A DNA stretch of 51,300 bases from Bacillota bacterium (GTDB lineage Bacteria; Bacillota; DTU065). The notes below the pieces were generated by a model. The model ran no database searches and had not been told where the DNA came from. It saw nothing but the letters and a program-made list of their open reading frames with translations. Positions 1-51,300 of this stretch are shown here, in pieces. Positions within the stretch are counted from its first letter, which is position 1. The number at the start of each line of letters is the position of its first letter. The DNA lies in NCBI GenBank assembly GCA_018435125.1, contig JAHDNZ010000045.1:1-51300 (forward strand), in the 5' to 3' direction. The position numbers were made by a program, and so were the translations under genes.

Positions 1-890
1 AGGAAGGGCTTTTCTTACAAAGCTAGTCTATATATGTGAAGGCTATGCTAATCTTGGCCAGAGAAAAAAGCTAAAGAATGTACACTATATTGCGGGTGTT
101 TATGAAGATAACGAAGAACTTTGCTTTGAAGTATTAGATTACTTATCTGAACATTATCAACTAGACAAAGTAGAAAAAGTCTTTGTCTACGGAGATGGAG
201 CTTTATGGATTAAACAGCTCGTAGAATATTTACCAAATTCAGTATTTATTTTAGATCGCTTTCATGTTTCAAAGTATGTTAATACTGCATCCTTAGGTAA
301 TAAGACTTTAAAAAGGCACTTTTATAAAGCGATACATTGTTGCGATCTCTCTAAATTAAAAATGCTTATCGACCAAGCAAAAACAATGGCAGAAGATGAA
401 AAAGCCAATAAACGTATAGCAGAAGCAGGCACCTACTTTTTTAATAATTGGGACGGAATATGTGCATGGCGATTTCATGAGGACCAGGTGATTGGTTGTA
501 GTGCAGAGGGTCATGTTAGTCATGTACTTTCTGCAAGACTAAGCAGTAGACCTATGGGGTGGAGTAAGCTTGGAGCAGACCAGATAGCAAAGCTCAGGGC
601 CATGGCTGCCAATGGCTATAATATACCTGAATTAGTTTATAAAAAGTATGAAGCAGAAATGAACTTCAAGATGTTTATTATCTCTGAAGAGAACATCGAG
701 AATGTTCAACAAAGGCTACTTAAGAAGGTTTCAGGAGAGGTTTTTGGTAACTTACCTGTCCTTGATACCAAGTTTTCATTAACAAGGCAAGCAATTCGAG
801 GATTATCTAACGGATACTATAAACTCATCTAGAATGTGCATTGGCTTGATGTCTCTAAATTATTTTCTATCCTACAGTGGCTTGACACTA
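1..890 (+). mobile_element. ISLre2-family insertion sequence, 3' part
   Basis: The window opens inside the element. It covers the transposase frame and about 58 bases beyond its stop. The right boundary is placed near 890 because the neighbouring serine hydrolase frame stays sensible up to about 891 and then meets a TAG at 888-890 that belongs to the inserted DNA. The left end, terminal repeat and target duplication lie outside the window, so the exact boundary is an estimate. Confidence 0.75.
2..832 (+). CDS. ISLre2-family (UPF0236) transposase, C-terminal part
   Basis: This is a DDE-type transposase that would cut and paste the surrounding element. The frame is open from the first bases of the window to the TAG at 830-832 (276 residues visible), so the N-terminus is missing here. 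Seen in the sequence: YGDGALW and LDRFHVSKY, which match the conserved acidic positions of the family, then EGHVSH and SARLSSRPMGW, a very characteristic UPF0236 block. An internal ATG at 362 is not the real start, because the homologous sequence continues upstream of it. No stop or frameshift is visible, so the element may be intact and active. Confidence 0.85.
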   Translation, partial: GRAFLTKLVYICEGYANLGQRKKLKNVHYIAGVYEDNEELCFEVLDYLSEHYQLDKVEKVFVYGDGALWIKQLVEYLPNSVFILDRFHVSKYVNTASLGNKTLKRHFYKAIHCCDLSKLKMLIDQAKTMAEDEKANKRIAEAGTYFFNNWDGICAWRFHEDQVIGCSAEGHVSHVLSARLSSRPMGWSKLGADQIAKLRAMAANGYNIPELVYKKYEAEMNFKMFIISEENIENVQQRLLKKVSGEVFGNLPVLDTKFSLTRQAIRGLSNGYYKLI

Positions 891-1754
891 TCCAAGTTCA
901 CCCAAATTAAGAAACATTTGACAGAATCTGGCCATATCAGAAGCAGTCGAAAACAGACCTGCGTGCCCACTAGCACCTCCAATGGCATAGGCATTTTCAT
1001 CGTGGACCTCTCCCCAGATTAGTCTTTTACGGAAGACATGGTCATATTCTGTAGCAGCGCATCTTTCCTTAAGCTCAGGGGGTGGATTGTACATACTATT
1101 GTTCATCTTCAAGGGAAGTAAGATCTCTTTTTTAATAAAATCATCAACTGTAGTTTGAGTAATTTTCTCAATGATAAAACCAAGTAGCATATAACCAAGG
1201 TCCGAGTAGATATAGGCTTCATTTGGCTTGGCTTCTGGTTTTAGATAAAAGATTTCATTAAGTGCAGCTTCTTTACTGTCTACAGTTTTATAAAGCGCAA
1301 GCCAGGAAGGCAACCCCGATGTATGCAAGAGAAGTTGTTCAATAGTAATATCAGCCTTACCATAACGGCCAAAGCGCGGGTAAAACGAAGTCACTTTGTC
1401 ACTTAAAAGGAGCTGACCTCGTTCCACTAAGATCATAATAGCTGTAGCTGTAAAGATCTTAGTGAGAGAGGCTAAATCATAAATGGTATCAATATCTGTG
1501 GGGAGATCTGTGGGAGTAATAACTTTATTTCCATAGGCTTTGGAAAAAAAGATCTTTCCATGTCTACCAGCTATTACTACAGCACCAGGGTAACTATTAT
1601 TGTCCAGACCATTGGTGATAATTTGTTCGGCATAGCAAAGACGTTCAGAAGAAACGCCTACCTCTTCAGGTAATACTTCAGGCATCACTCCTAAGGCTTG
1701 TGGAGTTAACAGGAAGAGTAGCAAAAAAATTACTAGCAGTTTCCACACCTCCAT
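888..1754 (-). pseudogene. Exported class C beta-lactamase-like serine hydrolase, cut by the IS
   Basis: The visible 288 residues begin with a hydrophobic signal peptide and continue as a beta-lactamase/EstB-type domain. The S-x-x-K nucleophile motif appears as SLTK, followed by HTSGLPSW and YSD in the place of the Y-x-N motif. Family members normally run 100 or more residues further. Here the frame ends at MFLNLGELG and a stop contributed by the ISLre2 end, so the gene is truncated. The first codons (ATG GAG GTG) themselves look like a ribosome binding site, so translation might start a few codons downstream at a non-ATG codon. The natural role was probably hydrolysis or transesterification of a cell-wall or ester substrate outside the membrane. 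Confidence 0.8.
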
Positions 1755-1842
1755 TTATTTAAATTAGCTAATTGAGCTTGGATACCATTAATGCCATAAT
1801 TAGCCTTTTATAAAAGATTCCCTTTTTACCCCAATTAAATTA

Positions 1843-1871
1843 TTGACAAACATTCTCAAGTAGGCTAGTAT
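1843..1871 (+). promoter_or_regulatory. Sigma-A-type promoter of feoAB
   Basis: TTGACA at 1843-1848 and TAGTAT at 1866-1871 are separated by exactly 17 bases and lie 37 bases before the feoA start. This is close to the vegetative consensus. Confidence 0.75.
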
Positions 1872-1874
1872 TTA

Positions 1875-1891
1875 TTGAGAAGGAATCTCAA
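1875..1891. promoter_or_regulatory. Inverted repeat, candidate metal-repressor operator
   Basis: TTGAGA-N5-TCTCAA is a perfect 6-5-6 palindrome just downstream of the -10 element and upstream of the ribosome binding site (1893-1900). The position suits a repressor that blocks transcription of feoAB. It does not match the Fur 7-1-7 box, so the regulator (DtxR/MntR-like, Fur-like or other) is not known. Confidence 0.5.
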
Positions 1892-1907
1892 CAAGGAGGT
1901 GTATTCA

Positions 1908-2171
1908 ATGACCTTAAATCAGCTATTACCTGGACAAAAAGCTCTCTTGCAAGAACTACCAGAAGGTTTAGTTCGCTCGCAAGCTATACGGCTGGGATTG
2001 ATGCCCGGGACAGAGATTGTTTGTGTTCATAAGCTTCCACGAGGGCCTGTTATTATCAAAAAAAATAAGCAGCAAATTGCTATCGGTGAAGCCTTAGCTG
2101 CTCGAATAAATGTTAAAAGCACGCAAAAAGGAGAGAGCAAAGGTGGAAAAGAACCTCAAAAGTGGAACTAA
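1908..2171 (+). CDS. feoA: FeoA, ferrous iron transport accessory protein
   Basis: FeoA is a small SH3-like cytoplasmic protein that works with the FeoB ferrous iron transporter. The 87-residue product has the family pattern LLPGQKALLQ, IRLGLMPGT and GPVIIKKNKQQIAIGEALAARI. The ATG at 1908 is chosen over an upstream in-frame GTG because AAGGAGGT sits seven bases before it. The end overlaps the start of feoB by about 29 bases, so the two are translationally coupled. A consensus promoter and a palindrome lie directly upstream. Confidence 0.92.
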   Translation: MTLNQLLPGQKALLQELPEGLVRSQAIRLGLMPGTEIVCVHKLPRGPVIIKKNKQQIAIGEALAARINVKSTQKGESKGGKEPQKWN

Positions 2172-3948
2172 ACGTCTGGTGTTAGTTGGCAATCCAAATG
2201 TAGGAAAATCAGTGGTATTTAACTATCTTACAGGGAAGTATGTTGATGTTTCCAATTTTCCGGGAACAACTGTAGATATTTCTCAGGGTACTTATAAAAA
2301 CTATCAGGTCATGGACACTCCTGGTATATATGGAGTATCGTCTTTTAATGATGAGGAAAAAGTGGCTCGTGAGGTTATTCTTCAAGCAGATCTCCTTTTG
2401 AATATTGTTGACGGGGTTCACTTAGAAAGAGATCTTTTTTTAACCTTACAATTAGCTGAAATGGGAATCCCATTGGTAGTTGCTGTAAACATGATGGATG
2501 AAGTTGACAGGCAAGGAATCAAACTGGATTTGGAGGCTTTAGAGGATATTTTGGGTGTTCCGGTAGTTCCGATTGCAGCAGCACGTAAAACTGGCTTGGA
2601 AGAGATGGCTAATTCTCTTTGTCTAGCAAAAAAAGGCAATAAAAGTTCGGAAGTAAAAAAGCTACTTGAGACATTTACTCTAAAGGATATTTCCGAGGCT
2701 AAGTTGCTTTTAGCTTTAGAAGGGGATTTTAAGATAGAAGATATACCCAATAAAAGAGAAGAGATATATTTACTTAGAAGAAAACGGGTAGATACAATCT
2801 GTAAAAAAATAGTTTGTTATAAAGATGGGAATAACATTTTTGCAGAAAAACTAGGAGATAAGCTTATAAAGCCAATTATGGGGGTACCTATCCTTTTTAT
2901 TATGCTTTTCTTGGCTTATAAAATCATAGGTGTGTTTGCAGCTGGTACGGTGGTGGATTTTTTGGAAGGGCTTATGACTACCTATTATGAGCCTTGGATT
3001 AGAGCAGTAGTGGGAAGCTTTATTTCACTTGATTCAATGTTAGGGCAGTTGCTTGTAGGCGATTTTGGGGTATTAACAATGACCGTCACTTATATTGTAG
3101 GTCTACTGCTTCCCCTGGTAGTGGCTTTTTATTTATTATTATCAATTCTTGAAGATTCAGGTTATTTACCGAGAGTTGCTACTCTTTTGGATAGGAGTTT
3201 TCATAAAGTAGGCTTAAACGGTAGAGCCGTAATACCGATGATACTTGGTTTTGGCTGTGTTACTATGGCTACAATTAGTACCCGAATATTAGGTTCTGAT
3301 AGGGAAAGGTTAATTGCAATTGTACTTTTAAGTCTTACTATTCCCTGTTCAGCCCAGATGGGTGTAATAACAGCGATGCTTTCTGCTTTAGGGTTTGGTT
3401 ATTTTTTAGCTTATATTCTAATAATGCTGGCTATTTTTGTGTTGGCAGGCACAGCATTAAATAAGCTTTTACCAGGCAAAACCACGGACCTTTTAATAGA
3501 TATCCCGCCAATGCGTTTGCCTCTTTTGAAAAATGTCTGGCAAAAGACCTGGAGTAAGTCACTGCATTTCTTATCAGAAGCAGGGCCTCTTTTTGCTATA
3601 GGTTCTTTATTAATTGGTTTACTTCAGATTACAGGGGTGTTAGAAATTCTTCAACAACTAGCTGCTCCTATAGTGGTAACGTGGATGAAACTTCCTAAAG
3701 AAGCTGCCACCGCTTTTATAATGGGTATTATTAGAAGAGATTTTGGTGCAGCAGGGTTTTTTAATATGGCTCTAACTAAACAACAGACTCTGGTAGCTAT
3801 GACAACTCTTACTTTATTTGTTCCTTGTATTGCTAGTATAGTCGTTGTTTTAAAAGAAAGAGGATTTAAGCAAGGGCTAGGTGTTTTTATTGGTTGCATA
3901 GGAATTGCTTTTTTAATTGGTGGAATAATGGCTCAAGTTCTAATTTGA
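2143..3948 (+). CDS. feoB: FeoB, ferrous iron transporter with GTPase domain
   Basis: FeoB is a membrane protein that imports Fe2+ under control of an N-terminal G domain. The G-protein motifs are visible: GNPNVGKS (G1), PGTT (G2), DTPG (G3) and NMMD (G4). They are followed by several hydrophobic segments with the repeated Gate regions and a conserved stretch near PMILGFGCVTMA. The GTG at 2143 gives 601 residues and has AAAAGGAGAG about 8 bases upstream. The ATG at 2110 would lie inside feoA without a good ribosome binding site. The length is at the short end for the family. Confidence 0.93.
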   Translation: MEKNLKSGTKRLVLVGNPNVGKSVVFNYLTGKYVDVSNFPGTTVDISQGTYKNYQVMDTPGIYGVSSFNDEEKVAREVILQADLLLNIVDGVHLERDLFLTLQLAEMGIPLVVAVNMMDEVDRQGIKLDLEALEDILGVPVVPIAAARKTGLEEMANSLCLAKKGNKSSEVKKLLETFTLKDISEAKLLLALEGDFKIEDIPNKREEIYLLRRKRVDTICKKIVCYKDGNNIFAEKLGDKLIKPIMGVPILFIMLFLAYKIIGVFAAGTVVDFLEGLMTTYYEPWIRAVVGSFISLDSMLGQLLVGDFGVLTMTVTYIVGLLLPLVVAFYLLLSILEDSGYLPRVATLLDRSFHKVGLNGRAVIPMILGFGCVTMATISTRILGSDRERLIAIVLLSLTIPCSAQMGVITAMLSALGFGYFLAYILIMLAIFVLAGTALNKLLPGKTTDLLIDIPPMRLPLLKNVWQKTWSKSLHFLSEAGPLFAIGSLLIGLLQITGVLEILQQLAAPIVVTWMKLPKEAATAFIMGIIRRDFGAAGFFNMALTKQQTLVAMTTLTLFVPCIASIVVVLKERGFKQGLGVFIGCIGIAFLIGGIMAQVLI

Positions 3949-3961
3949 TAGGTGAATAATT

Positions 3962-4135
3962 ATGACTGAACTAAAATGTATGAATTGTGGGCTCAAGTTT
4001 GAAATTGCAAATCTGCTTACTAAAAGATGTCCTCGTTGTGGTTTTGAACTTTCACCTAACTGTTTTGGTTGTAGTGGTGATTGTCTTAAATGTGTAATCT
4101 CTAGCAACCTGGCCAAAAAAGTAGCAAAAAAGTGA
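3962..4135 (+). CDS. 57-residue Cys-rich zinc-ribbon-like protein after feoB
   Basis: This short ATG frame starts 13 bases after the feoB stop, behind GATAGGTG, and ends just before the shared terminator. It has four C-x-x-C pairs: CMNC, CPRC, CFGC and CLKC. The first two make a classical zinc ribbon. The last two, close together, could bind zinc or an Fe-S cluster. The tail is basic. Position suggests a FeoC-like or iron-sensing accessory protein of the Feo system, but no named family is recognised with confidence. Confidence 0.7.
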   Translation: MTELKCMNCGLKFEIANLLTKRCPRCGFELSPNCFGCSGDCLKCVISSNLAKKVAKK

Positions 4136-4156
4136 ATTTAAATGTACACTTCTATC

Positions 4157-4188
4157 AAAAAAGGCATCTCCTGGGAGATGCCTTTTTT
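4157..4188. terminator. Bidirectional terminator between feo operon and nifU-like gene
   Basis: AAAAAAGGCATCTCC and GGAGATGCCTTTTTT form a perfect stem with a two-base gap at its tip. Runs of A and T flank both sides, so it can serve the convergent genes on either strand. Confidence 0.85.
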
Positions 4189-4205
4189 GAGTTTGCTATT
4201 AAAGA

Positions 4206-4427
4206 TTAAACAGCCTGAACTGATTGGACTTCAGGAATTTCTTGTTTTAAAAGACGTTCGATACCATTTTTAAGTGTAATGGTAGACATAGGACAACCGG
4301 AACAAGCACCGGTTAGTTTAACCTTAACAATGCCATCATCTGTTACATCGACTAAAACAACATCGCCACCATCAGCTTGGAGGCTAGGACGGATTTTGTC
4401 CAAAACGGCAGCTACCTTTTCCTTCAC
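4206..4427 (-). CDS. NifU-like C-terminal domain Fe-S scaffold
   Basis: The 73-residue product is a stand-alone NifU C-terminal (Nfu) domain, which carries a transient Fe-S cluster for delivery to target proteins. Seen: [11 protein letters not shown] at the start and the cluster-binding motif CSGCPMS, with the expected spacing and the usual family length. The start is GTG at 4427 with GAGGAGGT about eight bases upstream. It converges on the feo operon, which suits a role in iron use. Confidence 0.9.
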
Positions 4428-4679
4428 AATTATTTACCTCCTCAGGATCGTTTACCTGATTTATTATTTGCTTATTAGCTTATAGGCTACACCAACTACT
4501 CAGGCACTAATCTGGTTTTATTCTAAGGAGTTAATAGGGAATTGTCAAGCCTAGCAGGAACAGCGATAGTGATTTTTACAATATTGTTATACGAGAAGGA
4601 ATAGTCGAAAAATAGGAGAAATAACATGTTGAAGCAAATGGCCTAAGTTTAATAAAAAAGTACAAGGGTGGTCAAAATC

Positions 4680-6413
4680 ATGGACAATACTGGCGATCTT
4701 GATACCACTATTTCTCTAGCAAGCTTAGGACTATCTACTCGTGCTACTAATGTTCTTTTAAATGCTAGCATAAATTCTTTTGAGATCTTAGATAAGTTAA
4801 GCTACGATTATCTATTGCAAATACCTAAGTTGGGTCAGGTGACAGCCGCAGAGATTTTAAGAAAAATCTCTGCATTTAAAAGAGGCATCCAACCAGCAAA
4901 AGATAAAACAATTAAAATTACTGAAAAAGAAATGGGCTTAGAAATATCGGTGCTAAGCTTAAATAATAGAGAATTTCAGAGTTTGAAGAATGCCAATATT
5001 ATAACCTTGGGAGATCTTTCTAAATTAGATGTTAAAGACCTACTTAAGCTCAAAGGGTTGGGGGAAAAAGGTATACTAAATATAATTCAAGCTGTGGATC
5101 TTTACTATTTGGAAAAGTATAAGTTGAATGATTGTGCCATTGATAATTTAAGCTTAGATAATCGCACTCTTAATGCTTTAAGAAAAAATGACATTTTCTA
5201 TGTCAGTCAGTTAGTAAATATGAGCCGTGAGGAAATAAGCAATCTACGTGGTATAGGAGGTGTTTCTTTAGACAAATTGAGTAGCCAAATAAAAGCGAAA
5301 ACCGGGAAGGAATTAATGGGTTGTAAAGAACTTCGTATATCTGATCCCATGCTATCCAATAAAAAGATTACTCTCGAAGCTCTTGATTTTAGCAAGAGAT
5401 CGTTAAATGCTTTAATAAATAACGGTTTTTGCTATGTTGAAGAAATTATAACTCTTAAAGATTCGGAGTTTTTGGCCCTTAAAAAAATAGGTCAAAGATC
5501 CTTGCAAGATATAAAAAAAGAATTAAGCCGCTTTTTAGGAAAGACAAATAATAATAGTTCAGAGAAACTTACTACTCTAGATGCTTATTTCGACCTTTTA
5601 CAAATCCCACTTTCTACACATCAGAAAGATATTATAAACAGACGTCTAGGTACTTACTCTCAACATACTGAGACCTTAGAAAGCATTGCCAGAGATTATA
5701 ATTTATCCCGTGAAAGAATTAGACAGATTGAGAAGATAGCTAAAAAGAAGGTGTTTTCGCTTTCTAACTGTAAAACAGCTAGACCCTTGTTTACTCAGAT
5801 AGACCTTATTTTTGCTAAGGAAGGTGGAGTTTTAGAAACCGGCAATCTAATAGCTAAACTGACAGCTAAGTTACCAGCGGTAAATATAAATTCTGCTAAT
5901 ATTATTCCTATTCTGGTGGTTATGGCAGGTTATAAAGAGATTTTAGAAGGAGTTTGGGCTAGCAAAGAAACCGATACCAGTTTTATTATTAAAATTCAAA
6001 ACCTGGCTAAGATAATTCTTACTAAAAGGGGAAAGCCAATTCCAAAGAGTGAGTTAGTTGAGGCAGTTTCGATGTGTCTTCAAAAAGAAGGGCTAACCCC
6101 GCCTGCAACCTTTATAGAAGCGTGTATTACAAGTAGCAGATCCTTAAAAACAGATACTTTTGCTATGGTTTTTTTGGTAGAATGGCAATATTTTATTCCC
6201 CAAAGCCGCATCGATTATGTAAAAGATGTATTAGAGTCTTTAGACAGACCTGCTCATTATAAAGAGATAACCCTAAGGATTAACGAGATGTTACCCAAGG
6301 AGGCCCAGTATTCAGAAAAATCAATCCAGGTAATATTAGGCTCATCTGATTTGTTTGTTAGAGTTAAAACAGGAACTTATGCTTTAGCAAAATGGCGGGA
6401 AAAGACAATCTAA
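4680..6413 (+). CDS. Multi-domain regulator: four alpha-CTD-like repeats, sigma region 4, HARE-like end
   Basis: The 577-residue protein begins with four tandem copies of a helix-hairpin-helix module like the RNA polymerase alpha C-terminal domain. Each has the pattern L-x-x-L-x-L-(S/N)-x-R-x-x-N-x-L followed by G-(L/I)-G; they lie at about residues 8-62, 87-145, 152-212 and 222-285. Next comes a sigma-70 region 4-like helix-turn-helix (ESIARDYNLSRERIRQIEK, about 340-362). The C-terminus (about 515-575) resembles the HARE-HTH domain of the delta subunit. No sigma region 2 is seen, so it is not a normal sigma factor. ATG 4680 is preferred to GTG 4668 because AAGGGTGG lies upstream of it. Role unknown; a polymerase- or promoter-binding regulator is inferred. 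Confidence 0.75.
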   Translation: MDNTGDLDTTISLASLGLSTRATNVLLNASINSFEILDKLSYDYLLQIPKLGQVTAAEILRKISAFKRGIQPAKDKTIKITEKEMGLEISVLSLNNREFQSLKNANIITLGDLSKLDVKDLLKLKGLGEKGILNIIQAVDLYYLEKYKLNDCAIDNLSLDNRTLNALRKNDIFYVSQLVNMSREEISNLRGIGGVSLDKLSSQIKAKTGKELMGCKELRISDPMLSNKKITLEALDFSKRSLNALINNGFCYVEEIITLKDSEFLALKKIGQRSLQDIKKELSRFLGKTNNNSSEKLTTLDAYFDLLQIPLSTHQKDIINRRLGTYSQHTETLESIARDYNLSRERIRQIEKIAKKKVFSLSNCKTARPLFTQIDLIFAKEGGVLETGNLIAKLTAKLPAVNINSANIIPILVVMAGYKEILEGVWASKETDTSFIIKIQNLAKIILTKRGKPIPKSELVEAVSMCLQKEGLTPPATFIEACITSSRSLKTDTFAMVFLVEWQYFIPQSRIDYVKDVLESLDRPAHYKEITLRINEMLPKEAQYSEKSIQVILGSSDLFVRVKTGTYALAKWREKTI

Positions 6414-6461
6414 AATGGTTTGGAAGATTTAATTATTGTCATTGGAAAAGGGATAACCGCT

Positions 6462-8138
6462 ATGGGTAGAGAAAAAGACATAACGAGGCAGGTGGTAAAT
6501 TTGCTAAAGGTAATCCTAATAATAATCATGTTGCTTAGTGGTATAGTAGAGGCAAATTATACTGAAAAAGGATTTGCTAACTGGCAATTACAACAAAAAG
6601 AATGGATAAAAACGGAGACCAGTCTTTCCTGGCCCAATATTAGCTGGGCTGAGGCCAGATTAGGTAATGAAGAATGGGTAGATTATGAAATAAACCTTAC
6701 TTTAGAACCCAAAACCTATGGCGAAAACGGAGAGATTCGGCTTTATTTTAGACAAACATCACCTTTTTATACCTATAGTCTGAATATCACCGAGACTTAC
6801 ATCTCTATTAGCCGTTTTGATGGCGACCCCACAAAGTCAAGAGAATTAAGCAAAGTAGACTTAGGTGTAAAAGCAGGTTCTAAGGTTAAACCTGTCTTAA
6901 GAGTATTTGAATCGGAGTTTTCCGTTTTTATAGATGACAAACTGGTTCTGGAAGCTGAAAGTGTAAAATATAAAAATGGAGGCATCAGTCTTTGGGCTGA
7001 AAATACAAGCTTTAGCACCTGTGATTTTTCCATTAAGGGTACTTTAGATGATAAGTATGTGAAAAATACACATTATTTCCCGAAAGAAGATCCCCAAAGC
7101 GGTGGCCTCAAAGATTTGATGCTGATATATAACAACATTGGCTCAGTCTGGACTATGATTGATGCTCTTCCCTATGTATCGTACATTGGCCCTTTTGATG
7201 GTTCCACAATTGAAGTAAAAGACTGGTTTTTTGATTCCTTTTTATTTTTAGCTTTAGTAGGTCCGGGAGGCCATGCTTTTGATGCTCCCTCGCGAGGAAC
7301 TCCTGCTAAGAAAGCCGAGTGGCAGTGGTTTATTGATACTTTATTTGAAGAAAAAAGACAATTAAATGGTTTCGAAAGAGCTTTTAGCTTTGTTGCTGAG
7401 CAATTAGGGACCCAAAACAAAGGCAAAATTTATATTATGATTCCAAATCCTATGGTTGAGATAACTAATTTTGGTGATGTGGATGGCACAGGTTCGCTCA
7501 ATTTTTCGTGGCAAAACGCCAAAAAAGCAACTGATCAGCGCTTTAGAGCAGTAAAGTGGTATGTTGATCAGGTTTTAGAGAGATTTAAGGCTGCCGAGTT
7601 TGTTAATTTAGAGTTAGTAGGATTTTACTGGGTAGAAGAGGCAGTTCACTATAGTAACCCCGGTGAAGTTGAATTGATTAAGCAAGTAGCTGACTATTTG
7701 CATGAAAAAGGGCAGAAGTTTTCTTGGATTCCCTGGTTTAATGCATCAGGTAATAAAGAATGGGAATCTTTAGGGTTTGATGTCTGTATTCATCAGCCAA
7801 ACCATATGTTTAACCAGCAATCCACTGTAAGTAGATTTGTCGATGTAAGTCAAAGAGCACAAAAGTATAACCAAGGTATTGAAATTGAAGCAGACGGTAG
7901 AATTTTATACAATAACGAATATCGCGAGAGATTTTTAAATTATCTTAGGGCTGGCGTTACTCTTGGCTATATGAAAGAGGCAGTTCATGGTTATTATCAA
8001 GATGTAAGCTTATTCGCAACCTGTGCTTTAAGCAGTATGCCTAAAGATAGAGAGATCTATGATCTGGTTTATAAATTTGTGAAGGAAGAATTTGACGAGC
8101 CCTTAGGTGCTTTAGAAAAGGACTTCTTAAAGTATTAG
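6462..8138 (+). CDS. Exported DUF4855-type putative glycoside hydrolase
   Basis: After a signal peptide (hydrophobic run LLKVILIIIMLLSGIVEA) comes a beta-rich lectin-like domain (about residues 25-190) of the concanavalin type. A larger alpha/beta domain follows that resembles DUF4855, with segments such as SYIGPFDGS, FYWVEEAVHY and the late WIPWFNASG. DUF4855 proteins are thought to be TIM-barrel carbohydrate-active proteins, but no activity is established here. The ATG at 6462 follows AAAAGGGAT; a TTG at 6501 behind AGGTGG is a good alternative that would start right at the signal peptide. It follows the alpha-CTD/sigma4 protein closely and may share its transcript. Confidence 0.7.
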   Translation: MGREKDITRQVVNLLKVILIIIMLLSGIVEANYTEKGFANWQLQQKEWIKTETSLSWPNISWAEARLGNEEWVDYEINLTLEPKTYGENGEIRLYFRQTSPFYTYSLNITETYISISRFDGDPTKSRELSKVDLGVKAGSKVKPVLRVFESEFSVFIDDKLVLEAESVKYKNGGISLWAENTSFSTCDFSIKGTLDDKYVKNTHYFPKEDPQSGGLKDLMLIYNNIGSVWTMIDALPYVSYIGPFDGSTIEVKDWFFDSFLFLALVGPGGHAFDAPSRGTPAKKAEWQWFIDTLFEEKRQLNGFERAFSFVAEQLGTQNKGKIYIMIPNPMVEITNFGDVDGTGSLNFSWQNAKKATDQRFRAVKWYVDQVLERFKAAEFVNLELVGFYWVEEAVHYSNPGEVELIKQVADYLHEKGQKFSWIPWFNASGNKEWESLGFDVCIHQPNHMFNQQSTVSRFVDVSQRAQKYNQGIEIEADGRILYNNEYRERFLNYLRAGVTLGYMKEAVHGYYQDVSLFATCALSSMPKDREIYDLVYKFVKEEFDEPLGALEKDFLKY

Positions 8139-8163
8139 AGCCCATCTTTGGGCTCTTTTTTAA
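8138..8163 (+). terminator. Terminator after the DUF4855 gene
   Basis: GAGCCCA-TCT-TTGGGCTC followed by a run of T directly overlaps the stop codon of the preceding gene. Confidence 0.85.
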
Positions 8164-8271
8164 TCAAATAAATACTGTGGTTATTAAAAAAAGCAAATTC
8201 TTAAAAGGTTTTTTGGGTCTTGTAAGGAGAATAAATAACTAACTAGCTTTATGATAAAGGCGGGACCATAT

Positions 8272-11200
8272 ATGTTTGTTCATACACATGTTCATAGCGA
8301 CGGAAGTTTGCAAGATGGTCTAAGTACTGTTTATGATATTCTCGCTAAAGCAGCTAAAGACAGGCAGCCTGCTGTAGCTATTACTGATCACGGCACCATG
8401 TTTAGAGAGACTAAAGCCCATAAATTAGGACGTAATTTGGGAGTCAAAGTGATCAGTGGTTGTGAGCTATACCTTTCAAGAGGCAAAAAAGGAGACAAGG
8501 CTCCAAGACCATATCATTTGATTGCCCTAGCTCAAGACGAGCAAGGCTATAAAAACCTGATACGTCTAGTTAGTTTAGGGCAAAAGCAGTTCTACTACCG
8601 ACCCCAGGTTTACTTTGAAGATCTGGAGGCATACCATAGAGGTATTATTTTTCAATCAGCTTGTCTTGCGGGAACAGAAGCTCAATTGATTTTAGCAGGG
8701 TTAAGAGAAGAGGCAAAAAAGGAAGCTCTGAGGCGAGATGAAATATTTGGAAGAGGTAATTACTACTTAGAATTGCAAGATCATGGTATTGCCGAGCAAA
8801 GAATAGTTAATAGAGAACTTATTGAGATAAGCAAAGCAACCGGTATTCCTCTAGTTGCAACCAATGACTCCCATTACACTGAAAAAAACCAGGCTGAATT
8901 GCATCGGGTTCTTTTGTGTTTACAGTGGGGAATTACTCTTGACGAATATAATATCAGAGCAGAAGAAGCTTTCACAGATGAACACTATTTTAAAACCGCT
9001 GCCGAAATGGAACAAGTTTTTGCCGAAGTACCAGAGGCACTAAAGAACACCTTGGCAATTGCTGAGAAATGTAACTTTGAATTAAGTTTTGGCAAACTCC
9101 ATCTGCCTCAATTTCCTATTCCGGATGAAAGTAGTCTCCATGATTATTTTGTAGGACAGGTAAAAAATGGATTGGAGCTGAGGTTTGGAAACAATCCTTC
9201 CGCTGAAGTACTCGATAGAGCTAAGTATGAAGTTGATGTAATACAGAAAATGGGGTATGAAGCTTACTTTCTTATAGTCAGCGATTTTATCAACTGGGCT
9301 AAAAAACAAGATATTCCAGTAGGTCCTGGACGTGGCTCAGCAGCCGGCTCTCTTGTTTCTTATTTGCTTGGGATCACAGAGATTGATCCTTTAAAACATG
9401 ATCTGCTTTTTGAACGTTTCCTAAACCCAGATCGGATTGGTATGCCAGATATTGATGTAGATATATGTCAAAGAAGAAGACAAGATGTTATAAATTATGT
9501 TAAAGAAAAATACGGAGAAGACCATGTAGGGCAGATAGTGACTTTTGGAACCTTTGGAGCTAGAGGGGTAGTAAGAGATATTGTGCGTGTTCTAGGGTTA
9601 CCATATAGCTTGGGTGATCGAATCGCAAAATCTATTCCCACCACACTAGGTATGACTATCGATAAAGCCTTAGAGGGAGAACTCGGTGAATTATGTAAAA
9701 AAGACCCTGAGATCTATCGTGTGGTAGAATATGCCAAAGGACTTGAAGGACATGCACGCCATGCTTCTTTACATGCTGCAGGAGTTGTCATTACCCCAAA
9801 ACCTATTTACGAATATGTGCCTATTTACAGAGCCGCAGAAAATACTTATGCAGTACAAACTGATATGGAAGCGACCGAAGAACGTGGCCTATTAAAGATG
9901 GACTTTTTAGGCCTTAGAAACCTTACCATCATTGACGATACGATTAAAATGATTCCAAAGCAGATTGATTTGCTGGCCTTGCCACTTGATGATTCCTCAA
10001 CCTACAAGCTATTACAAGATGGTGATACCCAAGGGGTATTTCAACTGGAATCGGAAGGTATGCGTAATTTATGTAAAAGATTAAAACCGACGGAATTTGA
10101 AGATATAACTGCGTTGGTGGCATTGTATAGGCCTGGCCCACTTGAAAGTGGTATGGTAGATGACTTTATCGCCTGTAAGCATGGGCAAAAGGAAGCTCAT
10201 TATCTGCATAAGGCCCTAGAGCCGGTCTTAAAACCAACACATGGGGTTTGGGTTTATCAAGAACAACTAATGAGAGCCGCTATAATTTTGGCTGGGTATA
10301 CTCGGGGTGAAAGTGATGAGCTTCGTAAAGCAGTTGCGAAAAAGAAGAAAGAACTAATGGCTATACACAGAGAAAAGTTTATCATCGGAGCTAAAAAAAC
10401 AGGCTTAATCACAGAAGCTGAAGCTACCAAACTTTGGGATGAAGTCTTTGAAGGTTTTGGAAGTTATTGCTTTAATAAAGCCCATAGTGCAGCGTATGCT
10501 ATGATTGCCTACCAGACAGCTTACCTTAAAGCCCACTACCCGGTAGAGTTTATGACAGCATTATTGAATAGTGTTATCGATAACTCAGACAAGACAGCTT
10601 CATATCTTGATTATATTAAAAGAGAACTTAAGTTAAAGGTTTATGCAATGGATATTAATAATAGCCTCGCTTGGCATCAAGCGCAAAAAGGTTCACTTAG
10701 ATTGGGCCTAGGAGTTGTCAAAGGTGTAGGGATGGGTTTGGCAGAGCAGATAACAAACAATGCCCCTTATAGAGATATTCTTGAACTGTGCAGCAAAAAC
10801 AAAGATACCTTGGATAGTCGGGCTTTAGAGAATCTAATAAAAGCCGGGGCTCTAGATAGCTTTGGCACAAGGGAGTCTTTGCTGGAGGTCATGAAGCAAG
10901 CTCTTGAGCGGGGCAAAAAAGATAATTCAATGCAGCTTTCTCTTTTTGAACCTGAAGAGGTTGCCTTGGAACTGCCAATCTTACCATCAAGAAGTAAAAA
11001 AGATTATTTGGAGTGGGAAAAAGAAGCTTTGGGTTTTTACTTATCTGGTCACCCTTTAGATCTTTATAGTGATATTATGAGTCAATATAGACTAGACAAC
11101 ATCCAAAGGTTACCTGAGCTAAAAGACGGTACAGAGGTTATCTTAGGTGGCATAGTTACAAAAGTCAATCTTTACTCAGACCGTAAAGGACAAACAATGG

Positions 11201-11388
11201 CATTTTTAGAATTTGAGGATTTTTCAGCTTCAACAGCCATCACGGTTTTTAGCGATCTATATAATAAATATCGGCCTGAAGTAGGACAGGCTTACTTTAT
11301 AAAAGGTCAGCTGCAGTTTACTACCTTTGGTGAAAATGAGGAGGTTAAGGTGGTAGCTAAGCAACTAAAAACAATTGATTTATCTTGA
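8272..11388 (+). CDS. dnaE: DNA polymerase III alpha subunit DnaE
   Basis: Replicative DNA polymerase catalytic subunit. The 1038-residue product has, in order, a PHP domain (HTHVHSDGS at the start, TDHGTMF), the palm with GRGSAAGS, the metal-binding aspartates in PDIDVD (Asp393 and Asp395) and MDFLGLRN (Asp544), the fingers region with YRPGPLESG, helix-hairpin-helix sequence around residues 830-870, and an OB-fold near the C-terminus (VILGGIVTKV). It is somewhat shorter than the common 1150-residue DnaE. The start MFVHTHVHSD at 8272, behind AAAGGCGGG, is preferred to the upstream ATG at 8251, which has no ribosome binding site at useful distance and adds residues absent from the family. Confidence 0.95.
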   Translation: MFVHTHVHSDGSLQDGLSTVYDILAKAAKDRQPAVAITDHGTMFRETKAHKLGRNLGVKVISGCELYLSRGKKGDKAPRPYHLIALAQDEQGYKNLIRLVSLGQKQFYYRPQVYFEDLEAYHRGIIFQSACLAGTEAQLILAGLREEAKKEALRRDEIFGRGNYYLELQDHGIAEQRIVNRELIEISKATGIPLVATNDSHYTEKNQAELHRVLLCLQWGITLDEYNIRAEEAFTDEHYFKTAAEMEQVFAEVPEALKNTLAIAEKCNFELSFGKLHLPQFPIPDESSLHDYFVGQVKNGLELRFGNNPSAEVLDRAKYEVDVIQKMGYEAYFLIVSDFINWAKKQDIPVGPGRGSAAGSLVSYLLGITEIDPLKHDLLFERFLNPDRIGMPDIDVDICQRRRQDVINYVKEKYGEDHVGQIVTFGTFGARGVVRDIVRVLGLPYSLGDRIAKSIPTTLGMTIDKALEGELGELCKKDPEIYRVVEYAKGLEGHARHASLHAAGVVITPKPIYEYVPIYRAAENTYAVQTDMEATEERGLLKMDFLGLRNLTIIDDTIKMIPKQIDLLALPLDDSSTYKLLQDGDTQGVFQLESEGMRNLCKRLKPTEFEDITALVALYRPGPLESGMVDDFIACKHGQKEAHYLHKALEPVLKPTHGVWVYQEQLMRAAIILAGYTRGESDELRKAVAKKKKELMAIHREKFIIGAKKTGLITEAEATKLWDEVFEGFGSYCFNKAHSAAYAMIAYQTAYLKAHYPVEFMTALLNSVIDNSDKTASYLDYIKRELKLKVYAMDINNSLAWHQAQKGSLRLGLGVVKGVGMGLAEQITNNAPYRDILELCSKNKDTLDSRALENLIKAGALDSFGTRESLLEVMKQALERGKKDNSMQLSLFEPEEVALELPILPSRSKKDYLEWEKEALGFYLSGHPLDLYSDIMSQYRLDNIQRLPELKDGTEVILGGIVTKVNLYSDRKGQTMAFLEFEDFSASTAITVFSDLYNKYRPEVGQAYFIKGQLQFTTFGENEEVKVVAKQLKTIDLS

Positions 11389-11459
11389 TTACTTTTCACT
11401 CCCATAAAAGCATATGCCTGGGTTTTAGCGAAGAAAAGGATTTTAAATTAGTCAAGTTA

Positions 11460-11500
11460 AAAAGCCCCCTGATTCATTTTGATGAATCAAGGGGCTTTTA
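11460..11500. terminator. Bidirectional terminator between dnaE and the CDF exporter
   Basis: AAAAGCCCC at 11460-11468 pairs with GGGGCTTTT at 11491-11499. An inner TGATTCA/TGAATCA stem makes a long hairpin with A and T runs on either side, suited to the two convergent genes. Confidence 0.85.
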
Positions 11501-11545
11501 ATTAGCAAAACTGTATTAACAACTAGCAAAGCTGCAATCAGAGTT

Positions 11546-12415
11546 TTAAGATACAACACTATCAAGGGGATCGATATGGATAATAACATCTTCTAGAGAG
11601 TCGATGTTATTAATAAGTTCCTCACGTATTTCTTCTGCTAATTCATGTGATTCATAAACAGTAGCATTAGCGGGGATACCAATTGTCATCTCAGCAAAAA
11701 CAGAGTTACCATAGTGGCGTAGACGCAATAGATCTTGATTAATAGATACACCTTTTTGCTGGCAGGTTTTAATAATTAATTCTCGCATACCTTCACTTTT
11801 TTGAGTGTCCATAATTTCTTCTACAGTTTTTTTCCAAATAGAAAGTCCCATTTGAAAAATTAGTATACTTACAATTAAGGCAGCTAAACCATCCATAAAA
11901 TAGAGTCCTCTGCGGGCAGCAAAGATACCAATTGATGTGCCAATTGATGAAAAGGCATCAGAACGATGATGCCAGGCATCAGCAATAAGAGCTTGGCTCT
12001 TTTGCTTGCGCCCTATATTAACTGTTACCTGATACATAGCTTCTTTTATAATAATTGATATAAGCGCAGCCCAAAGGGCACTCTGGCCAGGAATTGCGGA
12101 GCTATTCAATAAACTTACAATACCTGTTTTGGCGACAGAAAAAGCTACCACCATTAAGGCCAGACCTAGTATTTTGGCAGCAATTGATTCTGCACGGCCA
12201 TGGCCATATGGATGTTCTTTGTCAGCAGGTTTTTTGGAAATTCCTAGAGATATCATAACAATAACTGTTGTTAAGACATCAGAAAGTGAATGAATACCAT
12301 CAGCAAGCATAGCTGTACTGTGAGCCAATAAACCTACGATGAGTTTATACCCTGATAGAAAGATGTTAATAATTAGGGTAACTAAAGAGATTCTCATACA
12401 TGGATCTTTAAGCAT
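11546..12415 (-). CDS. Cation diffusion facilitator metal exporter
   Basis: The 289-residue protein is a CDF-family antiporter that expels divalent metal ions in exchange for protons. Seen: about six hydrophobic segments, the metal-site pattern HSLSDV with HPYGHGRAES, a second H-x-x-x-D site in AWHHRSDAFSS, and a C-terminal cytoplasmic ferredoxin-like domain ending HIDP. The ATG at 12415 has TAGGAGGAAA just upstream; an in-frame start further up would lie inside the riboswitch. A NiCo-type riboswitch precedes it, which points to Ni2+ or Co2+ (or, by later reinterpretation of that class, Fe2+) as the exported ion. Confidence 0.9.
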   Translation of the reverse strand: MLKDPCMRISLVTLIINIFLSGYKLIVGLLAHSTAMLADGIHSLSDVLTTVIVMISLGISKKPADKEHPYGHGRAESIAAKILGLALMVVAFSVAKTGIVSLLNSSAIPGQSALWAALISIIIKEAMYQVTVNIGRKQKSQALIADAWHHRSDAFSSIGTSIGIFAARRGLYFMDGLAALIVSILIFQMGLSIWKKTVEEIMDTQKSEGMRELIIKTCQQKGVSINQDLLRLRHYGNSVFAEMTIGIPANATVYESHELAEEIREELINNIDSLEDVIIHIDPLDSVVS

Positions 12416-12443
12416 AGCGTTTCCTCCTAATAATTCCCTACAA

Positions 12444-12520
12444 AAAAATGCAGGGCTCTCAAAATGGGAGTCCCGCAACTTAGGTTGCTGTCTAAGATGA
12501 CCCGGCTTATGCCTGACCCT
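12444..12520 (-). promoter_or_regulatory. NiCo-type (czcD) riboswitch with overlapping terminator
   Basis: Read on the minus strand, the leader folds as a four-way junction. P1 is AGGG with CCCT, then there are hairpins GGC-ATAA-GCC, GCAAC-CTAA-GTTGC and GACTC..GAG, with GCCGGG and GCGGGAC in the junction. This layout matches my recollection of the NiCo riboswitch, and the gene behind it is a CDF exporter, its usual partner. The last arm and the P1 3' strand can instead form GCGGGACTC/GAGAGCCCTGC followed by TTTTTTT, a terminator. Ligand binding would keep P1 and prevent termination. Confidence 0.7.
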
Positions 12521-12529
12521 ATATATATC

Positions 12530-12559
12530 ATTATAAGGGTAAATAACCTGTCAAGTCAA
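12530..12559 (-). promoter_or_regulatory. Promoter of the CDF exporter leader
   Basis: On the minus strand TTGACT (12559-12554) and TATAAT (12535-12530) are 18 bases apart. A start point about 8 bases further would be right at the first base of the riboswitch. Confidence 0.6.
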
Positions 12560-12956
12560 ACAAATTATGCATAAAAAACAAACTAATATAAATATTCAGC
12601 CATATTGCAATTGAGAATCAAAAGCAATTGGATTAAGGCGATACTCACCTGAGGTATGTCAAAAAAAGAAACCTATCTGATACTAATAAGAACAAGTACC
12701 AAATAGGTCTTTTTAGCATTAGCATTGTTATTTGCTTAAAAATTCAAGGCGAAGCGATGATAAGAAATCCTGAAGATCTTTCTGGTAATAGAGTTGTTAA
12801 TTAGAAGAACCTCTAAAAGCCATAGGTATTTTGATAATTGTGGATACATTTGTTGCACCTCTTATTGAAAGCTTGTAGTTATTCAAGAATAAGGGGGAAA
12901 AAGAAACTAATTTATAACGACCATACTAGGCAGTTATTGCTTTATCAACGTTAAAA
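12560..12956. other. Non-coding stretch with an orphan terminator-like hairpin
   Basis: No convincing gene is seen. An imperfect hairpin at about 12671-12708 (ACCTATCTGATAC against GTACCAAATAGGT) has an A run before it and T run after it, so it resembles a bidirectional terminator. No gene remains on either side that would use it. Confidence 0.4.
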
Positions 12957-12993
12957 AAAGGTTGTACCCTAAGTGTTCAAGGGTACAACCTTT
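12957..12993 (-). terminator. Terminator of the wzz-tyrosine kinase operon
   Basis: AAAGGTTGTACCC and GGGTACAACCTTT pair perfectly. On the minus strand the stem is followed by a run of T, so it ends transcription of the two genes upstream. Confidence 0.88.
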
Positions 12994-13007
12994 AGCTGAT
13001 GAAATAA

Positions 13008-13736
13008 CTAATCATCACTGTGGGTGTAATAGTAGTAATAATGAGAGTAATAAGAACCATATGATTTTTGTGGTTCGGCCCGGTTTAAGACAGCACCAAT
13101 GATATTGGCCTTAGCATTTAAAAGCAAATCTTTGGCACTTAAAGCAGCACGCTTATCGGTAGAACCACTAGAGATAACAAAAATAAAGCCATCTACAAGA
13201 GGACTCATTACAAGAGCATCCGTAACAGATATTACCGGTGGCAGATCTGCAATAATAATGTCAAACTCATCTTTTAAGTTTTGAACCAATTGTTGCATTT
13301 TTTTGGAACCTAATAGTTCGGATGGGTTAGGAGGTATGGCTCCAGCAGCTAAAATAGTAAGATTTTCGAAGTCAGTTTTTTGTAAACAATCAGCTAGTTT
13401 ACTAGTACCGGTTAATATTTCTGTAACTCCTGCCAGACGTTTGTGCATTTGAAAGACCTTATGAATTCGAGAACGTCTCAGGTCATTATCCATCAGTAAA
13501 ACAGAATGACCGCTTTGGGCCATAGCAATAGCCAGATTGGAGGCTACCGTAGATTTTCCTTCTCCAGGTCCAGAACTGGTAACACCAATTAACTGTAAGG
13601 GTTTATCTGCACTGGCGAAGTTTATGTTTGTTCTAAGAAGTTTATAGGCTTCGACAGAGGGAGACTTAGCATTTAATTGAGATATTAGCAATGTTTCTTG
13701 AGACTTTGCGGCGTTACTTATTTTTTTTCGAGCCAT
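13008..13736 (-). CDS. BY-type tyrosine-protein kinase of polysaccharide export (CpsD/CapB)
   Basis: A cytoplasmic autokinase that pairs with a Wzz-type membrane activator to control chain length and export of surface polysaccharide. The 242-residue product shows Walker A (GEGKSTVASN), Walker A' (LLMDNDLRR), Walker B (IIADLPP) and a C-terminal tyrosine cluster (SYYSHYYYYYTH), the autophosphorylation tail of this family. It overlaps the 3' end of the wzz-like gene by 23 bases, so the pair is coupled. No glycosyltransferase or flippase genes lie next to it. Confidence 0.92.
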   Translation of the reverse strand: MARKKISNAAKSQETLLISQLNAKSPSVEAYKLLRTNINFASADKPLQLIGVTSSGPGEGKSTVASNLAIAMAQSGHSVLLMDNDLRRSRIHKVFQMHKRLAGVTEILTGTSKLADCLQKTDFENLTILAAGAIPPNPSELLGSKKMQQLVQNLKDEFDIIIADLPPVISVTDALVMSPLVDGFIFVISSGSTDKRAALSAKDLLLNAKANIIGAVLNRAEPQKSYGSYYSHYYYYYTHSDD

Positions 13737-15138
13737 GATTTACACCACCTTCGCTGGAGATTTCGGGGATGGCTGCTAATACGGTCAAGCCTAAATACTC
13801 TTCGATATCTTCCTTAGTTACTATAGTGTTATCAAGATACTCAAAAAGAAAAGCGAGCATAGCACCTAAAAATAGACCCAAGAAAGCTGCTACCGCAATA
13901 TTCATTTTTGTTTTTGGTCGGATAGGGTTATTTTCATTAGGTGTTATAGCCATATCGATCTTTTGAATGTTAGCTGATTGCATAGCTTCTTGAATGCGGT
14001 ATTCCTCTTTTTTCTGTAAAAGCATAGTATAGATATTTTCTGAGACTTGTAAATCTCTAGTTAGTCTGGCTAGTTCTATTTCTTTATCGGGTAGAACATC
14101 AAATTCCTTTTCAGTGATTTTAGTAAGTTCGTTTAATGCTGAGATGCGAGCTTCCAAAGCAGTAATAGTGGACTGAGCATCACTAATTGAAACAATAAGT
14201 TGTTGATAAAGAGGGTTAGTGGTTTCGGTTTTCGAAGTAACGATTATTTCAACTTGCTGATTTAGCTGAAGCTTAAGAGCGTCGATCTCTTTTTGCAGAG
14301 ATTTTACCTCGCGGCTTTCTGGGGTACTTTTGTTGAGCAGCACTTGCATTTCAGTTTCTTTAGTTATTAATTGTGTTTTAATGTTAGTGACTAAAGGGTT
14401 AGTGCTAATGATCTGTGAGGAAATATAAGTATTAGTTTCTTTTTCGAGCTGAATAAGCATTTTCTCCAGTTTTGCCTCAACTTCACGTTTGGTAACAGTT
14501 GCCTCGCTACGGGAGACATCAAGGTTAGTAAGTTTATTAATAATGGCTTTAGCTTCTTCGCTAGGATTAATAATTTTTTCGTGAGCTTTAAATTTCCTCA
14601 GGCTTTCTTCTGAAGTGCTTAAGTTTTCTTCCATATTAGCAAGTTGCTCTTCAATAAAACTGCGAGCTGAACGTGCTTCTTCGCGATTAAACTGCAAAGT
14701 GGTATCTACAAAAGCATCTACCAAAGCATTTACAGCGTCTCTAGCAAAAACAGGATCTTTGCTTTGATATGCTATACGGATAAAATCAGTATTCTGTACT
14801 GGTTGAATAGTAAAACCGGAACGAAAAGATTCTAAGTAAGTACTATCTAGTTCATATTCGAAGTTTAATAATCTAGCAGCAGAATAGGCTATGGAGCGAC
14901 TTTTTAGTATTTCAACACTGTTTTGGATTTGGTTACGAACTTGTCCACCCATTCCGCCAAAAATCATAGCATCTATCCCAGTGCCACTTTTATCACGCAC
15001 AAGAATTTTAGCATCAGCTTCATAAACCGGATCCATAATAGTACTTACTATTCCTGCAACTAAGGCGGCTATTAAAGTTAGACCCAGAATTAAATACCAG
15101 TATTTTTTTAGAATGTTAATATACTCTATAAGCTCCAA
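13714..15138 (-). CDS. Wzz/GumC-type polysaccharide chain-length determinant
   Basis: An inner-membrane polysaccharide co-polymerase. The 474-residue product has a transmembrane segment near the N-terminus (about residues 15-33), a long largely helical extracytoplasmic region with heptad-rich coiled-coil stretches (about 155-330), and a second transmembrane segment (about 415-435) preceded by the proline-rich NNPIRPKTK. The cytoplasmic tail precedes the start of the kinase gene. The fused-kinase version found in proteobacteria is split here into two genes, as is usual in Bacillota. Confidence 0.9.
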   Translation of the reverse strand: MELIEYINILKKYWYLILGLTLIAALVAGIVSTIMDPVYEADAKILVRDKSGTGIDAMIFGGMGGQVRNQIQNSVEILKSRSIAYSAARLLNFEYELDSTYLESFRSGFTIQPVQNTDFIRIAYQSKDPVFARDAVNALVDAFVDTTLQFNREEARSARSFIEEQLANMEENLSTSEESLRKFKAHEKIINPSEEAKAIINKLTNLDVSRSEATVTKREVEAKLEKMLIQLEKETNTYISSQIISTNPLVTNIKTQLITKETEMQVLLNKSTPESREVKSLQKEIDALKLQLNQQVEIIVTSKTETTNPLYQQLIVSISDAQSTITALEARISALNELTKITEKEFDVLPDKEIELARLTRDLQVSENIYTMLLQKKEEYRIQEAMQSANIQKIDMAITPNENNPIRPKTKMNIAVAAFLGLFLGAMLAFLFEYLDNTIVTKEDIEEYLGLTVLAAIPEISSEGGVNHGSKKNK

Positions 15139-15216
15139 AATGGAATCCCTCCCGACTGCAACATATCTACTATTTCAACAAGTTAGAGAACACTCCTGCA
15201 AGATTAAAGCTAATAT

Positions 15217-15242
15217 AAAAACGACAGCCCCAAAGGGCTGTC
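15217..15242 (-). terminator. Terminator after the small membrane protein gene
   Basis: GACAGCCC and GGGCTGTC surround CAAA. On the minus strand the stem is followed by GTTTTTA. It separates the 61-residue membrane protein gene from the wzz gene downstream of it. Confidence 0.85.
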
Positions 15243-15245
15243 AAG

Positions 15246-15431
15246 TCAGACCTTGTACTTTTCCTGTTCTTTTTTGTAGCGTATATTAGACCATAAAGCA
15301 CCCAAGAAACCAACAATCGCCCCAACAATGGCTCCCCACATCAGCCAGTTAAAGAAGGATCCAATCAGTAAACCGATAATACCGCCAAACAAAGTCCAAG
15401 AGATATAATCTCTTACAGATTGGACTGCCAA
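15246..15431 (-). CDS. Small two-segment membrane protein with glycine zipper
   Basis: A 61-residue protein with two hydrophobic segments rich in spaced glycines (GGIIGLLIGSF and WGAIVGAIVGFLGAL), then a basic tail. Such glycine zippers favour helix packing in membranes. The TTG at 15431 is chosen because GGAGGGGG sits a few bases upstream. The frame is open further up (ATG at 15491), but a TATAAT lies just before that codon, so it may be only the start of the transcript. No function is recognised. The gene has its own terminator and is probably monocistronic. Confidence 0.6.
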   Translation of the reverse strand: MAVQSVRDYISWTLFGGIIGLLIGSFFNWLMWGAIVGAIVGFLGALWSNIRYKKEQEKYKV

Positions 15432-15697
15432 CTTAACCCCCTCCTTAAAACTCAAGACAGAATACACCCACACAATCCTGCCTTTATCCATATTATACCA
15501 CAAATACCTCTCAGATCCTTCAGAGTAAATAGCACATTTAGTGCTAGACAACTAAAAATTAGTTGTTTAGTTGTTAGAGATTATAATCTGACAACTACCT
15601 AACGATTTCCAATTGTTTTAAGCTTCATTTTAACGCAATAAGCTCTTAAAGCACATTTGTTTGAAAAAAAGGTAAATAAAAAGATCTAAGACTTAAT

Positions 15698-15955
15698 CTA
15701 AGTCTCAGGATTGTTTTTTTGAGAGAGAAGAATCTCTTTAATCTGCTTGCTACCTAGAACAGTTCCCTGTGAAACGAGTTTACCGTTTATCAAAAGACCA
15801 GGAGCTTTAAGACAACCATATTGTAGCAGGGAAGTTAAGTCGGTAACCCTTTCTACTTTTAGTTCCCATCCAAGCTCCGCAAGAGCTGAGAATAGGTTTT
15901 TTTCTAAAAGAGAACAGTTACCAGAACAGCAGGCACCTAGAAGTTTTATATCCAA
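15698..15955 (-). CDS. Thioredoxin-fold small redox protein with altered Cys motif
   Basis: The 85-residue protein resembles the small redox-active disulfide (Thioredoxin_3) family: an initial beta strand, the active-site loop, SLLEKN after it, the cis-proline region KAPGLLINGKLVSQG, and a C-terminal helix. The usual motif is C-x-x-C in a GCPKC-like context. Here it is CCSGNC, so the outer cysteines are spaced C-x-x-x-C, with an extra neighbouring cysteine. The start is TTG at 15955 with TAGGAGGG seven bases before it. The partner enzyme is unknown. Confidence 0.75.
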   Translation of the reverse strand: MDIKLLGACCSGNCSLLEKNLFSALAELGWELKVERVTDLTSLLQYGCLKAPGLLINGKLVSQGTVLGSKQIKEILLSQKNNPET

Positions 15956-16378
15956 AAGTTAACCCTCCTATTAAGTTATTATTGTACAATACCTCGATCA
16001 CGTAATATCACTTGATTTATTCCTTCTTTAGCAGGCTAAGCATGGGAAGTGCTTTAATCATAATCACTTTAATATCCTGAGAGAAAACTACCCACCCTTT
16101 ATAGTCTTAACAGTATCTTCAGATAGTTTAACATAGAAAGTAGATTAAGCTTGGAAGTATTTTTAGTAGTTAGGATCACTAGCGTTGCATTAGCCAATTA
16201 TAAATTTGCCAACAAGCGATATCTGCAGAAAATAAAATCATTAGCTCATCTCGAAGGATGGCTGTGAGGTCTCTCTTCTTGGTCTAGTGGGAGGAGGCTT
16301 CCTCCCACTAGACCCTTTCTTTTCTACATCTACATTAAGACTTACCTACAGTAACTTTACACTAACAGCAACTTTCCT
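15956..16378. other. Intergenic region with a strong hairpin and a doubtful tiny frame
   Basis: No convincing gene is present. A frame without ATG could run from a TTG at 16151 to a stop at 16267 (38 residues, hydrophobic start, basic middle), but no ribosome binding site is seen. It ends 13 bases before the 14-bp perfect hairpin listed separately. Confidence 0.4.
16281..16325 (+). terminator. Very stable 14-bp perfect hairpin, terminator-like
   Basis: GGTCTAGTGGGAGG (16281-16294) and CCTCCCACTAGACC (16301-16314) pair without mismatch around a six-base loop, followed by CTTTCTTTTC. The T run is broken, so it is only terminator-like, and no certain gene lies upstream on this strand. Confidence 0.55.
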
Positions 16379-16546
16379 GTAGAAGGGATTAAAGGTGGAA
16401 AAGTTCTACTGACAATCCATTTTGTAGACACGTAGTTTATGTTGGCCTATCTTAGGGATGCTAACACGTCAAAATCAGTTACTGATATATTTGAGAATCT
16501 CTATGAGCGACTTGGACCAACTACTCAAAGCTTTCATAGGAGATGA
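16379..16546 (+). pseudogene. IS30-type transposase remnant
   Basis: One frame reads as an internal part of an IS30-family transposase: VEGIKGGKVLLTIHFVDT, then an in-frame TAG at 16433-16435, then FMLAYLRDANTSKSVTDIF and ENLYERLG, ending at TGA 16544. The DDE region that should follow is gone. The stop and the missing ends show a decayed fragment. The match is by recollection of the family. Confidence 0.6.
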
Positions 16547-16708
16547 ATAATAATACCTCTGCTACGGGAAAAAATACAAATGAAAAATAGCAACAAAAAT
16601 TTGCCAGTTTAGAAGGAATAACATATAGTTAAGACGTATTGGTTTATATTCTAAGGTTTAGAAGAAACGTAAAGAATGTTTTTTAAGATTTGAAAGGGGT
16701 AGTTTCGT

Positions 16709-17254
16709 TTGAATATGGAGCAAGATTTAGATAAGGTTATTCTTTCCAAAGAGCAGATCTCTGAACGAGTTAGAGAGTTAGGAGAAATAATAAATCAAGA
16801 CTATAGTGATAAACAACTATTTGTCATAGGTATTTTGCGTGGAGCAGCTGTGTTTATGGCTGATCTGATTCGTCAGATTGATCTACCAATGGAGCTTGAT
16901 TTTATGGCGGTTTCTAGTTATGGAATTTCAACCAAGAGTTCCGGAGTAGTTAGAATTGTTAAGGATCTCGATTCGACTATAACTGATAAGGATGTTCTGA
17001 TTGTTGAAGATATTGTCGATAGTGGTCTTACATTAAAATATATTGTAGAAAATCTTAAATCCAGAAAGCCTGCAAGTATTAGACTATGTACTCTTTTGGA
17101 CAAGCCTTCTCGCAGAGTTGCTGATGTAGAAGTGCAGTATAATGGCTTTATTATTCCTGATGAGTTTGTTGTAGGTTATGGATTAGATTATGGAGAAAAA
17201 TACCGTAACTTACCTTATATCGGTGTTTTAAAACCAGAAGTTTATTCCAAATAA
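16709..17254 (+). CDS. hpt: Hypoxanthine phosphoribosyltransferase
   Basis: A cytoplasmic purine salvage enzyme that joins hypoxanthine or guanine to PRPP. The 181-residue length is normal. The PRPP-binding signature is VLIVEDIVDSG, with the flexible-loop region MAVSSYG and the base-binding end FVVGYGLDYGEKYRNLPYIG. The TTG at 16709 follows AAAGGGGT by nine bases; ATG 16715 is the alternative. It is followed after 34 bases by guaA, so salvage and GMP synthesis are probably co-transcribed. Confidence 0.93.
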   Translation: MNMEQDLDKVILSKEQISERVRELGEIINQDYSDKQLFVIGILRGAAVFMADLIRQIDLPMELDFMAVSSYGISTKSSGVVRIVKDLDSTITDKDVLIVEDIVDSGLTLKYIVENLKSRKPASIRLCTLLDKPSRRVADVEVQYNGFIIPDEFVVGYGLDYGEKYRNLPYIGVLKPEVYSK

Positions 17255-17288
17255 TCTTGTGAAAACCCATAGTTAATGAGGTGATTTT

Positions 17289-18830
17289 GTGAAGGATCGT
17301 TTACATCAAGAACTGATCCTGATTGTCGATTTTGGCGGGCAATACAGCCAGTCAATTGCGAGGCGGATTAGAGAGGAACATGTTTTCTGCGAAATAGTTC
17401 CCTTTACTAAAGCTTTAGAAGCTGTTAAAAAAAAGACCCCCCAAGGTATTGTTTTATCTGCTTCTCCTAGTAGTGTTTATCAGCAGAATGCCCCGACATT
17501 GCCAAAAGAGTTTTTTGAGACGGAGATACCCATTTTAGGGATTGGTTATGGCATGCAACTTATGAGTCGGATCTTAGGTGGAGAAGTTAGGAAAATCTCT
17601 AATAAAGAGTTCGGCAAGGCAGTCTTAGATATTAAAAACAGTACTAATCTTTTGGCCGGTATTAAAGATCCTGCTTGCTGGATGAGTTATGGAGATGAAG
17701 TAACTATATTACCCCCCGGCTTTGAGGTGATTGCCAGCACAAAAGACATCCCTTATGCTGCTATTGAAGATGCCAAAGATAAGTTTTATGGTGTGCAATT
17801 TCATCCAGAGACAGTTCAGACCCCTGATGGCAGGACAATTTTTAAGAATTTCCTTTTTGGGATCTGTAAGCTTAAAGGTGTTTGGGATATGGCTTCTTTT
17901 GTTGACATTACTGTAAATAACATCAAAGCTAAAGTAGGCGATGAACAAGTTATTTGTGGCTTAAGCGGAGGGGTAGACTCAGCTGTAACAGCGCTTTTAG
18001 TTCATAAAGCAGTTGGCGACAAGCTCACTTGTATCTTTGTCGATCATGGTTTTATGCGCCTTAACGAAGCTAAAGAGGTGGTAGATACCTTTAGGAGTCG
18101 TTTTAATATTAATCTAGTTCATGTAGATGCTTCCAAACGCTTTTTAAAACTCTTGGAAGGTATCGAAGAACCGGAACAGAAGCGTAAAATAATCGGCAAT
18201 GAGTTTATTAGAGTCTTTGAAGAAGAAGCAAAAAAGATGGGCGATTTTAAGTTTCTTGCGCAAGGAACAGTTTATCCTGATGTGATCGAAAGCGGTAGTT
18301 CATCTACTACAGTTATAAAAAGTCATCACAATGTTGGCGGGCTCCCCCAGGATTTGAAATTTGAACTTATAGAACCTTTAAGAGAGCTATTTAAGGATGA
18401 AGTTAGAAAAGTTGGTCTAGAGCTTGGAATGCCGAAAGAGATGGTCTTTAGACATCCTTTCCCAGGTCCTGGTCTTGCTATAAGAGTTATAGGTGAAGTT
18501 ACTTCTAAAAAACTTGATATCTTGAGAAAAGCCGATGCCATCTATCTTGATGAGATTAAGAAAAACGGCCTTTACGGAGATATCTGGCAAGCTTTTTGTG
18601 TGCTTTCTAATACTCGCACGGTAGGAGTAATGGGTGAGGCAAGGACATATGCATATGTTCTTGGCCTTAGAGCAGTAAATAGTACCGATGGTATGACAGC
18701 TGAGTGGTATCGTTTCCCCTACGAGACTTTAGCTATAATTTCGAACAGAATAATCCAGGAAGTACCGGAGATAAATCGAGTAGTTTACGATATTAGTTCA
18801 AAACCGCCGGCTACAATTGAATGGGAATAG
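17289..18830 (+). CDS. guaA: GMP synthase with a degenerate glutaminase domain
   Basis: GuaA aminates XMP to GMP. The 513 residues contain an N-terminal class I glutamine amidotransferase domain (1-195), an ATP-pyrophosphatase domain with the P-loop SGGVDSAV (about 225), and the dimerisation domain ending PPATIEWE. The synthetase half looks intact. In the amidotransferase half the nucleophile elbow reads GIGYGMQ instead of GICYGMQ, so residue 86 is Gly, not Cys. The usual LSGGP loop reads LSASP (56-60). The His and Glu of FHPET are kept. Loss of the nucleophile implies the enzyme uses free ammonia or another ammonia source. Start is GTG 17289 behind GAGGTGA. Confidence 0.93.
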   Translation: MKDRLHQELILIVDFGGQYSQSIARRIREEHVFCEIVPFTKALEAVKKKTPQGIVLSASPSSVYQQNAPTLPKEFFETEIPILGIGYGMQLMSRILGGEVRKISNKEFGKAVLDIKNSTNLLAGIKDPACWMSYGDEVTILPPGFEVIASTKDIPYAAIEDAKDKFYGVQFHPETVQTPDGRTIFKNFLFGICKLKGVWDMASFVDITVNNIKAKVGDEQVICGLSGGVDSAVTALLVHKAVGDKLTCIFVDHGFMRLNEAKEVVDTFRSRFNINLVHVDASKRFLKLLEGIEEPEQKRKIIGNEFIRVFEEEAKKMGDFKFLAQGTVYPDVIESGSSSTTVIKSHHNVGGLPQDLKFELIEPLRELFKDEVRKVGLELGMPKEMVFRHPFPGPGLAIRVIGEVTSKKLDILRKADAIYLDEIKKNGLYGDIWQAFCVLSNTRTVGVMGEARTYAYVLGLRAVNSTDGMTAEWYRFPYETLAIISNRIIQEVPEINRVVYDISSKPPATIEWE

Positions 18831-19001
18831 ACATCAAAAAGCCTCTGGACCAAGTGGAAAAATGGGTTTCAGAAGCTCGGTTTTTGCCAGTGGCAACGAA
18901 GTAGTAACATAGAACAAAAAGAGCCTTTGGGGAATTTACCAAGTATTGACTCTCTTGTATTTATACCAGCACAAATCATGGCTACCTATGATATATAACA
19001 A

Positions 19002-19036
19002 AAGCGGAATCCTAATAAGGATCCCGCTTATTTTTC
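19002..19036. terminator. Terminator-like hairpin between guaA and the Fic remnant
   Basis: AAGCGG-A-ATCC and GGAT-C-CCGCTT pair with one mismatch and are followed by ATTTTT. It lies 12 bases beyond the stop of the minus-strand Fic remnant, so it may have been that gene's terminator, and it can also end transcripts from guaA. The 170 bases between guaA and this hairpin hold no gene that can be seen. Confidence 0.65.
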
Positions 19037-19047
19037 TTCTATGGGGC

Positions 19048-19380
19048 TTAGGAAAGGGATATGCAACAGTCACAAATCTCTTTTTCCGAACCAAGAAACC
19101 GTCTGGCAATAAAGTCTATAAACGGCTGGTCGTCTTTGTGAGCAATTTTCAGCAGGTTGATATATTACAGCCTAAAGATTGGGGAAATGACAGCTAGCAC
19201 CTCAAGCAAACCCTATTTATAAGTAGCTTGGAAATTCGACCTTTATCATCAATAAATGGATGAATGATTGGTAACCTTAGGATCTCGTTTCTAATAAACT
19301 CACTTAACTCTAAAGTGAGTTTAAAACCCTAAAGAGTAAAACAATCTATAGCTAAAGCATTTTCTGATGGTAGAGCCAGT
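19048..19380 (-). pseudogene. Fic-domain protein remnant
   Basis: On the minus strand, reading frames with shifts and stops spell pieces of a Fic/DOC-type protein. There is LSEFIRNEILRLPIIHPFID, then DKGRISKLLIN, which matches the Fic core HPFxDGNGRxxRLLIN but with Gly-Asn replaced by Asp-Lys. Further on come NLLKIAHKDDQPFIDFIARR and FLGSEKEICDCC. A frameshift and an in-frame TAA interrupt the frame between the two parts. Active Fic enzymes AMPylate target proteins; this one is dead. Confidence 0.65.
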
Positions 19381-19382
19381 TA

Positions 19383-19904
19383 TTAACAAAGACCACAAAC
19401 TAAACCTAATAGACCACTTAGAAGAAGAATAATGATTGGATTTAACCAATTTTGCCAAGAACAGACAACAACTCCTAAAAATATTATTAAATCCAAAGGA
19501 CGAGTAACCGATTGTGAGAAAAGAGAGAAAGCAGCAGTAATGATCATGGCTGTGACAGCTGGGCGCATACCTTTTAGGCCATCTTGGGCAGTTTTATTGT
19601 CTTTGAGTTTGTTTAGCAGCACTGTTAGCAACGTTATAGTAACAAAGGAAGGCAAAATAACACCAAGAGTAGCCAAGACTGACCCCCAGAAACCTGCCAT
19701 CTTGTACCCCACAAAAGTGGCAGTGTTAATGGAGATAGGTCCCGGGGTCATTTCAGCTGTAGCAATAATATCAAGAAATTCTGTTTCATTTAGCCACTTA
19801 AATCTATCAATCACTTCCCTTTGAATAAGGGGAAGCATCGCATAACCGCCACCAAAAGTAAACAAACCAATACGAGCAAAAGTTATGAATAATTGCCAAA
19901 TCAT
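19383..19904 (-). CDS. Chromate transporter (CHR) family half protein, second of pair
   Basis: A short-chain CHR protein of 173 residues with about five to six hydrophobic segments. It carries the family motifs FTFGGGYAMLPLIQ near the N-terminus and TPGPISINTATFVGY. Paired half-size CHR proteins work as heterodimers in the membrane. In Bacillota the substrate is often chromate or an unknown anion. The start overlaps the end of its partner by four bases, so the two are translationally coupled. Confidence 0.87.
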   Translation of the reverse strand: MIWQLFITFARIGLFTFGGGYAMLPLIQREVIDRFKWLNETEFLDIIATAEMTPGPISINTATFVGYKMAGFWGSVLATLGVILPSFVTITLLTVLLNKLKDNKTAQDGLKGMRPAVTAMIITAAFSLFSQSVTRPLDLIIFLGVVVCSWQNWLNPIIILLLSGLLGLVCGLC

Positions 19905-20428
19905 CGTTTTTGCCTCCCTAAAAAGATCCCGCTAACTGATCCGGCGATAATTAACCAAACTGGGTGTATCTTTAACCATAGTATTAAAGCTCCAAAAACA
20001 AAAGCTAAAACAAGAGATTGTTTAGATTTAAGGATACCTTTACCGATTTTAACTCCGGCCACTAAGATTAGTCCGACAACTGCAGGCCTAACACCTTTAA
20101 AAAAATTTGCTATCAAAGGATATTGATACCACCCAGTTAACGAACTTGCGATTAAAAGTATTATTAAAAAAGAAGGCAAAATTGAGCCTAGTGTAGCTAC
20201 TAGGGCACCGGATAGGCCGGCTAATTTATGCCCTAAGTAGATACTGGCATTAATAGCAATGGCACCTGGAACAATCTGAACCATAGAAACCATATCGATA
20301 AATTCTTCTTCGGAGACCCACTTTTTTTGCTGGACAAAGACATTTTTCATTACAGGAATCATGGCATATCCTCCACCAATAGTAAAGGCACCCACCTTAA
20401 AGCAGTTTATAAATAAATTCCAAAGCAT
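19901..20428 (-). CDS. Chromate transporter (CHR) family half protein, first of pair
   Basis: A 175-residue partner of the preceding CHR protein with the same fold. It has FTIGGGYAMIPVM at the N-terminus and VPGAIAINASIYLGHKLAG in the middle, which differ from the partner at several positions, as is normal for the two halves. The start at 20428 has AAGAAGGTG upstream. Together the pair makes one transporter. True chromate export is not proven. Confidence 0.87.
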   Translation of the reverse strand: MLWNLFINCFKVGAFTIGGGYAMIPVMKNVFVQQKKWVSEEEFIDMVSMVQIVPGAIAINASIYLGHKLAGLSGALVATLGSILPSFLIILLIASSLTGWYQYPLIANFFKGVRPAVVGLILVAGVKIGKGILKSKQSLVLAFVFGALILWLKIHPVWLIIAGSVSGIFLGRQKR

Positions 20429-20615
20429 TATAACACCTTCTTTAAATAAATATCAGTTATATTTGAATATTAATATAGAAAGGAAATGATTGTTGAGCGG
20501 AGAACAAATTAGATGTAATCGCAGTATTATAGTTGCCATTTATGAAACAAAGCCTTGTCTTCTTGTTAATATTAAAAGCTTTTTAATGAAAAAACATGAG
20601 AAGGGGTGAAATTAT

Positions 20616-22277
20616 TTGAAAACAAAAGCAAAAAAAAGTTCAAAACTTACCCTTTCTCGCTTTTTATGGTATAGTTTTCTCTTTGTGGCCATACTACCTT
20701 CAATTTTATTGGGAATTTACCAAACTTTTAGTTCTGGTTGGGCTTTAGAATACTTGGAAGAAAAAGATTTGCTACGTTCACTTCGCTCAGCTTCTATGTT
20801 TGTAGAGTCCTATTTAGATAACCAAGTTATTAAAACCAAGACCCTAGCCAAACTTATTGAGGCTCTTCCTATCTGGTATCCAGAAGAGGTAGAAGAACTC
20901 ATGCATCAGTTTATTGCTACGGATCGAGGTATAAGAGAATGGCGCCTAATTAATAGTGTCGGTATAACTGTAGCTAGCTACCCAACACCTCTGGCTAGCA
21001 CTGATTATTACAATACCACTTGGTTTAAAAAAATGTTAAAAGCACCTCAGAATCTTGTTATTACCAAAAATTCCGAGCTATATTTTCAAAAAAGTTTTAT
21101 CGGTATAGCAGTTCCTCTTGCTATACAGGGCAACTTTGCGGGTCTTATTTTAGGTTTTGTAGAATTAGATGCTTTGGGAGATATTTTGATAGATACTATT
21201 AATTATCCTGTTATCCTTACAGATGCGCAAGGTTTTAATTTATATTCAAGAGGCAACCAAAATGAAGGCAACCACCAGCTAAACTCTTTATTTGTCAAGG
21301 GAGTAAAACCTTTTATACCTAACTGGGTTAGTGAAGAAGATGGACAATACCTATCAGCTTATAATACTATTCCAAATTACAACTGGTCTGTAGTTGTGGA
21401 AAAACCCCGAGCAGAGATCACAAAACACTGGCTGGAACGACTAATAATAGCTTTTTTAGGCGTAGGACTTATGGCTGCTTTTTTTCTTGCTTTGCTACCG
21501 TGGTTTGAAAGATTAATATTTAAACCGTTTTATAATCTGCACCGAGCTTTTCGCTCGATTAATGAATATGGGATTTTAACTAGAATTGAGGAAAACCAAG
21601 AGGTTAAAGAGTTTCAAGATATTGCCAAAGACTTTAATGCGATGGTTAAGGCGCTACAGAGTATATTAAAAGAGATGGATCGCAATTTTATTGCCGGTAT
21701 TGAATCTTTGTCAAAAGCAATAGAGTTTCGTGATAAATATACTGGCGGACATTCACAAAGGGTAGCTGATTATGCGGTATTAATAGCAACACAAATGGAG
21801 TTTGATAACAAAGAGATCGAACGAATTCACATTGCAGGTCTACTCCATGATATCGGCAAAATCGGTGTACCCGGAGCAATATTAAATAAACCTGGGTCTC
21901 TTACCCAAGAAGAATGGCAAAGAATAAAAAGGCATCCCCTTATTGCTGTGGATATACTTTCCGGAGGACCATTTAAGGATCTTATACCCCATATTCGCTC
22001 ACATCATGAACGTTTTGATGGTAAAGGCTATCCCGATGGGTTAAAAGCAGATGAAATTACTCTTGTCGCACAAATACTAGGTGTGGCCGATGCTTTTGAT
22101 TCTATGACTTCTGATCGTATTTACAGACCGAAGATCAAGCTTGAGGAAGCAAAACAGGAACTACTTAAAAATCGAGGGACACAATTTGCACCTCAGGTGG
22201 TAGATTGCATGGTAAGAATAATTGATAATCGGTTACTTACTGAAGAAGACGATTTCATTGCTAAAGCAGTGAACTGA
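20616..22277 (+). CDS. Membrane HD-GYP sensor, probable c-di-GMP phosphodiesterase
   Basis: The 553-residue protein has a transmembrane segment (about 18-38), an extracytoplasmic Cache-like sensor (about 45-270), a second transmembrane segment (about 275-297), a HAMP-like linker and a C-terminal HD-GYP domain. Catalytic features are all visible: HSQRVADYA, LLHDIGKIGVP, KRHPLIA, HHERFDGKGYP and GVADAFDSMTSDR. The enzyme would break down cyclic di-GMP in response to an outside signal. The TTG at 20616 follows GAGAAGGGGTG. The neighbours do not share its function. Confidence 0.9.
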   Translation: MKTKAKKSSKLTLSRFLWYSFLFVAILPSILLGIYQTFSSGWALEYLEEKDLLRSLRSASMFVESYLDNQVIKTKTLAKLIEALPIWYPEEVEELMHQFIATDRGIREWRLINSVGITVASYPTPLASTDYYNTTWFKKMLKAPQNLVITKNSELYFQKSFIGIAVPLAIQGNFAGLILGFVELDALGDILIDTINYPVILTDAQGFNLYSRGNQNEGNHQLNSLFVKGVKPFIPNWVSEEDGQYLSAYNTIPNYNWSVVVEKPRAEITKHWLERLIIAFLGVGLMAAFFLALLPWFERLIFKPFYNLHRAFRSINEYGILTRIEENQEVKEFQDIAKDFNAMVKALQSILKEMDRNFIAGIESLSKAIEFRDKYTGGHSQRVADYAVLIATQMEFDNKEIERIHIAGLLHDIGKIGVPGAILNKPGSLTQEEWQRIKRHPLIAVDILSGGPFKDLIPHIRSHHERFDGKGYPDGLKADEITLVAQILGVADAFDSMTSDRIYRPKIKLEEAKQELLKNRGTQFAPQVVDCMVRIIDNRLLTEEDDFIAKAVN

Positions 22278-22435
22278 ATAATCTATTGATATTACAACAA
22301 AATGGCATATTATTTCTTTAGTTTAGATTGAAGGAGATAAGACTACTACGTAGAAGTACCTAAATGAGAAATTAGTTCAGAGAATATAAGAACTAGTTTT
22401 TTTGGGCAATATATCCTTAAAAGGGAGGAATTTTT

Positions 22436-23065
22436 GTGAAGAGAAAGACTTTGACTGTTTTATTGGCATTGTTTGTGTTAACAGTATCAGCTTTGGCAGC
22501 AGAAACCCTCGTCTATGAAGCAAACTTTAACAAAACTGATAAGAAAAATGTTTACTGGGAACCGGTTGTGGGCGAATGGGATGACGATGGCGAACACATG
22601 ATTAATACTGATATTAACGAAGGCAACACCAATATTTTTCAGGAGCTAGATCAGGTCGGTGATGGAACTTGGATTTATGAATATAAGGTAACCTTTGATG
22701 CTAAAGGTAGCCAATGGGCACCTGCAGCTGGCTTGCACTTTATGTGCAGTGATGGCGAAGCTCCTCAGCGTGGAGATTCTTATCTAGTATTCCAGGACTT
22801 TGCAGAAATTCAGCTCTATCGTTGTTCTGGCGGTGGAATTTCAGCGGTCTTAAGAATTCCTGGATTCCCAGCTGTAGTTGGAAAGACATCAGTAGTTCGC
22901 ATAGAATATAATACCAAAACCGGTTTGATTACCATTAACTTAAATGGCGTAAAAGTTCTTGAATGGACCGATGATGATCCAATTGTTGACGGTCAATTCA
23001 TTTCACTTAGAACAAACGGTACTCAAGCTTCCTATGACTATGTCAAAGTTTGGCTTAAGAAGTAA
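22436..23065 (+). CDS. Exported lectin-like (DUF1080/LamG-type) protein
   Basis: A 209-residue secreted protein. A clean signal peptide (KRKTLTVLLALFVLTVSALAAE) is followed by a single beta-rich domain with the pattern of concanavalin-like families: VYEANFNKTD, GEWDDDGEHM, a central GLHFMCSDG and VRIEYNTKTG, ending with SYDYVKVW. Such domains bind or cut sugars; this one alone has no visible catalytic signature. The N-terminal domain of the DUF4855 protein at 6.5 kb appears to have the same fold. Start GTG 22436 behind GGGAGG. It is monocistronic with a terminator. Confidence 0.7.
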   Translation: MKRKTLTVLLALFVLTVSALAAETLVYEANFNKTDKKNVYWEPVVGEWDDDGEHMINTDINEGNTNIFQELDQVGDGTWIYEYKVTFDAKGSQWAPAAGLHFMCSDGEAPQRGDSYLVFQDFAEIQLYRCSGGGISAVLRIPGFPAVVGKTSVVRIEYNTKTGLITINLNGVKVLEWTDDDPIVDGQFISLRTNGTQASYDYVKVWLKK

Positions 23066-23066
23066 C

Positions 23067-23098
23067 AACAAAAAGCCCTGTTAACAGGGCTTTTTTTG
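23067..23098 (+). terminator. Terminator after the lectin-like gene
   Basis: AAAAAGCCCTGTT and AACAGGGCTTTTTTT form a perfect stem with a T run immediately after the stop codon. Confidence 0.9.
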
Positions 23099-23253
23099 TT
23101 GGCGATTAAATCTGGGCCAATAGGTTTGGAGAAAGCCTTAGTCTTGCCTAGGATAAAAGCAAGTGATATTATAATTTTTAGAGTGAGCCCTTACAGGGGC
23201 TTTTTCATGTAAGCTTGCTAAATAACTGACGAACTGATAGATAGGTGTGTATT

Positions 23254-23793
23254 ATGGTTAATAAAAGTAGAAGTTTACGCACTCAAGTTACCATGGCCGT
23301 TTTAATTGGTATAGCCAGCATTCTTCATGCTGTAGAAGGTTTAGTGCCATCTCTGCCCGTACCAGGAGCAAAGCTTGGACTAGCTAATACCGCCACTTTA
23401 ATTGGACTTAGGATTTTGGGTTTTTGGGCAGCACTAGGAATCAGTTTATTCAGAAGCTTTATTGGAGGCCTTTTTGGAGGCAGCCTTTTTGGCCCCGCAT
23501 TTTTTATGAGTTTTGCCGGAGCCATTTCCAGTGCTCTGGCAATGGGGTTTGTTTCTAAAGTAAAAAACATAGGTAACAATCTTATTTTCGTGAGTGTTAT
23601 CGGTGCAATCACTCACAGTCTAGCTCAGATTATGGTAGCCTCAAAGTTACTAAATCATAGTGGTATCTGGTACTATCTACCGTTTTTAACGGGTTTATCA
23701 ACCCTTACAGGAGTTTTTATAGGTATAGTCTGTGAAAAGGTTATCGCGCTCTTACCCGCGACTATGAAGCCTGAGGGAAACAGCCAAAATTAG
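23254..23793 (+). CDS. Gx transporter family membrane protein
   Basis: A 179-residue membrane protein of the family once called heptaprenyl diphosphate synthase component I, now regarded as an ECF-type S-component-like Gx transporter. Seen: five or so hydrophobic segments and the conserved blocks LVPSLPVPGAKLGLANTATL, RSFIGGLFGG and ITHSLAQ. ATG 23254 behind AGGTG is preferred to GTG 23245. The next gene, 29 bases on, encodes a NusG domain II protein, its usual companion, although here the order is reversed from the commonest one. Substrate unknown; a link to flavin or isoprenoid transfer has been suggested from gene context. Confidence 0.88.
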   Translation: MVNKSRSLRTQVTMAVLIGIASILHAVEGLVPSLPVPGAKLGLANTATLIGLRILGFWAALGISLFRSFIGGLFGGSLFGPAFFMSFAGAISSALAMGFVSKVKNIGNNLIFVSVIGAITHSLAQIMVASKLLNHSGIWYYLPFLTGLSTLTGVFIGIVCEKVIALLPATMKPEGNSQN

Positions 23794-23822
23794 TTGCACT
23801 AAACGCACAAGGAGTTGATTCG

Positions 23823-24212
23823 GTGAAGGATCCAAAAAAAGTATTGGTAATTTTGCTGCTGGTTTTTTTAGGGCTGGCATTTATATATGGTGGTAAGTTA
23901 TTGATGGCTAAGAGAAAGGTTAAAGAACAGGAATATTTAAAAGCCAATGTTTATACTCTAACCGGTGCAGGCCGCAAACTAGTTAAAGAATTTAATTTGT
24001 CTACGGAGAAAAAGGAATTATATAATTATGAAGGCCCTTTGGGGATTACTATAGTTGAGGTTGATGGCTTAAGAGTCAGGGTTAAATCATCACCTTGTCC
24101 GGATCAGGTTTGTGTACAATTTGGCTGGCTTTCTCTACCTAATGATTTTAGTGCTTGTTTACCAAATGCCATGCTATTAGTAATTGAGGATGGTAAAACA
24201 ATCGCTAACTAA
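23823..24212 (+). CDS. NusG domain II-containing membrane-anchored protein
   Basis: A 129-residue protein with one N-terminal hydrophobic anchor (about 8-28) and a small beta domain of the NusG domain II family. The diagnostic motif is SSPCPDQVCVQFGWLS, with the two cysteines C-x-x-x-C, preceded by GPLGITIVEVDG. It is secreted or faces the outside. Its partner is the Gx transporter just upstream, and such pairs recur across Bacillota. GTG 23823 follows AAGGAG at nine bases. Function in the pair is not established. Confidence 0.88.
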   Translation: MKDPKKVLVILLLVFLGLAFIYGGKLLMAKRKVKEQEYLKANVYTLTGAGRKLVKEFNLSTEKKELYNYEGPLGITIVEVDGLRVRVKSSPCPDQVCVQFGWLSLPNDFSACLPNAMLLVIEDGKTIAN

Positions 24213-24214
24213 AT

Positions 24215-24237
24215 GGAGCGTTAAGGCTCCTTTTTTA
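24215..24237 (+). terminator. Terminator after the NusG-II gene
   Basis: GGAGC and GCTCC pair around GTTAAG and are followed by TTTTTT. The stem is short. Confidence 0.65.
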
Positions 24238-24285
24238 TTAGCTATTCTGCTCTAGACCAGAGATCGGTTTTATGTTAAACTATAA

Positions 24286-24303
24286 TTGTTAAAAATATAA
24301 CGA
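24286..24303. promoter_or_regulatory. Candidate Rex operator over the hydrogenase operon promoter
   Basis: TTGTTAAAAATATAACGA matches the Rex consensus TTGTTAANNNNTTAACAA at 12 of its 14 defined positions. It begins on the last base of a TATAAT (24281-24286) and lies 33 bases upstream of the first gene. The operon it precedes ends with rex, so NADH-sensitive autorepression is the simple reading. Confidence 0.7.
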
Positions 24304-24336
24304 GATCGTCAATTATGTGTCAAGGAGAGTAGACCA

Positions 24337-24573
24337 TTGGAAATAATCATTTGCATAGGCAGTGGTTGTCATCTCAAAGGTTCAAAAGAGGTCCAGGAGA
24401 AAATAATTGCTTTTATTAATGCTAATAAACTTGAAAAAGAGGTATTTCTCAAGGCATCTTTTTGTCGAGGGAATTGCCAAAATGGTGTCTCAATGTCTAT
24501 TGACGGCAAAGAGATCGATCATGTCTCGCCAGAGAATATTACAGAAATTTTAACTAAATTTTTAAAAAGGTGA
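24337..24573 (+). CDS. Thioredoxin-like [2Fe-2S] ferredoxin, first copy
   Basis: A 78-residue thioredoxin-fold ferredoxin of the 24-kDa NuoE-like type. The four cysteines of the [2Fe-2S] site are placed as usual: ICIGSGCHLKGS near the start and SFCRGNCQNG in the middle. It probably passes electrons to the adjoining sensory hydrogenase. The TTG at 24337 has CAAGGAGAG upstream. It is the first gene of a tight operon and ends three bases before the ATG region of the next gene. Confidence 0.87.
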   Translation: MEIIICIGSGCHLKGSKEVQEKIIAFINANKLEKEVFLKASFCRGNCQNGVSMSIDGKEIDHVSPENITEILTKFLKR

Positions 24574-24578
24574 AAGTT

Positions 24579-26270
24579 ATGAAAGATATCATTCAAACAA
24601 GTGAAGCGCGTTGTCAGGATTGTTATAGGTGTGTGAGAGAATGTGCTCTAAAAGCTATTACCCTTTCTTTAGGGCAAGCCAAAGTTTTGGACAGTAGCTG
24701 TGTTTTATGTGGCCGATGTGTCAAAACTTGCCCTCAAAAAGCCAAAAGAATAGTTGATGATTCAGAGGTCTTTTTTAACACATTAACAAACGGAGAACCG
24801 GTAGTAGTCAGTATTGCCCCTTCAATAGGCTGTGGTGTAGGTGATCTTTTGCCACAAGAGGTAGCAGGATATCTAAAAGCTCTTGGTGTTAGTACGATTC
24901 GTCATACTGCAGAAGGAGCTGTACAGGTAGCCAATGCTTACCAAAAATTTTATCAAAACAGCTTCGAGCCTGTAATTTCATCGTGTTGCCCAGCTGTGGT
25001 TAATCTTATTGAAAAACACTATCCCGAATTGATAAAACACCTCGCACCCATCGAGTCTCCCATGATAACCCATGCACGTATGCTAAAGAATGAGTTTTAT
25101 GAAGCAAAGGTATTTTTTATAGGTCCTTGTGCTGCCAAGATTGAAGAAGCCAGGCGTTATAAAAACACTGGACTTATCTCCGGAGTTTTAACATTCACCT
25201 CCCTTTTTGAGCGTATGCAAACAGAAAACTATCAGCCCCAATATACAGAGGATATCGTCGGTATTAAAGATGGAGGTCTTTTTCCGGAAAGTGGTGGCGT
25301 TTTGCAAGCTTCTAAGCTAAATGGTGCACCGGGTGTTTTTGAAGTGTCAGGTCTAGAAGCACTAATTGAACTTTTCGACCATTTAAAAAAGGGAAGTAAT
25401 GAAGTAAAGTTTGTTGAAGCTATGGCCTGTGAAGGTGGCTGTTTGATGGGACCTGGTATGGTGTCTTTCGATCAGAATCTCTGGAACAGACGCGAGAAGA
25501 TTGCAGAGAATCTAAAAAAGCCGGTAGTGATTCAAAAAGACCTACCGAAAAGTAGACAATACAGTAACAGAGCTGCAGATAATAAACAACCTAGTGAAGT
25601 TGAAATTCGGGCTGTTTTAAAAAAGATAGGTAAGAATTCCGCAAAAGATGAAACAAACTGTGGTGGTTGTGGATATAGGAGCTGCCGGGAAAAAGCGATT
25701 GCTGTTTGTAAGGGACAAGCCGAAATAGAAATGTGTGTACCTTACATGAAAGAGAAATTTCGCTCTTTTGCTAATTTAGTTGTTAATTCAACTCCCAATG
25801 GGATAATTGTTGTGGACAGAGAGATGTTCATACAAGAGTTTAACCCTACAGCTATGCAATGGTTTGCTCAGGGGAGGAAGTTTGTTAAGGGCTTACCCCT
25901 TGACCTATTTATCGATTCTTGCGATTTTATGACGGTGGCTAAATCCAATAAGCCAATTCTTAATAAACGTATTACCTATAGTGACTACCATATAACTACT
26001 GAACAGAACATTATTTCTTTAGTCGATTATGATCTTATTGTCTGCATCATGCGAGATATCTCAGAAGAGATGAGAACTGAAGCTGAATTAGATATGATTT
26101 CACAAGCTACTTTGGAAAAAGCAACAAAGGTTATTGAAGAAAATATGCGAGTAGCTCAAGAGGTTGCCGGTCTATTAGGTGAAACTACTGCTGAGACTAA
26201 AGCAACTCTCTGGGAGGTTATTTCTCTGGTTAAACAGAGGAGGGAGAAAAACTCATGCGACTCGCGTTAG
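24579..26270 (+). CDS. Sensory [FeFe]-hydrogenase with PAS domain
   Basis: The 563-residue protein has two N-terminal [4Fe-4S] sites (CQDCYRCVREC and CVLCGRCVKTC), then an H-cluster domain with the three motifs SSCCPAV, IGPCAAKIEE and EAMACEGGCLMGPG. A further four-Cys Fe-S domain (CGGCGYRSC with C-x7-C and a later C) and a PAS domain (about 405-500, NSTPNGIIVVDRE) follow. This is the layout of sensory hydrogenases thought to report hydrogen or redox state rather than to make bulk hydrogen. ATG 24579, behind AAGGTGA, is chosen over GTG 24570. It overlaps the phosphatase gene by 16 bases. Confidence 0.88.
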   Translation: MKDIIQTSEARCQDCYRCVRECALKAITLSLGQAKVLDSSCVLCGRCVKTCPQKAKRIVDDSEVFFNTLTNGEPVVVSIAPSIGCGVGDLLPQEVAGYLKALGVSTIRHTAEGAVQVANAYQKFYQNSFEPVISSCCPAVVNLIEKHYPELIKHLAPIESPMITHARMLKNEFYEAKVFFIGPCAAKIEEARRYKNTGLISGVLTFTSLFERMQTENYQPQYTEDIVGIKDGGLFPESGGVLQASKLNGAPGVFEVSGLEALIELFDHLKKGSNEVKFVEAMACEGGCLMGPGMVSFDQNLWNRREKIAENLKKPVVIQKDLPKSRQYSNRAADNKQPSEVEIRAVLKKIGKNSAKDETNCGGCGYRSCREKAIAVCKGQAEIEMCVPYMKEKFRSFANLVVNSTPNGIIVVDREMFIQEFNPTAMQWFAQGRKFVKGLPLDLFIDSCDFMTVAKSNKPILNKRITYSDYHITTEQNIISLVDYDLIVCIMRDISEEMRTEAELDMISQATLEKATKVIEENMRVAQEVAGLLGETTAETKATLWEVISLVKQRREKNSCDSR

Positions 26271-27412
26271 ATATTGCTCAGGCAAGTATGGCCAAGCAAG
26301 GTGAGGAACTTTGTGGAGATAGCCTGGAGGTAGTTAGAAGAGATGGCGAGATCATGGTAGTTCTCTCCGATGGTCTTGGCAGTGGAGTCAAAGCCGGAAT
26401 TTTGTCTACCATGACAGTTAAAATGGCAGCCAAGCTTCTGGCAAGAGGTCTCCCTTTAGAAGAAACAGTAGATACTATTAATCGGACTTTACCTATCTGC
26501 AAGGTTAGAGGTCTAGCTTACGCAACTTTAAATATTATTCATATTAATAAAGATAACAAAGTCAGGTTGATTCAAGATGATGCACCACCAGCGATTTTAA
26601 TTAACCCTTCTATGCAGGAAGTACTACCTTTAAGAGGCCAAAAAAAATATATCGGTGGCAAAGAGATCTTCGATGGTGAATTTGAAATTGAAGAAGGCCA
26701 GACCCTTTTAATAGTTTCAGATGGGGTACCTCATGCTGGAGTAGGTGCGGTATTGGATCTTGGCTGGGGTATGGAGGGGGTACTCAATTATGTACAAAAA
26801 AAACTCACTTCGATTGAAGAACCCGAAAAATGGGTCGAGGAAATTCTAGAAGTTACGAAAGTGCTATATGCAGATGAACCTGGTGATGACGCAACAGCTA
26901 TAGCCATTAGAGCTAGAAAACCACGCAATTTAATGCTTGTTTCCGGACCTCCTAGTGATAAAAGATTAGATAGCGAATTTTGTACAAGACTAAAAGAGTT
27001 TAACGGCCGTAAAGTTATTTCAGGTGGTGCCACAGCTAATATGGTGGCTAGAGAGTTAAAATTAAGTTTGCAAACAGAGTTATTATATGATGATCCTTCA
27101 GTACCTCCCATTGCTAAGATGGCAGGAATTAACTTGGTAACAGAAGGAATCCTCACTATCAATAAAACCCTTGAGAGACTTAAATCAGTTTTAAGCGGTG
27201 ACATTCTAAGTTCAAAAAAAGATGGAGCAACACTCTTAGCTAAAGAGCTCATGAAAAGTGAAGAGATTTTTTTCTGCATTGGCACAGCCACCAATCCAGC
27301 TCATAGAGCTCTAGCTCCAGCGATAACTTATCCACAGCGTGTACCAGCTTTTGCAGAAATGGTATATGTTTTAGAAAGGCTTGGGAAAAAAGTCGAAGTA
27401 AGTTGGTATTGA
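26255..27412 (+). CDS. SpoIIE/PP2C-type phosphatase with extra C-terminal domain
   Basis: A cytoplasmic serine/threonine phosphatase of 385 residues. The PP2C/SpoIIE core has VVLSDGLGSGVKA, a metal-binding Asp motif, LLIVSDGVPHAG, and a terminal GDDATAIAIRA. After about residue 225 there is a further region of about 155 residues with GGATANMVAR, VPPIAKM and INLVTEGILT, a pattern recalled from SpoIIE proteins linked to hydrogenase genes. The neighbouring hydrogenase carries a PAS domain, so the phosphatase may carry its signal to an unknown phosphoprotein. Confidence 0.87.
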   Translation: MRLALDIAQASMAKQGEELCGDSLEVVRRDGEIMVVLSDGLGSGVKAGILSTMTVKMAAKLLARGLPLEETVDTINRTLPICKVRGLAYATLNIIHINKDNKVRLIQDDAPPAILINPSMQEVLPLRGQKKYIGGKEIFDGEFEIEEGQTLLIVSDGVPHAGVGAVLDLGWGMEGVLNYVQKKLTSIEEPEKWVEEILEVTKVLYADEPGDDATAIAIRARKPRNLMLVSGPPSDKRLDSEFCTRLKEFNGRKVISGGATANMVARELKLSLQTELLYDDPSVPPIAKMAGINLVTEGILTINKTLERLKSVLSGDILSSKKDGATLLAKELMKSEEIFFCIGTATNPAHRALAPAITYPQRVPAFAEMVYVLERLGKKVEVSWY

Positions 27413-27424
27413 GGAGGTAAATTG

Positions 27425-27658
27425 ATGATTAATTTAGAGATCTGTCTAGGGACTGCCTGTCATCTTATGGGAAGTGAAGAGATATTTTCGTCAATTGAAA
27501 AGCTCCCCAAAAACCTGCGTGCTAAGATTATAGTAAAAGGCATGCACTGTTTAGGAGCTTGTGATCAAGGACCGAATGTTCGCCTTAACGGTACTATTTA
27601 TCATCAAATGACTCCTCTAAAGTTAGCAGAGCTTTTAGCAGAATATGGTGGTGAATAG
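27425..27658 (+). CDS. Thioredoxin-like [2Fe-2S] ferredoxin, second copy
   Basis: A 77-residue paralogue of the first ferredoxin in this operon, again with cysteines at CLGTACHL and MHCLGACDQG. ATG 27425 follows GAGGAGG at a good distance; the TTG before it is the alternative. It is followed directly by the second hydrogenase and is probably its electron donor. The duplication suggests each hydrogenase module has its own ferredoxin. Confidence 0.87.
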   Translation: MINLEICLGTACHLMGSEEIFSSIEKLPKNLRAKIIVKGMHCLGACDQGPNVRLNGTIYHQMTPLKLAELLAEYGGE

Positions 27659-27659
27659 G

Positions 27660-29069
27660 ATGCCTAGACTACTAACAGAAATTGATAAAATCAGAAGACA
27701 GGTTCTTACCGAAGTGGCAAGGCTTGCTTTTAATGGTCAGATTCTTAGGAAAATTGAAGATCTACCTTATAAACTTTATGAACAGGGAATCCGCAACTAT
27801 CGTTGCTGCCAGTTTAAAGAGCGGGCGGTATTAAAAGAAAGGATCAGACTTGCCTTGGGCGAGGATCCTGTTTTAGATCGTGAGCCCCTTGTCCATGCTG
27901 CTATAAGATCCTTAAAAAAAGAAAAAATAAAAGGACCCATGTTAAAAGTTATAGATATTGCCTGTGATCATTGTCCGATCGATGCTATTTTAGTAACAGA
28001 TGCCTGTCGTAATTGTGTCGCCCATAGCTGTGTAAATACCTGCCCTAAAAAAGCTATTCAGATTGTAAATGGCAAAGCTATGATTGACAAAGAAAAATGT
28101 GTTGAGTGTGGACTATGTGCTAAAGCTTGTTCATTTGGAGCAATTGTTCATATCCAAAGACCTTGTGAAAGGTCATGTCAAGCTAATGCTATTTCTTCAA
28201 GTGAGGACAGACATGCAATTATTGATGCCAACAAGTGTGTGGCATGTGGCGCTTGTACAATAGGATGCCCCTTTGGAGCCATAAGCTATAAGTCGGAGAT
28301 CTTACCGGTTGTTAAAAAACTGCGAGCTAAAAGCGAAGTAATTGCTTTAATAGCGCCTGCCATAGCCGGCCAATTTGGCCGAGGTGTAACTCTAAATCAA
28401 GTTGTAAGGGGCTTAAAAGAGTTGGGCTTTGCAAAGGTTAAAGAAGTAGCATTGGGAGCAGACGAGATTGCTGACTTAGAAGCTAATGAAAAGACAGCTA
28501 CATGGCTTACAAACTCTTGCTGCCCAGCATATAAAAAATATATTGAGAAACAGTTTCCTGAATTAGAGTCACATCTATCGAAACAATTAAGTCCCATGGC
28601 TTATCTTGCTAAAAAAATTAGGTTAGAAAAGCCAGAGAGTTATTTAGTTTTTATCGGACCATGTCTTGCCAAAAAAGAAGAGGTATGTGAAGTGGATGCT
28701 GTATTAACATTTGAAGAACTCGCTTGTCTGTTTGTGGCTAGAGATATTAATTTAGCTACCTTAAGCGAAATGGCCCTTGATGAGAGAGCAACTAAATATG
28801 GCGTAGGATTTGCATGTGCGGGAGGAGTTTCAAAGGCTATCACTAATATAAAACCAATTAAAGTTAAAACCGCTAGTGGGCTTGAAGAATGCAAAACAAT
28901 GTTACTTTTAGCTAGAGCAGGTAAAATAGAAGCTGATTTTTTAGAAGGAATGGCCTGTTTAGAAGGTTGTATCGGCGGCCCTGGTACTCTGGTGGAGGCT
29001 AAATTCGCGCGCCGAGTTCTAGAAAAAGAGCTCTCGGAAGAGGAAAAGGAACTAAAAAAGACTGTTTAG
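27660..29069 (+). CDS. Monomeric [FeFe]-hydrogenase, group B type
   Basis: The 469-residue protein has a helical N-terminal part (about 1-110), then Cys-rich Fe-S sites (CRNCVAHSCVNTCP, CVECGLCAKACS, CERSC, CVACGACTIGCP), and an H-cluster domain with NSCCPAY, IGPCLAKKEE and EGMACLEGCIGGPG. The layout fits the dicluster monomeric group B hydrogenase family, whose physiological direction is not settled. ATG 27660 overlaps the ferredoxin gene stop region and follows GGTGGTGA. It precedes rex by 14 bases. Confidence 0.87.
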   Translation: MPRLLTEIDKIRRQVLTEVARLAFNGQILRKIEDLPYKLYEQGIRNYRCCQFKERAVLKERIRLALGEDPVLDREPLVHAAIRSLKKEKIKGPMLKVIDIACDHCPIDAILVTDACRNCVAHSCVNTCPKKAIQIVNGKAMIDKEKCVECGLCAKACSFGAIVHIQRPCERSCQANAISSSEDRHAIIDANKCVACGACTIGCPFGAISYKSEILPVVKKLRAKSEVIALIAPAIAGQFGRGVTLNQVVRGLKELGFAKVKEVALGADEIADLEANEKTATWLTNSCCPAYKKYIEKQFPELESHLSKQLSPMAYLAKKIRLEKPESYLVFIGPCLAKKEEVCEVDAVLTFEELACLFVARDINLATLSEMALDERATKYGVGFACAGGVSKAITNIKPIKVKTASGLEECKTMLLLARAGKIEADFLEGMACLEGCIGGPGTLVEAKFARRVLEKELSEEEKELKKTV

Positions 29070-29083
29070 AAAGTGGTGGGGAG

Positions 29084-29710
29084 ATGGAGCCCTGTTCGGA
29101 TTTATATATCAGAAGGATAGCCAAATATTATCGCTATCTAAGTCATTTAAAACAGCGCGGTGCTTTGCGTGTTTTATCAGATGAGCTAGCTGTCTATATG
29201 AACATTTCTCCATCTCAAGTACGCACTGATTTAGGAAAGCTTGCTGTAGGGCAAAGTGGTTATGGTTATAATGTTGCTGTTCTTACTACCGAGATGGAAA
29301 AGTTTTTAGGAATAAATAAGATCAATAAAATGGTCTTGATTGGAGCAGGCAAGCTCGGTCAAGCGTTGTTATGCTATGAAGGTTTTTACCACAAAGGATT
29401 TCGCTTTGGTGCAGCTTTTGATATCAACCCCAAGCTTCAGGGAAAAACCTTCGGATTTTTAGAAGAACCTGTAAGAAGTATGCGCGAATTAAAGCCTTAT
29501 CTGGCCAAAAACCAAGTTCAGCTTGCTGTTTTAGCTGTAATTCCCGAAAGCGTTCAGGCAGTAACCGATATTTTAGTGGCAAGCAAGATCAAAGGTATTT
29601 GGAATTTTGCTCCCTACTACCCTAAGGTCCCTGAAAATGTCGTGTTAGAAAATGTCCATATTCAAGAAAGTCTACTTCAACTTGCCTATAGATTGTCAAA
29701 TTCTAATTAA
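29084..29710 (+). CDS. rex: Redox-sensing transcriptional repressor Rex
   Basis: A 208-residue NADH/NAD+-sensing repressor. The N-terminal winged helix has RRIAKYYRYL and ISPSQVRTDLGKL. The Rossmann domain carries GAGKLGQALL, and the C-terminal swap helix reads NVHIQESLLQLAYRL. It is the last gene of the hydrogenase operon, and a near-consensus Rex site lies on the operon's promoter, so autoregulation is likely. The product would shut off the operon when NADH is low and release it when NADH is high. Confidence 0.93.
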   Translation: MEPCSDLYIRRIAKYYRYLSHLKQRGALRVLSDELAVYMNISPSQVRTDLGKLAVGQSGYGYNVAVLTTEMEKFLGINKINKMVLIGAGKLGQALLCYEGFYHKGFRFGAAFDINPKLQGKTFGFLEEPVRSMRELKPYLAKNQVQLAVLAVIPESVQAVTDILVASKIKGIWNFAPYYPKVPENVVLENVHIQESLLQLAYRLSNSN

Positions 29711-29716
29711 TATAAG

Positions 29717-29745
29717 AAAAGAGACCTAAATGGGTCTCTTTTTTG
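29717..29745 (+). terminator. Terminator of the hydrogenase-rex operon
   Basis: AAAAGAGACC and GGGTCTCTTTTTT pair around TAAAT just after the rex stop. Confidence 0.88.
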
Positions 29746-29800
29746 AAGGACAATCTGGTTTCTTTTAGAATCTAAATTACTAGCTAGGGGGGTCATAGTA

Positions 29801-31780
29801 ATGATAATTTCTAAGCCAACGGATTTTTTATTTCCCGTTAACGAAACCGAAACCGAGATTGTTATTGATGTAGGGTATGAAGTTAATATTGAAAAAAGAA
29901 GTGGTGCCATAACTAAACTGGGTCCATACCACATAAACGGTCCTTTTAGGATCAAAAGAAATGATAGGTGGCTTGAGCCTAGAGATTTTACCATTAATAG
30001 CTACAGCTGGGACTCAGAGGAAGGCTCACTGGAACTAAACTATGCCGAAGATCTGATATTAAAATTAATTTTCGGCAGAGAAAAAATTACCGGCAGATTA
30101 TCAGGTACAGCTGATACGTACCGTTTCCCTTGCTTATGGGGTTTAAAAGTAGATAATGACGAATTAATAACAACTAATAATTTCGGGGAGCTAATTCCTA
30201 ATCCAATTGAAACTTTAAAATTACCGGTTAAAGTTGCAACCTGTACCTGGCACAACTACAAAGTAGCAAGACCAGTTGAGGGAGTTCCGGGATCTTTTCG
30301 TGAAAAAGACAAAGCTACTTACAGACTTGGTTATTGCGGTTTAGCTTCAATGCCGTGGCTTTTTTATGGCAACAAATCTGAAGGCTTCTATACTGCCTCC
30401 TACGACGAGAGGTTTTTTACCACCTATTTGCATATCGAAGCGACTGATAGCATGCTTATAGGTCTGGAAAAAATTGGCGCTGGTCAATTTGATTCCAATC
30501 TATCTGAGTTTTCTTATCTTAAAGCCGATTGGCATGAAGCTGCCAAAAGATATAGAGCCTGGGCTTTATCCTGGTATAAGATAGGACCTGTGCCTGAGTG
30601 GGTTTGGGAAGAAAACGGGGTTTTAGTTCACTATGATTTTAAATTTCAATCGGGTGAAATACGTCACTACTTTAGTGAAATTCCCGAGTTATACAAGATA
30701 GCCAAAGAAGCCAAATTCAAACATTTATATGTCTCAGCCTGGAACGAAGGTGGCTTTGATACTCTTTATCCCCAGTTTTTCCCTGACCTTGAACTTGGTA
30801 CGATAAGGGATCTAAAAAAAGCTATCGCTACTGTTAAAGAAGATGGCGGTAAGATTAGTTTTTATATTAATACACGCATATTCAATCACCGCGGAGAATT
30901 TTATCAGACCCTGGGCAAAAAGTGGGCAGCCCTAACTGAAGATGGTAACGAGTATATTGAAAGGTATGGTAAAGAAGCCTTTAGCTGTATGTGCCTGGCT
31001 GAGCCTGAATGGACAAAGACCTTAAAAGATTTCATTCTTTGGCTTGTTGATGATATGGGAGCAACAGGAATGTATATCGATCAGGTAGGATCATTTCCAC
31101 GTCTTTGTTATAATGAAAACCATGCCCATCAAAGACCAGATCAATGGAGTTTAGGTTATTTAAAGTTATTAAATGATATCAATGTTGAATCTGAAAAAGA
31201 TCCGTTTTGGATTATGGAAGGCTGTGGCGATATCTACAGTCAGTATGTAGGAGCACAACTTGTCCACGCCAGTTGGGGATTGTATACACCCTATGGCCAC
31301 CCAGAGATTTATAAATATACCTTCCCGGAAATAATCCATGTAGATATGGTTCATCCCAAACCTGTCGCGGTTGATGTAGATGCTTTAGGCTTAAGTCCTA
31401 AAGAGGTTTCAGCACGTATGTTTCTTTTGGGGACCCATTTTTGGGTTTACTGCCATGTGATAGAGGATCCTGAGTTATGGAGCTTTATTCAGCAGATATT
31501 GGAAGTGCGAGATCAGATTAAAGGCAACTTAAGGAGAATGCGCTTTGTGGATAACGAAGGCCTTAAGGTTAACTGGGCCAAGCGCTATACCTCCTTAGAT
31601 GAAGAGATGATACTCTTTTATAACCCGGATGATGAAAAAGAGATCGAGACAACCTTGTCCTTACCACCTACTGTGGAGGTAATTTATTTAGGAGAAAAAC
31701 CGCAATCGATTGCTGTTAAAAACCAAAAACTACCTATAGAAGGTCACTATTTGGGTGTTTTCCGCTGGCAGAAAAGCTAA
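29801..31780 (+). CDS. Putative glycoside hydrolase, DUF6259-like
   Basis: The 659-residue protein begins with a beta-sandwich region (about 1-230) and continues as a TIM-barrel-like domain with aromatic and acidic blocks such as VSAWNEGGFD, MYIDQVGSF and IMEGCGDIYS. The overall resemblance is to DUF6259 proteins, thought to be glycoside hydrolases related to the GH36/GH31 fold. No signal peptide is seen, so it acts in the cytoplasm. ATG 29801 follows AGGGGGGT. The nearby binding proteins and alpha-mannosidase suggest it works on an imported oligosaccharide. Confidence 0.6.
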   Translation: MIISKPTDFLFPVNETETEIVIDVGYEVNIEKRSGAITKLGPYHINGPFRIKRNDRWLEPRDFTINSYSWDSEEGSLELNYAEDLILKLIFGREKITGRLSGTADTYRFPCLWGLKVDNDELITTNNFGELIPNPIETLKLPVKVATCTWHNYKVARPVEGVPGSFREKDKATYRLGYCGLASMPWLFYGNKSEGFYTASYDERFFTTYLHIEATDSMLIGLEKIGAGQFDSNLSEFSYLKADWHEAAKRYRAWALSWYKIGPVPEWVWEENGVLVHYDFKFQSGEIRHYFSEIPELYKIAKEAKFKHLYVSAWNEGGFDTLYPQFFPDLELGTIRDLKKAIATVKEDGGKISFYINTRIFNHRGEFYQTLGKKWAALTEDGNEYIERYGKEAFSCMCLAEPEWTKTLKDFILWLVDDMGATGMYIDQVGSFPRLCYNENHAHQRPDQWSLGYLKLLNDINVESEKDPFWIMEGCGDIYSQYVGAQLVHASWGLYTPYGHPEIYKYTFPEIIHVDMVHPKPVAVDVDALGLSPKEVSARMFLLGTHFWVYCHVIEDPELWSFIQQILEVRDQIKGNLRRMRFVDNEGLKVNWAKRYTSLDEEMILFYNPDDEKEIETTLSLPPTVEVIYLGEKPQSIAVKNQKLPIEGHYLGVFRWQKS

Positions 31781-31799
31781 AAACTAGGTAGACATTATT

Positions 31800-31829
31800 A
31801 AAAAGATAGGGGCGATTTTAGTCGCCCCT
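31800..31829 (-). terminator. Terminator of solute-binding protein gene 1
   Basis: GGGGCGA and TCGCCCC pair around TTTTAG. Read on the minus strand they are followed by a T-rich stretch. Confidence 0.8.
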
Positions 31830-31835
31830 AAACTC

Positions 31836-33131
31836 TTAGTTGGCTGGTAATTTATCTAAATATCTTTTAAACTCTCTTGCTTTTCTTTGCATTTCATCGG
31901 TTACTTCTTTGGCTGCTTTGCGGATAGCCTTTTCAGGGTTTTCGCCATTTAAGACAACTGAAACAGTGGCATTGTCTACATATCTCCAGACAGTTTCGCC
32001 GCCAAGAGCAAAAGGAATACCAATATCTTCTTCTAATTGATTCATAAGAACTGCTCTGTCTTCGGGTTTGATATCCATTTTAGCCATAGCTTTCATATTG
32101 GGAGAGATATGATATGTGCCCGGTAATTTGGAATGAAATTCAGTAGTGTAAAGGGTTTGGATCTCTTCGCTGGTGAACCATTTGATCCATTCAAAAGCTT
32201 CCTGGTGCATCTTAGATTTCTCAAAGATAGCAAAATTATTAGTGCCGAGGTAGCCTGAGTGGTTAATAGTGCCATCTTTGCGAATTGTGCCGGGTAATAA
32301 GCTGGTTTGCCATTTACCTTTAAGTTCAGGTGAACCAACAGCAAAACCACCATAGACAATGGTTGTGGAGCCGCAAAGGTAGGGAATATCACCTTGACGA
32401 AAATCCTGATAGGGTTGAATTGCCTTTGGAACACCATGTTTGGTAAATAGTTCGGTAAATCGACTAAATCCATCTATAGACTCAGGCGTATCTAAAGTAG
32501 ACTTTGTACCGCCGGGTAAATAGACATCACCCCCGGCTTGTCTTAAAAAGGCAGAAGCAACAAACCAAGTTAGACCATCTACACCATAAAAGATACCGAA
32601 ATTCATATTCTTAGCTTGCATTTTAGGCAAGATCTTATAAAGTTCATCCCAGGTCTTAGCTTCTTCCCAACCATTTTCCTGAAAGATATCGGTACGAATG
32701 AAAGCTTGCATATTGCCTAATTCAGCAGGTACACCCCAAGTAGTACCCTTGAAATTTAATGGTTGTATGGAGCCGGGGTACATTCTGGCAAGCACAGCTT
32801 TTGCTTCGGTTGGGAAAGCTTTAGCTAGATCTAGGATACCGCCTCTTAAACCAAACTCTCCTTGCCAGGTTGAACCCATTTGGGCAATATCAGGTATATC
32901 CCCGGAGGCCAGTGCTAAATAAATCTTAGACATAGCATCTTCCCAATTCATAAGAGAAAAGCTGGCATTTACACCTGTTTTGGGGGTGAAATACTGTTCG
33001 GTTAGTGTTTTAATGATCTTTGCTTTTTCCGTAGATGCTACCAGCCATATTTCTAGATCTTTGGCACCTACCATTACACAACCAAATAAAAGGAAAATAG
33101 AAATAATAATGGCCAAATAAAGTTTTTTCAT
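31836..33131 (-). CDS. ABC-transporter sugar-binding lipoprotein, copy 1
   Basis: A 431-residue extracellular solute-binding protein of the family 1 type, which captures a sugar or oligosaccharide for an ABC importer. The signal peptide ends in a lipobox (LLFGC, Cys18), so it is membrane-anchored. The mature part starts DLEIWLVAS and has NMQAFIRTDIF, GYLGTNNFAIF and a long C-terminal helix pair ending DKLPAN. It is clearly a paralogue of the protein encoded just upstream (33.3-34.6 kb). No permease or ATPase gene is beside it. It is likely monocistronic, with its own terminator. Confidence 0.88.
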   Translation of the reverse strand: MKKLYLAIIISIFLLFGCVMVGAKDLEIWLVASTEKAKIIKTLTEQYFTPKTGVNASFSLMNWEDAMSKIYLALASGDIPDIAQMGSTWQGEFGLRGGILDLAKAFPTEAKAVLARMYPGSIQPLNFKGTTWGVPAELGNMQAFIRTDIFQENGWEEAKTWDELYKILPKMQAKNMNFGIFYGVDGLTWFVASAFLRQAGGDVYLPGGTKSTLDTPESIDGFSRFTELFTKHGVPKAIQPYQDFRQGDIPYLCGSTTIVYGGFAVGSPELKGKWQTSLLPGTIRKDGTINHSGYLGTNNFAIFEKSKMHQEAFEWIKWFTSEEIQTLYTTEFHSKLPGTYHISPNMKAMAKMDIKPEDRAVLMNQLEEDIGIPFALGGETVWRYVDNATVSVVLNGENPEKAIRKAAKEVTDEMQRKAREFKRYLDKLPAN

Positions 33132-33251
33132 ATTGTTACCTCCTCAATTCCTTGGGTTCTTGGTTATAGAGAAGATCCCTTTTTGCTTTAAGCAAAAAAG
33201 CACTTAAATTGAGGTCTTAATCAAGCTAGAAAATGTAATAGTTATCTAAAA

Positions 33252-33288
33252 TAAAAACCTCCTAAAGTAGATTCCACTTTAGGAGGTT
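33252..33288 (-). terminator. Terminator of solute-binding protein gene 2
   Basis: AACCTCCTAAAGT and ACTTTAGGAGGTT form a perfect 13-bp stem. Read on the minus strand it is followed by TTTTATTTT. Confidence 0.88.
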
Positions 33289-33298
33289 GAAAGCTTAA

Positions 33299-34591
33299 TT
33301 AATTAGCAGGTAAATCCTTTAGAAATCTGGCAAACTCTTTAGCTTTTCTTTGCATTTCATCGGTAACTTCCTTAGCCGCTTTGCGGATAGCCTTTTCAGG
33401 GTCTTCACCATTTAAGACAACTGAGGCTGTGGCATTGTCTACATATCTCCAGACATATTCACCCCCAAGAGCGAAAGGAATGCCGATATCCTCTTTGAGT
33501 TGTTTCATAAGAATAGTTCTATGTTCCGTGGGTATGCCCATGTTGGCCATAGCTTCGATATTTGGTGACTGGTGGAAAGAACCTGGCAATCTTTCTTCAT
33601 ATTGCTTTTGATAGATGGTCTGGATTTCAGCACTGGTAAACCACTTGATCCATTCAAAGGCTTCTTTTTTGTTCTTGGTTTTTTCAAAGATAGCAAAGTT
33701 GTTAGTGCCTAAGTAACCGGAATGGCTAATAGTACCGTCTTTGCGAATCGTTCCGGGTATTAAAGCGGTAGTCCACTTTCCTTTTAGCTCGGGGGCGGCG
33801 TACATATAGGCACCATAGACAACTCTGGTTGAAATAACAAGAAAAGGTACATAACCACGTTTAAAATCTTCTAATTGATGAATTTGTTTGGGAACACCAT
33901 GTTTGGTAAATAGTTCAGTAAAGCGAATAAAGCCATCAATTGATTCCGGGCTATCTAAAATCGATTTTTCGCCACCCGGTTTATAAATATCACCACCGGC
34001 TTGACGTAAGAAGGCTGAGGCGACAAACCAGCTAATGCCATTTTGCCCGTAATTAATACCAAAGTCCATACTTTTTGCTTTCATTTTAGGAATTATCTTG
34101 TAGAGATCTTCCCAGGTATTTGGAACTGTCCACCCGTTATCTTTGAAAATATCGGTTCTGACATAAGCCTGCATATTACCAAGTTCAGCCGGAATTCCCC
34201 AGGTAGTTCCTCTAAAATCCAAAGGTGTAAGTGCGCCTTTATACATGCCACTTAAAATGGCTTTAGTTTCGTTAGGGAAAGCTTTGCCTAAATCTAAAAT
34301 ACCACCCCTAAGACCATACTCCCCTTGCCAAGTAGAGCCCATTTGCGCCATGTCAGGAACATCACCAGAGGCTAGAGCCAAATAGATTCTACTGTTGGCA
34401 TCTTCCCAGGTCATGGTAGAAAAATTAACATTAACACCTGTTTTCGAAGTAAAATATTGATTAGTAAGATCCTTAATGAGGCGAGCCTTTTCACTAGAAG
34501 CTACTAACCAGATCTCTAGATCTTTAGAGCTGACACTAATAGTTGTAAGCAGTAAGACAATTAGCAGTAAAGCAAGCGATACTCTTTTCAT
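33299..34591 (-). CDS. ABC-transporter sugar-binding protein, copy 2
   Basis: A 430-residue paralogue of the neighbouring binding protein, with the same blocks (DLEIWLVAS, MQAYVRTDIF, GYLGTNNFAIF, RKAAKEVTDEMQRKA). The proteins are estimated by eye at about 70 percent identical, and the genes are similar at DNA level too, so the duplication is fairly recent. Unlike copy 1, its signal peptide (LLTTISVSS) has no lipobox Cys, so this copy may be freely secreted or held in another way. Differences lie in the ligand-contact parts of the middle region, so the ligands may differ. Confidence 0.87.
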   Translation of the reverse strand: MKRVSLALLLIVLLLTTISVSSKDLEIWLVASSEKARLIKDLTNQYFTSKTGVNVNFSTMTWEDANSRIYLALASGDVPDMAQMGSTWQGEYGLRGGILDLGKAFPNETKAILSGMYKGALTPLDFRGTTWGIPAELGNMQAYVRTDIFKDNGWTVPNTWEDLYKIIPKMKAKSMDFGINYGQNGISWFVASAFLRQAGGDIYKPGGEKSILDSPESIDGFIRFTELFTKHGVPKQIHQLEDFKRGYVPFLVISTRVVYGAYMYAAPELKGKWTTALIPGTIRKDGTISHSGYLGTNNFAIFEKTKNKKEAFEWIKWFTSAEIQTIYQKQYEERLPGSFHQSPNIEAMANMGIPTEHRTILMKQLKEDIGIPFALGGEYVWRYVDNATASVVLNGEDPEKAIRKAAKEVTDEMQRKAKEFARFLKDLPAN

Positions 34592-34811
34592 GAAAACTCC
34601 TCCTGCAAGAATATTTGTTAATTTCTTCTTCGCTAATAAAAAGAATAAACCTTTCTTACAGATGACAGAGTAATAAGAATTTGAAAGTTAATATATAAGT
34701 TATATTAGTAGTAGAAATATTAGTATAGCCAAGGAGGGAAATAATAATTTTTCAAGAATACTTCAAATACATAAAGTCCCGGTTATGGCCGAGACAGCAT
34801 AGATGTGCATC

Positions 34812-34864
34812 AGAAGAGGGCTCTTTTAAAGGGAGTCCTCTTCTTTTTCCGGGGGAAAGAGAAG
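34812..34864 (+). promoter_or_regulatory. Attenuator-like leader of the exported operon
   Basis: AGAAGAGG (34812-34819) pairs with CCTCTTCT (34837-34844), extended by GCTC/GGAG(T), and is followed by TTTT: a terminator 24 bases before a start codon. The 3' part of that stem plus the T run, CTTCTTTTTCC (34840-34850), can pair instead with GGAAAGAGAAG (34854-34864), which covers the ribosome binding site. The two folds exclude each other. An upstream AAGGAGGG (34731-34738) has no normal start codon behind it. Confidence 0.5.
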
Positions 34865-34871
34865 GTGTTTT

Positions 34872-35630
34872 ATGAAGCTAATTATACTGGTAATTGCTTT
34901 AGTCATCTCTTTACAGTCTCAAGCCAGCTTAATAATCTCTCCGGCGATCTTTGAAGGCTGTAGAGGAGATTACCCTAATAATTTGACGGTAAATGTCTAT
35001 AACCAAGGTAATGAGACAATAGCTGTTGAGGTAGAAGTTTTTAATCTGTCACAAAATATTAAGGGTTTAGTACAGTTAAGTCCGGTTGAAAAACCTATTT
35101 TGAGGCCGGAGACTGACAGGTTTAAGGTCCCGGCAAAAGCTAAAGTTGGTTTCAATTTTAAGATAGAAGATCCAAATAAGGCTGTCTACCAAGCAGTGGT
35201 TTTTAAAAAAACAGGTGCTCAAAAAGGTATAGTTTCTCAAGGTATGGTAATTCTTTTTATGCTTGCTTTGGACCAAGAAACTGTTAATGGGAAAATTTGT
35301 GATTTAAGTCTTGTTACAAGTGAAGATTTCCAGCATAAGTTTCTCCGGCTTACAGTGGAGAATGAGGGTTTATGCCATTTCAAAACAGAAGGAGTTTTTG
35401 AATTATTAGATCAAAAGGGTACAAGAAGAGAAGTGGTTTTGCTAGATGGAGGTATTGTCCTACCAGGTGCTAAAAGGGAGTTTAGAGGAGAAGTGCTTAC
35501 AGAAATTAAAAAGAGCAGTTTAGTTAAAGGAGAAGTGTTTTTTAATCTTGCTACAAATAGCCATAGCTGCAATATCGAACTTCAATCACTTGAAGCCTTT
35601 GAGAGGTTACAATCAGTAAAATGGAACTGA
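34872..35630 (+). CDS. Exported two-Ig-domain chaperone-like protein
   Basis: A 252-residue secreted protein with a signal peptide ending at QAS. The first domain (about 20-135) has the look of a DUF916/PapD-like Ig fold: VNVYNQGNETIAVEVEVFN, then FKVPAKAKVGFNFKIEDPN and a short GMVILFMLALDQ strand. The second domain (about 140-245) is also beta-rich (FLRLTVENEG, VLPGAKREFRGEV). Two Ig domains in this size recall pilus chaperones or the WxL-interacting proteins of Bacillota. This is a structural likeness, not a proven homology. The gene overlaps the next by about 10 bases. Confidence 0.6.
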   Translation: MKLIILVIALVISLQSQASLIISPAIFEGCRGDYPNNLTVNVYNQGNETIAVEVEVFNLSQNIKGLVQLSPVEKPILRPETDRFKVPAKAKVGFNFKIEDPNKAVYQAVVFKKTGAQKGIVSQGMVILFMLALDQETVNGKICDLSLVTSEDFQHKFLRLTVENEGLCHFKTEGVFELLDQKGTRREVVLLDGGIVLPGAKREFRGEVLTEIKKSSLVKGEVFFNLATNSHSCNIELQSLEAFERLQSVKWN

Positions 35631-38600
35631 TATTATTAATGGTGTTTCTTCTGACACTACCAGCTGCTACAGAGCAAAAGATACTTTTCCTTAATCTAAA
35701 TGGCACTCCTTTAAATAATACCGAAATAACCAACACCATGGATCTTTATATCGAAAGTGAAACGGATTGGGAGCTAAGTGTTTTAGGGACAGATTTGCAA
35801 ACTATCAAAAATGACAATACCTACCTGCTTCCTTTAGAAAGAATAAGTCTCAAGGTTGATGACGGTAACTGGATGCAACTAAGGAATAGTAAAACAATTT
35901 ATTCTGGTAATGGGCCTTGTTATTTAACCTTGGAATATAAATTTACTCCTACCTGGGAAGATAAGTGCGTGGGGCAAGAATATGCAGGAGAGTTTAATTA
36001 TGCTCTAACAAATGGCAAGCTCTATAGCTCGTCTTTTAAGCCTAGGATTATTACTCCGGGTGAAACCGCTAGTTTAGTCTTTAGTGATTATAACCTGCCT
36101 TGTGCAAAAATTAAGATATTTAAAAAACACGCTGAATTGATAGAGCTAGAGGTTTTTAATACTAATAAATGCTGGATTGAAACCAAAGATCAAAACAGTA
36201 ATTTTTGGGAAGAAGGAGACTATAGCTACGAAGTATTCTCTCAAGAAGCATTAATTACTAAAGGTATATTTGAGGTAAAAAGAGCTCTTGACCTTGGTGA
36301 ACTAAGGGGAAGGCTAAAATATACCAAGCCCTTTTACGGGGGACAACCGTATTTAGAGATCTATGATACGAAAAACAACTTGATCTCAAGAAGAGAAGGA
36401 GACGAGGCAATAAATTATCAGCTTGGTCTTTTAGAGGGTAGCTACTATCTGAAAGCAGGTAGTAAAAATACCTTTCAGGTTGAGCCATTTAGTATTAGAG
36501 CCGGTCAGGTACTGGAAAAAGATATTATTTTTAGACCAGATACTGAACTGGAGCTGGCAGTCAGGGTCTTACCAAAAACAATTAAGCAGGGAAGTAAAGG
36601 TAGGCTTGAAATCGAAATTCGAAACTCTGGTGGTGAGGATTTAAGTGAATTGAGTGTAGCAGTAAAACTACCTGCCGGTTTAGTTTACACTCAAAGTGAA
36701 AGCCTATATTTAAATAAACAGTTTAACAGCCTTAAGAGCGGTTCTAAGCTTAAGCTTACTGAAGAGTTTATTGCTTTGCCCTCTTATAACCGAACTCTTT
36801 TTCCAAGCGGTGAAGTTGAAATTAAAGCTAAGACAAGTCAAAATGTGATCCTTGAAAAAAAAGCGGTTTTTACCGTTGAGGTTAATCCGAGCTTATTTAG
36901 TGAACCGGGTATATTAGTTGGTGAATCCAGCACAGGTTTTTATTTTGCCAACGGTACCTTTATTCAACCGGAAGCTAAATATTTCTGCTTGCAGCTTGAG
37001 CCGGGTAGCTACGGGCTTTTACTTGGGTTAGAGCCATATATATTAAATGTCTCTAGTCTTTCGGAAAGAGTTAAACTACCAAACACAACGGGCAAAAAAG
37101 CAGGGCTATTGGAGCTAAAGGTAGCTATTAATTCTAAGCCTAGAGTCGGACTCAAAGGTTTTTATGTTTCAGATAACCTTAAACTAGCCTTTGCATATCC
37201 AGATTACCAATTAAAACAACCGGATGCTCTTACTCCTTATCCCAATTGGGGAGTTGAAAATAAGATTCTTGTTAAGACACCCTGGCAGTTGAATTATTCT
37301 ACCGGGGAAGGGTCTTTTAATGCTGGTACGGTTTTTTTAAGTCCACCATTGGGAAGAGGCTTTTTACCTCAAGCACTGTTAGGATTAGATGCTGAGTTAA
37401 AAGCCAAAAACGGGGTGCAGCTTAAGACAACAGGTGGATTTCTTCTTGAGGTGAAAAAGCAAGAAGAGTTTCTGGCAGATGGTACCACTGGCCCTTTTAC
37501 TTTAAGTGCTAAACCTAAAGAGGGTTCAGTTAAATTGATTGTTGAAGCTAGAGATAAAAATGGTCATGTAATAAAAAGCTTTTCCTGGGATTATTTTCTG
37601 AATCGAGAGGCGTTAAAATTAAAAAGACCCTTAAGTGCCGAAGATCAGCTGGGATTGACAAATTACCTGGTAGTTTCTTACATTTCAGAATCAACCATCA
37701 GTAATGATATATTTATAGGTGGACATCTAGGTTACACGGATAATAAAAATAGCCTCTATCTATTTAGGCATTTTGAAGATGAAGGAATGGCAGGAAGGCT
37801 TAACTATAAAAAGTGGAGTCTAGAGGGAGTTTTAGGCAAAGATTTGCGTGAAGTGATTATAAGCAGAAAAACTCCAGCTACCCGACAAGATATTAAGATA
37901 AAAACCAGCCAAGAAACAAGTTATAGTTATAGATTAGACTATACCGGCAACTGGTATGGCAGTTTTAATCTCCTTTTTAATCAGGTCAATAGTTTATCAA
38001 ATAAAGCAGAACTTAACTTGAATTTTAAAAATGATCTTGTAAAGGTTTGGCTTACTCAAAGACTTAATCTGCAAAAAGGCTTAGAAGAGATAAACAGCCA
38101 GTACTATCTTTATTCGACAGCGCTTAATTGGCCTGAAAATCTCGTCTGGGGATTAAGCAAAGAAGGTTTTGCTAATAAAACTGTAACTACTTTTTCAAAT
38201 CGGATGCTCTACAAACTTGCTGGCTTTACCGGTTATCTAGAGGGTAACTGGCGCAAAGGCGAACAAGAAAAGCCTAAACTAGCAGTTTCTCTTAAACATG
38301 AAAAAATCCCATTCTCCTTAAAAGCTGAATGGGAGCACATTGAACCACAGTTTTTTTTGTTAGAAGCTTGCTATGATACTAAATTAATCTGGGCTAATAT
38401 TTCTCTTTGCAGAGAAAGAAATAGTCTTAAAAGGACTTTAGGCCTTACGGTGTTACCTAAAGATAGTGTGATCTTTCTGGCTGCTAAAGATGAAGCTATT
38501 AAGACTCAAATCCAGCTTCCTTTTCCAAGGACCCAGTTTAGAATGTCTTTTACAGGGGATCTAAAATCTAAACTAATAGTCTCAGAGGTCGAGATTGATC

Positions 38601-38791
38601 TCAGACTGTCGCCAAACAGCCAAGTCGGTGTGAAGGGTAAATATCTAAGACCATTAAAAAACAATTTCCGGTTACAAGGTTTTTATAGATATCAAAAGGA
38701 CAGCTTTCAGCTAGAAATGCGGCTTGACGAAAGAGAGACCGGCCTGTATTTTACCTATCTTATACCTTTGGGGCAAGCACAGGCCAATTAA
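35621..38791 (+). CDS. Large exported beta-barrel-like protein with CARDB-type domain
   Basis: A 1056-residue secreted protein. A signal peptide (about 1-18) is followed by several Ig-like regions. One of these (about 315-420, LAVRVLPKTIKQGS and LEIEIRNSGGEDLSELSV) looks like a CARDB or NEW3-type domain. From about 676 to the end the sequence turns into alternating polar and apolar strands with many Tyr, Trp and Leu (YLYSTALNWP, GLYFTYLIPL), the pattern of an outer-membrane beta barrel of perhaps 16-20 strands. It lies between the chaperone-like and subunit-like genes, so it may be a surface anchor or usher-like pore. Known FimD-type ushers have their barrel in the middle, so this is not one of those. 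Confidence 0.55.
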   Translation: MELILLMVFLLTLPAATEQKILFLNLNGTPLNNTEITNTMDLYIESETDWELSVLGTDLQTIKNDNTYLLPLERISLKVDDGNWMQLRNSKTIYSGNGPCYLTLEYKFTPTWEDKCVGQEYAGEFNYALTNGKLYSSSFKPRIITPGETASLVFSDYNLPCAKIKIFKKHAELIELEVFNTNKCWIETKDQNSNFWEEGDYSYEVFSQEALITKGIFEVKRALDLGELRGRLKYTKPFYGGQPYLEIYDTKNNLISRREGDEAINYQLGLLEGSYYLKAGSKNTFQVEPFSIRAGQVLEKDIIFRPDTELELAVRVLPKTIKQGSKGRLEIEIRNSGGEDLSELSVAVKLPAGLVYTQSESLYLNKQFNSLKSGSKLKLTEEFIALPSYNRTLFPSGEVEIKAKTSQNVILEKKAVFTVEVNPSLFSEPGILVGESSTGFYFANGTFIQPEAKYFCLQLEPGSYGLLLGLEPYILNVSSLSERVKLPNTTGKKAGLLELKVAINSKPRVGLKGFYVSDNLKLAFAYPDYQLKQPDALTPYPNWGVENKILVKTPWQLNYSTGEGSFNAGTVFLSPPLGRGFLPQALLGLDAELKAKNGVQLKTTGGFLLEVKKQEEFLADGTTGPFTLSAKPKEGSVKLIVEARDKNGHVIKSFSWDYFLNREALKLKRPLSAEDQLGLTNYLVVSYISESTISNDIFIGGHLGYTDNKNSLYLFRHFEDEGMAGRLNYKKWSLEGVLGKDLREVIISRKTPATRQDIKIKTSQETSYSYRLDYTGNWYGSFNLLFNQVNSLSNKAELNLNFKNDLVKVWLTQRLNLQKGLEEINSQYYLYSTALNWPENLVWGLSKEGFANKTVTTFSNRMLYKLAGFTGYLEGNWRKGEQEKPKLAVSLKHEKIPFSLKAEWEHIEPQFFLLEACYDTKLIWANISLCRERNSLKRTLGLTVLPKDSVIFLAAKDEAIKTQIQLPFPRTQFRMSFTGDLKSKLIVSEVEIDLRLSPNSQVGVKGKYLRPLKNNFRLQGFYRYQKDSFQLEMRLDERETGLYFTYLIPLGQAQAN

Positions 38792-38830
38792 CCTCAAAAC
38801 CGGCATTTATCTCTAGAGAGGATGATTAAA

Positions 38831-39331
38831 GTGAAAAAGAGACTGATGCTGATTGTTCTGGTATTTGGTATGGCAACTTTATGCATTTCAGCTGAGAGTT
38901 TTAGTCAAAGGGTATTAGCTAATATTCAACCAGCCTTACAGGTGATCTGGCCTGAAGCAGAGCTAAGTTTTGGTCAGCTCACAATTGGCCTAAACGAATC
39001 TGCTACCATTCAACTTAAGGTATTGGCTAATGTAGGTTACAATGTTATTTTGGAAACAAATAATCCTAATCTGAAAGAGTACATTGTGGAAACAGGAGCG
39101 TATGGTGTAAACAAACTAAAAGAAGTTTTACAGATCAGTACCGACGATGGTCTTAACTGGTTAACGGTAGAAAAGTCGATGATTTTGATTAGCAAACCTG
39201 AAGGCTCTCCGGTTGAGGATATCTACAAGATTAAGTATCAGCAGGTGATGACTTTTCCAGCTGACAAAGCTTTAAATGAAGGTTCTTATTACACTACTGA
39301 GATAACACTTTTAGTCACACCACTTATTTAA
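38831..39331 (+). CDS. Small exported beta-rich subunit-like protein
   Basis: A 166-residue secreted protein, with signal peptide ending at SAES, then one beta-rich domain: ALQVIWPEAELSFG, a strand TIQLKVLANVGYNVILETNN, and a last strand EGSYYTTEITLLVTPLI. This end, with regular alternation and a conserved Tyr, recalls pilin-like SCPU domains and WxL domains. GTG 38831, behind GAGAGG, is preferred to ATG 38822, which has the ribosome binding site directly abutting it. It is the last gene of the operon, 39 bases after the barrel gene. A polymerising or surface-coat role is inferred. Confidence 0.55.
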   Translation: MKKRLMLIVLVFGMATLCISAESFSQRVLANIQPALQVIWPEAELSFGQLTIGLNESATIQLKVLANVGYNVILETNNPNLKEYIVETGAYGVNKLKEVLQISTDDGLNWLTVEKSMILISKPEGSPVEDIYKIKYQQVMTFPADKALNEGSYYTTEITLLVTPLI

Positions 39332-39345
39332 TATGACACCTGTTA

Positions 39346-39374
39346 TTGACAATGGCGAAACTTAACTCTAGACT
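39346..39374 (+). promoter_or_regulatory. Promoter of the alpha-mannosidase gene
   Basis: TTGACA (39346-39351) and TAGACT (39369-39374) are 17 bases apart, 51 bases before the start codon. Confidence 0.6.
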
Positions 39375-39424
39375 AAAGATAATGATGTTATTATGAGTTT
39401 TGACCTCTAGAAGGAGAGATTAAG

Positions 39425-42391
39425 ATGCGCTTGGCAATGATCGAAAGAAGGTTTGAAGAACTATATCAAAAGATCTACCAGGATATTTCCAAGCTACCAA
39501 AGTTAGAGAGATCAGTCTGTTATTATCAGGGGCCTTTGCAATATACAAAGCTAACAGAAAGAGGAGAAATTGACCTTGGAGAGATCTGGGGTGAACCAAA
39601 AGAGACAGCCTTTTTAAGGTTTGAAGGGGATTTTGAGCAGCCAGGCTATTGGTTTGATATTGTTTTAGATAGCGAAGCCTGTTTGTTTGTCGATGGTAAA
39701 CCCTATGCTGGTTTAGATAAGAACCACCGCTTTATTCCTATACCACATGGTTTTCACCAGTTTGAGATCGAAGCATATAATCATTATGATAAGCCACTTA
39801 CGCTCAAAAGAGCGCATCTTATCTCTTTTAGAACTCAGCTTCTAGAGCTGACACTATTAGCTCTAGAAGCCGTTTACAGCAGTGAGCTTTTAGATCCTCT
39901 AATTATAAAAGCTCTGGAAGCGATTTTAAGCGAAGCTCTAAGCATGTTTCCTCCTTGTCTTGAAGAAGCTTGCTTAGAAGAAACTGCGGCTAAAGCTTTA
40001 AACTTTGTGCTTAAAAACCTTAAAAAATATCCTTATAAAAGACCCGGGAAACTTATTTTTATACCGCAAAGCCATATCGATTTGGCCTGGCTTTGGCCGG
40101 AAAAAGAAACAGTAAGGAAGCTTTCCAGAACATTTTCTACCGCTTTGAGGCTGGCTGAAATGGACTCTGATTTTATTTTTCACCAAAGCCAACCACAACT
40201 TTTTTATTATGTAAAAATGTATTATCCCGAGTTATATAAACAGATTAAAGAAGCGGTAAAAGAGGGTAAGTTTGAATTGGTAGGTGGTATGTGGGTTGAA
40301 CCAGATTGCAATATGCCCTCTGGAGAGTCTTTGGTTAGGCAGCTTCTCTATGGTAAGAAATTCTTTTTAGAAGAATTTGGTGTTAGACCAAAAATCGAAT
40401 GGCTGCCTGATGTCTTTGGGTTTAGTCCTAGTTTACCACAGCTGCTTAAGGATTGTGGAACCAAGGCTTTTATGACGATTAAACTTAATTGGAACGATAC
40501 TAACGCATTGCCGGATAGTGCTTTTAACTGGCGGGGCATAGATGGCTCCACAATCCCGGTATTTATTCCACGGGCTCTTAACGAGGATGTTAAGGCCAAA
40601 GGAGTTGTTGCTGCATTACAAAATGCTCAAAGAAGCACAGCTGTGCCAGTAGTTGCCCATCTGATAGGATTTGGCGATGGTGGTGGGGGAGTTACTTTTG
40701 AACAGTTAAAAAAAGCCAAGCTTCTTGCCAATCTACCTCAAATGCCAGCAGTTGAATTGGGTAGCATTAAAAAATATGTTAAAAATAACATTTTGAAAAG
40801 AGAGTTGAAAAACACCTGGGATGGAGAATTATATCTGGAATTTCATCGTGGAACATATACCACACAAGCACAGAACAAAAGGTGGAATCGCAAGTTGGAG
40901 TTAATGATCCGCGACACAGAGATACTCTCTTCAATAGCTAGTTCTATAGGTAAAGCTTATCCTAAAAAACTACTTGAGGAGGCTTGGAAGCTGATCTTAA
41001 AAAATCAGATGCATGATATTTTACCAGGTAGTGGAATTAGAGAAGTCTATCAGGATAGTCAAAGGGACTACCTTAAAGTCGAGGATACCTTAACTAAGAT
41101 TGAGGATGAAACACTGGGATTTTTAGCTAGCCAGATCGGAACTAATGCTGATGGGAAAGGATATCTGATCTTTAATACTATGTCTTTTGCCCGCAAAACC
41201 TTGGTTAAAATTATACCTGCTACCAAGGATGTTCACTTTGTAGATGATAAGGGAGAGCCTCTTTTAGCGCAAAGATTAAAAGATGGTAGTTTTTTAGTGG
41301 AAGTTAACTTGCCTATGCTAGGATACACAACTATTTATGCTCATGATGGCCTCAATGAGCAAGAAAGCCCTTTTACTATAACAGCAAACAAAATAGACAA
41401 TGGATTAATCCAGGTTTTATGGGGTGAGAATGGCCAGATTATAGAGATCAAAGACCTTCTACGTGATGAAGTATTAATTCAAAATAGACAACACCATCTA
41501 CAGTTTTATGCTGATAAACCACTTGACTATGATGCCTGGGAGATTGATCCAGATTACAAGGATATTAGTTGGGAGCCGGATAAACTTACTTCTATGACCA
41601 TTAAGGAGAACGGAGATTTATGTGCTTCCATAGAACTGAAGTGGGAAATGCATCAATCTACGATCATTCAAGAGATAATTCTCTACCGTAATTCAACACG
41701 TGTTGATTTTAAAACAAAGGTTGACTGGCATGAAAGGCATGTTCTTCTAAAGACTTGTTTTGATACCAATATTAGATCGCGTTATGCAACTTATGATATT
41801 GCTTTTGGGAAATATCAAAGACCAACTTTTCGTAATACATCCTGGCAGAGATCTCAATTTGAAGTTAGTGGGCATAAATGGGCTGATCTTTCAGAAGCAA
41901 CCCGGGGCGTTTCCTTGCTTAACGACTGTAAATATGGATATGATGTTTTTGAGTCAAAGCTAGCATTAAGTCTTTTAAGAGGAAGTGTTTATCCGGACAA
42001 AGAAGCTGATCAGGGACAGCATGAGTTTACCTATGCTATCTATTTGCACAGAGATAGTTCGTGTCTAGAGACTATAAAACAAGCCTATGATTTAAATTTG
42101 CAACCCTTAGTTTATAAGCTACCTGGAGCTTTTGGACCTTTTTCTACTACTAAATCATTTATAGAATTAAATTCTGAGGGAGTTTTGCTGGATACATTAA
42201 AACTTGCTGAAGATGGCAAAGATTATATTTTACGCTTTTTTGAAACCCTAGGTACCACAGAGAAGGCACAGATTAACTCTGGAGCTAAGATAATAGAGGA
42301 AGTTAATCTGCTGGAGGAAGCCAAGGAAAGGGTTGCCATGTTTTTTAGTCCCTATCAAGTGAGAAGTTATCGGGTCAAATTAGAAAAATAA
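39425..42391 (+). CDS. GH38 alpha-mannosidase
   Basis: A 988-residue glycoside hydrolase of family 38 that removes alpha-linked mannose. Seen: a beta-rich N-terminal region (about 1-200), then the catalytic domain with HIDLAWLWP (His217 and Asp219, zinc ligands), WLPDVFGFS (Asp329, nucleophile), and NQMHDILPGSG, where the His-Asp completes the zinc site. The rest is the usual C-terminal beta-sandwich. No signal peptide, so it is cytoplasmic and presumably acts on imported oligosaccharide. ATG 39425 follows GAAGGAGAG. A consensus promoter lies upstream and a terminator follows. Confidence 0.93.
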   Translation: MRLAMIERRFEELYQKIYQDISKLPKLERSVCYYQGPLQYTKLTERGEIDLGEIWGEPKETAFLRFEGDFEQPGYWFDIVLDSEACLFVDGKPYAGLDKNHRFIPIPHGFHQFEIEAYNHYDKPLTLKRAHLISFRTQLLELTLLALEAVYSSELLDPLIIKALEAILSEALSMFPPCLEEACLEETAAKALNFVLKNLKKYPYKRPGKLIFIPQSHIDLAWLWPEKETVRKLSRTFSTALRLAEMDSDFIFHQSQPQLFYYVKMYYPELYKQIKEAVKEGKFELVGGMWVEPDCNMPSGESLVRQLLYGKKFFLEEFGVRPKIEWLPDVFGFSPSLPQLLKDCGTKAFMTIKLNWNDTNALPDSAFNWRGIDGSTIPVFIPRALNEDVKAKGVVAALQNAQRSTAVPVVAHLIGFGDGGGGVTFEQLKKAKLLANLPQMPAVELGSIKKYVKNNILKRELKNTWDGELYLEFHRGTYTTQAQNKRWNRKLELMIRDTEILSSIASSIGKAYPKKLLEEAWKLILKNQMHDILPGSGIREVYQDSQRDYLKVEDTLTKIEDETLGFLASQIGTNADGKGYLIFNTMSFARKTLVKIIPATKDVHFVDDKGEPLLAQRLKDGSFLVEVNLPMLGYTTIYAHDGLNEQESPFTITANKIDNGLIQVLWGENGQIIEIKDLLRDEVLIQNRQHHLQFYADKPLDYDAWEIDPDYKDISWEPDKLTSMTIKENGDLCASIELKWEMHQSTIIQEIILYRNSTRVDFKTKVDWHERHVLLKTCFDTNIRSRYATYDIAFGKYQRPTFRNTSWQRSQFEVSGHKWADLSEATRGVSLLNDCKYGYDVFESKLALSLLRGSVYPDKEADQGQHEFTYAIYLHRDSSCLETIKQAYDLNLQPLVYKLPGAFGPFSTTKSFIELNSEGVLLDTLKLAEDGKDYILRFFETLGTTEKAQINSGAKIIEEVNLLEEAKERVAMFFSPYQVRSYRVKLEK

Positions 42392-42393
42392 AA

Positions 42394-42445
42394 AAAGGGG
42401 AGCCAAATTAAACTGCCTAGAAGGAGTTTTTAAGAGGCTCCTTTG
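42394..42445 (+). terminator. Terminator-like hairpin after alpha-mannosidase
   Basis: AAGGGGAGCC and GGCTCCTTT pair around a loop of about 31 bases, followed by TTTGATTTG. The long loop makes it weak. Confidence 0.5.
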
Positions 42446-42780
42446 ATTTGATCCTAATAAAGGAATTTTCTTCTTTAAATTTCTTCTGGAAAAATATTAC
42501 AGCGGGAAATCCCAAGACCAAGTAGAAAGTTAAGGTAACCCAGGGTTAATTTGCCATTTTGTTAGGCATTAGCTATTTTTAAGATAAAAAGGAGACTTTA
42601 ATTCCTGAAAAGCCCAAAAACATTAAGAAATAATGGTATGATTAATTAGTGAAACGGGAAATTGTTTAAAGATAGGAGGTTAAATAACCCATTTGGGAGA
42701 ATGATATTCCCAGGCATATTTTTTTGTGATTCTATATATTAAGTTAACACTAACCGGTTTATTCTTAGGAGGTAAGTGTC
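42446..42780. other. Leader and intergenic region before the dehydratase gene
   Basis: No gene is seen. A hairpin-like TGGGA/TCCCA (42694-42712) with a T run soon after (ATTTTTTTG) resembles a terminator and lies about 70 bases before the start codon, so it may be an attenuator or end an upstream transcript. AGGAGG at about 42768 is the ribosome binding site of the next gene. Confidence 0.4.
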
Positions 42781-44616
42781 ATGGGAGCTAAAAGGAAGAT
42801 CTATCTGCTACTTACAATCGATTACATTTTAGGTTTAATCAGTACATACTTAGCTTTGGTAATAACTAAAACCCCTTTTTACTGGCAAATTATTATCTTG
42901 GCACCTTTTATTGTAATTATTTCTGAGGTTGTATTTAAACTCCATCAGGTTATTTATAGACATATCGATTTCCTTGATATTTGGCATATGGCCTCGGCCA
43001 TTATCGTTGGGCAACTTATTACATATGGGATTTTCATCAACTATGTCGGACTGAGGTTTTTCATATCTAGTTTGGCTATTTTTTTAACTGCTATTTGTGG
43101 TTCGAGAATAGTTTTTAAGATCTGGACCGATAAGAAGCGTTTAGCTGATCAAAAAGAAAGTATCGATAAACTAAAGACTATTATTGTTGGAGCAGGTTCA
43201 GCCGGAATAATGGTTAGATCAGAGATTGAAAAGCATAAAGTTCTTAAAGCCGATGTAGTTGGTTTTGTTGATGATGATGATACTAAACAACAGAGGACAA
43301 TTCATAACACGCCGGTTTTAGGGACTATAGAAGATCTAGATGAAGTTATGAAAATATATGAGATTAAGCAGCTTATTTTTGCTATTCCAAGTGCATCGGG
43401 ATCAGTAGTTAAAAAAGTCAATGATGTTGCTAAAAAGTATAATGCTAAACTTAAGGTATTACCCGGTGTGTATGAGATCTTAGAAGGCAAAGTTCAAGTA
43501 AGCGCCTTAAGAGATGTAAACATTGATGATTTGTTACGTAGGGAGCCTATTAATATTGACTTAGATAGTATAGCTTCATACCTTTCCGATAAAGTTGTTC
43601 TGGTTACCGGTGCAGCAGGGTCAATTGGTTCTGAACTTGTACGCCAAATATGTCGCTTTCATCCCCGAGAGATAGTACTAGTTGACTTTAATGAAAATGG
43701 GCTACATGATCTACACTTTGAGCTTAGCCAAAACTTCCCTAAGCAATACTATACTTGTGTTATTGCCAATATCAGGGAACGTAACAGATTAGCTGAGGTT
43801 TTTAGGGCAACTAAACCGGAGGTTGTTTTTCATGCTGCGGCCCATAAACATGTCCCTATGATGGAACATAATCCCGGTGAAGCTATTAAAAACAATATTT
43901 ATGGGACCCTAAATGTTGCACTTCAGTCGGCTGAATCAGGAGTGGAAAGGTTTGTTTTGATCTCTACCGATAAAGCTGTTAACCCTACTAACGTGATGGG
44001 AGCTACAAAAAGAGTCGCAGAGAAAATAATTCAAGCTCTAGGGCAAACCAGTACAACAATTTTTACTGCAGTGCGGTTTGGCAATGTTTTAGGTAGCAAT
44101 GGCAGTGTGGTACCTATTTTTAAGAAACAGATTGCCGAAGGTGGTCCTGTTACTGTAACTCACCCAGATATAACTAGGTATTTTATGACTATTCCCGAGG
44201 CATGTCAATTAGTCTTACAAGCAGGTGCCAACGCTTCTCAGGGGGATGTTTATGTGTTGGACATGGGTGAACCGGTTAAAATTACCGAGTTAGCTAAAAC
44301 AATGATTGATCTATCTGGATTTATATTAAATGAAGATATAGAAATTGAATATGTCGGATTAAGGCCAGGAGAAAAATTATATGAAGAACTTTTTACCGAT
44401 AGTGAACAGGTATCACCTACAAATCATGAGAAGGTATTTCGTGCTCATTTAGAAAAAGTAGATCCATCTAAGCTCTTTAAGCAGTTAGACGAATTAAAGG
44501 AGTTGGGAAATACTGATGATAAGCTATTTATGCTTGAAAAGCTAAAAGAGATAGTGCCAAACTATAAGGTGGATCATAATAATAAAGATGAGTTTGCAGC
44601 AACTTGCAGGTATTAA
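42781..44616 (+). CDS. UDP-sugar 4,6-dehydratase, CapD/PglF type, membrane-bound
   Basis: A 611-residue membrane protein that makes keto-deoxy sugars for capsule or glycan synthesis. Four N-terminal membrane segments (about 8-115), a first NAD(P)-binding region with GAGSAGIMV, and a C-terminal SDR domain with TGAAGSIGSELV, VFHAAAHKHVPMME and STDKAVNPTNVMGATKR. This last block holds the active site; the expected Tyr of Y-x-x-x-K is Met here (MGATK), as in this sub-family. It is likely to serve the same surface polysaccharide as the wzz-kinase pair at 13-15 kb, though far from it. Confidence 0.92.
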   Translation: MGAKRKIYLLLTIDYILGLISTYLALVITKTPFYWQIIILAPFIVIISEVVFKLHQVIYRHIDFLDIWHMASAIIVGQLITYGIFINYVGLRFFISSLAIFLTAICGSRIVFKIWTDKKRLADQKESIDKLKTIIVGAGSAGIMVRSEIEKHKVLKADVVGFVDDDDTKQQRTIHNTPVLGTIEDLDEVMKIYEIKQLIFAIPSASGSVVKKVNDVAKKYNAKLKVLPGVYEILEGKVQVSALRDVNIDDLLRREPINIDLDSIASYLSDKVVLVTGAAGSIGSELVRQICRFHPREIVLVDFNENGLHDLHFELSQNFPKQYYTCVIANIRERNRLAEVFRATKPEVVFHAAAHKHVPMMEHNPGEAIKNNIYGTLNVALQSAESGVERFVLISTDKAVNPTNVMGATKRVAEKIIQALGQTSTTIFTAVRFGNVLGSNGSVVPIFKKQIAEGGPVTVTHPDITRYFMTIPEACQLVLQAGANASQGDVYVLDMGEPVKITELAKTMIDLSGFILNEDIEIEYVGLRPGEKLYEELFTDSEQVSPTNHEKVFRAHLEKVDPSKLFKQLDELKELGNTDDKLFMLEKLKEIVPNYKVDHNNKDEFAATCRY

Positions 44617-44641
44617 AAAAGGCCCTGTGGGCCTTTTTTAA
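44614..44641. terminator. Bidirectional terminator between dehydratase and Mn exporter
   Basis: AAAAAAGGCCC and GGGCCTTTTTT pair around TGT, with A and T runs on both sides, suited to the convergent genes. Confidence 0.88.
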
Positions 44642-44644
44642 TAA

Positions 44645-45214
44645 TCATTTTAAGAAAAATTCCTGCAAACTAAAAATGCCAAAGCCAATATAAAGTATGG
44701 AGGAGACTATCTTTATTGTTTTTAAAGACAGTTTCGAGCTAGCTATACGGCCAATAACTAAAGATAACAAGTTAGCAAGGAGCATAGCCAACACAGCACC
44801 TAAGAAGGTTGCCAAGAAGTTTTTATTTTGACTAGCTAGTACAATACAGGTAATTTGGGTTTTATCGCCTAACTCACCTAAAGTATATAAGGTGAATACT
44901 TTCCAAAAGGGATTTACAGGGTAGCTCCTTACAGCAGCTTCTTCAGTAGCATCGGGCTTTTCAAACAGAGTTTTAAGACCCATACCTATAAAAAGAACAC
45001 CAGCAAAGAGATTAATTAACTCAAGAGGTATTGCCTCACCAATACAAAAACCTAAAGTGGCAGCTAACAGTTGAGTTAATATAATAGCAGAAATAATGCC
45101 CAAAAGCATTGGCATTAATGGATATTTTGTGGCCATAGCTAAAACGAGTAATTGAGACTTGTCCCCTGCTTCGGCAGCAAAAATTAATCCAAGTGCTTGT
45201 AAAAATGCCTGCAT
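44645..45214 (-). CDS. TMEM165/GDT1-family manganese exporter
   Basis: A 189-residue membrane protein with six hydrophobic segments arranged as two halves. Each half carries the family signature E-x-G-D-K-(S/T): EAGDKSQLL and ELGDKTQIT. Members move Mn2+ (or Ca2+) out of the cell in exchange for protons. The gene lies behind a yybP-ykoY riboswitch, which is switched by Mn2+, so export of manganese when it is in excess is well supported. The start at 45214 has GGGAGGAT upstream. It is monocistronic. Confidence 0.92.
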   Translation of the reverse strand: MQAFLQALGLIFAAEAGDKSQLLVLAMATKYPLMPMLLGIISAIILTQLLAATLGFCIGEAIPLELINLFAGVLFIGMGLKTLFEKPDATEEAAVRSYPVNPFWKVFTLYTLGELGDKTQITCIVLASQNKNFLATFLGAVLAMLLANLLSLVIGRIASSKLSLKTIKIVSSILYIGFGIFSLQEFFLK

Positions 45215-45244
45215 AATAATCCTCCCAAATCAAAGTAATAAAAA

Positions 45245-45351
45245 AGACCTTTAACAGGTTTACCTGTTAAAGGTCTCGCAAACCAAATAGTGGTGTCAGA
45301 GCCAGGACTAGGTCCAGGATGTTGACTCTGCCTAAGATGCTACTCCCCTTT
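45245..45351 (-). promoter_or_regulatory. yybP-ykoY manganese riboswitch with terminator
   Basis: On the minus strand the leader begins AAAGGGGAGTAGC (from 45351) and its aptamer closes at GAGACCTTT (to 45269). Between these are GGCAGAGTCAACATCC and CTGGCTCTGACACC, the features of the yybP-ykoY class. The closing strand is also the 5' arm of a perfect terminator, AGACCTTTAACAGG with CCTGTTAAAGGTCT, then TTTTT. Mn2+ binding would hold the aptamer, break the terminator and turn on the exporter. Confidence 0.9.
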
Positions 45352-45359
45352 ATATGTTT

Positions 45360-45388
45360 ATTATAATGGTTTTGTGAGCTTTAGTAAA
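45360..45388 (-). promoter_or_regulatory. Promoter of the Mn exporter leader
   Basis: On the minus strand TTTACT (45388-45383) and TATAAT (45365-45360) are 17 bases apart, just upstream of the riboswitch. Confidence 0.65.
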
Positions 45389-45687
45389 TATAAAAAAGTA
45401 AGTTATTAAGATATCAGAACTTTTCATAACTTTTTAAAGGCTAGCATAGCGGTTTATAAAGATACTATTACATTGAGATTAAACAATAATTGCCTAAGCA
45501 AACAGCTGCAAAAATATTAGGGGAAGTCTCCGAAATAATAGTTGTTAACTTTAGGTTGTTCGGGTAACCAGCTTGAAACTCAATAGTCATAGATTTATGC
45601 TGCAAGGCAGGATATCCGCTTTATTAGTTTAAATAACCTTTAAGCGAAGGAGTGGGTATCCTTGAGCCGTGTGAGGATTGAAGTAAC
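45389..45687. other. Leader region before the sigma factor gene
   Basis: No gene is seen. Near the end, an imperfect hairpin (about 45610-45660) pairs GGATATCC with GGGTATCC, and CGCTT with AAGCG. It could form in the mRNA upstream of the ribosome binding site (about 45675). No known riboswitch is recognised. Confidence 0.35.
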
Positions 45688-46350
45688 ATGACAAGGACAT
45701 TAGTAGAAGACAAGCTCTTGATTGAAAAAGCCAAAAGGGGTAATAAAGACGCTGTTAACTCACTTGTTGAAAACTATGCTGATTATACTCAAAAGTCAGT
45801 CCTCAAAATCTTGCACAAAATGCACAGACAAGGGAAATATATTACAGACACCTACCGAAGTAACGGCGATGTTATAGCTGATATTGAAGAAGATTCATGG
45901 GCAATAACCCATGATGTTCTAGTTAAAGCTATGAAATCAATCGGTAGTTTTGAGGGCCGCTCCAAGTTTTCAACTTGGTTGTGGGTAATTGCCGAAAACC
46001 ATATAAAAACATTAATGGTTAAACGAGGAAGAAAGAAAAGTAAACTTTTCTTGCAACAGTCTGAAACTGACGATATTACTGCCGGTATTATAGAGGCTGC
46101 TGGGGCAACTGCTGATAGTTTTGTTGAAGACTATGAAGATAAAGAGACAATGAGTAAAGTATTAAGGATTTTATATGCAGACGATTTTAACTCTGATCAA
46201 CGTGATGCCATTTTATACTTTTTTGTCCAAGAGTTAGATCAAAAAACAATTTCTGAGATAACCGGAGCTAAAGTCGGTACAGTAAAAAAACGCATTCATG
46301 ATGGCCTTAAAAAATTAAGGCAAAAACTAGCCGAAGAAGGTCTCTTATGA
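45688..46350 (+). CDS. ECF-like sigma-70 family sigma factor
   Basis: A 220-residue alternative sigma factor. Region 2 (about 25-120) contains SFEGRSKFSTWLWVIAENHIKTL, a typical ECF-type promoter-melting and recognition block. Region 4 (about 150-215) has SDQRDAILYFFVQELDQKTI with GAKVGTVKKRIHDGLKKLR. A longer than usual region 2 linker and the acidic stretch EEDSW are unusual. The next gene begins right after it and encodes a probable anti-sigma factor, so it is likely to be held inactive until a signal. Confidence 0.88.
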   Translation: MTRTLVEDKLLIEKAKRGNKDAVNSLVENYADYTQKSVLKILHKMHRQGKYITDTYRSNGDVIADIEEDSWAITHDVLVKAMKSIGSFEGRSKFSTWLWVIAENHIKTLMVKRGRKKSKLFLQQSETDDITAGIIEAAGATADSFVEDYEDKETMSKVLRILYADDFNSDQRDAILYFFVQELDQKTISEITGAKVGTVKKRIHDGLKKLRQKLAEEGLL

Positions 46351-46366
46351 GATGAGGGAGTTGTCT

Positions 46367-46945
46367 ATGAAGAGGAAAGAGCATCTATCAGAGAGTGATG
46401 TTTGTGAGATAGTTACTCGAAAACAAAGCCAATCCAATTGCCTTATGCATGACAAGCATTTATCTCAGTGCTCATTATGCCATAATGAGGTCTCTTCTTT
46501 GTGCAAAACTGTTGCAGCTGTTGAAACAGTTAAATTATCAAGGGATCAAAGACTTAGATTATTAATTAATGAGGTTACCTTAGAGTTAAATAAAGATAGA
46601 CAAAGAAGAAAGGTCAGAATTCCTACAATAGCAGCAGCTTCTGCTTTAATTGCTTTTGGAGTTTACTTTTATGCTAATTTAGATATTTTAGGTATTACAA
46701 AACCAGAAGCAAGTATAATGTCTTCGGTAATTTCTTATTCGTCAAACATTGAAGAGCCAAGGGTCGGTATAAAAACACAGGGTGTTATTATTTCTGGCCA
46801 ACATACCAGCCGTAAAGCTACATCTCAAGCTATTGGTTCATCTGTGTTGCATGAAGGGGAGGAGTATAGTAATGGGCAGAGCCAGAAAAACGGTTTGGCT
46901 GTTGCTTCTAGCTATATTACTAATAGCTACAGCACAAGCTTCTGA
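46367..46945 (+). CDS. Probable membrane anti-sigma factor
   Basis: A 192-residue protein with a cytoplasmic N-terminus that has zinc-finger-like residues (CLMHDKHLSQCSLC), reminiscent of the ZAS fold of ECF anti-sigma factors. One transmembrane segment follows (about 90-108, IPTIAAASALIAFGVYFY), then about 85 outside residues rich in Ser. It starts at ATG 46367 behind GAGGGAG, 16 bases after the sigma gene. The zinc motif spacing is not textbook, so the call rests partly on context. The 3' end overlaps the next gene by 74 bases. Confidence 0.7.
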   Translation: MKRKEHLSESDVCEIVTRKQSQSNCLMHDKHLSQCSLCHNEVSSLCKTVAAVETVKLSRDQRLRLLINEVTLELNKDRQRRKVRIPTIAAASALIAFGVYFYANLDILGITKPEASIMSSVISYSSNIEEPRVGIKTQGVIISGQHTSRKATSQAIGSSVLHEGEEYSNGQSQKNGLAVASSYITNSYSTSF

Positions 46946-47306
46946 TGGTCTTGTAATTAACCATGTAATTACTGATAGAATCATTAAAGCTGAAGATGGT
47001 CTATATATCGGTAAGGTTATTTTAGGTTTTACATTAGGGCGAGCACAGTTTTACACAATAACACAGGTTATGTTAGCTCAGGGATTTTATCAAGGCCATG
47101 TTGTGATAGAAGATCCTGCTGGTAAAACTCTATCTCAGGTTCAATTTGGAGATATTAATGCTGAGAAAGACAATTGGCTGTACTCACTGATAGCTACTTG
47201 GGAAGTAGAGTTTAAACAACCCGGGGTTCACAAAATAGTTATTTATATTAATAAATTACCCGCAGCTTATTTTCCTTTTGTGGTTAAGCAAAAAGCCGGA
47301 CTCTAA
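46872..47306 (+). CDS. Small exported protein in the sigma module
   Basis: A 144-residue secreted protein: signal peptide (about 1-25, KTVWLLLLAILLIATAQAS), then a beta-rich domain of no known family (LVINHVITDRI, VVIEDPAGKTLSQVQFG, HKIVIYINKLPAAYFPFVV). Start ATG 46872 behind GGGGAGGAG is preferred over the upstream in-frame ATG, which has no good site. The gene overlaps the anti-sigma gene in another frame. It could be the signal sensor or the target of the sigma pair. A terminator follows. Confidence 0.65.
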   Translation: MGRARKTVWLLLLAILLIATAQASDGLVINHVITDRIIKAEDGLYIGKVILGFTLGRAQFYTITQVMLAQGFYQGHVVIEDPAGKTLSQVQFGDINAEKDNWLYSLIATWEVEFKQPGVHKIVIYINKLPAAYFPFVVKQKAGL

Positions 47307-47331
47307 TTTAGACAGGCTCTAAAATAAAAGT

Positions 47332-47381
47332 AGCCCAATTAAACTTTTAATATAAGAGTTAATTGGGCTTATTGATTTTTG
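47332..47381 (+). terminator. Terminator of the sigma operon
   Basis: AGCCCAATTAA and TTAATTGGGCT pair, with a T-rich tail (ATTGATTTTT) a few bases further on. Confidence 0.7.
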
Positions 47382-47451
47382 GGAAGACAATTAATAATAT
47401 CTTCTTCAGGTTTAACTCTAACATTGCCTTAAATAAATAAATTAAAAAGGG

Positions 47452-47475
47452 AAAAGGCAGCCTAAGCTGCCTTTT
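47452..47475 (-). terminator. Terminator of the codY-like gene
   Basis: AAAAGGCAGC and GCTGCCTTTT pair around CTAA. On the minus strand TTTTCCCTTTTT follows. Confidence 0.82.
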
Positions 47476-47503
47476 ATTGACCTAAGTTGTGAAGATAAAA
47501 ATA

Positions 47504-48094
47504 TTAAGTTAGGTTTTTAGGAGCTATTTTGGCAACTTCATCTACTAATTGAGGGTTTGTTACCCTGATAAATGTACCTTTTCTTCCCAAGGAAAACTTC
47601 TGAATAACTTGAGCGGCGCAAAGTTTCTCTAAAGCACTGGCTACAGATGAACGGGATATGTTTAACTTATCAGCTATTTCGGAGGCTACAATTACGCCTT
47701 CTTTGCCATTTAATTCTTCAAGTAAATGTTGAACTGCTACAAGTTCAGCCATAGATAACGAAGATGCAGCAACAACAACTTTCATTTGATCGCTCTTGTT
47801 TGCAATAGCATGTCGACCGATGTGTAATGCGGTTCTTCTACCTAACAATCCAGCGACGGATTCTAATAATACTGCAGCATCATCATCTAAGTGATTGGTT
47901 TTAACTACGATGTAATGAGCAGCATCTTTACCACTATAAACAGGGAATGAAATGGTGCCTGATCTATCAAGAGTCTCCCCAGTGTTCAATTCAACTGGCA
48001 ATTTCAGGACATCCGCTAGTTTAGCGACAACTTCTTCTTCTGGTGCGTCTTCAAGAATTAGTTCATAAACTTCTTTAACACGTTTCAACAACAT
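47504..48094 (-). CDS. codY: Short CodY-family global regulator
   Basis: CodY represses starvation and nutrient genes in response to branched-chain amino acids and GTP. This 196-residue protein has the C-terminal winged helix of the family: SMAELVAVQHLLEELNG, ASEIADKLNISRSSVASALEKL, FSLGRKGTFIRV. The ligand-binding GAF part is clearly shorter than in the 260-residue standard CodY, with the N-terminal 60 residues or so missing. Ligand sensing may therefore be altered. The start at 48094 has AGGGGG eight bases upstream. Confidence 0.85.
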   Translation of the reverse strand: MLLKRVKEVYELILEDAPEEEVVAKLADVLKLPVELNTGETLDRSGTISFPVYSGKDAAHYIVVKTNHLDDDAAVLLESVAGLLGRRTALHIGRHAIANKSDQMKVVVAASSLSMAELVAVQHLLEELNGKEGVIVASEIADKLNISRSSVASALEKLCAAQVIQKFSLGRKGTFIRVTNPQLVDEVAKIAPKNLT

Positions 48095-48691
48095 TATTTC
48101 AACCCCCTAAAACTTAAAACCTGGGTAATTTTAATATTCATTACTATTATACCACATTATGTTTGGATTATAACATCAAATGCACAAAAACATAAAAATA
48201 TTTTCAGGCATATTTATTTTCCATGATTAAGATGGGTAAAGATAAAATATACCAACATTAAAAAAGTAGATAAAATATAGCAGATATTTAATGAAGAAAA
48301 AAGAAAGCAAAACAATAATGCCTCGGTTTGATCAGTCTGTTTTTAAATAAATAGCTTATTTCTAAAATTTCGATTAATGAAACCGTTATCCTTTATTTAT
48401 TCGGGAATATACTTTGTAAAATAAGAAAAATAAAGTCATGGTAAGGTTATAATCTCTACTAGCACTTAATCAAGAGTATAATATAGTAAATTGAATTAGT
48501 ATATCTGTTTTAGGAACAAAGACATATAAAAGACAAGGCAAATAGTAACGTTTAAATTCCGTAAATGAAATACACATATAATATAATACCACATATATTA
48601 AGCGTAAAACATTCCTTGGTAAAAAGTAGATGAGTAAATTTTCTTTGGCAACAAGGTAAAGCGAAATAGAGGCTTGGTTAAGGGCGAAAAA
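48095..48691. other. AT-rich intergenic region, no gene seen
   Basis: About 600 bases with very high A+T and no convincing frame on either strand. The part next to codY holds its promoter. The rest shows several TATAAT-like stretches but no repeat or fold that can be named. Confidence 0.4.
48168..48196 (-). promoter_or_regulatory. Likely promoter of codY
   Basis: On the minus strand TTTATG (48196-48191) and TATAAT (48173-48168) are 17 bases apart. A second TATAAT at 48151-48146 could be an alternative. Confidence 0.45.
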
Positions 48692-48763
48692 ATTGGCAAT
48701 TCAATTCTACTATTGGGCTGCTGGTATAATTAAAATAATACCGGTAGAAATTGAATTGCCAAT
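48692..48763 (-). terminator. Long-stem hairpin ending the GHL10 gene
   Basis: ATTGGCAATTCAATT (48692-48706) and AATTGAATTGCCAAT (48749-48763) form a perfect 15-bp stem, carried on by CTAC/GTAG, and an inner GGTAT/ATACC hairpin. On the minus strand TTTTTTCG follows, so it can terminate the gene that ends at 48780. Confidence 0.75.
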
Positions 48764-48779
48764 AACATATCAAAAAGTG

Positions 48780-50513
48780 CTATTTGGTAGAGATATACTC
48801 AAAGGGCAGACTTGTATAGAGAAGAGGCTGCAAAAGACTCATAAAGCAATTAAGATCATTTATTATCCGCTCTGCTGTCACAGGGGGAAGTAGATTTTCT
48901 CTTTTACAATCACGATTAATACGGTTTATCAATTCTTTGGTCTCATTTAATATAGGTTCTAGCTGACTTACTTCATCTGGGTTATCTGCGCGTAGATCAC
49001 GAGTATCCCAAGGTCTTAAATTAAGAGTTGCAACTTTAAGGGTTATATTTTCGAGCTTAAGCAGATACTCATCAAGCAATTTGGTATCTGTATTGATAAA
49101 TGACTTGAATTCGTTAATTCTTTGTATTAAATCTAAAAGTTGTAAGTTGGCTGCTTTATGTGGGTCACGAAATGTAGGTACTGCGGGTTTGCTCCATGGT
49201 CCATTTTTTAGAACATTATAGTGATAGTATTTCATATTAGCGGTAGAAAATACTGCTTGACCTGTCATGGCAGTATCTTGTCCGGCTTTTAATTGACCTA
49301 ACAGGATAGAATCGTTAAAAAGATATACACCAATTCCGGTATAAATGTAGGTTATTCCAGAAACCGTATTGACTTCGCTTTTAACAGTTGAAGAATATTG
49401 TTCAACTGTTGAACGGTAAGACATTGGTGTCAGAAAGTTAACATGTCTATTTAATGCCCAGTTAAGCCAATCTTGACCCAAATCGTTTTTCCCCCAACTA
49501 TACGGAGAAGCAACAGCTGCTGAGATAAGGAGATTTGGTTTAATAGCTTTAAGTTCATAAAAAGCATGCTCGACAAATTTATTAACGAATTGACTTTTAA
49601 AAACTTTAAATATATCTAGCATACGATCGCTTTTGATATCAAAAGGATCTATTCCAAATAAGTTCGTAAAAAGGTCACGCATAAAGGCATTATAGCCAAA
49701 ATCAGCATCAAAGCGAATATAATCAAGGTGGATACCATCAATATTATAATTTCGGGCTAGTTCTTTTAGCATGTCAATATTATACTCCCTAACTTCCGGA
49801 TTAGCGGGAGAAAGCCAATAATAGCCATTTGCCAAAGTAAATTTATTAGCATTTGTTTTATCCAACCATTCCACCTTATCATTAATAAAGTACTCGGCTC
49901 CATTGTGCAGGGCAAAAACACGAACTAGGGGATGGACTTCTATCCCTCTTTTATGAGCTTCTTCGATAATAATTTTCAGCACATCATCATCTTTGAAAAA
50001 AACTACAAAACGACTTTGCTGAGGGACAATTTTGCTGGGGTAAATTGCAGCCCCATTACCGTAGACATCAGGGAAAATAATATTTACATTGATAGCTTTT
50101 AATTCATCAAGATGACGCGCAACATCTTCTCTGGTGAAAAAACTGTTTATAGTAAAATTGTCAACCCACATACCTCTTGTTTCAACTGGTAGGGATTCGT
50201 AAAAAAGAGGTTCTAATTCTTTTAGGGTGGCTGTTATGTTGCTAACTAACGAGATTTCGGCCTCATATTCCTCATCATTTTCCACCAGGTTTTTTGAAGT
50301 TAAAAGATCTATTTCTAGTGCCTTTATTTTGGAATCAAGCAAGGTATAATCAAGGCGACGCATTTCCAATTTAGCCATATCCAAAGAGTTTTTTAAAGAG
50401 TTAATTTCTGATTCGAGGGCAGTAATTCGAGCAGGTAAAAAACTGGCAGCAATACAAATAGATGTTAAAAGAACTATTAAGAAAAAAAGAAAGACTTGTA
50501 AACTCCTTTTCAC
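48780..50513 (-). CDS. Membrane-anchored GHL10-type glycoside hydrolase-like protein
   Basis: A 577-residue extracytoplasmic protein. An N-terminal membrane segment (about 5-25), then a coiled coil (about 30-90, ALESEINSLKNSLDMAK), precede a TIM-barrel domain of the DUF187/GHL10 family. Family blocks are RGMWVDNFTIN, VNIIFPDVYGNG, IDGIHLDYIRFD and WLNWALNRHVNFLTPMSYR. The C-terminus is again helical. Members are thought to act on cell-wall or surface polysaccharide. The start is GTG 50513, with AAAGGAA upstream. It stands alone on its strand. Confidence 0.87.
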   Translation of the reverse strand: MKRSLQVFLFFLIVLLTSICIAASFLPARITALESEINSLKNSLDMAKLEMRRLDYTLLDSKIKALEIDLLTSKNLVENDEEYEAEISLVSNITATLKELEPLFYESLPVETRGMWVDNFTINSFFTREDVARHLDELKAINVNIIFPDVYGNGAAIYPSKIVPQQSRFVVFFKDDDVLKIIIEEAHKRGIEVHPLVRVFALHNGAEYFINDKVEWLDKTNANKFTLANGYYWLSPANPEVREYNIDMLKELARNYNIDGIHLDYIRFDADFGYNAFMRDLFTNLFGIDPFDIKSDRMLDIFKVFKSQFVNKFVEHAFYELKAIKPNLLISAAVASPYSWGKNDLGQDWLNWALNRHVNFLTPMSYRSTVEQYSSTVKSEVNTVSGITYIYTGIGVYLFNDSILLGQLKAGQDTAMTGQAVFSTANMKYYHYNVLKNGPWSKPAVPTFRDPHKAANLQLLDLIQRINEFKSFINTDTKLLDEYLLKLENITLKVATLNLRPWDTRDLRADNPDEVSQLEPILNETKELINRINRDCKRENLLPPVTAERIINDLNCFMSLLQPLLYTSLPFEYISTK

Positions 50514-50599
50514 TGTATATCAGTTCCTTTCATTCGAAACTTAATAAACTGTTTCTCTGAAAACTAAATCCATTCCTGCTTAGACGTTTTTGATCTTTA

Positions 50600-50634
50600 A
50601 AAAGATAGCCACCTAAAAAGCTAGGTGACTATCT
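50600..50634 (-). terminator. Orphan terminator pointing left
   Basis: AGATAGCCACCTA and TAGGTGACTATCT pair with one mismatch. On the minus strand TTTTT follows. The gene it would serve must lie to the right of it, where the intron now sits. Confidence 0.65.
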
Positions 50635-50727
50635 ATTTGGGTGGGGAACACATATGGTGTTCACTTAATTAATACCCCTTATCACTAATAATAAACATTT
50701 TTCGGAAATATCTAGAACCAAAGGAGT

Positions 50728-50770
50728 AACCCGATATAACCATTGAAATAACATGGTTATGGCGGGTTTT
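50728..50770 (+). terminator. Terminator directly before the group II intron
   Basis: AACCC and GGGTT, with ATAACCAT and ATGGTTAT inside, then TTTTTAT. It ends three bases before the first base of the intron. No gene that it would end is seen upstream on this strand. Confidence 0.75.
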
Positions 50771-50773
50771 TAT

Positions 50774-51300
50774 CGTGTGCTACGCATGGCGATTAACTAG
50801 ATGGTGAAAGTCCGTTATGGGGGTATGTAGCAATCAACCATTAGCTCAAGGCAAGGGTGTCCACCGCGAGGTGGAATCTGAAGGAAGCCAGCGGCAAAGT
50901 TCCGACCTGAGGGACACGAACACTATTAGGCGCAAAACGTGGAGTAAGACTGCTAGACAAGTTGAAGCCCTAAAGCTACACGGACACGTTAGCGTAAATG
51001 GTGCGGGTACATGGAACGAAAGTGAATCGTCTTACCGTGGGAGGCCTCACGGACAAGTGAGAACAGAGTAAGAAACCTGGTTGAAACAAGATTTATCGTG
51101 AGGAGTCAGTAGAAGCCATAGCACTAAAGTGTTCTGATACCAAAGGAAGGGCTGAACCAAAGGCGGTGTGGGTCAATGAAAGTTACTGACAGTGGTAATT
51201 TAAAACACAGACAACTTCGATTTGAAGACTATCTGCAAAGGGTATCTGCGGAACAGAAAGAGTATGCAGAAGTGTGCGTGCCACCTAAGATGACTGAAAA
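50774..51300 (+). mobile_element. Group II intron, 5' part
   Basis: The intron starts with GTGTG, the required 5' consensus, followed by GCTACGCATGGCGATTAAC and TAGATGGTGAAAGTCC, sequences typical of domain I of bacterial group II introns. A structured RNA of about 400 bases precedes the maturase gene. The intron begins three bases after a terminator, the site preference described for group IIC introns, though the class itself is not proven. It runs past the window end. Confidence 0.88.
51176..51300 (+). CDS. ltrA: Group II intron reverse transcriptase/maturase, N-terminal part
   Basis: The frame opens at ATG 51176 and stays open to the window end (41 residues), beginning MKVTDSGNLKHRQLRFEDYL. 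It is at the place where the intron-encoded protein starts in bacterial group II introns. That protein would splice and move the intron. The domain that would prove it, reverse transcriptase, lies outside the window. Confidence 0.7.
   Translation, partial: MKVTDSGNLKHRQLRFEDYLQRVSAEQKEYAEVCVPPKMTE

Follow-up and report, generated by a model that had tools for sequence, protein, structure and literature searches.

What might be assembled by three apparently exported proteins that are encoded side by side in a member of the Bacillota? The genes lie in a 51,300-nt stretch of contig JAHDNZ010000045.1 (assembly GCA_018435125.1, GTDB lineage DTU065), which is referred to here as the window. Among surface fibres, those of chaperone-usher systems make up a main class; the surface hairs of bacteria such as Escherichia coli are built in this way. 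Their usher is a 24-stranded outer-membrane barrel with a plug domain inserted in the barrel. The Bacillota are mostly single-membraned. A first-pass annotation had compared the sizes and order of the three genes with those of chaperone-usher systems and of the DUF916–WxL pairs of Bacillota, and it had found a full fit with neither.

The three genes, all on the forward strand, were named P1 (34872-35630, 252 residues), P2 (35621-38791, 1056 residues) and P3 (38831-39331, 166 residues). P2 starts inside the end of P1, with an overlap of 10 nt. These tightly spaced open reading frames and their sizes agreed with the operon described before. For P3, two alternative starts were considered, ATG at 38822 and GTG at 38831, with the stop at 39331. 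The GTG is the most likely start, because it has a GAGG about 10 nt before it and coincides with the starts of relatives. Signal peptides had been assigned to all three proteins. By eye, a hydrophobic run and a plausible cleavage site for SPase I could be recognized at each N-terminus, and the assignment stands at that level of judgement. No Pfam or NCBIfam model matched P1, P2 or P3 of the window above its cut-off. Two solute-binding protein genes lie upstream of P1 on the opposite strand, a gene for a DUF6259 protein lies farther upstream, and a GH38 alpha-mannosidase gene lies downstream of the set.

The same gene order was searched for in other genomes, as the first-pass annotation had advised, and was found. 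Five genomes of the host family, the window copy and four others, share the P1-P2-P3 order and its place. Identity of the set in the four other genomes was 31–51%, and the P2 proteins of these relatives were about 40–50% identical to that of the window. The flanks were also kept, with GH38 on one side and a solute-binding protein gene on the other where the contig reaches. Since the set is kept in four other genomes with the same flanks, its arrangement is not due to chance. The named records that carry it are uncultured Bacillota assemblies: Clostridia bacterium DTU065, Firmicutes bacterium UBA4881 and two more.

A phylum search with a second-family P2 and a P3 profile extended the distribution. 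Four or more additional families of Bacillota had the set in the order P3-P1-P2, and two further families had a P3-P1 pair with no P2 adjoining. Homology across families was detected for P2 (blastp E 1e-11, hhalign Prob 97), P3 (blastp E 4e-6, hhalign Prob 96) and P1 (hhalign Prob 83). A contig scan with a single P2 as query gave no matches, and neither did a search of viral contigs. One P2 match, in genome G163, was rejected: it covered a CARDB-like stretch only, and that genome is Omp85-negative.

The host is diderm, with an outer membrane. Genes for a BamA with POTRA domains, an OmpH-like protein, TamB, LptF/G and an LpxD-like acyltransferase were found together in a cluster of its genome. 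This answered the earlier proviso that the host be a diderm, for which BamA had been named as a marker. Of 398 genomes sampled from the phylum, 101 had Omp85. Those 101 included every genome with P2 (22 of 22) and every genome with P3 (15 of 15). P1-type proteins occurred in 71 genomes, 64 of which had Omp85; these genomes are related, hence the counts are not independent events.

To classify P1, a profile of 21 P1 sequences was aligned with known families by hhalign. Against nine chaperones of E. coli K-12 it gave Prob 87 (P 3.9e-6), with 171 columns aligned across both domains. It gave no score against fimbrial subunits or ushers. Against seven WxLIP proteins (DUF916/DUF3324) the match was better than with the chaperones (Prob 96, P 5e-9), whereas WxLIP and chaperones compared directly gave Prob 5 only. 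The P1 scores were above those of all 60 column shuffles, a lenient null. Pfam returned for P1 only a sub-threshold match to WxLIP (PF06030, E 0.081). Among PDB sequences, the natural matches were EfmWxLIP1, at full length (E 0.006–0.008), and the remaining three were designed Ig proteins. The two Ig domains previously given to P1 are supported at the level of profile matches.

The anchoring arginine of chaperones was also inspected. At the position of the classical residue (FimC Arg8), P1 of the host family has Ile or Phe, and an arginine is found there in 7 of the 21 P1s. In non-classical chaperones the anchor differs from the classical arginine (PMC4654587). As judged from the profiles, P1 is nearer to PapD-type chaperones and to WxLIP than those are to each other, and so may be an evolutionary bridge between the two and a marker for how surface organelles change upon outer-membrane loss.

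For P3, an AlphaFold model was built from four sequences. It had a mean pLDDT of 67 and a pTM of 0.58, a confidence reached by one of five models only. Foldseek was run with this model against 350,542 PDB chains, and FimA took ranks 1–3 (E 1.7e-4, 3.8e-4 and 5.4e-3). CsuA/B, FimG, EcpA, the pilin domain of PapG, CsuE and others followed, and many chaperone-usher pilins were within the top 30. TM-scores were about 0.4. The model is a strong hint, short of proof, that P3 resembles chaperone-usher pilins.

The N-terminal segment of P3 that follows the signal peptide, ESFSQRVLANIQPALQVIW (38894-38950, forward strand), contains alternating invariant residues: F27, Q29, V31, A33, P37, V41 and W43 in a 169-residue numbering. 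By hhalign this segment fell on the N-terminal extension and first strand of FimA. Such a pattern would be expected if the segment held a donor strand followed by the first strand, for which it is a candidate. A WxL domain was tried for P3 and rejected, as the sequence has no WxL motif and hhalign gave Prob 1.5. The comparison with DUF916–WxL pairs therefore held for P1 and failed for P3.

P2 was analyzed in three parts. Residues 21-430 (35681-36910, forward strand) form N-terminal beta-sandwich domains, proposed to be periplasmic, and were modeled by AlphaFold with pLDDT mostly 55–87 and short dips below 50. In relatives of P2, this part matched FlgD_ig, CarboxypepD_reg and DUF11 above Pfam cut-offs. 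The CARDB-type part noted earlier, here DUF11/CARDB-type, passed the cut-off in one relative (E 4.6e-13), was sub-threshold in another (E 4.3e-4) and reached only E 0.027 in P2 of the window. Other outer-membrane proteins also carry FlgD_ig, CarboxypepD_reg and DUF11; these domains are generic, however, and none spans the barrel or the plug-like region of P2. In a scan of 280 pairs of sequence windows, the best pair joined P2 residues 170-269 to the usher N-terminal domain and was rejected (34 columns, a generic 'PG-Y' pattern).

The second part is a plug-like domain between strand-rich segments (residues 616-690, 37466-37690, forward strand) with the motif ADGTTGPF...SVKLIVEARDKNG. AlphaFold gave pLDDT 71–82 for residues ~610-690. 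When a nine-sequence profile of the domain was compared with 177,635 PDB sequences, the top match was the plug of the Caf1A usher (3fcg_A), with an E of 0.15 that is not significant alone. Aligned with the E. coli usher plug by hhalign, the insert gave P 0.001, and this pairing ranked second among the 280 pairs of the scan. A second protein of this genome that is predicted to lie in the outer membrane gave no such match (best window score 18.6 against 26.6).

The third part, residues 692-1051 (37694-38773, forward strand), holds predicted barrel strands and ends in a beta-signal-like ETGLYFTY. Three full-length sequences share the C-terminal TG.Y.TYLIPLG without change. We infer an outer-membrane barrel from this part of P2. 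In the AlphaFold model, which was built from five sequences, DSSP assigned about 26 strands after the plug-like domain and about 6 before it, with pLDDT below 50 there. As a modeled fold, the C-terminal barrel of the first-pass annotation was not confirmed: about 26 strands follow residue 690, but at a pLDDT below 50. Its objection that the barrel is C-terminal and not central was weakened, because the C-terminal part is rich in strands and encloses the plug-like residues 616-690, an arrangement also seen in ushers. Foldseek matches of the P2 model, among them multi-Ig proteins and, at rank 44, PapC, were set aside on account of the pLDDT below 50 in the C-terminal part. An amphipathic-alternation profile was dropped, as it did not tell the N- and C-terminal halves of P2 apart. 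The Pfam models Usher and PapD had no match to the window proteins at E up to 10, and no usher was found by PF00577 anywhere in the host genome.

We favor the reading that P1, P2 and P3 form a divergent chaperone-usher-like assembly system of outer-membrane-bearing Bacillota, with a probability of roughly 0.55. It is favored because each part distantly resembles its matching chaperone-usher part, and because gene order is kept and Omp85 was present in every P2 or P3 genome. P1, the proposed periplasmic chaperone or adaptor, would bind P3 in the periplasm just after its export, and would shield its incomplete Ig-like fold. The N-terminal domains of P2, the proposed usher-like assembly platform, would receive the P1–P3 complexes, and P2 would be an outer-membrane barrel closed by the inserted plug domain. 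P3, the exported pilin-like subunit, would be released through P2 and would polymerise by donor-strand exchange via its conserved N-terminal strand into a surface fibre or polymer. The solute-binding protein and GH38 mannosidase genes adjoin the operon, which suggests that such a fibre may serve glycan binding.

With chaperone-usher systems such as classical Fim, archaic Csu and alternative Ecp, the set shares genes for a proposed two-domain chaperone, a proposed large outer-membrane protein and a small pilin-like subunit. It also shares the plug-like domain in the strand-rich part of P2, a P3 model nearest FimA, and a diderm host. Unlike in those systems, P2 carries extra domains at its N-terminus, about 430 residues in all, but lacks C-terminal domains, P1–P3 have no Usher or PapD match in Pfam, and the anchoring arginine is mostly missing from the P1s. 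The host is another difference: a structural study of the archaic and alternative types lists archaic chaperone-usher systems for Proteobacteria, Cyanobacteria and Deinococcus-Thermus (PMC4654587), and Bacillota are outside these phyla. A survey of diderm secretion systems omits the chaperone-usher pathway (PMC4793230). No report of such a system in Bacillota was found in the literature searched, coverage of which was incomplete.

In the assessment, the lack of an Usher or PapD match, the closer relation of P1 to WxLIP and the mostly absent anchoring arginine were counted against the chaperone-usher-like reading. Also counted were the barrel model with pLDDT below 50, the P3 TM-scores of about 0.4, the plug E of 0.15 and the P3-P1 pairs without P2. 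The earlier comparison with chaperone, usher and subunit was partly supported, by an independent remote match for each part, but failed at Usher PF00577 and the anchoring arginine. As neither a match to the Usher family model nor the classical chaperone anchor was found in the set of the host family, we describe the set as working like a chaperone-usher system and not as a proven member.

The closer profile match of P1 to WxLIP bears on a second explanation, that the set is a surface complex of the WxLIP kind that has been relocated to the outer membrane. P1 would then be a DUF916/DUF3324-like adaptor that holds P3 and P2 in a fixed complex for glycan or surface binding, with no polymerisation. 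We consider this possible, although on the unlikely side. The best profile match and the natural PDB matches of P1 speak for it, and Csc/WxL clusters are also tied to carbohydrate use (PMC1534035), while the operon adjoins GH38 and solute-binding protein genes. A WxL motif or profile match is missing from P3, however, and the P3 model resembles chaperone-usher pilins. In its sequence, the P1 C-terminus has no hydrophobic segment and lacks the membrane anchor of WxLIP. Compared with the WxL/WxLIP (csc) systems of monoderm Bacillota, the set has in common an apparent distant WxLIP relative (P1), a small exported beta-rich partner and a carbohydrate setting, and it differs by the missing WxL domain and anchor, by a proposed outer-membrane protein in the operon and by the diderm host.

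There is also a broader proposal, which we regard as doubtful at present. The set could be a deep branch that ties the diderm chaperone-usher pathway to the monoderm WxLIP/WxL systems. One ancestral pair of an Ig-chaperone and a beta-subunit would have kept its platform where the outer membrane was kept, and would have become a wall-bound complex where that membrane was lost. If the chaperone-usher-like reading is true, the reach of chaperone-usher systems would be widened to at least five diderm Bacillota families, in which they are invisible to current family models.

The gene neighborhood bears on a third explanation, in which P2 is an outer-membrane channel or a surface adhesin for glycan foraging, and P1 and P3 are accessory proteins of the periplasm or surface rather than chaperone and subunit. 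The kept neighbors, solute-binding proteins and the GH38 mannosidase, fit this explanation, as do the nearby DUF6259 protein and the long Ig/DUF11-type parts of P2 relatives, which are common in adhesins. Against it, the sets of other families lie beside quite different genes, so that the glycan setting is local, and P1 and P3 stay paired even without P2. We consider it improbable. Least probable is that the chaperone, plug and pilin matches are a chance likeness of Ig-like folds: the single matches are weak (plug E 0.15, P3 TM about 0.4) and the N-terminal match of P2 to the usher is short and generic, but each of the three proteins, all encoded in a single operon, matches its own counterpart and not the others.

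A structured leader RNA of about 84 nt (34777-34860, forward strand) lies directly 5' of P1 and is kept in all five family genomes. It has an invariant closing stem (CCCGG/CCGGG), a long hairpin and a ribosome-binding site just past the stem. RNAalifold predicted 24 pairs, 6 of them with two-sided changes. Searched with Rfam, the leader gave noise only and no match. A covariance model of the leader found one copy in each of the five genomes, only upstream of P1, with E values from 1e-16 to 6e-19, and the next-best match in these genomes had an E of 0.9. The leader RNA probably controls translation of the operon.

The host genome carries a second P1-type locus (L129, positions 6352-11564 of G000:C47), and its counterpart was found in G003 (L130, positions 5535-10683 of G003:C5), where all four genes are colinear with the host copy. 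The locus encodes two small beta-rich exported proteins (239 and 254 aa), a 256-aa paralogue of P1 (the two-Ig chaperone-like protein of the window operon) and a 946-aa predicted outer-membrane protein. The hhalign comparison of the paralogue with the P1 family gave a Prob of 98. The N-terminus of the 946-aa protein resembles Cu_amine_oxidN1, and its C-terminal domains resemble SdrD_B. By eye, the layout of the locus was usher-like; no usher profile match was detected there.

The outer-membrane gene cluster of the host was located at L017 (positions 1-14694 of G000:C43), containing LptF/G, LpxD-like, OmpH, BamA, and TamB genes. A 775-aa protein adjoining LptF/G had no Pfam match at the 1e-5 limit. 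Seven genomes with P1-type matches (G024, G027, G163, G211, G278, G365, and G389) had no match to the outer-membrane marker Omp85, indicating that the occurrence of P1-type Ig proteins does not strictly depend on an outer membrane.

Pairs of the pilin-like P3 and P1, in that order, without an adjacent P2, the usher-like candidate, were observed in families f62 (L084, L085, L086, and L090) and f72 (L083). Visual inspection placed a TatD-like gene on one side of these pairs and a GlpX-like gene on the other. All genomes with these pairs were Omp85-positive; their P2 may be sited elsewhere or have diverged. In two f49 genomes, the gene in the P3 place (L088, 11987-13570; L089, 502-2100) encodes a product of 527-532 aa with apparently repeated domains, to which the P3 profile gave no match.

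The structured leader RNA 5' of P1 (window 34777-34860) is specific to the P1-P2-P3 operon and is absent from Rfam. It has two possible, mutually exclusive pairings, GUCC/GGAC or CCCGG/CCGGG.

Two similar solute-binding protein genes lie in tandem on the minus strand (window 31836-34591). They adjoin DUF6259 and GH38 (mannosidase) genes, and together these form a glycan-use neighbourhood. Close to the window end (50860-51152), Rfam RF02001 and RF01998 mark RNA domains of a group II intron.
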